Below are positions 1 to 50,551 of a stretch of 50,551 bases of DNA, piece after piece (positions within the stretch are counted from its first letter, which is position 1; each line of letters begins with the position of its first letter). The notes below the pieces were generated by a model, which saw only the letters and a program-made list of their open reading frames with translations, had not been told where the DNA came from and made no database searches. Origin of the DNA: Chloroflexi bacterium OHK40 (GTDB lineage: Bacteria; Chloroflexota; Chloroflexia; Chloroflexales; Chloroflexaceae). Made by a program: the position numbers and the translations under genes. The stretch lies in contig SFCB01000109.1 in the NCBI GenBank assembly GCA_004367505.1, forward strand, positions 1 to 50,551, in the 5' to 3' direction.

Positions 1-1
1 C

Positions 2-76
2 TTGCCCTTCATCACCGACGCGATTACGGCCTACTGGAGCCGCCAACCCGCTCCCTCTCTCTTCAACCCTGCCTGA
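2..76 (+). CDS. 3' end of an unidentified gene (partial)
   Basis: An open frame enters from the left edge and stops at 74-76, giving about 24 residues that end in SLFNPA. The fragment is too short to assign. It lies just upstream of an insertion sequence and could be the tail of another transposase, but no diagnostic motif is visible. The frame may also be spurious. Confidence 0.25.
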   Translation: MPFITDAITAYWSRQPAPSLFNPA

Positions 77-164
77 ACGGATAACGATGGTCGTACTGCT
101 GGACAAACTTCGCCTCATATAAAGACAAATAGACACTCTCTCCCTGCACAAATAGGTTGTCCTT

Positions 165-1540
165 GGTAGAATATCCCTGAGCAACGAGCTGTGAGACGAG
201 TATACTGGGAGCGGCGCCGTGAGCAGGAAGCCAAGGGGGTAGGATGACGACGACTGCCGAGGTGAAAGCTCAGGTTGAGCGGATATGGCAGCAAACCTGC
301 CACAGCGAACTGGGGGGACGGCTCGCCGCGCAGCTGCGAGAACACGCGCTGCGGGGGGTGAAGCAGGCGCTGGAAGCGGCGTTGCGAGAGGAAGTGGCGG
401 CGTACCGAGCGGCACAACCACTCCCAGGAATGCGTCTTTCTGGCAGCTACACGCGCCAGGTTCTCACCACCCACGGCCTCATCCCCGACCTGCGCCAACC
501 CAAATTGCGCTGCGGCAACCGCGAGCGCTCCTGGCAGATCCTGACCCGCTACCACCTGGCAATGCAAGCGGTCGTTGACCAGGCCCTGTACTTCTACACC
601 ATCGGCTTGTCGCTGCGCGACCTCCAGGAACACCTCTACATTGCCTTCGGCCATGTGTTGTCCCGTGAAGCGGTCAATCGGGTGACGCGAGCGGCTCAGG
701 CTCCGATGGAAGCCTGGCATCAGGAACCGATACGGGACAGCCCTCCCGTGCTGATTGTCGACGGCGTCTGGGTTCAAGTGCTCGTCCCCACGGGTGAAAC
801 CTGGACTGACAAGAGCGGGCACACACGCCAGCAGGTGCGGGGCGCTGAACGGGTCGTGCTGACGGTGATGGGGCTGTGGCCCAACGGCCGGCGTCAAATC
901 GTGGGCTACCAAGCCGCTCCAGCCGAAGATACCGCCTCGTGGTCACAGCTTTTTGCTGCCCTCACAGAGCGTGGGCTTGCGCCGGAGCGAGTTCAGTTGG
1001 TGGTGAGTGATGGCGGAACCGGGCTGCCGCCGGCAATCGCCACCTGCTTCCCCAACGCACAGCAGCAACGCTGTGTGGTGCACAAGGTACGCGGGCTGGA
1101 ACGAGCCTTTGTCTACAAAGAACTTGAACGGAGTGGCCCAGAGGGGAGCCAACTGACGGCAGAAGAGGCACGGCGGCAGCGACGGCAGCAGGTGAGCGAT
1201 GCTGCACACGCGATTTTCGAGGCTCCTACACGTGCCGAAGCCCTCGCGTTGTGGCGGTCGTTTCAGAGCGAGTGGCGTTCGCGTGAGCCTGAGGCAGTGC
1301 GTCGTTTGGGTTTGGACTTCGACACCTGCCTGAACTTCTATGCCTTTGACCGTAGTATCCACGCCTTGATCCGTTCAACCAATCTTTTGGAGCGCTTCTT
1401 CCGTGAGTTCCGCACCAAAGCTGATGAGATTGGCGCCTTCCCCAACGAGACCTCCTGTCTCACCGTCTTTCACCTGATTGTCGTCCGTGACCACGCCAAG
1501 CACGACCGTGGCCCAGCGGCGAAAACCTGATGACACTACC
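165..1540 (+). mobile_element. IS256-type (mutator superfamily) insertion sequence, ends tentative
   Basis: The transposase gene at 244-1530 defines the element. The right boundary must be close to 1540, because the livF reading frame on the other strand matches its family up to about 1541 and then runs into antisense transposase sequence. A weak terminal match (GGTAG at 165 and CTACC ending at 1540) is the only inverted-repeat candidate I see, and no target duplication is visible. The left end is therefore uncertain. Confidence 0.35.
244..1530 (+). CDS. IS256-family (mutator-type) transposase
   Basis: This 428-residue DDE transposase moves its own element by cut-and-paste or copy-paste transposition. 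The catalytic aspartates are probably those in VDGVWV (about residue 173) and VSDGG (about 255). The distal glutamate is in the conserved STNLLERFFREFRTK block near residue 380. Length and motif order fit the roughly 400-residue IS256 family. The ATG at 244 follows a G-rich GGGGGTAGG ribosome-binding region. The last residues overlap the convergent livF frame by about 70 bp, a consequence of insertion into the end of livF. The protein looks full length and may be active. Confidence 0.85.
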   Translation: MTTTAEVKAQVERIWQQTCHSELGGRLAAQLREHALRGVKQALEAALREEVAAYRAAQPLPGMRLSGSYTRQVLTTHGLIPDLRQPKLRCGNRERSWQILTRYHLAMQAVVDQALYFYTIGLSLRDLQEHLYIAFGHVLSREAVNRVTRAAQAPMEAWHQEPIRDSPPVLIVDGVWVQVLVPTGETWTDKSGHTRQQVRGAERVVLTVMGLWPNGRRQIVGYQAAPAEDTASWSQLFAALTERGLAPERVQLVVSDGGTGLPPAIATCFPNAQQQRCVVHKVRGLERAFVYKELERSGPEGSQLTAEEARRQRRQQVSDAAHAIFEAPTRAEALALWRSFQSEWRSREPEAVRRLGLDFDTCLNFYAFDRSIHALIRSTNLLERFFREFRTKADEIGAFPNETSCLTVFHLIVVRDHAKHDRGPAAKT

Positions 1541-2254
1541 GCGACTGAGATAGGCACGCCGCAGCTGGTCGTTCGCCACCAGCCCCGCTGCGGCGCCCTC
1601 CAGCACAACCCGCCCTGTCTGCAGCACATAGCCACGCTGTGCTATCTGGAGTGCTACGCGGGCGTTCTGCTCGACCACGAGCACCGCCACGCCCTGCCGA
1701 CTCAGCATCTGAAGCAGGGCAAAGCTCTGCTCCACCAGCTGTGGCGCCAGACCCATCGAGGGCTCGTCTAACAGCAGCAGCTTCGGGCGGCTCATCAGCG
1801 CCCGCCCCACCGCCAGCATCTGCTGCTCGCCGCCGCTGAGGGTCTGGGCGGGCTGCCCCGCGCGCTCGGAGAGACGCGGGAATCGTGCGTATATCCGCGC
1901 CAGATCCTCATCGATCGCGCGTCGGTCATGGCGCAGGTAAGCCCCCATGAGCAGGTTCTCGTGCACCGTCAGTGGCCCAAACAGGCGCCGATTCTCGGGC
2001 ACGACCGCGATGCCGCGTCTGATCCGCTCGCTGCTCGACCAGCCAGTGATCGGCTCGCCGGCGAAGACAATCGTACCGCTGCTTGGCGTCACCAGGCCAA
2101 GGATGGTCTTCAGCGTGGTGGACTTGCCGCAGGCGTTGCCGCCGAGCAGGCAGACGATCTCGCCCGCGCCGACTTCGAGCGACAGATCCTTCAGGACGTG
2201 GATGGGGCCGTAGTGGGCGTTGATATGCTGGAGCTGAAGCAGTGGTGCGTGCAT
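1460..2254 (-). CDS. livF: Branched-chain amino acid ABC transporter ATPase LivF, C-terminus replaced by IS sequence
   Basis: Second cytoplasmic ATPase of a LIV-type importer. The Walker A motif is GGNACGKST (about residues 38-46), the ABC signature is LSGGEQQ (about 139), and Walker B is LLLLDEPSMGL. The start codon overlaps the stop of livG (TGATG), so the two are translationally coupled. The family normally ends close to the RRAYL motif. Here the frame reads past RRAYLSR into antisense sequence of the neighbouring transposase, adding about 26 foreign residues before a stop at 1460. The ATPase core is intact, so the product may still work. Assignment to LivF rather than LivG rests on gene order and the short post-Walker-B segment. 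Confidence 0.9.
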   Translation of the reverse strand: MHAPLLQLQHINAHYGPIHVLKDLSLEVGAGEIVCLLGGNACGKSTTLKTILGLVTPSSGTIVFAGEPITGWSSSERIRRGIAVVPENRRLFGPLTVHENLLMGAYLRHDRRAIDEDLARIYARFPRLSERAGQPAQTLSGGEQQMLAVGRALMSRPKLLLLDEPSMGLAPQLVEQSFALLQMLSRQGVAVLVVEQNARVALQIAQRGYVLQTGRVVLEGAAAGLVANDQLRRAYLSRGSVIRFSPLGHGRAWRGHGRQSGERR

Positions 2255-3066
2255 CAGGGTGCCTCTTCCTCTGGTGGCTCGTCCGGCGCTGCTCGGGCGC
2301 TCTGCCCCAGGTAGGCCGCGATCACCTGATGGTCGGCGGTGACCTCGGCGAAGCTGCCGACGGCGATCGCGGCGCCGTGGTCGAGAACGATCACCTGATC
2401 GGCAACTCGTTCGACCAGGCCCATGTCGTGCTCGATCAGCAGGATCGCCAGGCCGAAGCGTCGGGGGAGAGCGGCGATCAGCGCGGCGAGCTCGTCGGTC
2501 TCGTGAGGGTTCATGCCCGCCGCTGGTTCGTCGAGCAGTAGCAGCTTTGGCCTGGTCATCAGCGCACGGGCGATCTCAAGCCGGCGCCGGTTGGCGTAGG
2601 AGAGGCTGTAGGCCGGCTGGTCGTAGCGGTGCGGCCCAAGCCGGCTGCCGAACAGGCCGAGTAGCTCCTCCGCTCGTGCGCGCCAGAGTGCCGCATCGCG
2701 CCGGAACGCGGGCGTCCACAGCACGGCCTGGAGCGTGTTCGTGCGCGCGCGCCGGTAGCCCACGGCGGTCATGTTCTCCAGCACGCTCATGTTGAGAAAG
2801 AGCCGCAGGGATTGAAAGTTGCGCGCCACCCCCAGCTGGCTAATGGCTGCGGGCGCAAGGCCGGCGATCGATCGTCCTTCCAGGCGAATCGCGCCGCTGG
2901 TGGGGCGACCCAGCCCGCTAATCAGGTTCAGGGCGGTGGTCTTGCCGGCGCCGTTGGGGCCGATCAGGGCCACGATCTGCCCTGGCTCGACCGCAAACGA
3001 GAGCCCCCTGAGCACCTGGAGGCCGCCGAACGCCATGGTGAGCTGATCGCACATAAGGAGTGACAT
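2254..3066 (-). CDS. livG: Branched-chain amino acid ABC transporter ATPase LivG
   Basis: First ATPase of the LIV-type importer (270 residues). Walker A is GPNGAGKTT (about 36-44). The signature is the LivG-style LSYANRRRLEIARAL, Walker B is LLLLDEPAAGMNP, and the H-loop is IEHDM. The insertion between Walker A and the signature (ARNFQSLRLFLNMSVLENM and following) is typical of LivG. The ATG at 3066 is preceded by GGAGA, and an internal ATG four codons later is possible. It starts 9 bp after livM and overlaps livF. A proline/glutamate-rich tail (about 15 residues) follows the AAYLG end. Confidence 0.93.
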   Translation of the reverse strand: MSLLMCDQLTMAFGGLQVLRGLSFAVEPGQIVALIGPNGAGKTTALNLISGLGRPTSGAIRLEGRSIAGLAPAAISQLGVARNFQSLRLFLNMSVLENMTAVGYRRARTNTLQAVLWTPAFRRDAALWRARAEELLGLFGSRLGPHRYDQPAYSLSYANRRRLEIARALMTRPKLLLLDEPAAGMNPHETDELAALIAALPRRFGLAILLIEHDMGLVERVADQVIVLDHGAAIAVGSFAEVTADHQVIAAYLGQSARAAPDEPPEEEAP

Positions 3067-3075
3067 CGCAATCTC

Positions 3076-4431
3076 CTACACTACCGTGACGCGCTGCCGG
3101 CCGAACAGCCCGTGGGGCCGTACGATCAGCATAGCGATCAGCGCGACGCCCAGCAGCAGCGGGCGGGCCAGCCCCGGCTCGGCGGCGAGCCGCGTCTCCC
3201 AGGCGAACGTGGCCAGGACCAGGGTGAACGCCTGCAGCCCCAGGCGCTGCCAGGGGCGCCGCACCAGGGGGAGCGCCGCCAGCACGATGGGGAGGGCGAC
3301 CAGGGCCAGGTTGCCTGCCAGCGTCACATCGGCCTGCGTGGCAAGGCTGGCGGCGATGGCGATGCCGCACCCGCCGGCCGCCAGCAGCGCCGCACCTGGC
3401 CACCGGCGCCAGAGGATCAGCGCCAGCGCACCGCCGCCGTAGACAAGGGCTCTGCCCAGTGCGGGGTCGCGCAAAATCTCGGGGAGCGCGGCCAGCAGTG
3501 CGGCGCCGACAAGGGCGCCCGGGAGGCTGCCGAGCCCACCGATGAGGATCGCGGCGTAGAGGGTCAGCAGCAGCGACAGGTCGAGGTTCACCGGGAAGAT
3601 GGCGCCCTGCCAGCCCGCGAACAAGGCCCCGGCCAGTCCTGCGATCGCTGCGCCACTGCTCACGGCGAGTAGCCGCAGGCGGGTGACCGGCAGCCCCATG
3701 GCCGCGGCGGCGAGCGGGTCTTCCCGCAGGGCGCGCCATGCCTGCCCCAGCGGCGCATCGACCACCCGGCTCGCCAGCGCCAGCACGGCCAGAAGAGTCG
3801 CCGCCAGGACCAGCAGCCAGTGGCCCTGGGTGGCCGGCGCCCAGCCCAGGAGTCGGGGCGGATCAATCCCGAGGATGCCATTCGGTCCACCGGTGAGATC
3901 GAGAGTCGCCCCGGCCCACGGCAGCGCCAGCCGATCCAGCTTGAGCGCCAGCAGAACGATCACCTGGCCGAAGCCGAGGGTGACGATCCCGAGATAGTCG
4001 TCGTTGAGCCGCAAGCCCGGAACGCCGAGCAGCAGGCCGGCAGCCATGGCCGCGCCGATCGCCGCCGGCAGCGCCAGCCAGATGGGGGTGTGCAGGCCGA
4101 GCTGCGGCGAGGCAAGCAGAGCGTAGGCGTAGGCGCCCACCCCAAAGTAGGCGACGTAGCCCAGGTCGAGCAGCCCGGCCTGCCCGACCACCAGCGTGAG
4201 GCCCATGGCGAGCACCCCGTAGATGCACGCCGTGCCCGCGACCCGCAGGATGTAGTCGTTGCCGAACAGGAGGGCCAGGGCCAGCGCCAGCGCGAGCGGC
4301 AGGCCCACCAGCGCCGCCGATGGCGCCTGGCGCGCCTGGTGCTGGAGCCAGCCCCAGCGGTCGCGGCGCCAGTCGCGCCGCGCCTCAAGCTCGACGGCCC
4401 ACTCTTCGTGACCGATTGTTGGCGTGTTCAT
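3076..4431 (-). CDS. livM: Branched-chain amino acid ABC transporter permease LivM (enlarged)
   Basis: Integral membrane permease of the importer, 451 residues, about 100 longer than usual for LivM. The core contains GLTLVVGQAGLLDLG and LNDDYLGIVTLGFGQ, both typical of LivM, and the protein ends with the family's RPHGLFG signature. Between the usual last loop (around PALGRALVYGGG) and that signature lies an extra block of roughly 95 hydrophobic residues, probably two or three added transmembrane helices. A 45-residue charged N-terminal cytoplasmic extension is also present. GGAAGGTG precedes the ATG at 4431. It follows livH by 33 bp. Confidence 0.9.
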   Translation of the reverse strand: MNTPTIGHEEWAVELEARRDWRRDRWGWLQHQARQAPSAALVGLPLALALALALLFGNDYILRVAGTACIYGVLAMGLTLVVGQAGLLDLGYVAYFGVGAYAYALLASPQLGLHTPIWLALPAAIGAAMAAGLLLGVPGLRLNDDYLGIVTLGFGQVIVLLALKLDRLALPWAGATLDLTGGPNGILGIDPPRLLGWAPATQGHWLLVLAATLLAVLALASRVVDAPLGQAWRALREDPLAAAAMGLPVTRLRLLAVSSGAAIAGLAGALFAGWQGAIFPVNLDLSLLLTLYAAILIGGLGSLPGALVGAALLAALPEILRDPALGRALVYGGGALALILWRRWPGAALLAAGGCGIAIAASLATQADVTLAGNLALVALPIVLAALPLVRRPWQRLGLQAFTLVLATFAWETRLAAEPGLARPLLLGVALIAMLIVRPHGLFGRQRVTVV

Positions 4432-4464
4432 GGATGGTTCACCTTCCGGCAGTTGGCGTGCCGG

Positions 4465-5394
4465 CTACACTTTTGGCTGGGCACGCTTCCCAAACAGGCC
4501 AGACGGGCGCACAAGCAGAGCAACGATCAGCACCCCGAAGACGATCAGGTCGCTGTAGGTCGGCGAGATAACGCCGGTAGACACGCTCTCGGCGATGCCG
4601 AGCAGCAGCCCACCGAGTAGCGCGCCGGGAAGGCTGCCGATGCCCCCAAGCACCGCCGCCGTGAAGCCCTTCAGCCCCGCCGCAACGCCCATCAGGTGCC
4701 AGACCTTGGTGAAGACCAGCCCGACCAGCACGCCAGCCGCACCGGCCAGGGCCGAGCCCAGCACGAAGGTCTGGCTCACCACTCGTTCGACGGGCACGCC
4801 CAGCATCGCGGCGGCCTCGGGGTCGGCGCCGATAGCGCGGAGCGCGCGGCCCATACGGGTGCGGTACACCAGCAGGGAGAGGGCAGCCAGCAGGAGCAGG
4901 GCGATGCCGATCACCAGCAGGCGCGCAGCCGAGAGCCGTACCGAGCCGAGCTCGAAGCCCAGGGCGGCAGGCAAGATCAGCTCGGCGTGGATCGCGCGAT
5001 GCCTGGCCGAGGCCAGCAGGAGCACGCCGTGCTGGAGGACGAAGGCGATGCCCAGGGCGCCCAGGAGCGGGGCGAGGCGGTGGGTGTGCCGCAGCGGTCG
5101 GTAGACCAGGCGCTCGATCAGGGCGCCGAGCAGGCCGCAGCCGAGCATTGCCGCCAGCAGCATCGCCGTCAGCCCGAGCCAGCCGGGCAACCCGGCGGCC
5201 AGGGCGGGATCGAGCAGGCTCAAAACACCGTAGCCGATGAAGGCGCCCACCATGTACACCTCGCCGTGGGCGAAGTTGAGCAGCCGCAGCACCCCGTAGA
5301 CGAGCGAGTAGCCCAGGGCGATCAGGGCGTAGACGGCGCCCAGGGTCAGCCCGTTGGCGAGCTGCTGCGGCAGGTGGCTCAGGCTGTCGCCCAT
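4465..5394 (-). CDS. livH: Branched-chain amino acid ABC transporter permease LivH
   Basis: Permease subunit of 309 residues. The start at 5394 (MGDSLSHLPQQL) was chosen because the N-terminal LANGLTLGAVYALIALGYSLVYG and NFAHGE motifs follow immediately, as in LivH. An in-frame upstream extension to 6282 is antisense-like filler that overlaps the genes upstream. AGGAGG lies unusually close (2-3 nt) to this ATG. The protein ends in RPSGLFGKRAQPKV, the normal LivH terminus. The first 16 bp overlap the end of the GNAT gene, suggesting coupled translation. Confidence 0.92.
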   Translation of the reverse strand: MGDSLSHLPQQLANGLTLGAVYALIALGYSLVYGVLRLLNFAHGEVYMVGAFIGYGVLSLLDPALAAGLPGWLGLTAMLLAAMLGCGLLGALIERLVYRPLRHTHRLAPLLGALGIAFVLQHGVLLLASARHRAIHAELILPAALGFELGSVRLSAARLLVIGIALLLLAALSLLVYRTRMGRALRAIGADPEAAAMLGVPVERVVSQTFVLGSALAGAAGVLVGLVFTKVWHLMGVAAGLKGFTAAVLGGIGSLPGALLGGLLLGIAESVSTGVISPTYSDLIVFGVLIVALLVRPSGLFGKRAQPKV

Positions 5395-5963
5395 GGCCTC
5401 CTCGCGTGCTCCTGTGGCGGCGTCGATGGCTGCGGCTGGAGGGCCTTGGCCATCTGGACACAGGGAAACGTGACGCCGTCGGGCAAGGTCAGGACGACGG
5501 ACGTTGTCGCTACGAAGCCGCTGGCGGTGTAGAGCGGAACCCCGGTGAGCGTCGCCAGCAGCTCCAGGCGCATGAAACCGACCGCGCGCGCCGCCGCCTC
5601 GCAGCACTGGAGCAACCGGCGCCCGATGCCGCGGCGTGACCAGCGCGGATGGACGTAGAACGCGCGGATTTTGGCCGCATCGCGGGCCGGGTCGAGGAAG
5701 GCAGCCACGGCCTGGCCACTGCCATGGAGGGATGCGCGCCGGCTCCAGCCGCCGGCACCGACGAGCTGCCCATCGATCAGTGCGACGAAATAGGTGCCAT
5801 CGGCGATCAGCTGGGCCGTGTCCGCCCCAAAGACGTGCTGGAGGGCGCTCTCGATCTGCTGCAGGCTGTAGGCGCTCGCGCCGAGGCCACGGACGGCGGC
5901 ATCGACCAGGGCCGTGAGGGCCGGGATGTCGTCGGTGGTGGCGGGCCGTATGCTCATCTCCAT
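5379..5963 (-). CDS. GNAT-family N-acetyltransferase
   Basis: A 194-residue acetyltransferase that transfers acetyl from acetyl-CoA to an unknown amine. The acetyl-CoA binding loop is visible in IRAFYVHPRWSRRGIGRRLL (about residues 104-123; R/Q-x-x-G-x-G/A pattern). It is followed by the C-terminal LYTASGFVAT segment usual in GNATs. AAGGAAA precedes the ATG at 5963. It sits inside the liv operon between livJ and livH and overlaps livH by 16 bp, so it is co-expressed with the importer. It might modify the imported solute or a related amine; this is inference from position only. Confidence 0.85.
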   Translation of the reverse strand: MEMSIRPATTDDIPALTALVDAAVRGLGASAYSLQQIESALQHVFGADTAQLIADGTYFVALIDGQLVGAGGWSRRASLHGSGQAVAAFLDPARDAAKIRAFYVHPRWSRRGIGRRLLQCCEAAARAVGFMRLELLATLTGVPLYTASGFVATTSVVLTLPDGVTFPCVQMAKALQPQPSTPPQEHARRPWATA

Positions 5964-6037
5964 TGGTGGTTTCCTTGTGGCCGGTTCGTGCTGCGCGAGG
6001 CTGTCGGAATTGCACCTCGCGCAGCACGCCCGGGCTG

Positions 6038-7234
6038 CTACCGGGCCGGCACGAAGGCGCCGCCCTGGACCTGATAGAGGAAGAAGCTCGCGTTCTGGAT
6101 GTCGCCCTTCGTGTCAAAGGCGATCGGGATGCCGAGCAGGCTCTCAGCCTGGTTGGTCTGCGCAATTGCGTCGCGCACCGCGGCGCGGGTGAGCGGGCCT
6201 TCGGCGCTGGCGCGAAGGATCGCCTCGAGCACGACCATCGCCGCAGTGTAGGCCGGCGGGCCGAAGGGGCCGACCGCCCCATGCCTCGACGTGTAGGCCT
6301 CGATCACGGGCTGCGCCGACGGTAGGTTCGTCACATCCGGCGCGAAGAAGGAGACATAGGCGCCCTCCGTCGCACCGCCAGCGTTGGCAATAAAATCCTC
6401 GGTCATCAGGCCATCGCCGCCGAGCAGGAGCGCCTGCACACGCTGCTCCTGCATCTGCCGGGCGAGCAGGGCGCCTTGCGATGCGACCTGGGTGCCGAGA
6501 AAGACGGCGTCCGGCTGGTCGGCGCGCATGCGTGTCACCAGGGCCGAGAAGTCGGTTTCGTCCTGGCCCACCGACTCGCGCACCACGGCGACGCCGGCCG
6601 CGCGCAGCTGCGCTTCGATCGCGTCCACCAGACCCACGCCGTAGCTCGACTGGTCGTCGATCAGCCAGACCCTGGTCGCGGCCAGGCGCTGCAGGAGAAA
6701 CTGAGCGACCGTCGCGCTCTGCACGTCGTCGCGCGGGACCACCCGGAAGACGTTGGGGAGGCCCTGCTCGGTCAGGTCGGGCTTGGTGGCCGACGGCGAG
6801 ACTAGGGCCAGGTCGGCTGCGGCCAGCAGGGGGGCCACGGCGGCGACCTCCTGGCTGCCGGCCGGCCCGATCACGGCATAGATCGCTTCGTCGGCAAGGA
6901 GCCGCTGGGCCAGGGTGGTGGCCTTGGCCGGGTCGAGCTCGGTATCACCTTCGACGAGCTCGATGTTGGTACCGTGCTCGGCGTTGAACTGCTCGACGGC
7001 CAGGCGCACGAAGTTGAGCTGGGGCTCGCCCACGGCGGCCGCGCCGCCGGTGAGGGGCGCCATCAGCGCGATCTTGATCGGTCGCTCCTGGTCTGCCTCG
7101 GCGGCGGGCGCGTTAGATGGAGCGCCGCTGGCGCCACAGGCGGCCAGGACGACGCTCAAGGCCAGGAGCAGCACGAGCGTCCAGTGGAAAGGTAGCTCCG
7201 GTCGACGACTCATCGGCTCGGGTGTACGGTTCAT
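6038..7234 (-). CDS. livJ: Branched-chain amino acid type substrate-binding lipoprotein LivJ
   Basis: Extracytoplasmic receptor of the LIV importer (398 residues). The ATG at 7234 is preceded by GGAGG at a good distance. It gives a lipoprotein signal with lipobox LAAC (Cys33), whereas upstream in-frame starts would bury the signal. The mature part begins with IKIALMAPLTGGAAAVG and continues with VIGPAGSQEVAA and PSATKPDLTEQG, characteristic of periplasmic-binding-protein type 6 (ANF receptor-like) domains. It is the first gene of the operon, 74 bp upstream of the GNAT gene. The true ligand cannot be read from sequence; amino acids, amides or urea are all handled by this family. Confidence 0.9.
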   Translation of the reverse strand: MNRTPEPMSRRPELPFHWTLVLLLALSVVLAACGASGAPSNAPAAEADQERPIKIALMAPLTGGAAAVGEPQLNFVRLAVEQFNAEHGTNIELVEGDTELDPAKATTLAQRLLADEAIYAVIGPAGSQEVAAVAPLLAAADLALVSPSATKPDLTEQGLPNVFRVVPRDDVQSATVAQFLLQRLAATRVWLIDDQSSYGVGLVDAIEAQLRAAGVAVVRESVGQDETDFSALVTRMRADQPDAVFLGTQVASQGALLARQMQEQRVQALLLGGDGLMTEDFIANAGGATEGAYVSFFAPDVTNLPSAQPVIEAYTSRHGAVGPFGPPAYTAAMVVLEAILRASAEGPLTRAAVRDAIAQTNQAESLLGIPIAFDTKGDIQNASFFLYQVQGGAFVPAR

Positions 7235-7445
7235 GGGGCCTCCATTAGTTAGTAGTGGTTTGGCTTGTGAGAGGATCTGCGTCAGTCGCTCCAGCGGCTG
7301 TCGCCTATCTCCCTGTCGCCCCGCTACTTTATGGAAACCCCGTCCCACGGTCACCTGACGAAATGCAGGATTGGCTGCAGGATCGCCCCGCACACACGAC
7401 GATCGCGAACGAGCGAAGGTTTGGCCTTCCACCCATCGCGTTGTC

Positions 7446-7485
7446 GTAGCGACACCGAGCGTGGAACGCGGCGGTTCCGCTACGC
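7446..7485 (-). terminator. Possible stem-loop at the end of the LuxR regulator gene
   Basis: Just past the regulator's stop, an outer arm pair (GTAGCG with CGCTAC) encloses an inner GGAAC/GTTCC pair, forming a GC-rich hairpin. There is no clear U-tract, so it may be a weak terminator or simply structured RNA separating the regulator from livJ. Confidence 0.3.
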
Positions 7486-10143
7486 CAGGAGCTGCAGGCT
7501 CCTGGCGCGGGCGAGGGCCTGAGTGCGGCTCTGCACGCCGAGCTTGCCGTAGATCTGCTGGGTGTACCAGCGGATAGTCCCGTGGGAGAGCACCAGCCGG
7601 TCGGCGATCGCCTGGTTGGAGAGGCCGTCGCCGATCAGCCGCAGCACCTCCAACTCGCGCCGCGTGAGCTGCTCGATCGGTTCGTCTGCTGGCGCCTCGT
7701 CGTGAGGCGCAATGGGTACTGGAGCTTGCTCGGGGGCGTCCGCAAGGGCCGGCTTCACTGCAGCTGACGGAGCGGCGATCGGGCTTGCGAGCAGCTCCCT
7801 GGCCACGGTGACCGCTCCATCCAGGTCGAGGATCTGGCTGCGCCAGGCGGCGACGGCAAACGCCTCTGGCGCCAGTGCTGCCTCGCAGGTGAGGAGCAGA
7901 CGCTGTACCAGGTCGAACGTCTCGTCGGTACTTGCGGCATGGCGCAGCAGAAAGCTCAGCAGCTCAACGGCCTGCCCGTAGCGCTGGCAGCGGATCAGGA
8001 GATTCGCGGTGCTGGCGAGGAGCGCCGGCAGGATGGCACCATATTGAATCTCGACCGCGATCTCGACGGCGCGCGCAAACGTGTACCGAGCCTCCTCGTC
8101 ATTGCCCTGGGCGATGGCGACCGACCCCAGCCCATTCAGGGCCGACACAAGGATGTCCCGGTTCCCCAGGCGCTTCAGCTCGGCAACCGTGCGCGTATAG
8201 GTCTGGTGCGCCTCCATCAGGGCGCCGCGGTTCAACATCACTGCGCCAAGCTGATCGCTGGCGATTGCTGCACCCTGATGATCGCCACGGGCGATGCGGA
8301 GCTCGTAGCAGGTGTGAAAGTGGCTCTGCGCCTGTTCGAGCGCGCCGCGCGAGCGGGCAATCCGTCCTAACTCCTCCAGGCAGAAGGCCTTGATCCAATC
8401 ATTGTGCAAGTGATCCGCTAGCGCGAGGGCTTCGCGGGCGAGACGCACGGCAACACGGTAACGACCTTGCATCCGCGCGGCGCCGGCCTGGATGTAGAAC
8501 GCGACCCCAAGGTTGCTGGTTTGCCCGAGCGCCTCGCAGCGCTGGCGTACCTCCTCGGCCAGGCGCCAGGCCTCCCGATAGTTGCCGCCCCACAGCGCCA
8601 GGCGTGCCAGCCCCAGGACGGGATCGGTCGCATAGCCGGGCGGCGGTGTCAGCCCGCCGCCGACGAAGAGTGCCCAGCTCGTCTCGAAGGCGGTCGCTGC
8701 ACGGCCGAGGTCGCCCTGCCGGACGTAGAGCCAGCCGAGCTGTACCAGCAGCTGTGCCCGCAGCGCATCGGCATCACCTGCACCGGTCTGGTGGGCGAGA
8801 CAGCTCAGCCCCTGTTCGAGCGTCGCGATGCCCTCCGAGACCGGACCGCGCTGTTGATAGTATGCCCACACAGAGTATGCCGACTGCTGGATCGTGTGCA
8901 GATCGAGCTGGGCGGTAGCCCACTGCCAGGCGGCGCGGACATTCTTCAGCTCGCCTGCGATTGCATCGAGGACTCGGCGGCCATAAAACAGCTCCAGCTC
9001 TTGCGCATACAACCACTCGGCATAGTAGGTGGCGTGCGCGCGCTGAGTGGCGATGGTCTCGTCCGGCTCAGCCAGCAGATGCAACTCGGCATATTGCCGC
9101 AGCAGCTCGTGGGTCTGATAGCGGCCGCCGCTGTCGAGGCGAATCAGCGACTTGTCCACCAGGGCCGCGAGCAGCGGCAGGGTCGCGCCCGCAACCCGGA
9201 TGGCGGCATCCGGGGTGAAGCCGCCGCGGAAGACGGCGAGACGGCGGAAGGTACGCTGCTCAGCGGCGCTCAACAGGCGCCAGGACTGATCGAAGGCGGC
9301 GCGCACGCTGCGGTGGCGCTCAGGGAGATCGCGCAGGTTTGCCGCAAGAAACAGCAAATTGCGCCCGATTTCGGCGGCGATCTCGGCACTGGGCAGCGTC
9401 TTCGCCCAGGCGGCGGCCAGCTCGATCGCCAGCGGCATGCCGGCGACGAGCCGGCAGATCTGAGCCACCGCCGGGCCCTCAATCGCGAGGTCGAAGTCAC
9501 GCCGCACGCGCCGGGCGCAGGCGACGAAGAGCTGAACTGCGCTGGACTGTTGCCAGTCGGCCTCGCCATCGCCGCCCGGCAGCTCTAGCTCACCGACGGG
9601 AAACAGCCACTCCTCGCGCAGGTTGAGCACCTCACGCGAGGTCACGATCACAGTCACCTCGGGCGCGGCGCGCAGGATGCCCAGCAGCAGATCGGCGCCG
9701 TCGAGCAGGTGCTCGAAATTGTCGAGCACGAGCAGGAGTTGGCGGTCGTGCAGTGCCTGTAGCAGCTGCGTTGCGGCGTCGGCCTGGCCTTGCAGCGGCA
9801 AACGCAGCGCATCGGCGATCGCAGAGGCGAGTAACGAGGCAGACGGGACGTGCTGGAGCGCTGCGAAGGCGACGCCGTCGGCATACTGGGACCGGACTTG
9901 CGCGGCGACCTCGATGGCAAGCCGGGTCTTGCCGATCCCTCCCGGGCCGCTCAGGGTGATCAGCCGGCAGGCCGGGTCGTCCAGCAAGCGCATCAGGGCC
10001 GCAACCTCGTTTGCACGCCCGAACAACGGCGTTGGCTGCTGGGGGAGCGTCTCGTCTTGTAGGGGCTCCGCGCGCATGCCGGCATCCATTTCGGTGCAAT
10101 GCTTAGCACGGATGCTTCCGGTTGGAATACTCAAGTCTAGCAT
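7480..10143 (-). CDS. LuxR-family transcriptional regulator with P-loop ATPase and TPR region (LAL type)
   Basis: Large cytoplasmic regulator. An N-terminal NTPase carries the P-loop SGPGGIGKT and a Walker B LLLVLDNFEHL. A TPR-like helical region follows, and the protein ends with a LuxR helix-turn-helix (LTRRELEVLRLIGDGLSNQAIADRL...). These proteins usually bind an inducer and ATP before activating DNA targets. The start is uncertain: 10143 gives 887 residues, 10089 is an alternative, and an upstream start at 10233 is also open. None has a strong ribosome-binding site. It is divergent from the SBBP-repeat protein gene and upstream of the liv operon, so either could be its target. Confidence 0.85.
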   Translation of the reverse strand: MLDLSIPTGSIRAKHCTEMDAGMRAEPLQDETLPQQPTPLFGRANEVAALMRLLDDPACRLITLSGPGGIGKTRLAIEVAAQVRSQYADGVAFAALQHVPSASLLASAIADALRLPLQGQADAATQLLQALHDRQLLLVLDNFEHLLDGADLLLGILRAAPEVTVIVTSREVLNLREEWLFPVGELELPGGDGEADWQQSSAVQLFVACARRVRRDFDLAIEGPAVAQICRLVAGMPLAIELAAAWAKTLPSAEIAAEIGRNLLFLAANLRDLPERHRSVRAAFDQSWRLLSAAEQRTFRRLAVFRGGFTPDAAIRVAGATLPLLAALVDKSLIRLDSGGRYQTHELLRQYAELHLLAEPDETIATQRAHATYYAEWLYAQELELFYGRRVLDAIAGELKNVRAAWQWATAQLDLHTIQQSAYSVWAYYQQRGPVSEGIATLEQGLSCLAHQTGAGDADALRAQLLVQLGWLYVRQGDLGRAATAFETSWALFVGGGLTPPPGYATDPVLGLARLALWGGNYREAWRLAEEVRQRCEALGQTSNLGVAFYIQAGAARMQGRYRVAVRLAREALALADHLHNDWIKAFCLEELGRIARSRGALEQAQSHFHTCYELRIARGDHQGAAIASDQLGAVMLNRGALMEAHQTYTRTVAELKRLGNRDILVSALNGLGSVAIAQGNDEEARYTFARAVEIAVEIQYGAILPALLASTANLLIRCQRYGQAVELLSFLLRHAASTDETFDLVQRLLLTCEAALAPEAFAVAAWRSQILDLDGAVTVARELLASPIAAPSAAVKPALADAPEQAPVPIAPHDEAPADEPIEQLTRRELEVLRLIGDGLSNQAIADRLVLSHGTIRWYTQQIYGKLGVQSRTQALARARSLQLLA

Positions 10144-10374
10144 TGCACCGCCAAATCCCGTTCGGGCGCTCGACTGATTTACGGGTGCGGCATATCCCGC
10201 AGCGGTGGCGACCAGGGGTCGTCGCACCGCCACTCACCACACCCTGTTCGCACAAGCACTCCAACAGCGAACCCTGAACTTCGTCAGGTGTGTCCAGCAG
10301 TGGCGCTCTGTAGGCTGCGACCAACGCGCGCAACGTACGCGAGCCCTGGAGATCGAATCGAAAGGAACGCCCAG

Positions 10375-12894
10375 ATGAATCTGTTTCTTGAGGAACAACT
10401 GGCACACCTGCGCCAGCGCGAGATACTGTGCAAGGCGCTCCAACGCCAGCGCCTCCGCGCCGTGATGCGCGGGCGCCGCGCCCTGCGTCCGCGCGTGCGC
10501 CACGCCTTGATGGTTGGGCTGACCGTCCTGGCGCTGCTGCTGGTTACCCTCGCGCTGGCCTCGCCCGCCGCCGCACACCTCGCAGTCGCGGCGCATTCAT
10601 TCGGCGGGACGGGCGCGGACAGCGGCGAGGACCTCGTGGTCGACGCTGCGGGCAATCGCTATCTGACCGGCAGCTTCCAGGGGCGGGCCACCTTCGGCAG
10701 CGGCGCCGGCGCCGTGACCCTGACGAGCCGTGGCCAGGACGATGCCTTTGTGGCGAGAGTCGACGCCGCAGGCGCCCTCGTCTGGGTGCGGCAGATCGGC
10801 GGCAGCCTGAGCGATCAGGGTCGCGGCATTGCCCTGCTGCCCGACGGGTCGCTCGCAGTGGTGGGCCACTTCCGCACCACCATCGACTTTGTCGGCAGCG
10901 ACACCAGGCTGAGCAGCCGAGGCCAGAGCGACACCTTCCTCGCCCGCTACAGCCGGGACGGCCAGCTGCTGTGGGCGCTGCGTGCCGGCGGCACTGGCGT
11001 CGATAACGGTCTGCGGATCGCCGCAGATGGTGCGGGCAACGTCATCGTCACCGGGAATTTCGCGGGCCAGGCCACGTTCGCCGATAGCGCCTCGCCGGCA
11101 GCGGCAACGCTGACCAGCGCCGGGAGCGGTGACGTCTTCCTGGTCAAGTACGACTCTACGGGCCGGTTGCTCTGGGCGCGTCGCGCCGGCGGCACTGGCA
11201 ACGATAGCGGGCGCGATGTGGCGGTGGCCCACAGCGGCGCGATCTTCCTCGCCGGCCTGTTCCGGGCCACGGCGAGCTTCCCCTCGCCCGGCGGCAGGGC
11301 CGCGCTCAGCAGCGCCGGCTCCGATGATCTGTTTGTGGCGCGCTATAGCCCGGACGGCGACCTGCGCTGGGCCGTGCGCGGCGGCGGCGCCGCGAGCGAT
11401 CGCGCCCTCGCGATCACCGTGGACACCCAGGAGCGCAGCTACGTGACGGGCTTCTTCACCGACGCCGCAACGCTAGGCGGCATAGATTTGACTGGCGAAG
11501 GCAAGGAGATCTACCTGGCAGAACTGAGCCCGGATGGCGTTGTGCTGCAGGCAGTGTCGGCGGGCGGCGCCGGCGTGGACGAGGCCCACGGCATCGCCCG
11601 CGACGCCCAGGGCACGCTCTACCTCACCGGAACGTACGAGGACACGGCCTTCTTCGGCAGCGGCGCCCGCCTGCGCGAGCTGCGCCAGCGCTCGCGGGGC
11701 GAGTCCGGTCCGAATAGCTCGATCCTCGTCGCCGCATTTGACGCCAGCCTCCAGCCCACTTTTGTCGAGGGAGTTGGCAGGGAGGCGCTCCCAGGCGTGC
11801 AGGTTGGCAATGCCATCGTCGTGGACAGCGGCGGCCGTGTCCACGTCACCGGTCATGCCCACGACGGTCAACTGGGCGTCGGCACCGGCATCCTCGACCT
11901 GGGGGGGCACGGGGAGGGCGATGTGCTCCTGGCGACCTACGAAACCGGGGCGACCGGCGAGGTCTTCTACCTCAGCTCGAGCAGCGGCGGCACCATCGAC
12001 GGCATCGGCTTCGCCGACGCGGACGTGCTGGCCTACGACCCCGCGAACAACCGCTGGTCGGTACTGATCGACGGCTCCGACATCGGCCTGGCGAACACCG
12101 ACATCGACGCTTTCGAGTGGGTCGATGCCGAGACCCTGCTGATGAGCTTCGACACGCCGATCGTGCTGCCCGGCATCGCCGGCACCGTGGACGACTCCGA
12201 CATCGTGCGCTTCATTCCCAGCCAGCTTGGTGCGACGACGAGTGGACGCTTTGAGCTGTTCTTCGACGGCTCGGATGTGGGGCTCACCAGCAACGACGAG
12301 GATATCGACGCGATCGGCATCATCACCGTCAACCTGCAACCGGAGGCCGTTGGCGCGACGAACTTGCCGGGTGGGGGCCAGTTGATGATCAGCACCCTCG
12401 GCCCGGCCAGCGTGCCGGGAGATGCCGGCGAGCTCCGCGCCGAGCACGAGGATCTGCTGGTCTTCAACGCCACCAGCATGGGCGAGAACGCCAGCGGCAG
12501 CTGGGAGCTGTTCTACGACGGCTCGTCCGATGCGCTCGGCGACGAAACCCCTGCGGGCATCGCGGCCCTCTGGTTGCTGCCCGACGCGCGGCAGTTCGTC
12601 TTTGGCCCGGGAGCGCCGGTGAAGATGTCTGGCATGCAGAGCGGTGATGGCGCCGACCTCGTCCAGTGTCAGTTGGTTGCCCTTGATGGTTTCGATGTAT
12701 GCGCCCCGCGGATCTTCTTTCCAAGCTCGGCAGCTGGCTTTGTCGGCGAGGTGGTGGACGCATTCAGCGTGGGCGACTCGGGCGTGCTGGGCGACATTGG
12801 CGACGGCGACGACACCGAGGCGGGGCCTCCGGAGGATCCGAACGATGCGCCGAACCAGGACAGCAGCCTGTTTCTGCCGCTGATCCGGCGGTAG
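10375..12894 (+). CDS. Secreted SBBP-type repeat protein
   Basis: Product of 839 residues from the ATG at 10375, which follows AAAGGA; an earlier in-frame ATG at 10288 lacks a ribosome-binding site. A basic N-terminus of about 35 residues precedes a hydrophobic export segment (ALMVGLTVLALLLVTLALA). The first two-thirds contain at least six beta-propeller-like repeats with the pattern GGTG-x-D-x-G ... D-x-x-GN-x-Y-x-TG-x-F ... L-x-W (SBBP family). The last third has repeated blocks of the type ELFFDGSDVGL. The chain ends SSLFLPLIRR. Probably extracellular or surface-exposed with structural or adhesive function; no enzymatic motif is seen. Confidence 0.8.
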   Translation: MNLFLEEQLAHLRQREILCKALQRQRLRAVMRGRRALRPRVRHALMVGLTVLALLLVTLALASPAAAHLAVAAHSFGGTGADSGEDLVVDAAGNRYLTGSFQGRATFGSGAGAVTLTSRGQDDAFVARVDAAGALVWVRQIGGSLSDQGRGIALLPDGSLAVVGHFRTTIDFVGSDTRLSSRGQSDTFLARYSRDGQLLWALRAGGTGVDNGLRIAADGAGNVIVTGNFAGQATFADSASPAAATLTSAGSGDVFLVKYDSTGRLLWARRAGGTGNDSGRDVAVAHSGAIFLAGLFRATASFPSPGGRAALSSAGSDDLFVARYSPDGDLRWAVRGGGAASDRALAITVDTQERSYVTGFFTDAATLGGIDLTGEGKEIYLAELSPDGVVLQAVSAGGAGVDEAHGIARDAQGTLYLTGTYEDTAFFGSGARLRELRQRSRGESGPNSSILVAAFDASLQPTFVEGVGREALPGVQVGNAIVVDSGGRVHVTGHAHDGQLGVGTGILDLGGHGEGDVLLATYETGATGEVFYLSSSSGGTIDGIGFADADVLAYDPANNRWSVLIDGSDIGLANTDIDAFEWVDAETLLMSFDTPIVLPGIAGTVDDSDIVRFIPSQLGATTSGRFELFFDGSDVGLTSNDEDIDAIGIITVNLQPEAVGATNLPGGGQLMISTLGPASVPGDAGELRAEHEDLLVFNATSMGENASGSWELFYDGSSDALGDETPAGIAALWLLPDARQFVFGPGAPVKMSGMQSGDGADLVQCQLVALDGFDVCAPRIFFPSSAAGFVGEVVDAFSVGDSGVLGDIGDGDDTEAGPPEDPNDAPNQDSSLFLPLIRR

Positions 12895-12984
12895 AATGAG
12901 GCACCGCCCCGCTCTCCATGGTCGAATGAACGGGTCCTGGGGAAGGCTACGCCCCCCCGCACAACACACAAGGGAACGACGCCA

Positions 12985-13968
12985 TTGAAGATCACAATCC
13001 TTGACGACTACCACGACACGCTGCGAACCCTGCGCTGCTTCGGCAAGCTCGCGGGCCACGAGGTCACGATCTGGAACGATCATGTGCAGGACATAGATCT
13101 ATTGGCTGCGCGTCTGCACGACACCGAAGCGCTAGTGCTGATCCGGGAGCGCACGGCGATCCAGGCGCCGCTGCTCGCACGTCTGCCGAAGCTGCGGCTG
13201 ATCAGCCAGCGCAGCGTGTATCCCCACATCGACATTGCCGCCTGTACGCAGCAGGGGGTCATTGTGTCCTCCAGCATGCACCCTGGCACACCGTCGTATG
13301 CCGCCGCCGAGCTCACATGGGGATTGGTGCTCGCCGCGATGCGTCAGATCCCGCAGCAGATGGCTGCCCTCCAGGCGGGAAGATGGCAGATTGGTGTTGG
13401 TCACTCGCTGCGCGACAAGACGCTGGGGATCTACGGCTACGGACGGATCGGGCGCGTGGTGGCCGGGTATGGCAAAGCGTTCGGGATGCAGGTTGTGGTG
13501 TGGGCGCGTGAGGCGTCTCGATCCCAGGCGCAGAACGACGGCTACCGCATTGCGCGCAGCAAGGCTTCCTTCTTCGCGGAGTGCGACGTGATCAGCCTGC
13601 ATCTGCGCCTGGTCGAGGCGACGCGGGGCCTGATCACCGCTGCCGACCTTGCACTGATGCAGCCAATGGCGTTGTTGGTCAACACCAGCCGGGCGGGGCT
13701 GATCGAGCCTGGCGCGCTCGTTACTGCGTTACGGGCAGGGCGTCCAGGCATGGCCGCAGTGGACGTCTACGACGATGAGCCAGTACACGACCCGCACCAC
13801 CCGCTCCTGACCCTACCCAATGTCATCTGCACGCCCCATATTGGGTACGTGACGCACGACGAGTACGAGATCCAGTTTGCCGACATCTTCGATCAGATCG
13901 TGGCCTATGCAGCAGGTGCCCCGATCAATGTGGTGAATCCGGAGGTGCTGCAAAGGTTGGGACAATAG
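12985..13968 (+). CDS. D-isomer-specific 2-hydroxyacid dehydrogenase family protein
   Basis: NAD(P)-dependent oxidoreductase of 327 residues that interconverts a 2-hydroxy acid and a 2-keto acid. The Rossmann motif is GIYGYGRIG (about 147-155). Catalytic residues expected in the family are present: Arg in NTSRAGLIE, Glu in YDDEP and His in CTPHIGYVT. The start is TTG at 12985 with AGGGA upstream, and no nearby ATG gives the conserved N-terminal [13 protein letters not shown]-dehydrogenase-like proteins share this layout, but no ACT domain is present. It stands alone and ends before a strong hairpin shared with the convergent tetR gene. Confidence 0.88.
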
Positions 13969-14081
13969 CACCGTGGGAGGCACGAATAGTTTCCGAAGCG
14001 CGCTGAACCTGCGGCCATTCGGTTCAAAGGTGTTATTCTGCCTGCCCCATTGATCCATGCTGGTCAATACGGCGGAGTGCA

Positions 14082-14117
14082 CGGTCTGGTGCCCTGGCAT
14101 GCTAGGGCATCAGACCG
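14082..14117. terminator. Strong hairpin between convergent genes
   Basis: A 14-nt arm (CGGTCTGGTGCCCT, 14082-14095) is complementary to 14104-14117 with one G-T type mismatch, around an 8-nt loop. It lies between the stop of the dehydrogenase gene and the stop of the convergent tetR gene, the right place for a bidirectional terminator. No long T-run follows on either strand, so intrinsic termination would depend on stem strength. Confidence 0.5.
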
Positions 14118-14131
14118 CACGTGCTTGCTCG

Positions 14132-14884
14132 CTAGCCGAATGACATGTCCCCGCGACCGCCAGTAGGCACATTTGACTCGCCCCGCGCGAGCCCACCCTG
14201 CTGGTGCGCTAACGAGCCGTCTCCACCCTGCGCTATCCACGCAATCCCCGCAAGGAGAAACGCAAGCCCCTCCTCTATGCTGCCCGGATGTTCATCTTCC
14301 CCAAGGTTCGAGAAGATACGGGACAAGGTTGGGTAGTGCTCGGGCGGATACTGCTGAAGTAACGTCGCCAATCCCTGCGCCGCTCCGAGCTTGCTGTTTT
14401 GGGAAAGCCCAACGGCAAGTGCCCAGCCGTTCAGGTAGTCTACGACAAGGTCCGCCGCCTGCACGATCCGTCGCGGTGGCATGCCTGTTCGTGCAAGCGC
14501 CGCGTATAACACCTCGTTGGCCGCCAGGAGGGCCGGTGACCCTGTGCCTACGGAGATCAGATGCAGCACCAGGTTCGGATGAGCCAGCACCAGCTCACGG
14601 TAGGCGCGCGCAAAGGCGTACACCTGCTGTTGCCAGGGAGCCTCGGCTTGTGCCGGGAGCCGTAACTCGCTGAAGACCAGCTCTGTGACGCCGACGAGCA
14701 CCGCCTCCTTGTTAGGCAGGTGATGGTAGATCGCCATTGGGTCAACCCCGAGTTCCGCCGCCAGGCGGCGCATACTCATTGCCTGGATGCCCTCGCCGTC
14801 GATAATCTGCAGGGCCGTCGCGAGAATCTGCTCTCGGATAAGGAGCTCTTTGCCCGCCCGTGGCCGACCCAGCTTCCGCCCCAT
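14132..14884 (-). CDS. TetR-family transcriptional repressor
   Basis: Regulator of 250 residues. The N-terminal helix-turn-helix (about 15-62) reads IREQILATALQIIDGEGIQAMSMRRLAAELGVDPMAIYHH in overlapping short motifs typical of TetR, and the following NKEAVL is standard. The C-terminal ligand domain resembles the tetracycline-repressor-like C-terminal group. It is divergent from an SDR gene, and the shared 171-bp region has two near-identical palindromes. Autoregulation and control of the SDR gene are therefore likely. The last 20 residues are polar and probably disordered. Confidence 0.88.
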   Translation of the reverse strand: MGRKLGRPRAGKELLIREQILATALQIIDGEGIQAMSMRRLAAELGVDPMAIYHHLPNKEAVLVGVTELVFSELRLPAQAEAPWQQQVYAFARAYRELVLAHPNLVLHLISVGTGSPALLAANEVLYAALARTGMPPRRIVQAADLVVDYLNGWALAVGLSQNSKLGAAQGLATLLQQYPPEHYPTLSRIFSNLGEDEHPGSIEEGLAFLLAGIAWIAQGGDGSLAHQQGGLARGESNVPTGGRGDMSFG

Positions 14885-14919
14885 CGTTCCACCTCTCCGT
14901 CTTGCGATGGATGGCTAAA

Positions 14920-14949
14920 ACTCTACAGCATAGAGTATAGTGCCGTCAA
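14920..14949 (-). promoter_or_regulatory. Candidate tetR promoter
   Basis: On the minus strand a TTGACG hexamer (14944-14949) is followed after 18 bp by TAGAGT (14920-14925), a plausible sigma-70 type promoter for the tetR gene. The -10 lies inside the first palindrome and the -35 lies between the two palindromes, as expected for repression by occlusion. Confidence 0.45.
14921..14935. promoter_or_regulatory. TetR operator copy 1
   Basis: Perfect palindrome CTCTA-n5-TAGAG with spacer CAGCA. The core TCTACAGCATAGA matches operator copy 2 at 12 of 13 positions. It overlaps the candidate -10 of tetR. Confidence 0.6.
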
Positions 14950-14950
14950 G

Positions 14951-14963
14951 TCTACAGCGTAGA
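14951..14963. promoter_or_regulatory. TetR operator copy 2
   Basis: Perfect palindrome TCTA-n5-TAGA with spacer CAGCG. Its centre is 29 bp from the centre of copy 1, near three helical turns, so two repressor dimers could bind on the same face. It lies on the SDR side of the intergenic region. Confidence 0.6.
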
Positions 14964-15055
14964 TTTTAAGCAGCAACTGGACGTGAGCGCTGGGGTAAAC
15001 ACAGACGCAAGCCTGGTGTCGTGGAGCCATAAACTGTGCGAAAGGAGATCTCACC

Positions 15056-15964
15056 ATGAACGGAACACGGGGAACCCAACCCCTACGGGGGAAGGTCGCG
15101 GTCGTCGCGGGGGCAACCAGGGGCGCCGGGCGAGGCATCGCGTGCATGCTCGGCGAGGCGGGCGCAACGGTCTACTGCACGGGTCGGAGCAGCCGCGCCG
15201 CTCGGCTGCAGCCGCCGCCCGTCGCCACGCCCTTCGCCCTGGAGGGTCGCCCGGAGACGATCGAGGAAACGGCGGAGCTCGTCACGCAGTATGGTGGGAT
15301 CGGCATCCCCGTCCGGGTTGACCACACGCGTGAGGAGCAGGTTCAGGCACTCTTCGCACGGGTCGCGGCAGAGCAGGGGCGGCTCGACGTGCTCGTGAAC
15401 GATGTGTGGGGCGGCGACGCGCTGGCCGAGTGGGGCACGCCCTTCTGGGAGCTGTCCATCGAGAAAGGGCTATTGATGCAGCAGCGGGCCGTCCACTCCC
15501 ACATTATCACGAGCCGCTACGGCGCACCGCTGATGGTCCAGCGGCGCCAGGGACTGATCGTCGAGATTACGGACGGCGATACCCTGGAGTACCGAGGCAA
15601 TCTCTTCTATGATCTGGCGAAGGTCTCGGCCATCAGGCTGGCCGTGGCGATGGCCGAGGAGCTGCGGCCGCACCAGGTGACCGCCCTGGCCGTCACGCCT
15701 GGGTTCCTACGCTCAGAGGCGATGCTGGAGTACTTCGGGGTGAGCGAGGCGAACTGGCAGGAGGGTGCTAAGAAGGATCCGCACTTTATCGCCTCGGAGA
15801 GCCCGTTCTATGTCGGACGTGCGGTCGCCGCCTTAGCGGCCGACCCCGAGGTGAGCCGGAAGTCGGGGCGGGCCTTGAGCTCATGGGGACTCGCAGAGGA
15901 ATACGGCTTTCTCGATCTCGACGGTCGCCAGCCACACTGGGGGCGACACATCGCGGGCGGATAA
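15056..15964 (+). CDS. Short-chain dehydrogenase/reductase (SDR) family oxidoreductase
   Basis: NAD(P)-dependent oxidoreductase of 302 residues. The cofactor motif is [11 protein letters not shown] (about 19-29). The YxxxK pair is in FYDLAK. The segment VLVNDVWGG replaces the usual NNAG. The usual catalytic serine position is occupied by EITDGD, as I recall from a subgroup of this family. A good AAAGGAG site precedes the ATG at 15056. Divergent from tetR and probably its target, so the substrate may be the inducer or a toxic aldehyde/ketone. The C-terminal [10 protein letters not shown] motif is near the natural end, and IS5 debris begins about 30 bp downstream. Confidence 0.88.
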
Positions 15965-15992
15965 CGCCGCAGCCCCATCGACTCGCCCAGAC

Positions 15993-16379
15993 GTGCGCGC
16001 CCCGCCTCGTACGCTGTTGCGCGAAATCGCCGACCGAGCGCCGCAGCCGACGGCTGCCATCTTCGATAGCCGCACGCTGCAATCGAGCCCGGAGAGCGGC
16101 GCCCGTGCGGGCTACGATCGCGCCAAACGCCGCAAGGGGAGCAAGGTGCATCTGGCGGTCGACACGCTTGGGCACCTGCTGGCGCTCCTGGTGACGCCGG
16201 CCAACGAGCAGGACCGGGCGCAGGTGGCAGCCTTGGCCGAGCAGGTCCAGGAGGTGACTGGCGAGACGGTGGCGGTGGCGTTTGTCGACCAGGGGTGCCG
16301 CATTTTCGGCAATTATGGGAAGCCTCGGACGCAGCCGAAGAAGTACGGGCCGTCGATGCACGGCCACTGGTGCCGATAG
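15993..16379 (+). pseudogene. IS5-family transposase remnant
   Basis: Internal piece of an IS5-type transposase: the family blocks [34 protein letters not shown] and [12 protein letters not shown] are clear, with a catalytic Asp in the first two. Both the N-terminal half and everything after VAFVDQGC are missing; the frame continues into unrelated residues. It directly follows the SDR gene and is presumably immobile. Confidence 0.75.
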
Positions 16380-16553
16380 AATTCGAGACTCCCGGTGTAG
16401 GCATCTTGAAGTTCTGTCTTGCCGCTGAATCGTTTCTGCATGACACTCGATTCCGGATAACCTATTACGTTCCTGCTGACGTCGCAACGATGCAGCAATG
16501 CATTACATGGAAAGAAAGCGCACAACCATCCAGATAACGGTGGGTACGTACAA

Positions 16554-17324
16554 TCAGGGTAGACGGGTATGAGGCGGAACCGTTGCCGTAAGCTTGGTGT
16601 CCGGCACGTAACGCCACCATTTCTCTTTGGTACGGCGACGAGCAGCACACGAAGGCGGGGCGCCCAGAAGGACGTCCCGCTCGTGCGGTCGGTGGTTAGG
16701 CGGCGACCTTACAGCGTCGGCGGGACTTCGGGGCCGGCGCGTCGGCGATCTCGGCCGGGGCTCCGGCTCGGCCAGCGGCTCCTCGGCAGCAGGGGCATCG
16801 TCGGCGGTCTCGATGACGGCGTCGCCCTTGCAAGGGAGCGGCGCGGGCTCGGAGTGGAGCACCACTAACTCGACCGAGGTGCGCTTCTGGCCGTCGCGGT
16901 CGATGTAGATGCTGCTCTGCAGGCGACCCGCGACGGCGATGCGCTCGCCCTTGCAGTAGCTGGCCAGGTAGTCGCTGGCCTCACCGAAGGCCACCAGGCG
17001 GAACCAGTCGTTGCGCTCCTTCCAGTCGTCGCCCTGCTTGTAGCTCGTGTGGACGGCGATGCTGGCGGTCGTGACGGTGGTGCCGCTGGCGGCGATGCGG
17101 GTCTCAGGGTCGTTGCCCAGGTTGCCGGCGAGCTCGGTAGCGCACCGCTCCGTCTCGTGGCCCTGTGACGACCGGATGCTGGACCGCCGGCAGGGCGTGC
17201 GGGGTGGTGGGCCGAGGGAGCAGCACCACCGCGAGGGGCTGCGCGCACTGAGCGCTTCTGGTGCCACTCCGCCCAGGCCCGCTCTGCAGTTGGCGACCGA
17301 CCGGCCCTCTCGCTGCTGGCGCAC
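16554..17324 (-). pseudogene. ssb: Single-stranded DNA-binding protein gene, frameshifted and without a clear start
   Basis: The OB-fold core is well preserved from ELAGNLGNDPETR (near 17140) through NDWFRLVAFGEASDYLA, KGERIAVAGRLQS and KRTSVELVV. Two defects are visible. First, no start codon with a ribosome-binding site lies near the natural N-terminus, and the next in-frame ATG is at 17324. Second, after the acidic EEPLAEPEP tail the frame becomes basic and random-looking. Another frame there continues as DAPAPKSRRRCKVAA with a stop at 16696, probably the native end. A one-base indel around 16740-16765 would explain this. No DDDIPF-type tip is present. Confidence 0.6.
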
Positions 17325-17546
17325 GTCGGGGACACCGATGGAGCGCTGATGTCCGTTCGGATGCGGCGGTGTGTTTGCCAGAGCGCGGGCCTCGTGGGAG
17401 ATCGCCTGTGGGGCCGGAAACCAGCCGTGAGGCGATTGCGCGAGCTGTCAGCGAACTGTCATGTACAGGCGAACATCTGTGCGCTAGGATGGCGCTCCAC
17501 TCGCGTGCGCCTTCGCTCTAACCGGCGGAGGCTGAAGGAGCGACCG
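17151..17546. other. Gene-poor stretch upstream of imuA
   Basis: About 400 bp between the SSB core and imuA. Open frames cross it in several phases but none has recognisable family motifs or a good start. The only feature I can support is the SOS-like box at 17470-17483. Confidence 0.4.
17470..17483. promoter_or_regulatory. Candidate LexA (SOS) box upstream of imuA
   Basis: CGAACATCTGTGCG matches the Gram-positive-type LexA consensus CGAACATATGTTCG at 12 of 14 positions and is a near-palindrome. It lies 64 bp before the imuA start and a TAGGAT hexamer follows at 17485, so it could cover a promoter. Mutasome genes are classical SOS targets, which supports the call. Chloroflexota LexA specificity was not checked. 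Confidence 0.5.
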
Positions 17547-17994
17547 ATGGAGCGCCGGCCGTCCCCGCTTGACGACCTGGTCGCCGAGCTGCAGCAGCGC
17601 TATGGGTCGCGGGCTGTCCAGCGTGGCAACGTGCTGCCGGCCCGGGAGGCGCCTGCTGTTTTGCCGACGGGCCTGCCCGCGCTCGACGCGGCGCTTGGCG
17701 GCGGTCTACTGCGCAGCCGGCTGACGGAGTTGGTCGGGCCGCGCTCGGCGGGTGCCACTACGCTTGCCCTTTCCGCCGTCGTCCAGGCCCAGCGTACGTC
17801 GGGCGAGCTCGCCTGCCTGCTCGACATTCAGGGCAGTTTCGACCCGGTAAGTGCGCAGGCCCTCGGCGTCGACCTCGACGGCCTGGTGGTGGTACGGCCC
17901 GACGACGGGGCGGTAGCCGGTCTCACGGTACATACCCTGCTCGCCCGTCGCATCGTCGGGGTGATCGTGATCGACAGCCTGCCGCACTGGCTGG
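17547..17994 (+). pseudogene. imuA: ImuA (RecA-like mutasome protein), 5' part, interrupted by IS21-type element
   Basis: The N-terminal 149 codons of a RecA-fold accessory protein of the translesion mutasome. GAAGGAG precedes the ATG at 17547. The start of the RecA-like domain is seen in TGLPALDAALGGGLLRSRLTEL, followed by a degenerate Walker A (GPRSAGATTLAL) and the beta strand VGVIVIDSLPHWL. At 17994 the frame runs into an insertion sequence and continues meaninglessly to 18305. Joining to 20415 restores a 254-residue protein, so this is a recent disruption of a normal gene. Confidence 0.85.
17989..17994 (+). repeat. Target-site duplication, left copy (GGCTGG)
   Basis: GGCTGG immediately left of the IS21-type element is repeated at 20409-20414 immediately right of it, as expected for a single transposition event. 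Confidence 0.8.
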
Positions 17995-18102
17995 TGTCCA
18001 GCGACACGGTAATCTTTCACCTCATGGCGTTTAGAACTTTCGCTTCGCGAGCCACCCGTTCGGCCCCATCTTCCGTAGCATGGCACCTCAGAAGGAGGTG
18101 CT

Positions 18103-19587
18103 GTGAAGACCGACGCCGAGGTGCAACTGATGCTTCGCGAACGCAACAAGGGCAAGACCATCGAACAGTCAGCCGCCAGGGCCGGGATGAGCACCCCTAC
18201 CGCCCGCAAGTACCTTCGGGCCGGCAAGCTCCCCTCCTCGCTCAAACAGCCCCGTTCCTACCGTACCCACCCCAACCCCTTTGCAGCCGATTGGCCCTGG
18301 GTTGAGCAACAGCTGCAGCGCGCCCCCGCTCTTCAGGCCAAGACCCTCTTCTCCCTGCTTTCCGAGCAGCATCCCGACCGCTACACCCCTGGCCAGCTCC
18401 GTACCTTCCAGCGTCACGTCGCCCAGTGGCGCGCCCTCCACGGCCCCGACAAGGACGTCGTCTTCGAGCAGGTTCATCAGCCTGGTCGGTTTGCCCAGAG
18501 CGACTTCACCCACATGGACGACCTCCAGATCACCCTGGCCGGCATCCCCTTCCCGCACCTGCTCTACCACCTCGTGCTCACCTACTCCAACGTCGAGGCC
18601 GTCAGCCTCTGCTTCTCGGAAAGCTTCGAGGCTCTGGCCGAAGGGTTTGAATACTGCATCTGGCAGCTCGGCGGCGTGCCTGAGCAGCACCGCACCGACA
18701 ACCTCTCGGCCGCAGTCCAGGCGATTGAGGCTGACCGAAGCCGGCGCTGGACCGACCGCTACCTTGGTCTGATGAACCATTACGGCCTCAGCCCCTCCAC
18801 CACCACCCCTGGCGAGGCCCACGAGAACGGCGACGTCGAGCAGGCTCACCACCGCTTCAAGGAGGCGGTTGACCAGGCCTTGCGTGCCCGCGGTTCGCGT
18901 GACTTCGCCGACCGCGCCAGCTACTTCCTCTGGCTCCAGGAGCTGGTCCGCAAGCGCAACCAGACCCGCAAGCAGCGCTGGGCAGAAGAACTGGCCGCTC
19001 TCCGCCCGCTGCCCAAGACCCCGCTGCATCCATGTCGCGAGGAGCAGGTGGTGGTCAGCCGCTTCAGCACCATCCGGGTGCTGCACAACACCTACTCGGT
19101 GCCCTCACGGCTGATTGGCTTGACCCTCACGGTGCGGGTCCGAGCCGAGGTGTTGGAATGCTACTTGGGAGCGACCTGTGCGCTCACGCTGCCGCGCCTT
19201 CACGGCCGCTTTGGCGCCCGGATTGACTACCGGCATCTCATCTGGTCGTTGGTGCGCAAGCCGGGGGCGTTTGCCCAGTATCGCTTCCGTGACGAACTGT
19301 TTCCCACCACGGCCTTCCGGGTCGCCTACGACGCGCTTGTGGCTCAGCAGCCGACACGAGCAGACAAGGAGTACCTGCGGGTGCTGCATCTGGCCGCCTC
19401 CACCAGTGAAGCCGATGTCGAGGCCGCACTGCTGCTGCTGGCCGAGAGTGGGCGACTGGCGACGTTTGAGGCCGTGCGCGAGTTGGTGCGGACAAACGAG
19501 CCGCCCAGCCTGCCCAACCGGAACCGGCCCCCGCTCGACATGGCGCGCTACGACGCACTACTGGCGGGGAGGAGTGCAAATGGCTAA
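18103..19587 (+). CDS. istA: IS21-family transposase IstA
   Basis: DDE recombinase of 494 residues. An N-terminal helix-turn-helix (KGKTIEQSAARAGMSTPTAR) is followed by the integrase core. The core has catalytic Asp in GRFAQSDFTHMDD (about 128) and HRTDNLSAAV (about 205), and Glu in PGEAHENGDVEQAHHRFK (about 245). It ends with the Mu-transposase-like domain usual in IstA. The start is GTG at 18103 behind GAAGGAGG. The gene overlaps istB by 8 bp, a hallmark of this family. Length matches full-size IstA. Confidence 0.93.
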   Translation: MKTDAEVQLMLRERNKGKTIEQSAARAGMSTPTARKYLRAGKLPSSLKQPRSYRTHPNPFAADWPWVEQQLQRAPALQAKTLFSLLSEQHPDRYTPGQLRTFQRHVAQWRALHGPDKDVVFEQVHQPGRFAQSDFTHMDDLQITLAGIPFPHLLYHLVLTYSNVEAVSLCFSESFEALAEGFEYCIWQLGGVPEQHRTDNLSAAVQAIEADRSRRWTDRYLGLMNHYGLSPSTTTPGEAHENGDVEQAHHRFKEAVDQALRARGSRDFADRASYFLWLQELVRKRNQTRKQRWAEELAALRPLPKTPLHPCREEQVVVSRFSTIRVLHNTYSVPSRLIGLTLTVRVRAEVLECYLGATCALTLPRLHGRFGARIDYRHLIWSLVRKPGAFAQYRFRDELFPTTAFRVAYDALVAQQPTRADKEYLRVLHLAASTSEADVEAALLLLAESGRLATFEAVRELVRTNEPPSLPNRNRPPLDMARYDALLAGRSANG

Positions 19588-20347
19588 TCGACAGGAGGAG
19601 TTGACGCGACTGCTGCGCGGCTTGCAGTTGCGGCAAATGGCAGCGCGCTACGGGGAGTTGGCCTTGCGGGCGGCACGTGAAAGCATCAGCCACGAGGCAT
19701 TTCTGTACGAACTGGCGGTCCAGGAAACGGCGTACCGGCAGCAGCGCCGGCGCGAGCGGCTGCTGCGAGAGTCACGCTTGCCGCGCGAGAAGACCTTTGC
19801 GCAGCTGAACCAGAGCCGCTTCAGCCCGCTGCTCCTGCAGCAACTGGAGCGGCTGCGAAGCGGAAGCTGGGTACGGGAGGCGGTCACCGTGATTGCGGTT
19901 GGCCGGCCCGGGGCAGGGAAAAGCCACACGACCGCGGCTCTTGGCCACGTGCTGGTAGAGCAGGGCTACACGGTGTACTGGACGAGCACGGCAGCACTGG
20001 TGCAGCAACTGCTGGCAGCCAAACGCGACCTGCGGCTGCCGCAGGAGCTCACACGGCTGGATCGCTTCGAGTGCGTGGTGTTGGACGACATCGGCTACGT
20101 GCAGCAGAGCCGCGAGGAAATGGAGGTGCTGTTCACATTTTTGGCCGAGCGGTACGAACGGCGAAGTGTGATGATCTCGACCAACCTGGTGTTTTCGGAG
20201 TGGGAGCGGATCTTCAAGGACCCGATGACGACGCTGGCGGCGATTGACCGGGTGGTGCACCACGCGGTGATCCTGGACATGATGGGCCTGGAGAGCTACC
20301 GGGCCAAGGAGGCAAGCGCACAGCAGGCGGCTGCAGCGGCCGCCTAA
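19580..20347 (+). CDS. istB: IS21-family helper ATPase IstB
   Basis: AAA+ transposition helper of 255 residues related to DnaC. Walker A is GRPGAGKSHT (about 109-118), Walker B is FECVVLDDIGYV, and sensor residues lie in VMISTNLVFSEW. The ATG at 19580 is preceded by GGGGAGGAG and gives the usual N-terminal helical region (ELTRLLRGLQLRQMAARY). A longer in-frame extension upstream lies within istA and was rejected. It acts with IstA in target selection. Confidence 0.93.
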   Translation: MANRQEELTRLLRGLQLRQMAARYGELALRAARESISHEAFLYELAVQETAYRQQRRRERLLRESRLPREKTFAQLNQSRFSPLLLQQLERLRSGSWVREAVTVIAVGRPGAGKSHTTAALGHVLVEQGYTVYWTSTAALVQQLLAAKRDLRLPQELTRLDRFECVVLDDIGYVQQSREEMEVLFTFLAERYERRSVMISTNLVFSEWERIFKDPMTTLAAIDRVVHHAVILDMMGLESYRAKEASAQQAAAAAA

Positions 20348-20408
20348 ACCACCTCGCGATGGAAAGTTCTAACTGTCATCAGGTACAAAGAGCAAGTGTC
20401 GCTTGACA

Positions 20409-20414
20409 GGCTGG
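20409..20414 (+). repeat. Target-site duplication, right copy (GGCTGG)
   Basis: Second copy of the 6-bp duplication flanking the IS21-type element; see 17989-17994. Confidence 0.8.
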
Positions 20415-20731
20415 CACTGCCTCGCGGCGCGGCCGGGCTAGCAGCACTGCTACGGCTCCTCCCCCGCCTGCTGCCGACGACGAGCTGCGTGCTCCTCGTC
20501 CTTAACCCGCTGCCGAGCGGCCTGCTCCCCGACCCTGCCGCCGCCCCCACAACGACGCTGGCCTCCATCGCCGCGCTGCGTCTGCGGCTCGCCCCAGCCG
20601 GTTGGCTACGGCGCGGGCCGGACATCGTGGGGGTGCGCTCGCGTGTGACGGTGTTTGACCCGCCCTTCGACGCGCCGCGGGCCACGCTCTATCTCGACCT
20701 GCCCTTCGCTCGCCCCGAGGTGTGCGGATGA
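20415..20731 (+). pseudogene. imuA: ImuA, 3' part, separated from its 5' part by the IS21-type element
   Basis: The C-terminal 105 codons of the RecA-like protein. The segment ALPRGAAGLAALL continues the strand VIVIDSLPHWL found before the insertion, followed by CVLLVLNPLPSGLL and a conserved-looking end LYLDLPFARPEVCG. Alone it has no good start, although an in-frame GTG at 20396 lies in the IS end. The stop overlaps the imuB start (ATGA), so loss of translation through imuA may also lower imuB expression. Confidence 0.82.
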
Positions 20732-21720
20732 TCGGCTGCGTGCGCTTTGACCCGCCGGACGAAGATAGCCTGCGCGCCCTGCGGATCTCGTTGGAGCAGC
20801 TCAGCCCGCGCGTCGTGCTGCGCCCCGATCCGCCACAGCTCGCCCTGCTGGCCGACCTCGGGCGCGGACAGCTCGCCGATGCGCGGCACTACGCGGCGAC
20901 CCTCCAGGGCTGCGCAGTGTCCCACCGCCTCAACGCGACGATTGCGGTTACCCCGACGCCGACGCTCGCAATCCTGGCGGCTCGCGTGGCCGTGCCTGAT
21001 GTGCCACTGGTCGTCGGCCCGGCCGGAGTGCGTGCGCTCCTCGAACGCTGCCGAGTGAGCTGGCTGGAGCCCTTCACCCCACTCGCCCCGCTGCTGCACG
21101 GCCTCGGCTTGCGCTCGCTCGGCGCAGTAGCCGCGCTCCCCGCTGCTGCCATCTCGGCCCGCTTCGGCGCGACGGCACTTCAGGGCTGGCGCCTGCTTCA
21201 GGGTGAAGAGCTGCCGCTTGTGCCCCTCCCCACGCAGCCGCGGCTCGGTCTGCGCCAGGTCTTTGGTAGCCTCGTTGCTGATCGCACCGTGCTTGCTGCG
21301 GTGCTCAGGCGCATGACCGCACGCCTGGCGGCGGCGCTTCAGCGGCGCGGCGTGCAAGCCCGCGCCCTGGCGCTGCATCTGCACACGGACAGCGGGATCG
21401 CTTCCGCAGGCCGGGTGCTCGCTAGCCCCGCGGCCGAGGCCGCCACGCTCACCCCGATCGCCGCCGGGCTGCTCGCGGCCTCCGGCCTCCAGGACGGGGT
21501 GGAGCGGGTCGACCTACTCGTCGGCGAGCTTGTCCCGTTGCGCGGCGAGCAGCTTTCGCTCTTCGTCACGGCGTCAGCGGTGCGAGCCGAGCGGGAGACC
21601 GCGCTCGCCGACCTCGCGGCGCGGCTCGGCCCGCAGCAGATCCTGCGCCCCGCCGTGAACGTATCGGGCCTGGCTCTGGCCGAGGAGCGCGGCAGGCTGA
21701 GCGGATGGGGGGCGGCGTGA
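20728..21720 (+). CDS. imuB: ImuB-like Y-family polymerase homologue (short)
   Basis: Product of 330 residues, shorter than ImuB proteins I know (usually about 450-550). It aligns in pattern with the Y-family palm and thumb (LEQLSPRVVLRPDP, the HhH-like region LHGLGLRSLGAVAALPAAAI, FGATALQGWRLLQGE, then the little-finger-like part with GVERVDLLVGELVP). The first roughly 50 residues carrying the first catalytic Asp in real polymerases are absent, in keeping with ImuB being a catalytically dead adaptor to the beta clamp. The ATG at 20728 overlaps the imuA stop; a GTG at 20722 is an alternative. Confidence 0.8.
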   Translation: MIGCVRFDPPDEDSLRALRISLEQLSPRVVLRPDPPQLALLADLGRGQLADARHYAATLQGCAVSHRLNATIAVTPTPTLAILAARVAVPDVPLVVGPAGVRALLERCRVSWLEPFTPLAPLLHGLGLRSLGAVAALPAAAISARFGATALQGWRLLQGEELPLVPLPTQPRLGLRQVFGSLVADRTVLAAVLRRMTARLAAALQRRGVQARALALHLHTDSGIASAGRVLASPAAEAATLTPIAAGLLAASGLQDGVERVDLLVGELVPLRGEQLSLFVTASAVRAERETALADLAARLGPQQILRPAVNVSGLALAEERGRLSGWGAA

Positions 21721-21971
21721 GCCACGTCTGGCCGGACGGCCTGCCGCTCGATGTGGTGTGCGACGCCGAGGGCACCCCCCAGCGCCTGCGGCTGCGCGGG
21801 AACTGGCATATCGTGGCCGAGGTAGCGACGCGCTGGCGGGTGCGCAAGGGCTGGTGGCGACACGGGCGCTGGCGCGAGTACGTCACCGTCGCCACCGCCG
21901 GGCACCTCCTGCTGACCCTCGCCCGCGAGCTCCCCGACGGCTCCTGGGAGCTGCTCTACCTCCACGACTGA
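21705..21971 (+). CDS. Small DUF6504-like protein of the mutasome cassette
   Basis: Protein of 84-88 residues, with the start either ATG 21705 or GTG 21717; the latter overlaps the imuB stop as GTGA. The sequence is rich in Trp and Arg with the core RLRGNWHIVAEVATRWRVRKGWWRHG and WREYVTVATAGHLLLTL. Small proteins of this pattern (DUF6504) are often encoded between imuB and dnaE2 in high-GC bacteria. The assignment rests on pattern memory and position. The compact beta-rich look suggests an accessory nucleic-acid or polymerase-binding protein; the function is not established. Confidence 0.7.
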   Translation: MGGGVSHVWPDGLPLDVVCDAEGTPQRLRLRGNWHIVAEVATRWRVRKGWWRHGRWREYVTVATAGHLLLTLARELPDGSWELLYLHD

Positions 21972-21983
21972 GGGGGTAGTGCG

Positions 21984-24900
21984 ATGGGCGAGTATGTGGA
22001 GCTGCACTGCCACTCGGCCTACAGCCTGCTCGACGGGGCGAGCACGGTCGAGGCGCTCGTCGCCCAGGCGGCGCACCTCAGTATGCCCGCGCTTGCCCTG
22101 ACTGATCACGATGCACTCTATGGCGCGGTACCCTTTGTCGTAGCGGCGCATGCTGCCGGCATCCAACCTATCCTCGGCGCCGAGTTGACGCTGGAGGATG
22201 GCTGCCATCTCACCCTGCTGGTCGAGCGTGCCGCGGGCTGGCGCAACCTCTGCTCCCTGATTACCACCGCCCAGAAGGAGGCGCCGAGGGGCCAGGCCGC
22301 GCTGCCCTGGGCCGCATTGGAGGAGCGGAGCGCCGGGCTGATCTGCTTATCTGGCTGCCGCCAGGGTCCGGTCGCCGGCCCTCTGCTCGCCTGGGATCGC
22401 CAGCGCGCCTTTCGTGCCGCCCGCCATCTCAGCGATCTTTTCCCCGACCGGCTCTACATCGAGCTCCAGCACCACCTGCGCCCCGACGACGGTGCGCTCG
22501 TTGACCAGCTTCACCAGCTGGCCGGCTACCTCCAGCTCCCCGCCGTGGCGACGAACAATGTCCACTACGCCCGCCGCTCGGGGCAGCGGCTCCAGGACAC
22601 CCTGCACGCCATCCGCCGGCGCACCTCGCTCGACGTGCTGGCCGCAGACCTGCGACCCAACGACGAATACTACCTCAAGCCTCACGGCCGGCTCTTCCCG
22701 TTGTTCCGCTACATGCCCACGGTACTTGCGAACACGCTGGAGGTGGCCGAGCGCTGCCGCTACGAGCTCCAGTTTGGCCTCCAGGACCTACCGGCCTTCC
22801 CCACCCCGCCGGGCTGCGACGCCGCCGGCTACCTGGCGCACTTGTGTGGGGAGGCGCTTCAGGGTCGCTATGGCGCTGATGCGAGCGCGGCCTGTGCCCA
22901 GCTCCAGTACGAGCTGCGGGTGATCGGCGAGGCCAGGCTGGCCAACTACCTGCTGATCGTCTGGGACATCGCGCGCTTCGCCCGCTCTGAGGGCATCCGC
23001 TGCCAGGGGCGGGGCTCGGCAGCCAACTCGCTGGTTGCCTACCTCCTCGGCATCGGGCCGATCGACCCGCTGCGCCACAATCTGGTCTTCGAGCGCTTCC
23101 TCAGCGCTGAGCGGCCGGCCCTACCCGACATCGACCTCGACGTCGACGCCGCCCGCCGCGAGGAAGTGATTCAGTACATCTATCGGCGCTACGGCGAGGC
23201 CCATGTCGCCCTGGCCTGTACGTTCATCACCTTCCAGGCCCGCTCGGCGCTCCAGGACGTGGCGAAGGTGCTCGGTGTGGATACGGCACTCGTGCGCCAC
23301 GTGGAGCTCGGATTGAGTGGCGATCAGCTGGAAACCGGTGACGAAGCCGTGCGCCTGGTGCTTGAGCTGTGCCGCGAGGTGCACGGGCTGCCGCGCCATC
23401 TCGGACAGCATAGCGGGGGGATGGTGGTGATGGGACCGCCGCTGAGGGAGCGCGTGCCCGTCGAGCCGGCCGCGATGGCGAACCGCTCGGTGACCCAGTG
23501 GGACAAGGACGCTCTGGAGGCCGCCGGGATCATCAAGATCGACGTGCTCGGCTTACGGGCGCTCTCGGCGATTACCGAGGCGCTGGAGTGGATAAAGCGC
23601 CTCGGAATGCCGATCCCCGACTTCACCCACTGCGGCTACGACGATCCGGCGGTCTACCAGATGCTCGCCGCCGCCGACACACTCGGTGTGTTTCAGGTCG
23701 AGAGCCGGGCTCAGAGCACGGTGCTACCTCGGCTCCAGCCGGCTTGCCTCGACGACCTGGTGGTGGCGGTGTCGCTCATTCGTCCTGGGCCGGTGCAAGG
23801 GCAGATGGTCCATCCCTACCTGCGCCGGCGGGCCGGCGAGGAGCCGGTGCGCTACCTGCATTCCTGTCTGGAGCCCGTGCTCCACGACACGCTGGGCGTG
23901 CTGCTCTTTCAGGAGCAGGTGCTGCAGGTGGCCAAGGCAGCCGCCGGCTGGTCGCTGGGACGGGGCGAGTTGCTGCGGCGGGCGCTGAGCAAAGGCGACG
24001 AGGACGCGGTCATGAGCCTGCGGGCGGCCTTCATCGCCGACACCGGTCAGCGCGGCATTGACGGCTTCACTGCCGAGCAAATCTTCGCGCAGCTCGTCGG
24101 GTTCGCCGGCTACTCCTTCCCACGCAGCCACGCCGCCGCCTTCGCCACGATCGTCTACCAGCACGCCCGGCTCAAACGCTATGCTCCTGCGCCCTTCTAC
24201 GTGAGCCTGCTCAACCACCAGCCGATGGGCTTCTGGTCGCCGGCGGTACTGGTCGGCGACGCCAGGCGCCACGGCGTGCGCTTCCTCCCCGTGGATGTGA
24301 ATGTGAGTGATGCGCGGTGCACCATCGAGGGCAAGGCGCTCCGCATCGGCCTGAGCTATGTCGGTGGTTTGGGCGAGAACGGAGTTCAGGCGGTGCTGGC
24401 GGCGCGGGCGGCGGGACCGTTCCGCGACCTACCCGATCTGTGCCGGCGCACGCACCTGCCGCGAGCCGTGGTCGAGCGGCTTATCCTCGCTGGTGCCCTG
24501 GATGGCTTCGGCCAGCCGCGGCGGGCGCTGCTCTGGGCCCTCGGCGGGCTACGCTACGCCGAGCACGAGCTCGACCTTCATACCCCGCTGCCGGAGGTCA
24601 ACCTCCAGTTGCTCACTCACTGGGAGATGCAGCGCCAGGAGGAGGCGGTGCTTGGCCTCACGGTGGGCGACCACGCCTTCGCGGCTCTTCGCAGCTGGCT
24701 TGGCCAGCAGGGATTGGTGAGCAGCCGCGGGCTGCGGCGGGGCGAGGACGGCAGCCGGGTGGAGACGGCGGGCGTGGTGGTCGTGCGCCAGTCCCCGCCC
24801 ACCGCCAGGGGCCACACCTTCCTCACGCTGGAGGACGAGCACGGCCTAATCGACGTCATCCTCCGCCCATCCACCGCTGCTCGCTACAAGGCGACCCTGC

Positions 24901-25013
24901 ACGACCACGCCCTACTGCGGGTCACCGGGATGCTCCAGCACGGCGGCGGCCTCGTCAGTGTGCTCGCCTGGCAGGTTGAGCCGCTGCATATCCCTGGATT
25001 GTCGAGGGGGTAA
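21984..25013 (+). CDS. dnaE2: Error-prone DNA polymerase III alpha subunit DnaE2 (ImuC)
   Basis: Translesion C-family polymerase of 1009 residues, the catalytic member of the ImuA-ImuB-DnaE2 mutasome. The N-terminal PHP domain starts VELHCHSAYSLLDGAS with ALTDHDALYG following. The polymerase active-site aspartates are in PDIDLDVDAARREEV (about residue 383). Further family blocks are RGSAANSLVAYLLGI, SLIRPGPVQGQMVHPYL and YSFPRSHAAAFA. The C-terminal OB fold is in the last 120 residues. GAGGGGG precedes the ATG at 21984, only 12 bp after the small gene. Length fits DnaE2 (about 1000-1080) rather than replicative DnaE1. Confidence 0.93.
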   Translation: MGEYVELHCHSAYSLLDGASTVEALVAQAAHLSMPALALTDHDALYGAVPFVVAAHAAGIQPILGAELTLEDGCHLTLLVERAAGWRNLCSLITTAQKEAPRGQAALPWAALEERSAGLICLSGCRQGPVAGPLLAWDRQRAFRAARHLSDLFPDRLYIELQHHLRPDDGALVDQLHQLAGYLQLPAVATNNVHYARRSGQRLQDTLHAIRRRTSLDVLAADLRPNDEYYLKPHGRLFPLFRYMPTVLANTLEVAERCRYELQFGLQDLPAFPTPPGCDAAGYLAHLCGEALQGRYGADASAACAQLQYELRVIGEARLANYLLIVWDIARFARSEGIRCQGRGSAANSLVAYLLGIGPIDPLRHNLVFERFLSAERPALPDIDLDVDAARREEVIQYIYRRYGEAHVALACTFITFQARSALQDVAKVLGVDTALVRHVELGLSGDQLETGDEAVRLVLELCREVHGLPRHLGQHSGGMVVMGPPLRERVPVEPAAMANRSVTQWDKDALEAAGIIKIDVLGLRALSAITEALEWIKRLGMPIPDFTHCGYDDPAVYQMLAAADTLGVFQVESRAQSTVLPRLQPACLDDLVVAVSLIRPGPVQGQMVHPYLRRRAGEEPVRYLHSCLEPVLHDTLGVLLFQEQVLQVAKAAAGWSLGRGELLRRALSKGDEDAVMSLRAAFIADTGQRGIDGFTAEQIFAQLVGFAGYSFPRSHAAAFATIVYQHARLKRYAPAPFYVSLLNHQPMGFWSPAVLVGDARRHGVRFLPVDVNVSDARCTIEGKALRIGLSYVGGLGENGVQAVLAARAAGPFRDLPDLCRRTHLPRAVVERLILAGALDGFGQPRRALLWALGGLRYAEHELDLHTPLPEVNLQLLTHWEMQRQEEAVLGLTVGDHAFAALRSWLGQQGLVSSRGLRRGEDGSRVETAGVVVVRQSPPTARGHTFLTLEDEHGLIDVILRPSTAARYKATLHDHALLRVTGMLQHGGGLVSVLAWQVEPLHIPGLSRG

Positions 25014-25082
25014 TCAGCTTCAGAACTGACCAATGTTCTGCTTGTAGGGCGTAGATCATCAAAATCGCTGGGTGTGGTAGGT

Positions 25083-25501
25083 CTATGCTAAATGGTGGTG
25101 CGGACACCACCGATCGATGAGGGCCTGAAGGGCCTTGGAGCGACGCCCACGGCGTCGAGGCGGCTCCCACCGCGGAGGCCGCACCTGATAGTGGAGCAAC
25201 TCACTGACTGTCCAGACGTGGTCAGTGATCCCAGCGGCCATCGCGGGGGTCTGCTGGCGACCGTCCAACGTTGGGAGGCTGCCATGCGGCGTGCAGAAGT
25301 TGTAGACCGCGCCGAGCAGATACATCCCCTCCGTGAGACCGTGGCCCGGTTGCGGGCCCAACGACGCGTGCGCCGAGCCAGGAACGCGAGCTGTTCACGA
25401 AACGTGGCGTTCAGCCGCTCGATGTACGCCGTGTTCAGTACCTGACAGCCTGGCGTACTCCACAGCAGGCTCAGAAACAGACGCGTGCTGCCGTGGACCA
25501 A
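25083..25501 (-). pseudogene. DDE transposase remnant, C-terminal part, frameshifted
   Basis: On the minus strand, one frame gives [24 protein letters not shown], containing the family's terminal Glu. A different frame then continues [37 protein letters not shown] and ends [11 protein letters not shown]. Together they match the C-terminus of a transposase family common in Chloroflexota (IS1/ISNCY-like; exact family unsure). The frame change near 25380 and the missing N-terminus indicate a dead copy. It abuts truncated thrS and probably caused the truncation. Confidence 0.65.
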
Positions 25502-25549
25502 GTGTGCCGCGATGCGCTCAGATTTTCACGTTCCGGCAGCGACCACCGT

Positions 25550-25900
25550 TTAGCGTACACCTACTCCCTGGGCCAGACCGTCAATAAGCTCCAGCTTGTA
25601 GGGCTGGTCGTGGAAGCAGGCGCGGGCCTCCTCGGCCGCCAGCTCGTGGCGCACGAAGGGGTGCTCCTCGGCGATGATGGCGCGCATGCGCTCCTCGACC
25701 GCAGCGAGATCGTCTGGGGTGAGGCTACGGGGCAGGTCGAAGTCGTAGTAGAAGCCGTCGGCGATCGGCAGCCCGATGGCGAGCTTCGCGTTGGGGAAGC
25801 GCTCGCGCACCGCCTGGGCCATCACGTGGGCGAGGGAGTGGCGGATACGGTAGAGCCACGAGTTTGCGTAGACGTCGGCGTTTCCTGACGGTTGAGCCAT
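25550..25900 (-). pseudogene. thrS: Threonyl-tRNA synthetase, N-terminal fragment
   Basis: Only about 110 codons remain of a gene normally 580-650 codons long. The ATG at 25900, preceded by GGAGG, gives [20 protein letters not shown] followed by the ThrRS editing-domain motif [11 protein letters not shown] and [20 protein letters not shown], then ...[18 protein letters not shown]. The normal continuation to the catalytic core is replaced by transposon-end sequence and a stop at 25550. An intact T-box leader sits upstream. The fragment includes no aminoacylation domain and cannot charge tRNA. Confidence 0.85.
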
Positions 25901-26150
25901 TGGGGGCCTCCTCGTTCCCACCGGAGGGGCGGGATGGTGACGGAATGACCGCAATGGTTGGGGCGTGGGGTCCACACGCGGTTCCACCCAACTTCAGCCA
26001 GCCCGCGGGCCGGCCCTCATAGCGCCGATGATGGGGCGACCCGGCCCCCCAGACTGGCTCGCAAGCGTTGAGGGGGGCACTCCCAGGGGGTGTTCGGGGC
26101 GCGCTGGTGGCGGGGCTCTCAGCCATCGGCCGCCGCTCTCTGGTCACCGC
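25901..26150 (-). promoter_or_regulatory. T-box leader for thrS
   Basis: The conserved T-box sequence TGGGTGGAACCGCG lies at 25977-25990 on the minus strand, 77 bp before the thrS start. Farther upstream, AGAGAGCGGCGGCC (from 26141) followed by GATGGCTGAGAG resembles the Stem I region of T-boxes. An ACC codon at 26089-26091 in GAACACCCCC is a candidate threonine specifier. Close to the start, CCTCC (25923-25927) can pair with GGAGG (25907-25911), which would hide the ribosome-binding site, so control may be translational. Uncharged tRNA-Thr would be the ligand. Confidence 0.75.
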
Positions 26151-26171
26151 GTTCGCCCGTACTCGTCCTGG

Positions 26172-28120
26172 TCACCGTGTTCGCTTGCCCATCTTGAGCT
26201 GGGCCTTGACCGTGTTGACCGAGACGACGAACTGCTGCGAGATCTCCGCGCTGGTCATGCCCGCTGCGAACAGGCGCAGCACCTCCCGCTCCCGCTCGGT
26301 CAGCGCCTCGCGTAAAGCGTTTGCGCGTTCAGGCGTGGGGCGCAGCACCGGAGCGCCCTGGCCCTCCACCGCCCGACCGTGGCCGCCGCCGGTCGGGAAG
26401 GCGGCAAGCAGCCGGCGAAGATAGGGCTGGGCAGGGTGGTAATCGCGGCCTGCGTCAGGCGGTAGGCGATCGCCAGTTCCTCTGCGGCGCCCGCCAGCTT
26501 CCCCTGCTCGATCAGCACGTTCCCCAGCCAGATGTGCAAGGCACTTGCCGGTGGCAGCTGCCCCCAGCCTTCCTCCGCCACCCCAGGCGAGCGCCGTAGT
26601 GGCCGCCGCCAGCGCGTCGCGCAGCCGGCCCTGAAGGTGTCGCAGCTTAATAATCTCGTTCGCACTGAAGATCCCGCTCACCGCGTTGCCTGCCTCGCGG
26701 CACACGCGCACGTTCGCAGCGTAGACCTCTATCGCCTCATCGGTCTGTCCCAGCACCATCAGTGCGTAGCCGCGCACCAGACCGTTAGTGCTACGCATCC
26801 CGTACGCCTCCGGTGGGAGCAACTGGTCCGCCTCGCGGGCCAGTTCGAGCGCTTCGGGGACACGGCCCTGCTCGATCGCCACCTGGGCTCGCAGGGTCAG
26901 CAGTGCGCCCCGCAGAGCCACCGCATCAGTCCCGCTCGCGTCTAGCCCCCGCCTCGGCCGCCTGGAGAAAGGGACTGACCGCGCTCACCCGGCGGTCGTG
27001 GACGAGCACCTGGGCCTGGACGAGACACAGCCGCGGGTTGGCAAGGAGCGCCGCGTGGGGCAAGGCGTCGAGCCAGCCCTGGAGCGTGTGGGCCTCGCCG
27101 CGGTCAACGAAGCCCGGCCCGTGGACGGCGAGCAGGCGCACGACAAGGTTGGCATCACTTGCGGCGAGGGCGTGGCCGATCTCCTCGGCCACAACACCCT
27201 GCCCTGCGAACCAGTGAGCGGCGCGCCGGAGCAACGCCAAGCACCGCATCGCACAGCGGCCCCGACAGCCGGTCGAGCACGGCGGTCTGGAGCAAGAAGG
27301 CGCGGATGTGTTCGGGCTGGCGAGCGAGCACCTCCTCGGCCAGGTAGTCGACCACGTGGCGATGGCTGCCGCTGAAGCCGGCGACGAAGCCGCGCACGTC
27401 AGCCTGGCCCTGGAGCGAGAGGGCGGCGAGCTGGAGACCAGCGGCCCAGCCCTCGGTGCGGGCCTCAAGGGCCGCAGCCGCCTCGGCGTCGAGGTCGAGC
27501 CCCATCGTCTCCCCGAAGAACTGGAGCGCCTCCTCGGGCGTGAAGTGCAGGTCGGCGGCGCGCAGCTCGACGAGCTCGCCGCGGGCGCGCCAGCGAGCCA
27601 GCTGCAGCGGCAGGTCGACCCGGTTGGCGAGCACGAGGTGGAGCTGCAGCGGGGCGTAGTCGAGCAGGAAGCCAACACGCTCGTGGATGGCAGGGCTGCT
27701 GATGACGTGGAAGTCGTCGAGGACGAGGACGACCTGCGCGAGGCTGGCGGCGGCGGCGTTGAGTAGCTCGACGGTGGCCACCTCGACTGCGGCCGGGGCC
27801 GCACGGAATACCGCCAGAGCCCCTTCACCAAGGCCGAGGCGGGCCCACTCCAACGCGGTGCAGACGTAGCTCCAGAATCGCGCCGGGTCGTTGTCGCCGG
27901 CGTCCAGCCCAACCCAGGCGACATGTGCCTCGTCCGCGAGCGCCTGGGCGAGGATGGTGCTCTTGCCGAAGCCGGCGGGCGCGGTGATCAGGGTGAACCG
28001 CCCGCGTAGACCATGCCGCACGCGCGCGACCCGGCGCGTGCGTGAGACGGCACCAGGACGCGGGAGTGGCCGGTGGAGCTTGGTGGCGAGCAGCGGGGAG
28101 GCCAGAACCGGAAGGTACAC
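26172..28120 (-). pseudogene. MalT-like LuxR-family regulator, multiply frameshifted
   Basis: A GTG at 28120 opens a frame with the MalT N-terminus LASPLLATKLHRP, P-loop TAPAGFGKST and Walker B VLVLDDFHVI. The continuation changes frame near 27240 (then WFAGQGVVAEEIGHALAA...). It changes again near 26920 (LREADQLL-like TPR helices), near 26560 (HIWLGNVLIEQGKLAGAAEEL) and back near 26430. It ends in a LuxR helix-turn-helix, LTEREREVLRLFAAGMTSAEI, whose last helix is cut after VNTVKAQLK. At least four frame changes and a truncated DNA-binding domain make it non-functional. Confidence 0.8.
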
Positions 28121-28181
28121 GCAGTACCTCGCGTAAAGCGAGAGTGCTCGTAGTATAGCATTGCCTGCGCCGACCTCAGCG

Positions 28182-30722
28182 CTACTGAGCAACGGCGCGC
28201 TTGCTACCCGCAGCCGACGGGGCCGCGGGGGCGCGCAGCTCGCGCTCGACGTTGCGCAGCAGCACCGCATTCACGGCCACGATGATCGAGGAGGCCGACA
28301 TCAGCAGGGCTGCCCACTCCGGCCGCAGCTCGAGCCCGAAGGACGGGTAGAGCACCCCCGCCGCCACCGGGATGGCCAGCACGTTGTAGATCGCCGCCCA
28401 GAACAGGTTCTGCTTCATCTTGCGCACCGTCGCCTTCGAGACGGTGAGGGCGTTCAGGATGTCGAGCGGGTCGCTCTTCATCAGCACCACGTCGGCGGTC
28501 TCGATCGCCACGTCGGTGCCCGCGCCGATGGCGATCCCGGTGTCGGCCTGGGCCAGGGCCGGCGCGTCGTTCACCCCGTCGCCTACCATAGCCACCCGCT
28601 TGCCCTCAGCCTGGAGTGCCTTGACGTGGCCGGCCTTGTCGGCGGGCAGCACCTCAGCGAAGAAGCGCGTAATCCCGAGCTGCTTCGCCACCGCCTCGGC
28701 GGTGCGCTGGTTGTCGCCGGTGATCATCACTGGCTCGATGCCCTGCTCCCGCAGGCGGCGGATCGTTTCGGCCGCCGTCGGCTTGACCCGGTCGGCCACG
28801 GCAATCAGCCCGGCGGCCTGGTCGTCCACCGCGATGTACATAGGCGTCTTGCCCGCCGAGGCCAGATCGGCCGCACGGGCCTCCAGCGCGGAGGCGTCAA
28901 TGCCATGATCGCGCATCAGCTTGCTGTTGCCGATCAGCAGCGTGCGCCCGTCCACCGTGGCCCGGATGCCGTGGCCGGCAATTGAGTCGAATGCGCTCGC
29001 GTCGGTCAGCGCCAGCCCGCGCTCGCGGGCGCCCTGCACGATGGCCTCGGCCAGGGGGTGCTCGGAGCCGCGCTCGGCGGAGGCGACGAGCCGTAGCAAC
29101 TCGTGCTCGGAGATGCCACCGCTCGTCACCAGGTCGGTGAGCGCCGGCTTGCCTTCGGTGAGTGTGCCGGTTTTGTCGAGCACGATCGCATTCGTCTGCG
29201 AGACACCCTCCAGGGTCGCCGCGTCCTTGATCAGGATATTGTGTCTGGCGGCCACGCCGGTGCCCACCGCGACCGCCGTCGGGGTGGCCAGGCCGAGGGC
29301 GTCGGGGCAGGCGATCACCACCGCCGAGATGGCAAAGGTCAGCGCGAGGGCGAGCGGCGCGCCGACGACGAAATACCAGACGATGAACGTCAGCAGGCCA
29401 GCGCCGACGGCGAGGATGACCAGGTATTGGGCGGCCTTGTCGGCCAGGCGCTGGCCCGGTGCCTTCGAGCGCTGGGCGCGCTGGACCAGCGCGACGATCT
29501 GGGCCACGGTGGTGTCGGCACCGACCCTGGTGGCGCGGAAGCGCAGGCTGCCGCTGCGGTTGATCGCGCCGGCGATCACCGGGTCGTCCGGGCGCCTGGT
29601 GACCGGCACGCTCTCTCCGGTAACGAGCGCCTCGTCGATGCTCGACTCGCCCTCGGTCACCACGCCGTCTACCGGCACCCTGTCGCCCGGGCGCAGCACG
29701 ACGATGTCGTCGATCTGCACCTCGGCGCTGGGGATACTGCGCTCCTGGCCACCGCGGATGACCGTAGCTGTGGGCGGCACGAGGTCGAAGAGCGCGCGGA
29801 GGGCGTCCGAAGTACCCCGGCGCGAGCGCATCTCCATCCAGTGGCCAAAGAGCACGAAGGTCACCAGCATCGCCGCAGCCTCAAAGAAGGTCTCCTGGCC
29901 CAGCACCATCAGGGCCAGGCTGCCGCCGTAGGCGGCGAGCACGCCGGTGGCGACCAGCACGCTCATATTCAGAGCGCGCCGGCGCAGCGAGTGGTAGGCC
30001 CCGGCGATGAACATCCAGCCGGCGTAGAAGACCACCGGGGTGGTCAGCAGGAGCATGATCAGGTCCATGCTCAGGCCGAAGGTGGGCAGGTTCACCCCGA
30101 AGATGTTCATGCCCATCGGCGAGTAGAGCACGGTCGGAATGGTAAGCACGAGCGCGATGAAGAACTTGGTGCGCATGTCGCGCTCCATCGCGGCGGCCAT
30201 CGACGGATCGGACATGTCGTGGCCCATATCGCCGTGGGCGCCGTGGTCCATCGTGGCGCCGCCGTGGGCGCCGTGGTCCATCGCGGCCTGGCCGGCTGGC
30301 CGGGCGCCGGCGGCGTGCTGGGCGTGCTGGGCGTGGGCGCCAGTGGCGGGCAACTCGTACTGCATGCGGTCGTGGCGCGTGCCCATGATGATTGGCTGCA
30401 CATCCACGCCGTGGCGCAGGTTCTGGAACCGGGCCCGGGCGCTAGCCTCACTGTGCTGCGCGTGGTGAGCGTGCCCGTCGGCGCTAGCCTCCTCGCAGGG
30501 GCAGCCGGTTGCTTCAATGATGCTCTGAATCGCCGCATCATCGAGCATATCGGCGTGGTAGCCGACGTGGACGACGCTGTTGGGCCAGTCGAGGTGAACG
30601 CTGGTGATATGGGGGTTGGCCGTGAGCGCGCGCTCGACCGCGTCGGCGCAGTCGAGGCAGTGCAGGCCGCTCAAGCTCAGCGCAGCGTGGGCTGGGGCCG
30701 CAGTATGGGGGGCGTGGGCCAT
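28182..30722 (-). CDS. Heavy-metal (probably copper) translocating P1B-type ATPase with CPD motif
   Basis: Membrane pump of 846 residues. The N-terminus is an HMA domain with metal-binding GLHCLDC (Cys22, Cys25). A roughly 100-residue His/Met-rich linker with repeated MDHGAHG units follows. The pump core has TGES phosphatase motif, ion-binding ACPDALGLATP (CPD where CopA has CPC and CopB CPH), phosphorylation DKTGTLT, HP in SEHPLAEA and the hinge MVGDGVNDAPAL. About eight transmembrane helices are expected. GGAGAGGAGA precedes the ATG. It lies 147 bp downstream of a response regulator gene on the same strand. Metal is inferred as copper from the His/Met-rich linker and DUF305 neighbour. Confidence 0.9.
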   Translation of the reverse strand: MAHAPHTAAPAHAALSLSGLHCLDCADAVERALTANPHITSVHLDWPNSVVHVGYHADMLDDAAIQSIIEATGCPCEEASADGHAHHAQHSEASARARFQNLRHGVDVQPIIMGTRHDRMQYELPATGAHAQHAQHAAGARPAGQAAMDHGAHGGATMDHGAHGDMGHDMSDPSMAAAMERDMRTKFFIALVLTIPTVLYSPMGMNIFGVNLPTFGLSMDLIMLLLTTPVVFYAGWMFIAGAYHSLRRRALNMSVLVATGVLAAYGGSLALMVLGQETFFEAAAMLVTFVLFGHWMEMRSRRGTSDALRALFDLVPPTATVIRGGQERSIPSAEVQIDDIVVLRPGDRVPVDGVVTEGESSIDEALVTGESVPVTRRPDDPVIAGAINRSGSLRFRATRVGADTTVAQIVALVQRAQRSKAPGQRLADKAAQYLVILAVGAGLLTFIVWYFVVGAPLALALTFAISAVVIACPDALGLATPTAVAVGTGVAARHNILIKDAATLEGVSQTNAIVLDKTGTLTEGKPALTDLVTSGGISEHELLRLVASAERGSEHPLAEAIVQGARERGLALTDASAFDSIAGHGIRATVDGRTLLIGNSKLMRDHGIDASALEARAADLASAGKTPMYIAVDDQAAGLIAVADRVKPTAAETIRRLREQGIEPVMITGDNQRTAEAVAKQLGITRFFAEVLPADKAGHVKALQAEGKRVAMVGDGVNDAPALAQADTGIAIGAGTDVAIETADVVLMKSDPLDILNALTVSKATVRKMKQNLFWAAIYNVLAIPVAAGVLYPSFGLELRPEWAALLMSASSIIVAVNAVLLRNVERELRAPAAPSAAGSKRAVAQ

Positions 30723-30815
30723 GGGGATCTCCTCTCCTGCGGGTCAGACACATCATTCGTTGGTGCGATACATGCCCGCAGTATGGCACAGGGTGAAATA
30801 CGGCGAAAGCGCGCT

Positions 30816-30834
30816 GTGGCCCACCGGTGGCCAG
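30816..30834. promoter_or_regulatory. Candidate operator upstream of the metal ATPase gene
   Basis: A perfect 10-bp palindrome CCACCGGTGG (30821-30830), extended to a near-palindrome by TGG(C) and CCA, lies about 100 bp upstream of the ATPase start, between it and the regulator gene. It could be a binding site for the neighbouring Fis-type response regulator. This rests on symmetry and position only. Confidence 0.3.
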
Positions 30835-30869
30835 GCCAGATAGCCTACCTGGGCCACCCGGCGGGCTGA

Positions 30870-32108
30870 TCAGGTGTCAGCGATCTTGTACTTCTCCAGT
30901 CGATAGAGCAGCGTATGGCGGGTCAGGCCGAGCAGTTCGGCAGCGCGGGTCTTGTTGCCCCCGGCGCGGGCGAGCGCCTGGCGGATGAGCGCGATCTCCA
31001 ACTCCACCAGGGACAGGCCCTCGGGCGGGAGGCGCACAGGCGCGTTCGGTAGCGGCGCTGAGCGCACCCGCTCAGGCAGGTGCTGCACCTCGATCGGTCC
31101 CGCACCGGCCAGCTTGTCGGCCCGCTCGATCGCGGCGCGCAGCTCGCCCAGATTGCCCGGCCAGTCGTAGGCGTGCAGTAGCTCGGCTGCGGCCGGGGCG
31201 ATTGCCCGGTTGGGCAGCCAGGCGGCAACGAAGGGCAGCAGGTCGTCGAGGTGAGCGCGTAGCGGCGGTACCTCGACCACGACATAGCGCTGGGGTAGCG
31301 CTGGAGCGGCCGCCCACTCGTCGGCGGTGCCGGTGAGCAGGAGCAGGGGGCCGACACCGCTTGCGCTGCGGTGTTCGAGCAGGCGTACCAGCGCATCGGC
31401 GCCTGAGCGGCTCAGCCTGCCGATGTGGCGCAGCAGCAGCACCCCGCTGCCCGCCGCGCGCCAGTAGCCCGCCGCGCGCCCATCGCCGTCCAGCATGGTG
31501 CTCTGCTCGGCCGCCGGCAGCACCCCCAGATCGCAAACGACGAGCGGCGCGGTGCTCCGGGGCGATGCCAGGTGCGCGGCCCGCCCAACGCTTGCGCGGC
31601 CGCTGCCCGGCTCACCAATGAGTCGCACATCCAGGCCCTGGGCCAGGGCATCTGCGCACGCCGTGATTGCCGCACGCCAGGCCGGGTCGCTGCCTGGGGT
31701 TGGTGGCGGCGCCCCGCCTTTCAGGCGCGCAATCTCCGCCTGGAGGTGCTGACGCTCCAGGGCCCGGCTTAGCTTGAACAGCACCTCTTCGACGTCGAAG
31801 GGTTTGCGCAGGTAGTCTGCCGCGCCGCTCTGCAGCGCCTCGACGGCAGTGGCCACCGTGCCGAAGGCGGTCAGGATCAGCACCACCACCTTGGGCCAGC
31901 GGGTGCGGATCTGCCGCAGGGTTGCCAGCCCGTCCATACCCTTCATCTTCAAGTCGAGGATGGCCACATCGATCGGTGTCTTGACCAGCGTGGCCAGCGC
32001 CTCCTCGCCAGAGCTGGCGGTGTGGGTGTCATAACCGGCGTTGCCGAGCGCCTCCTGAAGCACCCAGCGCATGTTCGGCTCGTCATCGATGATCAGCACC
32101 TGCGCCAT
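30870..32108 (-). CDS. NtrC-like response regulator with degenerate ATPase domain
   Basis: Regulator of 412 residues. The receiver domain has acidic pair DDE at 8-10, phospho-Asp52 in ILDLKMKG, and Lys in RKPF. The central AAA+ domain is decayed: Walker A reads GEPGSGRAS (Lys to Arg), the Walker B region reads GVLLLRHIG where FLDEIG is expected, and no GAFTGA loop is found. The C-terminus is a Fis-type helix-turn-helix (NKTRAAELLGLTRHTLLYRL). It should bind DNA but not drive sigma-54 open complex formation. The start at 32108 was chosen because the receiver begins there; it overlaps the kinase gene by 26 bp. Confidence 0.88.
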   Translation of the reverse strand: MAQVLIIDDEPNMRWVLQEALGNAGYDTHTASSGEEALATLVKTPIDVAILDLKMKGMDGLATLRQIRTRWPKVVVLILTAFGTVATAVEALQSGAADYLRKPFDVEEVLFKLSRALERQHLQAEIARLKGGAPPPTPGSDPAWRAAITACADALAQGLDVRLIGEPGSGRASVGRAAHLASPRSTAPLVVCDLGVLPAAEQSTMLDGDGRAAGYWRAAGSGVLLLRHIGRLSRSGADALVRLLEHRSASGVGPLLLLTGTADEWAAAPALPQRYVVVEVPPLRAHLDDLLPFVAAWLPNRAIAPAAAELLHAYDWPGNLGELRAAIERADKLAGAGPIEVQHLPERVRSAPLPNAPVRLPPEGLSLVELEIALIRQALARAGGNKTRAAELLGLTRHTLLYRLEKYKIADT

Positions 32109-33444
32109 GGGCAAGCTCCTGGGGAATAGTGATGCTGACGCGCGTCCCCTGACCCAGGGCACTTTCAAAGCGCAGCTTCCCGCCGTGCTCCTGTACCACG
32201 GCGGCCACCAGAGCCAGGCCCAGGCCAGTGCCCTCGGGACGAGTGGTGAAGAAGGGGTCGCAGGCCCGCTCCTGCTCCTCGGGCGACATGCCACGCCCTG
32301 TGTCGGCCACGGAAAGCGTCGCAGTCGCTCCATCAGAAGCACCGACAAGGCGCACCACACCCCCAGTCGAGCTTGCCTGCACCGCGTTCAGCAGCAAGTT
32401 CAAGAGCGCCTGGCGAAGCTGCTCCTCGTCTGCCACAATCGTCGTGCCGGTCACAGCTTCACACACCACGCTGACCCCCTGATGAAGCGCGTAGGGCCGC
32501 ACCTGCTGCGCGGCGGCGTCAAGCAAGCCTGCCAGGTCGAGCGGCGTGGGCAGGGGCGGTCGCGGGCGGGCGTACTCCAGCAGGTCGCTGATCAGCCGCT
32601 CGATCCGGTCGGATTCGCTGGTGAGCACCTGGGTGTACTGACGCAGCGACGCGTTCTCGCCGGCCAGGCCGGCAAGGAGTTGGGCGGTAGCGCGAACGAT
32701 GGCGAGCGGGTTGCGCACCTCGTGGGCGACCCCGGCGGCGAGCTGGCCGACCGAGGCCAGGCGGTCAACCCGGCGCAACTGGGCCTCCAGGGCGCGGCGG
32801 TCGGTCAGGTCCTCGATCACCAGGACGCGGCTGTCATCCGACGCGGCGGGGGCGTCGAGCGATGAGACGTAGAGGCCGAGCGGGCGCTGGCCCTGCTCGA
32901 AGGAGTGGTAGCCGAGGGCCAGGGGACGGGCCAGGGCCTCGGGCGGCAGAGCTGGGAGCAGGGTGTGCGCCGCTCGGTTCTGGGGCGTAGGCGGGCTCCA
33001 CCCGCTGGTGGTCGCCACGCCGAGGGGCAAACTTTGCAGCACCGCGTCGATGTAGCTGCGCAGCCCCTCCGCGCGGCGGCGCTGCGCCCGCTCGCGGTCG
33101 GCGAGGAAGCCGACTAGTCCGCCGACGAGCAGGAAGACTGGCAACTCGAGCAGGTTGTCGGCCGTGCCACCGGACAGGGTCTCGCCCATGCCAAGCACGT
33201 GCGGCAGGTAGAGCAGCGTGACAACCACGCTCACTGCGAGGCCGCCGCGCAAGCCGAATGCGACGGCGGCCCCGGCGATCGGCAGGTAGTAGAGGCTGCG
33301 GTAGACGGTGTGGTACTCCAGCAGGTGCGCGCCGGTCAGATAGTGCAGTACGGTGACGGCAAGAATGACGACCGCGACGAGCGCCAGCACAACTGCCTGG
33401 CTACGCGGGAGCCGGAAGACCGGCGTGGCACGAGCGACATCCAT
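32083..33444 (-). CDS. Membrane sensor histidine kinase
   Basis: Kinase of 453 residues, partner of the overlapping response regulator. The N-terminal 110 residues form about four transmembrane helices with very short loops, so the signal may be sensed in or at the membrane. A short PAS-like segment follows. The phospho-acceptor His is in GVAHEVRNPL, the N-box in LNLLLNAVQAS, and G-boxes in DTGRGM and GTGLGLAL. The layout resembles NtrB/ZraS/AtoS-type kinases. It lies in the putative metal-stress operon, 52 bp after the DUF305 gene. Confidence 0.9.
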   Translation of the reverse strand: MDVARATPVFRLPRSQAVVLALVAVVILAVTVLHYLTGAHLLEYHTVYRSLYYLPIAGAAVAFGLRGGLAVSVVVTLLYLPHVLGMGETLSGGTADNLLELPVFLLVGGLVGFLADRERAQRRRAEGLRSYIDAVLQSLPLGVATTSGWSPPTPQNRAAHTLLPALPPEALARPLALGYHSFEQGQRPLGLYVSSLDAPAASDDSRVLVIEDLTDRRALEAQLRRVDRLASVGQLAAGVAHEVRNPLAIVRATAQLLAGLAGENASLRQYTQVLTSESDRIERLISDLLEYARPRPPLPTPLDLAGLLDAAAQQVRPYALHQGVSVVCEAVTGTTIVADEEQLRQALLNLLLNAVQASSTGGVVRLVGASDGATATLSVADTGRGMSPEEQERACDPFFTTRPEGTGLGLALVAAVVQEHGGKLRFESALGQGTRVSITIPQELAHGAGADHR

Positions 33445-33496
33445 CGCGACACTCCTGACGAGCGGCGCGGGCGCTTGCTACGGCGCGGCCGCCCTG

Positions 33497-34111
33497 CTAC
33501 TGCTCAATCCCATACCACTCGCTGAGCCACTGGCGCATCTGGGCGATCTCGGCCTCCTGGGCGCTGATGATCGCCTGCGCCAGGTCTTTGAGCTCCTGAT
33601 GCTCAGCGTTCTGCAGCGCGTCCCGGGCCATGGCGATCGCGCTCTCGTGGTGCGGGATCATGGCCTGGATAAAGCGCTGGTCGAAGGGAGCATCGCCGGC
33701 TGGTACCTCGGTCGGCCCCATATCCATCACCATGCCGCCGGTCTCGGCGAGATCGGGGTACCAGGCGGTACGCCACTCTTTCATCTGGCCAATCTCGGCC
33801 TCCTGGGCCATGAGGATGGCGTTCGCCAGATCCTTGACCTCCTGCCGCTCGCCCTGCTCCAGCGCCTGGTTGGCCATGAAGATCGCGCCCTCATGATGCA
33901 CGATCATGCTGTCGATAAAGACAGCGTCGTAGGGCTGGCCCTCAGCGGGGATCACGCCGTGATCCATACCTCCCATCCCGCCATGATCCATTTCAGCTAT
34001 CGCCTCAGCCGTTGGCTCGGTCGACATTTGTGTCGCCGGACTGCCACAACCGGCCAGGAGCGCAAGCAATAGAAGAGCGGAGCAAACAATTCCAGTATGC
34101 CTCGGACCCAT
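33497..34111 (-). CDS. DUF305 lipoprotein with two DUF305 units
   Basis: Exported lipoprotein of 204 residues; the ATG at 34111 follows AGGAAGGA and gives a signal with lipobox LAGC (Cys22). Two helical units repeat the pattern F-I-x-x-M-I-x-H-H-E-x-A-I ... LA-x-A-I-x-x-A-Q-E-A-E-I-x-Q-M, spaced about 95 residues apart (around residues 73 and 160). A Met/His-rich stretch (MDHGGMGGMDHG) precedes the first. DUF305 proteins are ferritin-like and often found with copper resistance genes. This is the first gene of the putative operon and probably binds metal outside the membrane. Confidence 0.88.
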   Translation of the reverse strand: MGPRHTGIVCSALLLLALLAGCGSPATQMSTEPTAEAIAEMDHGGMGGMDHGVIPAEGQPYDAVFIDSMIVHHEGAIFMANQALEQGERQEVKDLANAILMAQEAEIGQMKEWRTAWYPDLAETGGMVMDMGPTEVPAGDAPFDQRFIQAMIPHHESAIAMARDALQNAEHQELKDLAQAIISAQEAEIAQMRQWLSEWYGIEQ

Positions 34112-34491
34112 GGATGCGTCCTTCCTGTCGACTCTGCGTTCACTCATTCCCTGTATTGGACTACCTGGAAGAGGTTAGCACGGAGGTGGGAGCCGGTCAA
34201 AATGTCGCGGACATGCGCCTAAAATCAGGCGACAACTGCCGCAAATCACACGAAAGTGTGTGATTACGCACGCCTCGCTTATCCACTACCTTTGCACTTT
34301 TAACCACCGCTATGCCGCAAGCTGGCGGACAATGGCGGCAAAGGCTTTCTGATGCTGAAACTACTGGCGCAGCCAGTTGAGCAGATGGGGTCGTCAAACA
34401 GCACCTCGATGTCCAAGTGCACGGCCAGATGGTGGATCAGGGCATCGCGGGCTTGAGTAGGAGAAGTTCGTGCTTGAGGCCGTCAGAGCGC
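34112..34491. other. 380-bp stretch without a supported gene
   Basis: It holds the presumed promoter of the DUF305 operon and a palindrome at 34244-34265. Between about 34300 and 34480 the minus strand can be read as short protein-like pieces (AFAAIVRQLAA, ALIHHLAVHLDIEVLF) broken by stops, possibly the worn remains of a transposase. I could not identify a family. Confidence 0.4.
34244..34265. promoter_or_regulatory. Palindrome upstream of the DUF305 operon
   Basis: AATCACA and TGTGATT arms (7 bp, perfect) flank an 8-bp centre, and an inner CAC/GTG pair extends the symmetry. It is AT-rich relative to its surroundings and lies about 130 bp upstream of the DUF305 start, so it could be an operator. 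It could equally be a hairpin of unknown role. Confidence 0.35.
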
Positions 34492-36231
34492 TCACGGGCG
34501 GTACGTGGCTGCGTGAACTGCGCCGGTAGCGGCCGGGCCAGCACTGACCACGTGACCGTCGCGCAGCTCAAGATGGTAGCTGGCCACAGCCACAACCGCC
34601 GGATCGTGGGTGGCGAGCAGGATGGTCACCCCGGCGGCACTGAGGGAGCGCAGCAGCCCGAGGACGCGGCGGCCAGTGGCGGGGTCGAGGTCGCCGGTCG
34701 GTTCGTCGGCGACGATCAGCTCGGGGCCGGGGGCGAGGGCGCGGGCGATCGCCACACGCTGTTGCTGGCCGCCGCTCAGCTCGTAGACGCGGTGATGCGC
34801 CCACGGCCAGAGCCCCATTGCCTCCAGGCAGGCCCGGATGCGGCCTGCCCATTCGCTGCGGGGCACACCGTCCGCCAGCCGCAGGCCCAGTTCGACGTTC
34901 TCGTAGGCCGAGGAGGAGGGCAACAGGGCAAAGCTCTGGAACACCAGGCCGAGGCGTCGGCGCAGGGTCGCGCGGGCCTCCTCATCCAGCGCACTGAGGT
35001 CGGCGCCGAGGACGTTGACGCTTCCGGCCGTCGGGCTGTCGAGCGCGGCCACGAGGTTGAGCAGCGTGGTTTTGCCGCTGCCGCTAGGCCCGGTGAGCGC
35101 CACGAGTGCGCCGTGGGGCACGTCCAGGCTCACGCCGCCAAGGGCGAGCACGCGCCCGCCCGGCCCGTCAAAGCTGCGCTCCACGTCCTGTAGCGTGATC
35201 GCCGGTCGATCCGGCAGCGCCCGCCCCGGAAGATCCGGGTAGAGGGTAGTCACGAGATCGGTGGGCACTTCAAGCGCCTGGGGCTGGGGGTCGTGGGCGA
35301 GAGGCGGCAGGTTGCCAGGTGTTTGCGGCACCTCGGCGAGCGGGGGCGCGTCGCAGGGGATGATCCGCAGGGCGTTACCCGCCAGCTCTACCTGGGCACG
35401 ACGCCAGAGGCCGGCCCGCGCCCGCAACTCGGCGGGCAGTTGGAGGCGGCCGGCGGAGTCGATCACCGTGAGCTCGCCGTGAGCGCCGGCTGTGCCGGCG
35501 CCATGCGCGACTTCCAGCGGGCTTGCCGCCTGGTTGCGTCGCTCACCGCTGACCCGACCGTCACGGATGGCCACCACCCGGTCGGCCTCGGCTGCCACCC
35601 GGTCGTCGTGGGTGACAACGATCACGGTCAGGCCGAAGCGTGCGCCCAACTCGCGCAGCAGATCGAGGATGGAGCGGGCGGTGGGCCAGTCCACCTCGCC
35701 GGTGGGCTCGTCACCGAGCAGGATGCGCGGGCGGGCGGCGAGGGCCGCAGCGATGGCCACCCGCTGCTGCTGGCCACCCGAGAGCTGGGCGAGGGAGCGC
35801 CCGGCGTGCTCGGCCATCCCGACGGCCTCCAGCATCTCGTCGGCCCACGCCCGTCCAGCGTGGCGCGGACGCCCGTCGAGCGCCAGCAGCAGCTCCACGT
35901 TCTCGCGGGCGCTGAGGGCCGGCAGCAAGTTCCGGGCTGTCTGCTGCCACACAAAGCCAACCTGACGGCGCCGGTATGCGGTGAGCTGTGAGGGGCTCAT
36001 GGCAAGCAGATCGGCTCCGTCGACGCGCAGCCGGCCCGCGCTCGGGCGGTCGAGGCCGCCGATGGCGCTGAGCAGGGTGGACTTGCCGGAGCCGGACGGG
36101 CCGACAAGGGCGACGAACTCGCCCCAGGCGACTTCTAGATCGAGCCCCTGGAGCGCCACGACTTCAACTCCGGCGACCTTATAGATCTTGTACAGGCCCT
36201 CGGCCTGGATCAGCGGTGTTGCGTTCACCAT
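34492..36231 (-). CDS. Double ABC ATPase (LolD/MacB-like) with AbrB-like linker
   Basis: Two complete nucleotide-binding domains in one 579-residue chain. Domain 1: GPSGSGKS (44-51), LSGGQQQ (150-156), Walker [11 protein letters not shown]. Domain 2: GPSGSGKT (381-388), [18 protein letters not shown]. Both look catalytically competent (Glu and H-loop His present). Between them, residues 253-291 read [20 protein letters not shown]...LRIIP, the layout of an AbrB/MazE swapped-hairpin DNA-binding unit. No transmembrane helix is present. The partner is the FtsX-type permease gene upstream. LolD/MacB-like ATPases are normally single-domain, so the fusion is unusual. Confidence 0.88.
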
Positions 36232-36247
36232 ATCCTCAATCAGATCA

Positions 36248-36266
36248 CGACCGCTAGTTGCGGTCG
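36248..36266 (-). other. Perfect hairpin between permease and ATPase genes
   Basis: CGACCGC and GCGGTCG arms (7 bp) around a 5-nt loop lie in the 167-bp gap just ahead of the ATPase gene. It could attenuate, stabilise or separate the downstream transcript; there is no T-run to make it a convincing terminator. Confidence 0.35.
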
Positions 36267-36398
36267 CCCCTTCATGCTCCCAGAGCGAGAGAAGGGGGAG
36301 ACGAACAACCAGCGCACCGAGCCACGTCTGGCTCCCATCTTCCTCTTCGGGAGCGGGGTTGGAGTAAGGACATACCGAGCGACTGCTGTGGTACCAGG

Positions 36399-39215
36399 TT
36401 AGTTGCTGTCGCCCATCTTGACGATGGCGAAGAGACGGGCTCGGCGCAGAGCTGTGCCGAGCCCGCCGAGGGCCAGGATCACAGCGGCGGCGAGGCTGAT
36501 CGCGGCGATGCCGATCGGGGCCCAGGCCACGCGCGGCTCGCCGGGCGGTGTACCCGGGTGCGGGCCGACGCCGACCTGGAGCATGGGGACCACCAGCAGT
36601 GCGCCGAGTAGGCCGATCGCGACCCCGACGATCAGGCCGGCCGCGACGATAATCACCTGCTCTATGCCGAGGACAGCGGTCGCGGAGCGGCTGGGCATGC
36701 CCATCGCTCGCAACACACCCAGTTCGACCAGGCGCCGCCGGGCAGTGATGGCCGTCGCCGCGAGAAAGCCCAGGGCGGTAAGCGACCCTGACCCGACGAA
36801 TCCGATCGAGAGTAGGCCGAAGAGCCCCTGACGCTGGGGCCGGGCCTGCTCGGCCCGTAGCAGCGTCTCGACGTCGCGCACCTCCACTAGATCGACGCCC
36901 AGCGCGCGAACCCCGGCGGCGATGGCGGCGACGTCGGCGCCCGGTGCATAATCGATCCAGACATCGTAGGGGTACTGGCCGCCCATCTGGTCGAAAAGGT
37001 AGTCCAGGTTGGTGAGCACCAGGGGACCCTCCTGGGGATAGAAGCCAGGGAAAAGCGCCACCACACCTACAACGATCATGTCGATATCGCGGCGATCGCC
37101 GAACAGCTCCGCGCTCACCGTGATGCGGTCGCCGATCCGCACTCCGCGCTCAAGCAGTTCCGGCCCGACCAGGGCGCCGGCGGGCTGAGTTGCGAGGCGG
37201 TTCATCAGCTCGCCGAGCGAGGTACCCCCGGCCCAGGCCGGATTGAAGCCCCGCAGCACCTGCGGCATGGTGTGTCGATCCACGCCGACGAGTTGAGCCG
37301 TAGTGCCGGCAATGCGGCCGGTGTAGCGCCCCACCCGCGAGGCCGCCGTGATCCCCGGCACGTCGAGGTGTTCTTCCACCGGCAAGAAGAGAAAGCGTGG
37401 TTCCTCCTCGATGTCGTGGCGCTCGGGGCGCCCATCAGGGCCGACCGTCTCGGTGCTCTCCCCGGTCTCGATCAGCTGGGCGGCCGCACCGACGTTGTAG
37501 GTTACCCCGCGGATCATGGCGTCGTCGAGGGCGGTGGCGGCGGCCGCGCTAAAGATCGCGAGGCTCAGGGTCAGGATCAACAGGAGCAACGGTCCGCGGT
37601 AGTCGCCCGGCTGGCGGGCGAGGGTGCGCAGTGCGACAACGAGCGCGGTGCTCTCGCGGCGGGCGGCCGCTCGTACCGTCAGCTCCAGCAGTGGCGGCAG
37701 CAGCCGCAGGAAGATCAGTCCCAGGCTGAGGCTGAGTAGCGCCGGCACGAGCACCAGCAGCGGGTTGGCCGTGAGGTCGCGCCCGGCTCCCGCGCCCAGC
37801 AGCGGCCCACCGCCCGCGTGGAGTTGGTAGACGCCGTACAGCGGCAGCGGCAGCAGGAGCAGGTCGAGCCAGCGGCGCTGCCAGAAGGCGGGGGCCTCGG
37901 GGCGGGCCGCGGCCTGCTGCACGTCGGTGAGTGTGCGCCGCGTGGCACTCAGAGCGGGCAGGAGCACGGCGAGCAGCGCGGCGGCCACGGCTGCGGCGCC
38001 GACGGTGAGGTGGGTTGGGGTGAGCACCAGGCGCAGCTCGGGCAGAGCCGGGTCGAGGCGCAGGAACGAGCTGGTGCGGGACATCAGGACCGCGAAGGCC
38101 AGGCCCAGCGGCGCACCCAAGGCCAGGGCGGCCGTGCCGAGAGTCAGCCACTCCAGCGCCACCAGGCCGAGGATCTGGCTGTCGCGGACGCCCCTGGTTT
38201 TGAGCAAGGCGATCTCAGGGGCCTGGCGCCGGAGCATCAGGCCGCCGACCATGGCCACAAAGGAGAGCACGAGCGCGGCGATCGGCGCGCCGAAGACGAC
38301 CAACTGGGCGGTCAGGGCGGCGCTGTCCCGCTGGTACTGGCCGAGCGCGCCCGCCGGACTCTGCTCCAGTCGCGTCCCGGGCAGCGCTCCGGCCACGGCG
38401 GAACCGAGGGCGTCGATCCGCCTCACGAGCGCGCCCGCTGTTGCAGCGTTCAGGCCGGCGCCGTCAAGGCGCGCAAACCAGAGCGCCTGGTCCACCTCGC
38501 CTGTCAGGGTGGCAGCGAGGGGGCCGGCAAAGTCGGCCTCGGCGAGCAGCAAGACCTGGTCGAGAGCCTCGGGCGGGTAGAACCAGGTTGGGTCGTCGGG
38601 GCTGAGCGGCTCCCAGAGCCCCGCAATGCGCACGGGCACGCCTACGGAACGCCCACTGGAGCGGCCAATCGCCGTCAACTCGTCGCCGACATTGAGGCCG
38701 ACACGGTTCGCCAGGGCGCGGGCGATGAGCACCTCCAACGGGTCGCCCGGCGATACGGCGGGCTGTGGCATCGACCCATCCACCACGCGGATCTGGTCGT
38801 CCATGCCTGCCACAAAGCCGAGCGAGCCGTCAATCAGGTGGGCGCCGTATCCGCTTGCGGTCAGGGGCATGGCGGCGGTGCGGACGTGGCGGGCTACGCG
38901 TTCCACCGGCAGGCCCACGTGTTCCAGGGCCTCACCGACCAGACCATCAGCGGGGGCGACCCGTTCCCAGTCCAGCGGTTTGCCCCAGGAGCCGAGATAA
39001 CGGATGAGCAGGGCGAAGGCGGGGCGCCCGCTGCGCTGCTCTTGCCGCTCCAGCGCCTCGCGGAGCAGGCGCAGCCCGGCCGCCTCGGCGTAGACGGGGA
39101 TGGCCACGGCCAGAGCGACGGCCATGGTAAGGGCAGCCAGGGCGCACCAGGCCAGCCAGCCGCTTGTCCGCAGGCGACGTATGGCGATCGACAGCAGAGT
39201 CAGCGTGCTGCTCAT
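36399..39215 (-). CDS. Large FtsX-type ABC transporter permease
   Basis: Membrane protein of 938 residues with two FtsX units. The first helix is at about 20-42, followed by a large extracytoplasmic domain (about 43-300) and helices near 304-328, 350-378 and 404-424. A second cluster and another large extracytoplasmic region (about 590-800) come next, and the chain closes with three helices including VELGVLRAMGMPSRSA, the typical FtsX coupling motif. A first coupling motif, EIALLKTRGVRDSQI, follows the first cluster. Such permeases couple ATP hydrolysis to mechanical work on lipoproteins, peptides or drugs rather than to classical import. It overlaps the adaptor gene by 4 bp (ATGA). Confidence 0.88.
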   Translation of the reverse strand: MSSTLTLLSIAIRRLRTSGWLAWCALAALTMAVALAVAIPVYAEAAGLRLLREALERQEQRSGRPAFALLIRYLGSWGKPLDWERVAPADGLVGEALEHVGLPVERVARHVRTAAMPLTASGYGAHLIDGSLGFVAGMDDQIRVVDGSMPQPAVSPGDPLEVLIARALANRVGLNVGDELTAIGRSSGRSVGVPVRIAGLWEPLSPDDPTWFYPPEALDQVLLLAEADFAGPLAATLTGEVDQALWFARLDGAGLNAATAGALVRRIDALGSAVAGALPGTRLEQSPAGALGQYQRDSAALTAQLVVFGAPIAALVLSFVAMVGGLMLRRQAPEIALLKTRGVRDSQILGLVALEWLTLGTAALALGAPLGLAFAVLMSRTSSFLRLDPALPELRLVLTPTHLTVGAAAVAAALLAVLLPALSATRRTLTDVQQAAARPEAPAFWQRRWLDLLLLPLPLYGVYQLHAGGGPLLGAGAGRDLTANPLLVLVPALLSLSLGLIFLRLLPPLLELTVRAAARRESTALVVALRTLARQPGDYRGPLLLLILTLSLAIFSAAAATALDDAMIRGVTYNVGAAAQLIETGESTETVGPDGRPERHDIEEEPRFLFLPVEEHLDVPGITAASRVGRYTGRIAGTTAQLVGVDRHTMPQVLRGFNPAWAGGTSLGELMNRLATQPAGALVGPELLERGVRIGDRITVSAELFGDRRDIDMIVVGVVALFPGFYPQEGPLVLTNLDYLFDQMGGQYPYDVWIDYAPGADVAAIAAGVRALGVDLVEVRDVETLLRAEQARPQRQGLFGLLSIGFVGSGSLTALGFLAATAITARRRLVELGVLRAMGMPSRSATAVLGIEQVIIVAAGLIVGVAIGLLGALLVVPMLQVGVGPHPGTPPGEPRVAWAPIGIAAISLAAAVILALGGLGTALRRARLFAIVKMGDSN

Positions 39216-40951
39216 GGCCCGACCACTACGTCGCCCTCGTCGACGCCCTCCAGGATCTCGACCCGCTCGACACTCTCGATGCCGGTGCGAACCACAACAC
39301 GGCGCTCGCGGTCGCCCTCGCGAACCACAATGAAGCGGCGGCCCTCGAAGGAGCGGATCGCCTCGGGCGGCAGCCAGAGCACATCCTCGCGGCGTTCGAG
39401 CACGACGCTGATCCTGACGAGGGCGCCAGACTCCAGGCCGCGCGCGGCGTCGCCGAGATCGAAGCGCGTAGTGCGGTCTTGCTCAGCCACAGCGCCGCTG
39501 CCGCCGGAGCCGTAGGGCGCGGGGAGGCGGCGCACATTCGCGGGCAGCGCCAGGTCGGGGCGGGCGACAAGGCGGGCCTCGGCGGGCTGGCCCTCGGCAA
39601 GCTCCCGCATCTGCTCTGCCGTCAACTCGGCGGCCAGCTCCAGGCGTGAGGGATCGGCCAGCTCCACTACGGGCTCGTAGGGCTCCACGCTATCGCCGAC
39701 GCCGACGCCGACAGCGACAATGGTTCCGTCGCGCGGGGCGATGACGCGACCCTCGTCTACGCTGCGGCGGGCGCGCTCCAGGTCCAGTTGGGCCTCCTCC
39801 AGGGCCCGTAGCTCCGTATCGAGGGCGTCCTGCTCGGCGGCCTCCAGGCCGAGACGAGCGCGGGCGAGGGCCGTCTCGGCGTCGGCGACGCTAGCGCGGC
39901 GGGCCTGCTCCAGCTCCAGGCGCGCGTCCTCCACGCGCCGGCGGGCCTGGGTCAGCGCCTCGCTGCCCTGACCGGTCCGTAGCAGCTCCAGGGCGCGCTC
40001 GGCCTCGGCCACAGAGCGGGCGGCCTCGTCCTGGGCGCGGGCCTCGGCCTCGTTGGCGAGGATCACCGCCCGCTCGGCAAGGGGCAGTTCGCGCTCGGCG
40101 GCGCGGAGCTTGCGCTCGGCCTCCTCGAAGGTGCGCTGAAAGGCGACCCGCTCTTGGTCGTCGAGCCGGCGGTGGCGCTCGGCGCCCGTGGCCGGGTCGG
40201 TCACCTTCTCGCGGGGGTGCGTGCCGTACTTTTGAACCCAGTCGTAATCCCAGAAGGCGTCGGAGTAGACCTGCTGGGCAGCGGCGACGGCCTCGCTAGC
40301 GGCGATCAGCTCATTCTGGGCCCGGGTCTTGGCCTCCGAGGCCTCGTCGGTGGCGATCTTCGCCGCGTCGCGGGCCTCCTGAAGGTCGCGCTCGGCCTGC
40401 GCGATCAGGCTCTCGGGGCCGTCGGCGGTGAGCCGGGCCAGGTCCTCCTCGGCCCGACGCAGGGCCAACTCAGCCTCGGCGATGCGGGCGGCCCGCTCGG
40501 CGCGGCCGTTCTCCAGGTTCCGTCCGGCCTCGCTCAGGTCGAGGCGGGCCTGGGCCACCGCACGCTCGCGGCGCTGCCGGGCCAACTCCAGATCGCGCTC
40601 GGCCTGGGCCACGCGGACCTCGGCCTGCGCCAGTTCCTCCAGGGCCTCGTCGTGGACAATTTCGGCCAGGATATCGCCGGCCTGCACGGTGTCGCCGCGG
40701 CGCACGTTCACGGCGGCCACCCGGCCTGCGGCGCGGAAGCTCAGGCGCTCCAGGTCCACCGGAATGACTCGGCCGGTGACTTCGAGCAAGCGCTCGACGG
40801 AGCCGCGCTGGACGGTATATGTCGGTCGCTCCAGGGCCGGCGCCGGCGGCATGGGCGTGGGCGTCGGCGCCTGCTGGGCCGCAGCGGGAGTGCCGCACGC
40901 AGCAAGCAGCAGCAGGAGCGGGAGCAAGGTGGAGGGAAGCAGAGGTTTCAT
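39212..40951 (-). CDS. HlyD/MFP-type adaptor lipoprotein with long coiled coil
   Basis: Lipoprotein adaptor of 579 residues (lipobox LAAC, Cys19). The two lipoyl half-motifs are visible: RAAGRVAAVNVRRGDTVQAG early, and EGRVIAPRDGTIVAVGVGVG much later. Between them lie more than 300 residues of heptad-rich, Ala/Glu/Arg coiled-coil sequence, longer than in most MacA or YknX proteins. A C-terminal beta-barrel region follows (ISVVLERREDVLWLPPEAI). The ATG at 40951 starts the signal peptide; an upstream in-frame start would bury it. Lipid anchoring fits a cell with one membrane or an inner-membrane anchored adaptor. It works with the overlapping FtsX permease. Confidence 0.87.
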   Translation of the reverse strand: MKPLLPSTLLPLLLLLAACGTPAAAQQAPTPTPMPPAPALERPTYTVQRGSVERLLEVTGRVIPVDLERLSFRAAGRVAAVNVRRGDTVQAGDILAEIVHDEALEELAQAEVRVAQAERDLELARQRRERAVAQARLDLSEAGRNLENGRAERAARIAEAELALRRAEEDLARLTADGPESLIAQAERDLQEARDAAKIATDEASEAKTRAQNELIAASEAVAAAQQVYSDAFWDYDWVQKYGTHPREKVTDPATGAERHRRLDDQERVAFQRTFEEAERKLRAAERELPLAERAVILANEAEARAQDEAARSVAEAERALELLRTGQGSEALTQARRRVEDARLELEQARRASVADAETALARARLGLEAAEQDALDTELRALEEAQLDLERARRSVDEGRVIAPRDGTIVAVGVGVGDSVEPYEPVVELADPSRLELAAELTAEQMRELAEGQPAEARLVARPDLALPANVRRLPAPYGSGGSGAVAEQDRTTRFDLGDAARGLESGALVRISVVLERREDVLWLPPEAIRSFEGRRFIVVREGDRERRVVVRTGIESVERVEILEGVDEGDVVVGP

Positions 40952-41106
40952 CAACGGGCTCTCGATCTGTCGCCCCGCAGATAGGCGCGGGGCGATGCGT
41001 ACGTACGGCGCCTGGCGCAGAAACAGGCGACCGTGCGGCCATCCTGGAAGAACGAGCCGCTGCAGCAAGCCATAGCTGCTCCGACGTTCCGCTGCTGCAT
41101 TCCATG

Positions 41107-43713
41107 TCAGCGCGGTCCGAGGCCCTCGTACTCAGGGTCGACCTTGGCGGCGCAGCTCGGCGGGTCCTGGGCGTCGGCGGCGCAGGCGAGGTACTGCTCG
41201 GTGAGCGTCTCGGCCCTGGCCAACTCCTGCTCCAGGTCGCCACCCTGGAGGGCGTTATCGACGGCCCGCATCAGCCAGAAGAGATCCACGCCGTCGTAGG
41301 GGTCCTGCGTACTCTCGGGGCGAGCAAGGGCCTCGGCGTAGACGGCGTAGACCTCGGCGGCGCCGGGGCGGGCCTGCTGGAGGAAGGCCGGGGAGGTGGC
41401 GACGGAGGCGCGGGCGGGGAAGCGCTCGCCCAGCCCCTCGGCCTGCTCGCTGAGAAACTTCAGCCACTCCCAGCACGCCTCAGGGTTCCGGCTTGTGGCG
41501 GAGATCTGCATGGCCGTGGTGCGGAAGTCGGCGGAGCTGAGGCCGCGCTCGCCGAGGGCCGGCGGGGCGACGGCAAGATCGGGCTGTTCGGACTGCCCCG
41601 CGCCGACGACGATCATGATCTGCCCGTTGTTGAAACCATTTGTAAACCACATCCCTACCCGCCCCTCGCGGCCAAGGGCCTCCACCACGCTGTCCGCGAA
41701 GGTGCCGGCGGTGTAGCCCTGGAGCCGGGTGTGGGGCGAGTACTCGCGCAGCAGTTCGATGTAGTCGCCGATCGCCTGCACAACCTGCTCGTCCGTAAAA
41801 CGCGGTCTGCCGTCGGCGATCGGCGAGGCGTCCTGCCAGTCCAGAAAGGCCAGCAGATCATCGGTGTGAGAGCCGGTCACGCCGTAGCCGTAGCGCTGGT
41901 CGGGGCCGGAGGCATCGGTGAGGCGGCGGGCGGCCTCCAGCAACTCGGCAAGACTCCAGTCGGCGCGGGGGGCCTCCAGGCCGGCGGCCGCGAAGGCGCC
42001 TCGGTTGTAGTTCAACGAGCGGAGTTGCACACTGTAGGGCAGCCCGTAGAGCGCCGCGCCGTCCCGGTATGGGGCGAGGAGCCCGGCCGGGTAGTCGTCG
42101 GCGTCGAAGCCGGCATCGCCGTCGATCAAGGGCTGCAGGTCGAGCAGGGCCTCGCGCTCGCGGGGGTTGGGGGCCGTCGGCCAGACGAGACAGTCGTAGC
42201 GCTCGGCGAGGCTCGTCAGGGAGAAGGTGGAGTCGAAGGTGGGCGGCTCGACGGTGACGTAGATACCGCGGCCCTCGGCGTTGAAGCGCGCGGCCAACTC
42301 CCGCAGGGCGGGCAGTTCGGCGCCGAAGGCGCCGAAACTGATCGCCGTCGCGCCGGCGGGGACGACTACGGGGTCGGGGAGCTGCACCTGCAACGGCCCG
42401 GCGGTGGGAGTCGGAGCGGCGACCTGCTCGGCAAGCTGCCGGGCCAGGTTTGCGCCATGCTCGGCGAGGGCCTGCTCGACCGGCGTACCGGCGGCGACAG
42501 AACTCAGGGCGCCGCCCAGGTTGCCGCGCACGAGCGTGGCGCCTGCGGGTGGGAGCGCGTCGGCACCGTCGAGCGTGACCTCGATCGCAGCGGCCCGCTC
42601 CGACGAGAGCCCCTCCCAGAAGCCTGTAGCCTCGGCTAGCGAACGGCGGGCAGGGACATCCACGCCGAGGCCGAAGATAACCATGCCGTTCTGGGCCGTG
42701 GGCTGCTCGCGGCTGAGGTAGCTCAGCCAGCGCCAGGCCGCCTCGGGGTTCGCGCTGCCCACGCTCAGCATGTAGCCACGGCTGGCGATGACGGCGTCTC
42801 GGGGCAGTGGTGGGAGGGCGATGTCGCCTACGGCGAAGGCGGGCCGCTCTGCCATCGGGCCGCCGAGCAGCAGGTCGCCGCCCAGCCACATCGCCACGCG
42901 GCCCTCGCGGACGTGGGCGCCGATCTGCTCCATCGAGACCGGGCTGTCTCGCTGCGGACTCCGGTAGAGCACGCCGCGCTCCAGCAGATCCGCCACCCGC
43001 TCCAGCGCCGCAGCCACCTCAGGCCGGTCGAGGACGTAGCTGCCATCAGCGGCGGGGGCCAGGGGCACGCCGGCCTCAACCAGTAGGCCCTGGAGCACCA
43101 CGCGACCGTCCTGGCCATCGTCGAGGCCGTGGACGAGCACCTCGTCGCCCCGGCGCTGCGTGAGCTGCTCGGCGGCGGCGAGGACCTGCTCCCAACTCAT
43201 GCGACCGGTGGGCGCGGGCATGCCAGCGGCCTCCCAGAGATCACTGTTGTAGCTCAGCGTCTGGACGCTGAGGTGCGTGGGCAGCGTGTAGATGGGACCG
43301 TCGGCCGGCAGGGCGCCGGGTTGGAAATCGTCGCGGTCGAAGCCGCCGTCGGCGTCGATCAGCGGGCGCAGGTCGGCTATCGCGCCCGACGCCGCCGCCT
43401 CAGGCCCGGCGAGCATCGAGGTGAAGGTATCGGCGGACGAGGCGGCGTAACGGGCGAGATCGGTAGCGTCGCCGCCGTCCAGATTGGGCTCCAGGGGCAC
43501 AAAGACCACCTGGAGGTCGGGGTTGGCGATGTTGAAGGCTTCGATCATCGGCTCGTACATCGGCCGTTCGAACTCCAGAGCGGCGAAACCGATCCGGGTT
43601 GCTCCCGCAGCCGGCGGCGAGCCCGACGGCGCGGCGGGAGCGGGCGACTGCAGCGCGCAAGCGCTCAACGACATCGCCAGGGCGCAGAGGATTATGGTAA
43701 CGGTGCGCACCAT
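41107..43713 (-). CDS. Tandem-duplicated extracellular solute-binding lipoprotein
   Basis: Lipoprotein of 868 residues (signal with lipobox LSAC, Cys19) made of two related solute-binding domains. The units echo each other: DLRPLIDADGGFDRDDFQPG near residue 115 against DLQPLIDGDAGFDADDYPAG near 545; LSVQTLSYNSDLWEAAGM against YSVQLRSLNYNRGAFAAAGL; NPEAAWRWLSYLS against NPEACWEWLKFLS. Each resembles a family-1 (carbohydrate type) binding protein. A Pro/Thr-rich linker joins them near 440-460. No MalF/MalG-type permease is nearby; the downstream genes encode an adaptor and FtsX permease. It may act as a receptor for the divergent kinase rather than for import. ATG 43713 starts the signal. Confidence 0.85.
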   Translation of the reverse strand: MVRTVTIILCALAMSLSACALQSPAPAAPSGSPPAAGATRIGFAALEFERPMYEPMIEAFNIANPDLQVVFVPLEPNLDGGDATDLARYAASSADTFTSMLAGPEAAASGAIADLRPLIDADGGFDRDDFQPGALPADGPIYTLPTHLSVQTLSYNSDLWEAAGMPAPTGRMSWEQVLAAAEQLTQRRGDEVLVHGLDDGQDGRVVLQGLLVEAGVPLAPAADGSYVLDRPEVAAALERVADLLERGVLYRSPQRDSPVSMEQIGAHVREGRVAMWLGGDLLLGGPMAERPAFAVGDIALPPLPRDAVIASRGYMLSVGSANPEAAWRWLSYLSREQPTAQNGMVIFGLGVDVPARRSLAEATGFWEGLSSERAAAIEVTLDGADALPPAGATLVRGNLGGALSSVAAGTPVEQALAEHGANLARQLAEQVAAPTPTAGPLQVQLPDPVVVPAGATAISFGAFGAELPALRELAARFNAEGRGIYVTVEPPTFDSTFSLTSLAERYDCLVWPTAPNPREREALLDLQPLIDGDAGFDADDYPAGLLAPYRDGAALYGLPYSVQLRSLNYNRGAFAAAGLEAPRADWSLAELLEAARRLTDASGPDQRYGYGVTGSHTDDLLAFLDWQDASPIADGRPRFTDEQVVQAIGDYIELLREYSPHTRLQGYTAGTFADSVVEALGREGRVGMWFTNGFNNGQIMIVVGAGQSEQPDLAVAPPALGERGLSSADFRTTAMQISATSRNPEACWEWLKFLSEQAEGLGERFPARASVATSPAFLQQARPGAAEVYAVYAEALARPESTQDPYDGVDLFWLMRAVDNALQGGDLEQELARAETLTEQYLACAADAQDPPSCAAKVDPEYEGLGPR

Positions 43714-43783
43714 GGGCGCTCTCCTTTCATACTCGAGCTGGCGGGGTTCGGCCCCGGGCAGTGGTGAGCATAGCTGAGCGGCT

Positions 43784-43827
43784 GTAAAGAACTGATGAAG
43801 CTCCTATCAGATAGTTATGAAGTTCGA
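43784..43827. promoter_or_regulatory. Four-unit 11-bp repeat array, candidate OmpR-type regulator site
   Basis: Consecutive 11-mers GTAAAGAACTG, ATGAAGCTCCT, ATCAGATAGTT and ATGAAGTTCGA share a (A/G)T-x-A-A/G-A/G start at 11-bp spacing, and ATGAAG recurs exactly 22 bp apart. OmpR/PhoB-type regulators bind head-to-tail repeats with this period. The array lies between the divergent regulator gene and the binding-protein gene, so it could control both. Confidence 0.55.
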
Positions 43828-43932
43828 TCCCCGTGAGGGACCTGGCTGTTACAATCGGGAACAACCGCATCGCCGCAGCGTTATGAGCTGCGACAACGCA
43901 GGAATGGCGACCATTCATCACGGATCACCGCT

Positions 43933-44649
43933 ATGGCCCTTACCGCACTGGTTGTGGACGACGACCCGAAGACGGTCGAGCTGATCACGCTCTATATGGA
44001 GCGCGAGGGCTTCACCGTCGTGAGCGCCTACGACGGCCGTCGGGCTCTCGACCTCGCCCGTCAGCGACACCCCGACCTGATCGTGCTTGACCTGATGTTG
44101 CCCCACGTCGACGGGCTCGACATCACGCGCATCATCCGCAGCGAGTCCCGGGTGCCCGTGATCATGCTCACGGCCCGCACCACCGAGCACGATATGCTGC
44201 TCGGACTCGACCTCGGCGCCGACGACTATGTGACCAAGCCGTTCAGCCCGCGCGAGTTGATGGCTCGGGTGCGGGCGGTGATGCGCCGCGCCCGGGCCGC
44301 CTACGAGTCCGCCCCGGCGATCGTGCGTTACCGCGAGCTCGTGATCAGCTTTGCGAGCCGCGAGGTGCGCCGCCACGGGGAGTTGGTGCGCCTGACGCCG
44401 AAGGAGTACGGCCTGCTGGAGCTGATGGCCCGCTCGCCCGGGCGGGCTTTCGCCCGCGCTGAGCTGCTCCGACACGTTTTCGGTGCGGACTATGAAGGTC
44501 TCGACCGCACCGTCGATGTCCATGTGATGAACCTGCGCCGCAAGATCGAGCCTGACCCGGCAAACCCCTGCTACGTACTCACGGTCTACGGCTACGGCTA
44601 CAAGTTCGGCGCGGAGAGCGAGAGTCCGGCGGGAGGGACAGCGCTGTGA
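43933..44649 (+). CDS. OmpR/PhoB-family response regulator
   Basis: Regulator of 238 residues. The receiver has DDD at 9-11, phospho-Asp53 in [12 protein letters not shown], Thr in MLTART and Lys in TKPFSPRE. The C-terminal winged helix contains [31 protein letters not shown] and the recognition region [16 protein letters not shown], ending in the usual YGYGYKF. The stop overlaps the GTG of the kinase gene. Divergent from the binding-protein/efflux-like genes and next to an 11-bp repeat array, it probably controls them and itself. Confidence 0.93.
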
Positions 44650-46268
44650 GCAACATCCTTATGCTCCACTCACTGCGCTTGCGCCTGCTGCTGACCATGA
44701 TCGCCCTGGTGGCGCTCACGGCGGGCGCTGTGGCGGTTCTGGCGTGGCGGATTACTGTCTCGGAGTTCGAGCGCTACCTTGCGCTGGAGAGCGAGCGCAG
44801 TCGTCGTGTCGGCGAGTTGTTCACGGCGGCGAGCGAGTTGCCCAGGCTCGATCAGGCCGGGCGGGAGGCGGTGATCCGCGCGATGAGCGAACAGTCCGGC
44901 TACAGGGTGGTGCTCGCGGAGACCACCGGCACGATCCTGATCGACTCAGCCGGCCTCGCCCTGGGGTGGAACGCCCGCGACCTCGACCCGTCCGAGGTGC
45001 TGATCGTCCGGCTCGACCCGGTCCCGGCGGGGAGCTCCCTTAGTACCCCGGGAGCCGACGTCGAGGTCGTCCTGGGAACGCCGCCAGAGCTGAGCGCGCC
45101 GCCGATCCTCGGCCCAACAGCGGTCCCGGTTCAGGGTTCCGCTGTGCAGGCGTCGCAGCCGGGCGCTTTCGTGGTCTACTCCACGCTGCCGTTCTCGGAC
45201 ACGGCGGCGAGCGAGGCCGCCTCCATGGTGCAGCTGGCGGGTTCTCCAGTGAACATCCAGTGGTCGCAATTCGCCGGCCCCGACCCGATCCAGGCCAGCT
45301 TCGTCAGTGGGGTCAACCGCTCGCTGGGGCTAGCCGTGGTGGTGGCGGGGCTGGCGGCGCTGGTGCTGACGGCGGTGCTTTCACGGGGGATCATCGGCCC
45401 ACTTGAGGAGTTGCGCGCCGTGGCTACGCGCATGGCGACGGGCGATTTGAGCGGCCGGGTGAGCGTGCGCTCGCGGGACGAGATCGGCGCACTGGGTCGG
45501 GCTTTCAACAGCATGGCCGATGCCCTGGAGCGCGCCGAGCAGCTGCGCCGGACCATGGTGAGCGACGTTGCCCATGAGCTGCGGACACCACTGACGAATA
45601 TGCGGGGCTACCTGGAGGCGATCAGCGATGGCGTCGTCAGTCCGACGCCCCGCACGATCAACTCGCTCCACGAGGAGGCCATGCTGCTCAATCGCCTTGT
45701 GGACGACCTGCAGGACCTGGCGCTAGCCGACGCGGGGCAACTGCGGCTCCGGTACTGCCCGACCGACATGGGCGTGCTCGCCGAGCAGGCGGTGGCCGTG
45801 TTTCGGCCCCGTATGGAGGCGAAGGGCGTGACCTGCGTGCTACGGCTCCCTGAGGCACTTCCGCTTGCCGAGCTCGACGCCGAGCGGGTGGGCCAGGTAC
45901 TGCGGAACCTGCTCAACAACGCCCTGACCCACACGCCTGCCGGGGGCTCGGTGACGGTGGAGGTGCGGGAGCGGGACGAGGACGCCGGGCCGGCGCTGGA
46001 GCTGAGCGTGGAGGATACGGGTGCGGGGATCGCGCCGGAGGATCTGCCGCTGATCTTCGAGCGCTTCTACCGGGCGGATCGCTCGCGGAATCGCGCTACC
46101 GGCGGCGCCGGGCTCGGCCTGACGATCGTTCGGCGCCTGGTCGAGGCCCATGGTGGCGAGGTCACGGTGAGCAGCACGCTCGGCGTCGGCTCGCGCTTCA
46201 CGTTTACCGTGCCAACAGCTCGGGTTGGCGATCAAAGTCCGGCAGCACCTGTCGGGCACGTGCGATGA
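44646..46268 (+). CDS. HAMP-domain sensor histidine kinase
   Basis: Kinase of 540 residues starting at GTG 44646 in a GTGA overlap with the regulator gene. The first transmembrane helix is at about 13-33 and an extracytoplasmic sensor of about 190 residues follows. The second helix is near 227-250, then HAMP ([21 protein letters not shown]). The acceptor His is in [12 protein letters not shown], the N-box in [12 protein letters not shown]-boxes in DTGAGI and GLGLTIV. Its large external domain could contact the duplicated binding lipoprotein encoded next door. The last 20 residues beyond FTFTVP are non-conserved and run up to an IS3 remnant. Confidence 0.92.
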
Positions 46269-46411
46269 AAAGTGGTCTCACTGATGCCGTGCTCGCGACA
46301 GATGGCGCTGATTGACGCCTCGGGCCGCTCGGCCTGCTCCAGGATCGTGACGATCTGCTCGGCTGAGAAGTGACGGGTCTTCACGTGGTCCTCCTGGGGA
46401 GGACTCTACCA
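46264..46411 (-). pseudogene. IS3-family orfA remnant with its left end
   Basis: A GTG at 46384 opens about 38 codons with the orfA N-terminus (TRHFSAEQIVTILEQAER, then [12 protein letters not shown]), a helix-turn-helix of IS3-type elements. The rest of the element is missing and the frame is cut at the end of the kinase gene. Upstream, GTCCTCC and GGAGGAC form a hairpin over the ribosome-binding site, and the element end TGGTAGAGTCC is at 46411. Closely similar to the IS3 start at 50487. Confidence 0.7.
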
Positions 46412-46447
46412 TAGCAACTGGCCCAGATTCCTGGGGGCATCTCGCGA

Positions 46448-46545
46448 CGACGTGGCCCCCGAGCCCGAGGCCGCCGCTGAGGAGCCGGCGGCAGAGCCCG
46501 CGACCGCAGCCGAGTTCGTCGACGCGCCGGCCCCGAAGCCCCTGG
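46448..46545 (+). pseudogene. Fragment resembling an SSB acidic tail
   Basis: A short plus-strand frame reads DDVAPEPEAAAEEPAAEPATAA followed by EFVDAPAPKP. This echoes the tail region of the damaged ssb at 16696-17160 (DDAPAAEEPLAEPEP ... DAPAPK). There is no OB fold and no start. I take it as a duplicated or transposed scrap; low-complexity acidic sequence could also arise independently. Confidence 0.35.
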
Positions 46546-46561
46546 TTTGGATGGCTGTCGC

Positions 46562-47053
46562 TCAGCGACGAAGGGTCGTGGCCCGGCGCTGCTGCTCGTT
46601 CCCTTCACGGTAGCATGTATTCCGAAGCGCCCAGAGCACCATGCCGAGCTGAAGCGTCACTGGCATAGCACGCAGTGCCATGTCAGCGGTGACAAGCTGT
46701 GCAACCAGCTCCGGGGTCGGCCCGGAAAGCGCGAGCTGGCTTTGGAGTGGGATGAAGTAGGCGGGTGTCGCGACCCAGGGCACGAGGGCTAGCAATGCTC
46801 CGACCCAGAGAAACCATCGTGGCATCGCGGGCAGGCCCCGTCGGGCGAGGAGTATGGCGACAATCAGATTGGGAATGCCCAGCAGCGCTGCCAATGGCAC
46901 GAAGTGTCTTTCATGCGCCGCCTGGTAGGCCGGAAAGGCATCTACCGGCACGAGCGGCCAGAGCCGGTACAGCGCGATGTTGACCGTCCAGGCGCAGCCA
47001 ACCGAAGCTGCCGACAGCGTCAGGGCGACGATCGGCAGGGTGGTTCGTTTCAT
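46562..47053 (-). CDS. Hypothetical membrane protein
   Basis: Protein of 163 residues with about four hydrophobic helices (near 7-28, 50-69, 79-100 and 128-146) and a basic C-terminus (NEQQRRATTLRR). GAGAGGAACG precedes the ATG at 47053. Motifs such as HERHFVPLAALLGIPNL suggest a DUF1772-like integral protein, but I am not certain of the family. It stands alone between the IS3 remnant and a small gene on the same strand. Confidence 0.65.
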   Translation of the reverse strand: MKRTTLPIVALTLSAASVGCAWTVNIALYRLWPLVPVDAFPAYQAAHERHFVPLAALLGIPNLIVAILLARRGLPAMPRWFLWVGALLALVPWVATPAYFIPLQSQLALSGPTPELVAQLVTADMALRAMPVTLQLGMVLWALRNTCYREGNEQQRRATTLRR

Positions 47054-47083
47054 CGGTCGTTCCTCTCAACACGTAGGACACGT

Positions 47084-47314
47084 CTATCGAGTGTAGGTGC
47101 TCACGGGGGGCTCGTGTGCTGGATCGGGCGCAGGCCAGGAATCCGCTCCGGTGCCCGGGCGAAGCAGCGTCATCAAGTCGTCGAACCAGGGAAAGCCGCA
47201 GCGATGACCACTCTGGATCTGCTCGACCTCGCCGCACCAGCGGTCGTGCCCATCGACATCGGGCTCAAGCCAGAGCCGCACGAGAAACGAACGATAGCTG
47301 CGTGGCTGTTCCAT
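47084..47314 (-). CDS. Small conserved-looking protein, function unknown
   Basis: A 76-residue frame from ATG 47314. The core YRSFLVRLWLEPDVDG, CGEVEQIQSGHRCGFPWFDDLMTLLR resembles small uncharacterised proteins I associate with Chloroflexota genomes, in which a strand-rich core is followed by a helix ending in LLR. The last 20 residues (Pro/Ser-rich) look unrelated. The ribosome-binding site is weak (GGGG 9 nt upstream). A longer upstream start is possible but adds low-complexity sequence. Confidence 0.5.
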   Translation of the reverse strand: MEQPRSYRSFLVRLWLEPDVDGHDRWCGEVEQIQSGHRCGFPWFDDLMTLLRPGTGADSWPAPDPAHEPPVSTYTR

Positions 47315-47892
47315 GCGCAGGACCCCTACAGCCGAGCGTGCCGCACGCCAAGGTGGCGTGCTCGGGGCGGGGCTGCCAGGCGATCGGGCGGGGCCAGAAG
47401 CGAGCGGCATGTTCGGTGGGCACTTCGGACGCAGGTGGCGTAATGGAATCCGCTCGAACGATGAGCGGACTCAGGAGCGCCACTGCCCGCAGGGCGGATA
47501 GTCACGTGCTGTGTCGCATCAGGCTGTTCCTCGTCGCATTAAGACGGTGGTTGACAGGTGCGGCCAGCCTAGCGGCGCACTGCTGACACACTGTTGACGG
47601 TTCCCAACCAGGGATGTGCCGCCGTGTCAATGGCATGTCAATGAGGGCCGCGTAGGCTGGCCTCGGCTGCGCGTGATGAAGCCGGCGTCTGCCTGCGGCA
47701 GCGCCAGCCGCTGTCCGTGGCCGCAGCATCTGCCTCGCATACGTTGTCGACGGTATCGTTGTGGCGCAGCAAAGCTCGGCGGACTGGAACGATGCCCTGG
47801 CCCAGCTCGGCCTGCTCGCGCTGTAGCGTGCGCACCGGCTTGTTCCAGCGTCGGCATGGTCCTGGCTACCCCGACCCAGGAGGATTTCCATC
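47315..47892. other. 578-bp stretch without a supported gene
   Basis: Open frames here are short or run antisense to the DUF418 gene. The only structure I see is a perfect direct repeat TGTCAATG (47626-47633 and 47637-47644) with 11-bp period, about 250 bp before the DUF418 start. Confidence 0.4.
47626..47644. repeat. TGTCAATG direct repeat, 11-bp period
   Basis: Two exact 8-mers 11 bp apart. This spacing suits OmpR-type regulators, but the site is far from the next start codon, so its role is unclear. Confidence 0.35.
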
Positions 47893-49170
47893 ATGATCAC
47901 ATCGACGGCTCCTCGTATCGCCGTGACCGCCACGGCGCCCATCGCCGGGCACGAGCGACGTGCCCACGTAGACGTCCTGCGTGGCTTCGCGCTCTTCGGC
48001 ATTCTGCTCGTGAACCTGGCGCTGTTCAAGGCGCCGGCGATTGTGCAGGCTACGGCTCCCGCAGCAAGCAACCCGCTCGACCAGCTCGCGGCCCAGGCGA
48101 TCAATCTCTTCGCCGAGGGCAAGTTCTTCACGTTGTTCTCGTTTCTCTTCGGCTTTGGCTTCGCCACCCAGCTGCTGCGCGCCCGGCAGCAGGGCGTGCC
48201 CTTCGTCGCCCGCTACACGCGGCGCCTGCTTGTGCTGCTGCTGTTCGGCGTTGCCCACGCCACGCTGCTCTGGTACGGGGACATCCTGCTGACCTACGCC
48301 CTGTTCGGCTTCGCGCTGCTGCTGTTTCGCAACCAGTCACCCCGCGTCCTGCTGATCTGGGCGCTCGCGCTCCTGGCCAGCATGACGTTGCTGCTCGGCG
48401 CCGGGATCACCTTTGTGGAGCTGCGGCGCGCCGACCCCGTGGCCGGCGGGACGATCCTCGCGGCGGAGCGTGAGCAGCTCGCGGCGGTGGAGGCGGAGAT
48501 CGCACGCGACACGGCGCTCTACCGGGACGGCAGCTACGCCGAGCTGGTTGCAGCCCGCACCCTCGCCCCCGTCGGCCTGATCTACAACCTCGTCACCCAG
48601 GGCCTCCCGGTGCTGGCGATGTTCCTGCTCGGGCTGTATGCCGGCAGGCAGGGCATCCTCGCCGATGTTCCAGCACACCTCCCGCTGCTGCGCCGGGTGC
48701 GCTTCTGGGGGCTGCTGCTCGGCCTCACCCTGAGCGCGCTGCTCGTGCTCGCCCAGACGCAGCTGAGTCTCTTCGCCGGACTCGCGGCACTCCTGCTCGC
48801 CCACTCGCTCACCGGGCCGCTCCTGGCCCTGGGCTACGCTGCAACCATCGTCCTGCTGCACGAGCAGCCGCGCTGGCGCAGCCAGCTCGCACCGCTCGGC
48901 GCCGCCGGGCGCATGGCGCTGACAAACTATCTGCTGCAGACCGTGATCTGCACCACGCTCTTCTACGGCTATGGCGCCGGGCTCTATGGACAGGTCGGCG
49001 CAGCGCTGGGGGTGCTGCTCACCGTGGTGATCTTCGCGCTCCAGGTTGTGTGGAGCGTCTGGTGGTTGCGCCACTTCCAGTTCGGCCCGATCGAGTGGCT
49101 CTGGCGCACCCTGACCTACGGCCGCGCCCAGCCGATGCGCCTGCGCACTGAGTCCGCGCTCGTGCGCTGA
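47893..49170 (+). CDS. DUF418 (YeiB-like) integral membrane protein
   Basis: Protein of 425 residues with about ten hydrophobic helices. The N-terminal signature DVLRGFALFGILLVNLALF and the C-terminal DUF418 block (AAGRMALTNYLLQTVICTTLFYGYG ... GPIEWLWRTLTYG) are clear. AGGAGG precedes the ATG at 47893. The family is widespread and related to acyltransferase-type membrane proteins; its substrate is unknown. It appears monocistronic and complete. Confidence 0.88.
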   Translation: MITSTAPRIAVTATAPIAGHERRAHVDVLRGFALFGILLVNLALFKAPAIVQATAPAASNPLDQLAAQAINLFAEGKFFTLFSFLFGFGFATQLLRARQQGVPFVARYTRRLLVLLLFGVAHATLLWYGDILLTYALFGFALLLFRNQSPRVLLIWALALLASMTLLLGAGITFVELRRADPVAGGTILAAEREQLAAVEAEIARDTALYRDGSYAELVAARTLAPVGLIYNLVTQGLPVLAMFLLGLYAGRQGILADVPAHLPLLRRVRFWGLLLGLTLSALLVLAQTQLSLFAGLAALLLAHSLTGPLLALGYAATIVLLHEQPRWRSQLAPLGAAGRMALTNYLLQTVICTTLFYGYGAGLYGQVGAALGVLLTVVIFALQVVWSVWWLRHFQFGPIEWLWRTLTYGRAQPMRLRTESALVR

Positions 49171-49414
49171 ACGTGCCAGTACAGCTCGCTCGGTGCGGCG
49201 AGCGTGGTCGTGCGGCCCAGACGCTACCGCCCCTTGCTCCCACACGAGCGAGGGGCGAGCGTGCGTACCGAGGCGCGTTTGCCGTCGCAGGCCGTTGGCG
49301 CCGGTCGCCTCCTGCACGATGATCTCAGCCACATGCCCGATCTCGTTGCCAGTTGGTTCTGCTACAACTGCTCGGCAAGACCCTGAACCGGCTCGGTGAG
49401 AGGGGAGGTTGCCG
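49171..49414. other. Intergenic region before the BTAD regulator remnant
   Basis: No recognisable gene. A 60-codon frame at 49204-49386 has no family motif and no ribosome-binding site, so it is not called. Confidence 0.4.
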
Positions 49415-50475
49415 ATGGACGAGATCCAGGCTCGGAGAGAAGGCGCATCGAACGAGCGCCTTCATATTGCGCTGCTCGGCCCGCCGTCCGTTCTATGGGC
49501 CGGCCGGCCACTGCCGATTCCCCGTCGCCAGGCACCCGCGCTGCTCTACCGTCTCGCCACCCCCGCCGGCGCTTCCCTCCAGCCAGTTTCGCGCGACCAG
49601 CTTTGTTTTCTCCTGTGGCCCGATCTGCCGCAGGCCGCCGCCCGCCGCAATTTGAGCGTCGTCGTCGCCCAGTTGCGCCACGCGCTGCCACGGGACGACG
49701 TTCTGGTCGTGACGGGCCATACCATCGGCCTGCACGAAGAAGCCATCGTGACCGACATGGCCACGTTCGCGGCACTCGTCCCACATGCGCTCCGCACCGG
49801 CAGCCTGCCTGACCTCGCGGCGACCGTGCGTTTGTACCGCAGCCCGTTCCTGGATGGCTTCGCACTGCCCGACGCGCCCGAGTTTGAAGCCTGGGCCGAC
49901 GGAGAGCGCCAGGCCTGGGAGCGACGCTATCTCGACACGCTCGCCACCCTCGTCGCCGGCTATCAGGCTGAGGGGGCCTACTCCGAGGCAATCGCCGTAG
50001 CACAGCAGGCCCTGACGACTGACCCGCTCGCCGAGGAGCAGCACCGCACCTTGATCGCTCTCTATATAATCTGGCCCAGCTCGCACTGCGCCGAGGTGAA
50101 CTTGCGGCGGCCGCTCTGGGCTTCGCCCAGAGTCTTGCCGGGTTCGCCGCGTCACGGATCGAGCGGGGCGTGATGGAGGGCCTGGTTGCGCTGGGGGCGG
50201 TGGCGACGGAACTGCATCGTCCGCTGGACACGGCGCGGCTCTGGGGCGCCGCCGCCGAAGTTAGTGCCGCGGAGGGGTGGGATCTCTGGCCGGCTGATCA
50301 GCTCGCGTATGCCAGCGCCGTGGCCCGGGCGCGGGCCACAAGTGAGTCTCGTGCGTTCGAGGCGGCCTGGCAGGAAGGAAGCGACCTATCGATAGTAGCC
50401 GCTCGCGCACTTGCGGTTGAGGTGGCGGAGCAAGTGCCCGCCGCAATGGTGGGTGTGGTGCCCCCTATAAACTAG
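49415..50475 (+). pseudogene. BTAD/TPR transcriptional regulator with a large internal deletion
   Basis: The ATG at 49415, behind GGGGAGG, opens an AfsR/SARP-like N-terminus: winged-helix region (IALLGPPSVLWAGRPLPIP, LLWPDLPQAAARRNLSVVVAQLR) and bacterial transcriptional activator domain (FLDGFALPDAPEFEAWADGER, then QALTTDPLAEEQHRTLIALY). At about 50065 the family sequence breaks. In another frame the C-terminal part of a giant regulator follows (NLAQLALRRGELAAAALGF, TARLWGAAAEVSAAEGW, to 50475). The ATPase and most TPR repeats are gone. The first frame ends at 50173. Confidence 0.75.
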
Positions 50476-50486
50476 GCAGGTCGGTA

Positions 50487-50551
50487 TGTTAGAGTCCTCC
50501 CTCAGGAGGACGAGCATGAAGACCAGTCAGCACACGGTCGAGCAGATCATC
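50487..50551 (+). mobile_element. Left end of an IS3-family element (continues past the window)
   Basis: The terminal sequence TGTTAGAGTCC starts at 50487, matching the end of the IS3 remnant at 46411 (TGGTAGAGTCC). A hairpin GTCCTCC/GGAGGAC (50494-50511) follows, then orfA. It lies 11 bp after the end of the deleted regulator. Confidence 0.65.
50516..50551 (+). CDS. IS3-family transposase orfA (5' partial)
   Basis: Twelve codons from ATG 50516 to the window edge: MKTSQHTVEQII, matching the start of the remnant at 46384 (TRHFSAEQIV) and the orfA family. The ribosome-binding site GGAGGA lies in the right arm of a 7-bp hairpin, which may keep translation low. Confidence 0.6.
   Translation, partial: MKTSQHTVEQII

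Follow-up and report, generated by a model that had tools for sequence, protein, structure and literature searches.

Several regulators built like NtrC have parted from sigma54. TyrR, DhaR and HupR are described as paralogues of enhancer-binding proteins that lost sigma54, VpsR and YplP as probably sigma54-independent, and sigma54 itself as occurring in only some Chloroflexi, all in the available text of one paper (PMC3162934). According to the available part of another (PMC10274813), the NtrC proteins of Caulobacter and R. capsulatus, which lack the GAFTGA motif, need their phosphorylation site and work with sigma70; both need ATP binding, that of Caulobacter needs hydrolysis as well, and Caulobacter has sigma54 despite its GAFTGA-less NtrC. 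NtrC-type regulators also occur in copper control. CorSR of M. xanthus is described, in the text available, as a copper two-component system with an NtrC-type regulator, controlling the curA operon, whose genes encode DUF305, CopA (a P1B ATPase), a multicopper oxidase and cytochrome c (PMC3707914). CopM of Synechocystis is reported to bind Cu(I) and to be controlled by a linked two-component system (available text of PMC4335983).

The window analyzed here is the whole 50,551-nucleotide stretch of contig SFCB01000109.1 from Chloroflexi bacterium OHK40. It contains a locus with the gene order copM, kinase, regulator, P1B ATPase (Table 1), in which CopM adjoins a putative copper two-component system, as described for copMRS of Synechocystis. 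The copper genes found beside this NtrC-type regulator and its relatives include kinds described for CorSR/curA of M. xanthus. CorR, however, has a full Sigma54_activat domain (1.9e-67) and predicted sigma54 promoters (available text of PMC3707914), unlike the decayed regulator described here. Judged by its motifs, the clade to which the latter belongs is an extreme variant of the NtrC-type regulators that lost sigma54 (NtrX, VpsR, R. capsulatus NtrC and TyrR). Our search of the open-licence literature, with most subscription journals outside its range, found no description of the clade or of its operator.

The regulator protein

Table 1. Features of the locus (window positions; residues are those of the regulator)
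Feature	Position	Strand	Details
Copper-type P1B ATPase	28182..30722	-	HMA domain and His/Met-rich stretch; TIGR01511 597.7 bits, cut-off 397
NtrC-type response regulator, AAA+ domain dead by its motifs	30870..32108	-	412 aa; stop codon included
Fis-type HTH (HTH_8)	30879..31013	-	About residues 366-410; Pfam 1.7e-13
Degenerate Walker B, LLLRHIG	31419..31439	-	Residues 224-230; both acids gone, RH instead (alignment)
Degenerate Walker A, GEPGSGRAS	31590..31616	-	Residues 165-173; Lys to Arg (alignment)
Receiver domain	31755..32108	-	Residues 1-118; Response_reg 9.2e-30 (Pfam); D8/D9, D52, T80, K102
Partner histidine kinase	32083..33444	-	DUF4118-like membrane part, HisKA, HATPase_c (Pfam)
CopM family (DUF305) lipoprotein-like copper metallochaperone	33497..34147	-	NF049983 123.5 bits, cut-off 90
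Predicted sigma70-like promoter, TTGACC-N17-TAACCT	34172..34200	-	-35 begins 36 bp from operator
Probable operator, tandem 16-bp palindromes 20 bp apart	34237..34272	-	Upstream of copM; score 21.75, matrix built without the window

The first 26 nt of the regulator gene overlap the 3' end of the kinase gene. The same frame could open at a GTG at 32360 (496 aa); the ATG at 32108 was chosen because the homologues begin there. Both the receiver and the Fis-type DNA-binding domain are clearly matched, and the residues expected for phosphorylation (D8/D9, D52, T80 and K102) are invariant in an alignment of seven homologues. The region between them matches Sigma54_activat weakly (1e-7) and over only part of the model; AAA_lid_14 is also matched (Pfam). 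When the protein was aligned to an intact activator of its own genome, a 9-residue gap ran across GAFTGA. A second 9-residue gap removed the FREDL part of the arginine-finger segment FREDLYYRL, with YYRL replaced. Sensor II reads GNLGEL as against GNVRQL or GNVREL, and its Arg is lost.

Of the hallmarks of a sigma54-dependent enhancer-binding protein, the receiver and Fis-type HTH are present, and the Walker A Lys, the Walker B acids, GAFTGA and the arginine-finger segment are all missing. By these criteria of sequence the sigma54-activating domain is dead, and to annotate it as "sigma-54 dependent" would be misleading. The protein falls below the cut-offs of the NtrC, AtoC and ZraR equivalogs of NCBIfam (167.8, 193.4 and 172.4 bits against 558.6, 714 and 760). 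An NtrC architecture without a usable GAFTGA is a feature that it shares with NtrX, HupR, VpsR and R. capsulatus NtrC. A first-pass annotation had described a decayed sigma-54 activating domain between an intact receiver and an intact Fis-type domain, with Walker A Lys changed to Arg, RH in place of the Walker B pair and no GAFTGA loop. The alignment and the domain matches bear this out in each particular, and the decay evidently goes further than was stated there, where loss of the FREDL finger was not mentioned.

The PgtA model (NF047793) matches residues 3-410 of 412 with 88 bits against a cut-off of 650, and the regulator is therefore not a PgtA orthologue. PgtA is concerned with transport, not copper.

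Selection and predicted structure

In seven pairwise comparisons the AAA+ remnant gave dN/dS of about 0.20-0.46, values that are only rough, like those that follow, because dS was near saturation in several comparisons. The receiver gave 0.05-0.15 (estimable in six of the seven pairs) and the HTH 0.06-0.19 (five of seven). Since its values lie above those of the receiver, the remnant is, on these estimates, retained under relaxed purifying selection.

An AlphaFold model built from a seven-row alignment (mean pLDDT 80.8, pTM 0.44) preserves the alpha/beta core, the lid and the HTH. Its best match among solved structures is the alphaproteobacterial NtrX (5m7o/5m7p), over the whole length (Foldseek 6.6e-29; VIA Z 25.9, rmsd 22.0 over 397 aligned residues). 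The VIA-align rows mostly span residues 1-137 and carry little information on the AAA+ remnant. As the pTM and the whole-length rmsd are poor, we make no claim on domain arrangement. To go by their titles, the NtrX structures bind ATP or ADP, whereas the window regulator has no Walker A Lys, Walker B or FREDL; NtrX of Caulobacter is itself described as lacking GAFTGA (available text of PMC10274813). VpsR, which binds c-di-GMP according to its structure title, is also among the structural matches. The clade exceeds the NtrC proteins of Caulobacter and R. capsulatus in its apparent loss of nucleotide-site motifs: their nucleotide site is reported as needed, whereas that of the window regulator is destroyed in sequence, and theirs is a nitrogen function where copper is suggested here.

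Distribution of the decayed regulator

A tree of 51 rows placed the 13 full-length members of the decayed clade on one side of a branch with support of 100/100, apart from 17 of the order's activators. Another sequence of the order (G021 C624) grouped with Thalassospira sequences. Two copies were left out of the tree, one lying in two frames (G056) and one a fragment near a contig end (G021). Alignment with NtrC-family homologues of the phylum, as the first-pass annotation had proposed, revealed the same losses throughout this clade, with GAFTGA, the Walker B acids and FREDL absent from all 13 members. The losses named for the window protein are thus a family trait as regards Walker B and the GAFTGA loop; the change of Walker A Lys to Arg is so only in part, being found in seven members of Chloroflexaceae and Roseiflexaceae type, while the six from Herpetosiphon keep the Lys. 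The Kouleothrix member still has an Arg at the second finger position (FERL), and in H. aurantiacus the gap over GAFTGA extends to ~19 residues.

An assembly artefact was considered and ruled out, because identical losses recur in 13 full-length homologues, six of them from Herpetosiphon and isolate genomes included.

The decayed regulator occurs in 14 of the 82 genomes of the order, once as a fragment and once split over two frames. A second copy in the window's own genome, on contig C223, is 72 % identical and has its own copM and kinase genes. The split copy (G056, L173:8358-9723) retains an operator and a kinase gene, and its broken frame represents either a sequencing error or a recent loss. 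Beyond the order, 18 genomes gave matches at 1e-38, and four were inspected. One (G383) has a full decayed member with the Walker A Lys kept. Another (G095, L188:2891-4123) has a transitional homologue in which a degenerate loop of near-normal length is accompanied by loss of the Walker B acids and retention of the Walker A Lys. The remaining two have a fragment (G083) and a near canonical protein (G346).

Copper genes at the regulator loci

Copper genes are found at 12 of the 15 regulator loci examined, a count that leaves out the G021 fragment and the G095 and G083 loci. CopM is encoded at the window locus (together with a P1B ATPase), at C223, in G383 and at the six Herpetosiphon loci, where it was identified by Pfam/NCBIfam in L171 and by 80-95 % identity in the other five. 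Multicopper oxidase and DUF411 genes occur in G029 and, with a P1B ATPase gene, in G056, and a Csp-like DUF326 gene occurs in Kouleothrix. No copper gene was seen at G004, L045 and L046, which are short contigs of 3.9-6.1 kb. The regulator of copMRS in Synechocystis is OmpR-like.

A kinase gene adjoins the regulator at 11 of the 15 loci (window, C223, six Herpetosiphon, G056, G383 and, cut, L046); none was seen beside it at the other four (G029, Kouleothrix, G004, L045). The linkage of the two-component system to copper is a matter of gene order, and control of the copper genes is suggested by the predicted operators described below. Because of this gene content and the intact receiver, we propose that the membrane kinase would detect copper stress and phosphorylate D52.

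The window P1B ATPase has CPD in its membrane metal-site motif (ACPDALGLATPTA) and a His/Met-rich stretch after the HMA domain; in P1B ATPases this motif is usually CPC or CPH. SH3-NlpC/P60 genes adjoin the regulator in three Roseiflexaceae-type loci, and a further copy lies on C160 of the own genome (together L214:7211-8860; L045:2216-3553; L046:2163-3749; L173:6671-8341).

A probable operator

The kinase-copM intergenic regions of six Herpetosiphon genomes each contain two TGTRGCAWWTGCYACA palindromes 19 bp apart. This consensus is 16 bp long, two copies make up a site, and the differences among Herpetosiphon subclades preserve its symmetry. When the Herpetosiphon-derived consensus was applied to seven other loci (window, C223, G029, G056, Kouleothrix, G004 and L045), a pair exactly 20 bp apart was found in each. 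The score summed over these loci was 175 at a spacing of 20, compared with 128-149 at the 24 other spacings in the range 16-40 and with a maximum of 138 in 2000 shuffles. Spacing 20 had been picked after a first look at the sites; as a property of the predicted operator it is supported by the scan and by held-out loci, which were scored at 19-21. Per-locus P ranged from 0 of 2000 shuffles to 0.016, the latter for the window, whose operator is the weakest of the seven by consensus (21 of 32 positions).

A leave-one-out matrix recovered the operator at all seven loci (0 of 500 shuffles). No 20-bp tandem site in the window scored higher than the one listed in Table 1, the next best reaching 9.55. 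Held-out sites behaved similarly: in G383, outside the order, the two top sites of 16 kb, one before the kinase gene and one before copM, scored 35.8 and 24.9 and the third 11.6, and in L046 one scored 27.3 before a ferric-reductase-like gene (next 9.6). Neither consensus nor matrix found an operator directly before the window P1B ATPase gene, and the 86-bp stretch ahead of the L046 regulator gave none by consensus. By matrix, the best scores in G095, G083 and the contig with the G021 fragment were 7.2, 8.5 and 13.1, and no tandem operator was found there or in the rpoN region.

The strict single Herpetosiphon palindrome, with <=1 mismatch allowed, was present in 10 of 11 genomes searched, the exception being that of the window. 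Within the intergenic regions the tandem palindrome was the only significant element. A shared word, TGCCACA, occurred in four of six loci, but 121 of 200 shuffle sets also had a 7-mer in >=4 loci, too many for significance. From its co-occurrence with the regulator, the tandem site is probably the operator that this protein recognizes.

Predicted promoters and proposed mode of action

A scorer with weights devised for this analysis located the best TTGACA-N16-18-TATAAT match beside each operator, and the distance was taken from the operator edge to the start of the -35 box; all start sites are predicted ones. This distance is 36 bp in the window, 37 at C223 and, towards the kinase gene, 36/37 at each of the six Herpetosiphon operators. 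It is 46/47 in Kouleothrix, G004 and L045, and 56/57 at the second C223 operator, before a solute-binding protein gene, and on the kinase side in G056. These -35 positions are one helical turn apart. Of 13 directions that face a gene, 10 had their top promoter match at phase 6/7 of ten; 1000 shuffles gave at most nine. For this count Herpetosiphon was averaged to two directions, and it omits the directions of G004 and L045 that point away from any gene (best at 20 and 24, off phase), as well as the far side of the boxes in the window and on C223. The exceptions were the csp side of Kouleothrix and two G029 directions; the top match on the copM side of Herpetosiphon, at 26, is in phase one turn closer.

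With the on-phase set fixed from these first directions, eight of the 16 held-out directions, a set in which some point away from genes, had their match at 36/37, 46/47 or 56/57, against a maximum of 5 of 16 in 1000 shuffles; the held-out matches had been seen before counting, and the other eight directions were off phase. Strong held-out matches were on phase in seven of eight cases (null maximum two), the eighth lying at 48. The best scores for sigma54 -24/-12 elements were at chance in all 13 directions within 120 bp of the operators. Outside this 120-bp range, in Kouleothrix, the csp side has one sigma54-like match of 10 of 12 positions. The best reading of the phased -35/-10 boxes, in silico, is that the regulator would act at sigma70-type promoters.

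We consider it quite probable that the protein, switched by phosphorylation and independent of ATP, activates a copper regulon through the housekeeping sigma factor, acting as two dimers with the AAA+ remnant as a scaffold. Phosphorylated dimers would sit side by side on the two palindromes 20 bp apart. The remnant would serve by its fold only, holding the pair together without ATPase activity. Bound ~90, 100 or 110 bp ahead of the predicted start, always on one side of the helix, the dimers would activate sigma70-type RNA polymerase at the copper-protection genes. The earlier proposal that the architecture has been re-used as an ordinary phospho-regulator is supported, in that the sigma54-activating domain appears dead and the rest looks re-used.

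Phosphorylation-controlled repression, or anti-activation, of copper genes at the same sigma70 promoters is unlikely, though it deserves some weight. The operator is autoregulatory in position, and the GAFTGA-less NtrC of Caulobacter is reported to repress hvyA and sciP (available text of PMC10274813). The operator centers, however, lie ~90-110 bp upstream of the predicted start and whole turns from the -35, an arrangement better suited to activation from afar than to occlusion of the promoter.

Candidate regulon

In the window's own genome a degenerate form of the tandem pattern matched 10 places with <=3 mismatches, and none in the control. By matrix, seven of the 10 score 15.6-27.2 and the other three (C248 and two overlapping at C280) 8.5-11.1; of all these sites, only that of copM on C223 contributed to the scoring matrix. 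Six of the seven high-scoring boxes lie on C160, C223 and C220, contigs with copper genes. The predicted boxes precede copM in the window, copM on C223 and, also on C223, an SBP_bac_5 solute-binding protein gene (operator at L122:2222-2257, with TTGACG-N17-TATACT at 57 bp). Three others belong to a C160 cluster that encodes DUF305, DUF326, P1B ATPase, redoxin, ferric-reductase-like, sortase, NlpC/P60 and M14 peptidase proteins, and one, on C196, stands before a cytochrome c gene that has a P1B ATPase gene ~2 kb away. A fourth C160 box scored 20.1. On C160 the predicted operator of the SH3-NlpC/P60 gene has TTGACA-N17-TATGCT 36 bp away, and on this basis the gene is likely to be a regulon member.

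The control genome G006, which lacks the regulator, gave 18 pattern matches against three in its own control. Its best matrix score was 15.3, and the two weakest own boxes (15.6 and 16.9) are therefore not separated from background.

As the operator is assigned to the regulator by co-occurrence, it might instead belong to another copper-responsive regulator, with the decayed protein a passenger drifting to loss. The relaxed AAA+ remnant, the G056 gene that lies in two frames beside a kept operator, and the lone fragment near a contig end in G021 would all suit such an origin. We nevertheless judge it improbable, given the strong purifying selection on receiver and HTH and the presence of the operator at loci with no visible gene in common other than the regulator (G004, L045 and Kouleothrix). 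Palindromic dimer sites, moreover, suit a Fis-type HTH. The tandem pattern was searched in seven genomes, and match places were listed for G004, G006 and G029; in G004 and G029 the single zero-mismatch match listed adjoins the regulator. A G029 match at C392 scores 19.2 by matrix.

Sigma54 in the same genomes

The first-pass annotation had attributed the re-use of the architecture to a lineage without sigma-54, and had named rpoN together with -24/-12 promoters as the signs that would speak against this. The own genome has an intact rpoN, on contig C161 (PF04552; 446 aa), with the activator-interacting, core-binding and DNA-binding domains all matched; as described above, -24/-12 elements near the operators were not above chance. 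An intact receiver-AAA+ protein with GAFTGA (L123:9194-10600, G000:C161) is encoded ~4 kb from rpoN on the same contig. Contamination as the source of this contig is unlikely, because in the tree the adjoining activator nests with those of family relatives.

Across the order, rpoN was matched in 38 of 82 genomes, some matches being interrupted or partial. Among the 14 carriers of the decayed regulator it is uninterrupted in 10, contains a stop in one (G062, Kouleothrix) and gave no match in three (G029, G059 and G061; completeness 96, 93 and 84). The isolate H. aurantiacus (G042) has both rpoN and the decayed regulator. Since the rpoN match is uninterrupted in 10 of 14 carriers, the decay does not track its loss and is not explained by it. 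The three carriers without a match and the patchy occurrence of rpoN in the order speak for a lineage-wide loss of sigma54; with uninterrupted rpoN in nine further carriers, and in the own genome, for which it is refuted, we reject it as the cause of decay and regard it as very improbable in general.

In three family members (G008:C40, G013:C57 and G028:C4) remnants of rpoN with stop codons inside the DNA-binding domain were found, and in this family the gene seems to be in decay.

In the order, the activators linked to rpoN have their GAFTGA ATPase intact, and in many the C-terminus is shortened; HTH_8 is matched in 12 of 17, that of the own genome not among them. Residual sigma54 work in a mixed oligomer, in which the decayed regulator targets DNA and an rpoN-linked activator with reduced HTH supplies the ATPase, would draw on the intact AAA+ and missing HTH_8 match of the own activator, but is scarcely credible given the chance-level -24/-12 scores near the operators, the three carriers in which rpoN was not detected and the HTH_8 matches in most such activators. 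Those same HTH_8 matches weaken the related proposal of two complementary halves, one the decayed regulator and the other an activator devoid of any HTH.

Activation through sigma70, our preferred reading, would make the locus a case of a sigma54 activator turned sigma70 regulator while rpoN persists, in which intermediates can be sampled. The operators, promoters and copper regulon are predicted here for a phylum in which we found no such description, and the clade lets the role of an AAA+ domain after loss of all its chemistry be examined. TyrR, DhaR, HupR, VpsR and YplP respond to other signals and several have other domains. More tentatively, and as an account that could well fail, a copper regulon found across Chloroflexota may be under an enhancer-binding protein that changed its sigma factor and kept its mode of working, acting as before from upstream sites fixed on one helical side but now through the housekeeping polymerase, while its AAA+ ring module became stepwise a passive scaffold that sets two dimers next to each other, the loop and Walker B going first and the Walker A Lys last. 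If true, a series from ATP-driven to ATP-free activation would be observable in one gene family with sigma54 still present.

Two further features of the window lie outside this locus. At 26172-28270 the AAA ATPase part and the TPR/LuxR part of a MalT-like regulator sit in separate ORFs, and the gene may for that reason be broken. At 43933-46268 a pair consisting of an OmpR-type response regulator and a HAMP kinase adjoins a solute-binding protein and an ABC/FtsX/HlyD cluster.

Follow-up and report, generated by a model that had tools for sequence, protein, structure and literature searches.

Which machine does a solute-binding lipoprotein serve when its binding domain is doubled and no cognate importer is encoded beside it? 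This question is raised by a gene in a 50,551-nucleotide stretch of contig SFCB01000109.1 from Chloroflexi bacterium OHK40 (the window). A first-pass annotation had read the gene as two family-1-like domains in one lipoprotein, created by internal duplication and lacking a MalF/MalG permease nearby, and had proposed either sensing or an unusual transporter partnership.

The gene (41107..43713, (-) strand) starts with ATG and encodes 868 residues, beginning with a signal peptide and a lipobox (LSAC) whose Cys19 is kept in 63 of 69 relatives. The Pfam SBP_bac_1 profile matches two separate stretches of the protein (E = 5.6e-37, 128.8 bits in total). In the genome search the two matches score 70.9 and 63.2 bits, placing both domains above the curated cut-off of 26 bits. 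The N-terminal domain spans residues 36–433 (42415..43608, (-)) and the C-terminal domain residues 453–843 (41185..42357, (-)); both are defined by the Pfam match and by alignment of one half with the other, and the C-terminal domain also by a fold model. No cytoplasmic anti-sigma domain is found in the window protein, which has a lipoprotein signal peptide only and is a simple lipoprotein to which no output domain is fused.

Alignment of residues 36–433 with 453–843 by BLASTP gives 110 bits and 29% identity over 422 columns (E = 4e-31 in a one-sequence search). The Smith–Waterman score of the N half against the C half is 295, compared with 44.6 ± 7.1 in 500 shuffles (shuffle maximum 77; z = 35). 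The likeness of the two halves is far above chance, and the blocks DLRPLIDADGGFD and DLQPLIDGDAGFD occupy equivalent positions in the N and C halves. The open reading frame, the two domains and their common origin therefore bear out what had been claimed for this gene.

To place the duplication in time, we built a tree of 91 rows from tandem relatives gathered by whole-genome searches, comprising 34 N halves, 34 C halves, and 23 single-domain solute-binding proteins. All 34 C halves lie on one side of a branch with support 94, a group of 31 of the 34 N halves has support 99, and the single-domain proteins are separate from both groups (support 93). The tree does not resolve the other three N halves, which come from distant members and lie near its base. 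The separate grouping of N and C halves indicates that the duplication is ancient, older than the sampled family. The simplest reading of the tree is one duplication before the divergence of that family, although a fusion of sister genes at that time would look alike. Conservation is a little higher in the C half than in the N half, with mean pairwise identities of 0.34 and 0.31, respectively.

Four cysteines (Cys508, Cys747, Cys844, and Cys854) are conserved in 66–68 of 69 relatives. They are confined to the C half and its tail (41152-42357, (-)), with Cys844 and Cys854 just beyond the end of the C domain, and are absent from the N half; they possibly form two disulfides. A model of the C half built from six sequences (pLDDT 71, pTM 0.65, moderate confidence) resembles family-1 sugar-binding proteins. 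Its best Foldseek match (E = 2.4e-16) is to a glucooligosaccharide-binding protein, and the oligosaccharide-binding structures 5yse and 1eu8 are among the matches. In a profile search against the PDB both halves fall into the oligosaccharide-binding class, the fold of the N half being assigned by sequence profile only. A full-length model from three sequences reached a pLDDT of 39 and was not used. Together, the model and the profiles give a hint of an oligosaccharide as the ligand class. With no more than 29% identity between them and different conserved residues, the halves would as likely do two different jobs as add capacity.

The tandem gene is the first of four genes on one strand. It is followed after 155 bp by a gene for a HlyD/RND-type (MacA-like) adaptor lipoprotein (39212..40951, (-)), which scores above the RND_mfp cut-off; its likely start is the ATG at 40951, while an upstream TTG would lengthen the adaptor to 41068. 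The adaptor gene overlaps by ATGA the gene for a 938-residue permease (36399..39215, (-)) with two FtsX domains (PF02687 in two stretches, 60.6 bits, cut-off 25.5). The permease shows nine hydropathy peaks, with about 10 transmembrane segments expected. After a further 167 bp the run ends with a fused double ABC ATPase of 579 residues (34492..36231, (-)) of the LolD/FtsE/MacB type, in which Walker A, signature, and Walker B motifs are intact in both halves. As judged from their domains, the adaptor, the two-FtsX permease, and the double ATPase constitute a predicted type VII (MacB/YbbP-like) ABC machine.

On the other side of the tandem gene, with 219 bp between the starts, lies a divergent gene for a response regulator (43933..44649, (+)). 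It is overlapped by a gene for a sensor histidine kinase with a HAMP domain (44646..46268, (+)), which we count in the module by position alone. A search with Rfam found no RNA elements in 34000-47000. Elsewhere in the window we observe a heavy-metal-type P-ATPase (28182-33444, (-)), preceded on the same strand by a sigma-54-type response regulator and a DUF4118 kinase. A branched-chain-amino-acid-type ABC importer with two ATPases and two BPD_transp_2 permeases (1460-6282, (-)) lies ~35 kb from the tandem gene; importers of this type are not the usual partner of family-1 solute-binding proteins.

The association with the ABC genes recurs in relatives. The tandem profile is matched in 31 of the 82 genomes of the order Chloroflexales, where almost every genome of one family carries the gene, while its distribution in the family of the window is patchy. 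Relatives of the permease at ≥44% identity occur in 18 Chloroflexales genomes, all 18 of which carry a tandem gene. We scored a copy as linked when it lay within 6 kb of adaptor, FtsX, or ABC genes and on the same strand, and counted it as unlinked given 3 kb or more of sequence to both sides. In a first set of 71 tandem copies from 33 genomes or MAGs, which are not independent as they include related genomes and paralogues, 28 are linked and 11 unlinked, and 32 are on contigs too short to score. In a second Chloroflexota class, 48 of 396 sampled genomes match the tandem profile, not all of them across both halves; the regions retrieved contain 43 long copies, 19 of them linked, 14 unlinked, and 10 on too short a sequence. 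An earlier sample of the phylum had held one genome outside the order Chloroflexales with a tandem gene, and the idea of a family restricted to this order is ruled out by the many more copies that the class-level search gave.

Three gene orders are observed among the linked copies. The window and six other loci (L063, L064, L066, L067, L100, and L108) have the tandem gene followed by adaptor, FtsX, and ABC genes. Six loci of the second class (L175, L176, L179, L181, L182, and L187) have the order FtsX, adaptor, ABC, tandem gene, ABC, which places the tandem gene between the ATPase genes; it is likewise wedged between two ATPase genes in L051, from the window's own family. In four further loci of the second class (L191, L193, L201, and L196) the tandem gene precedes FtsX, adaptor, and two ABC genes. 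A link that has survived several rearrangements is good evidence, at the level of gene order, that the products would function jointly. Across both sets, 25 of the 72 copies with enough sequence are unlinked, some of them in paralogue arrays; the ABC machine is thus not invariably encoded close to the tandem gene. Conversely, three loci (L144, L147, and L143) hold paralogous adaptor–FtsX–ABC–ABC operons without a tandem gene, which therefore marks a subset of such operons. Many tandem paralogues per genome are found in G008 and G336 (L043-L060, L101-L107) and at L178, L184, and L189, some in head-to-tail arrays and some broken. Such lineage-specific expansion suggests that the ligands may have diversified.

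In other relatives the tandem ectodomain is part of a signalling protein. Four proteins (L061, L032, L189, and L200) are fusions with an anti-sigma factor. Those of L061, from the window's own order, and L032, from an Anaerolineales MAG, have a cytoplasmic Hx3Cx2C zinc finger, one transmembrane segment, and then the tandem solute-binding part. In both, an ECF sigma gene overlaps the start of the fusion gene by TAATG or ATGA (L061:2326-5822, (-); L032:6882-10285, (+)). Their zf-HC2 scores (21.5 and 14.4 bits) are both below the cut-off of 22.2; the motif, the transmembrane segment, and the overlapping sigma gene are all present. Adaptor and FtsX genes come next in L061, where sigma factor, anti-sigma receptor, and machine thus stand in one run. 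The protein of L189 scores 32.3 bits against the same cut-off and has a sigma gene upstream. That of L200 has the zinc-finger motif and a hydrophobic stretch only, and a sigma gene was not found adjoining it. The anti-sigma label requires at least three changes on a FastTree tree of 110 members, in which long branches are present. At L192 (6230-10374, (+)) a BlaI-type repressor gene is followed by one for a BlaR1 M56 peptidase (HESIH motif) whose outer part is the tandem solute-binding module, that is, a BlaR1-like receptor with a binding-protein sensor. Since in these relatives the ectodomain stands where an anti-sigma factor or BlaR1 would have its sensor, it appears usable as a signal input. 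The end of a tandem gene in L131 overlaps an ECF sigma gene by ATGA.

Of the 43 second-class copies, 8 have two-component genes in their vicinity, as has the window gene. In the window and in L196 these genes are divergent, in L185 and L199 they share the strand of the tandem gene; a kinase gene is downstream of the tandem gene in L191, L193, and L201, and upstream in L050. The link between the tandem gene and two-component systems is nevertheless weak, because kinases are common and genomes that lack a tandem gene (G059 and G049) encode close relatives of the window kinase. The strong form of the idea, a dedicated two-component partner, was rejected on these grounds, the kinase of L099 being only distantly related.

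Taken together, these data make it probable that the tandem lipoprotein is a dedicated extracytoplasmic two-module receptor of the type VII ABC machine, which would sense, or sense and clear, an extracellular ligand rather than feed a MalFG importer. The lipid anchor would hold the ancient receptor outside the membrane, where its two domains may bind a ligand, perhaps of the oligosaccharide kind bound by its fold relatives. The loaded lipoprotein would then dock onto the adaptor and permease, and ATP-driven movement may be converted into work outside the membrane, by which the ligand is handled or removed, its presence is passed on, or both. The divergent two-component system is a possible output in the window. 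Both options of the first-pass annotation are backed by this comparative evidence, but it had missed the partner itself, encoded by the three genes that directly follow the tandem gene on its strand, as well as the anti-sigma and BlaR1 fusions. More tentatively, we consider a broader reading, in which a Chloroflexota-wide receptor module, the ancient tandem ectodomain, would have been swapped among type VII ABC machines, ECF anti-sigma factors, BlaR1-type proteases, and perhaps two-component systems, with the binding protein cueing the ABC machine. The result would be a family of sense-and-respond systems, and for type VII ABCs we found no account of such cueing by a binding protein in the literature searched.

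The signalling fusions could also mean that the tandem lipoprotein is a sensor and nothing more, a receptor for a signalling pathway (here the divergent two-component system) with the ABC machine merely as a regulated target, as in cell-envelope stress modules. The two-component genes close to several tandem copies and the sigma-gene overlap of L131 fit such a role as well. We regard it as unlikely: the kinase is not a dedicated one, its adjacency means little given the abundance of histidine kinases, and the position of the tandem gene inside the ABC operon, even between the ATPase genes, would be needless for a mere regulator.

Two transport functions appear less probable again. As an orphan importer component, the protein would supply sugars in trans to a MalFG-type permease, of which the genome has many, with higher capture from its doubled domains. 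With 106 PF00528 matches and 31 other SBP_bac_1 matches the genome offers candidates, and the fold is that of oligosaccharide-binding proteins. None of the 106 matches, however, lies on this contig, so the reported lack of a MalF/MalG-type permease holds for the contig as a whole; a BPD_transp_1 permease pair, as expected beside a component of a CUT1/MalFGK-type importer, is not found near the tandem gene on the contig searched. Furthermore, within the neighbor classes scored, those that recur beside relatives are adaptor, FtsX, and ABC genes or signalling genes. This function is improbable, and slightly more so is a helper in export, where the complex would be a MacAB-like pump and the tandem protein an extracytoplasmic carrier taking a secreted glycan or peptide from the membrane, as LolA does for LolCDE. 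The RND_mfp score of the adaptor and the MacB/LolD/FtsE-like ATPase agree with a pump, and the legend in a bacteriocin survey has solute-binding proteins drawn among or near AS-48-like HlyD/FtsX/ABC clusters (PMC7132975), which is a partial precedent for the present combination. Among the four genes of the run, though, we noted none for a precursor, a peptide, or biosynthesis, and fusion with signalling proteins in relatives speaks for sensing.

Solute-binding proteins are usually taken as importer parts, whereas here the doubled fold goes together with an ABC machine of the mechanotransmission type and with several kinds of signal transducer in two classes of Chloroflexota; not every such protein should thus be annotated as a sugar transporter. 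If the receptor function is correct, type VII ABC systems, whose function depends on their partner proteins, would gain a ligand-binding input, and the natural domain swaps among lipoprotein, anti-sigma factor, and BlaR1 would allow ligand and output to be tested apart.

The machine is reminiscent of MacAB-TolC, LolCDE-LolA, FtsEX-EnvC, YbbAP-TesA, BceAB, and YknXYZ, with which it shares the FtsX-fold permease, the MacB/LolD-type ATPase, the MacA-like adaptor, and a co-encoded extracytoplasmic partner (PMC12646458, PMC5985334). According to the passages of PMC12646458 on these systems, type VII ABCs work at the outer face of the membrane and typically have a partner protein that determines their function. 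In the passages of both sources that treat them, no partner is a tandem family-1 solute-binding lipoprotein like that of the window. The window differs further in the fusion of its two ATPases, and relatives in placing the tandem gene between ATPase genes. We found no prior description of a tandem solute-binding protein combined with a type VII ABC in the open-licence literature searched.

Two cooperating solute-binding domains, in series in GlnPQ, are also known from GlnPQ/OpuA-type importers (PMC8025302). Those domains are attached to an importer permease or work for it, whereas the window protein is a separate lipoprotein of family 1, not of the amino-acid type, beside an FtsX-type machine. 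For comparison, BvgS/EvgS-type kinases use two Venus-flytrap periplasmic-binding-protein domains in series as signal input. These are amino-acid-type (SBP_bac_3) domains on a kinase, in contrast to the family-1 domains found here on a lipoprotein, an anti-sigma factor, or BlaR1. In Clostridium thermocellum the membrane-bound anti-sigma factor RsgI binds carbohydrate through its outer domain, whereupon the sigma factor is released (PMC12203970), and by analogy the anti-sigma relatives of L061 and L032 would work similarly. RsgI has carbohydrate-binding modules and SigI, while these relatives have tandem solute-binding domains and an ECF sigma factor, and the window protein has no anti-sigma part. 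All the parts come from known families; it is their combination that did not turn up in the literature searched.
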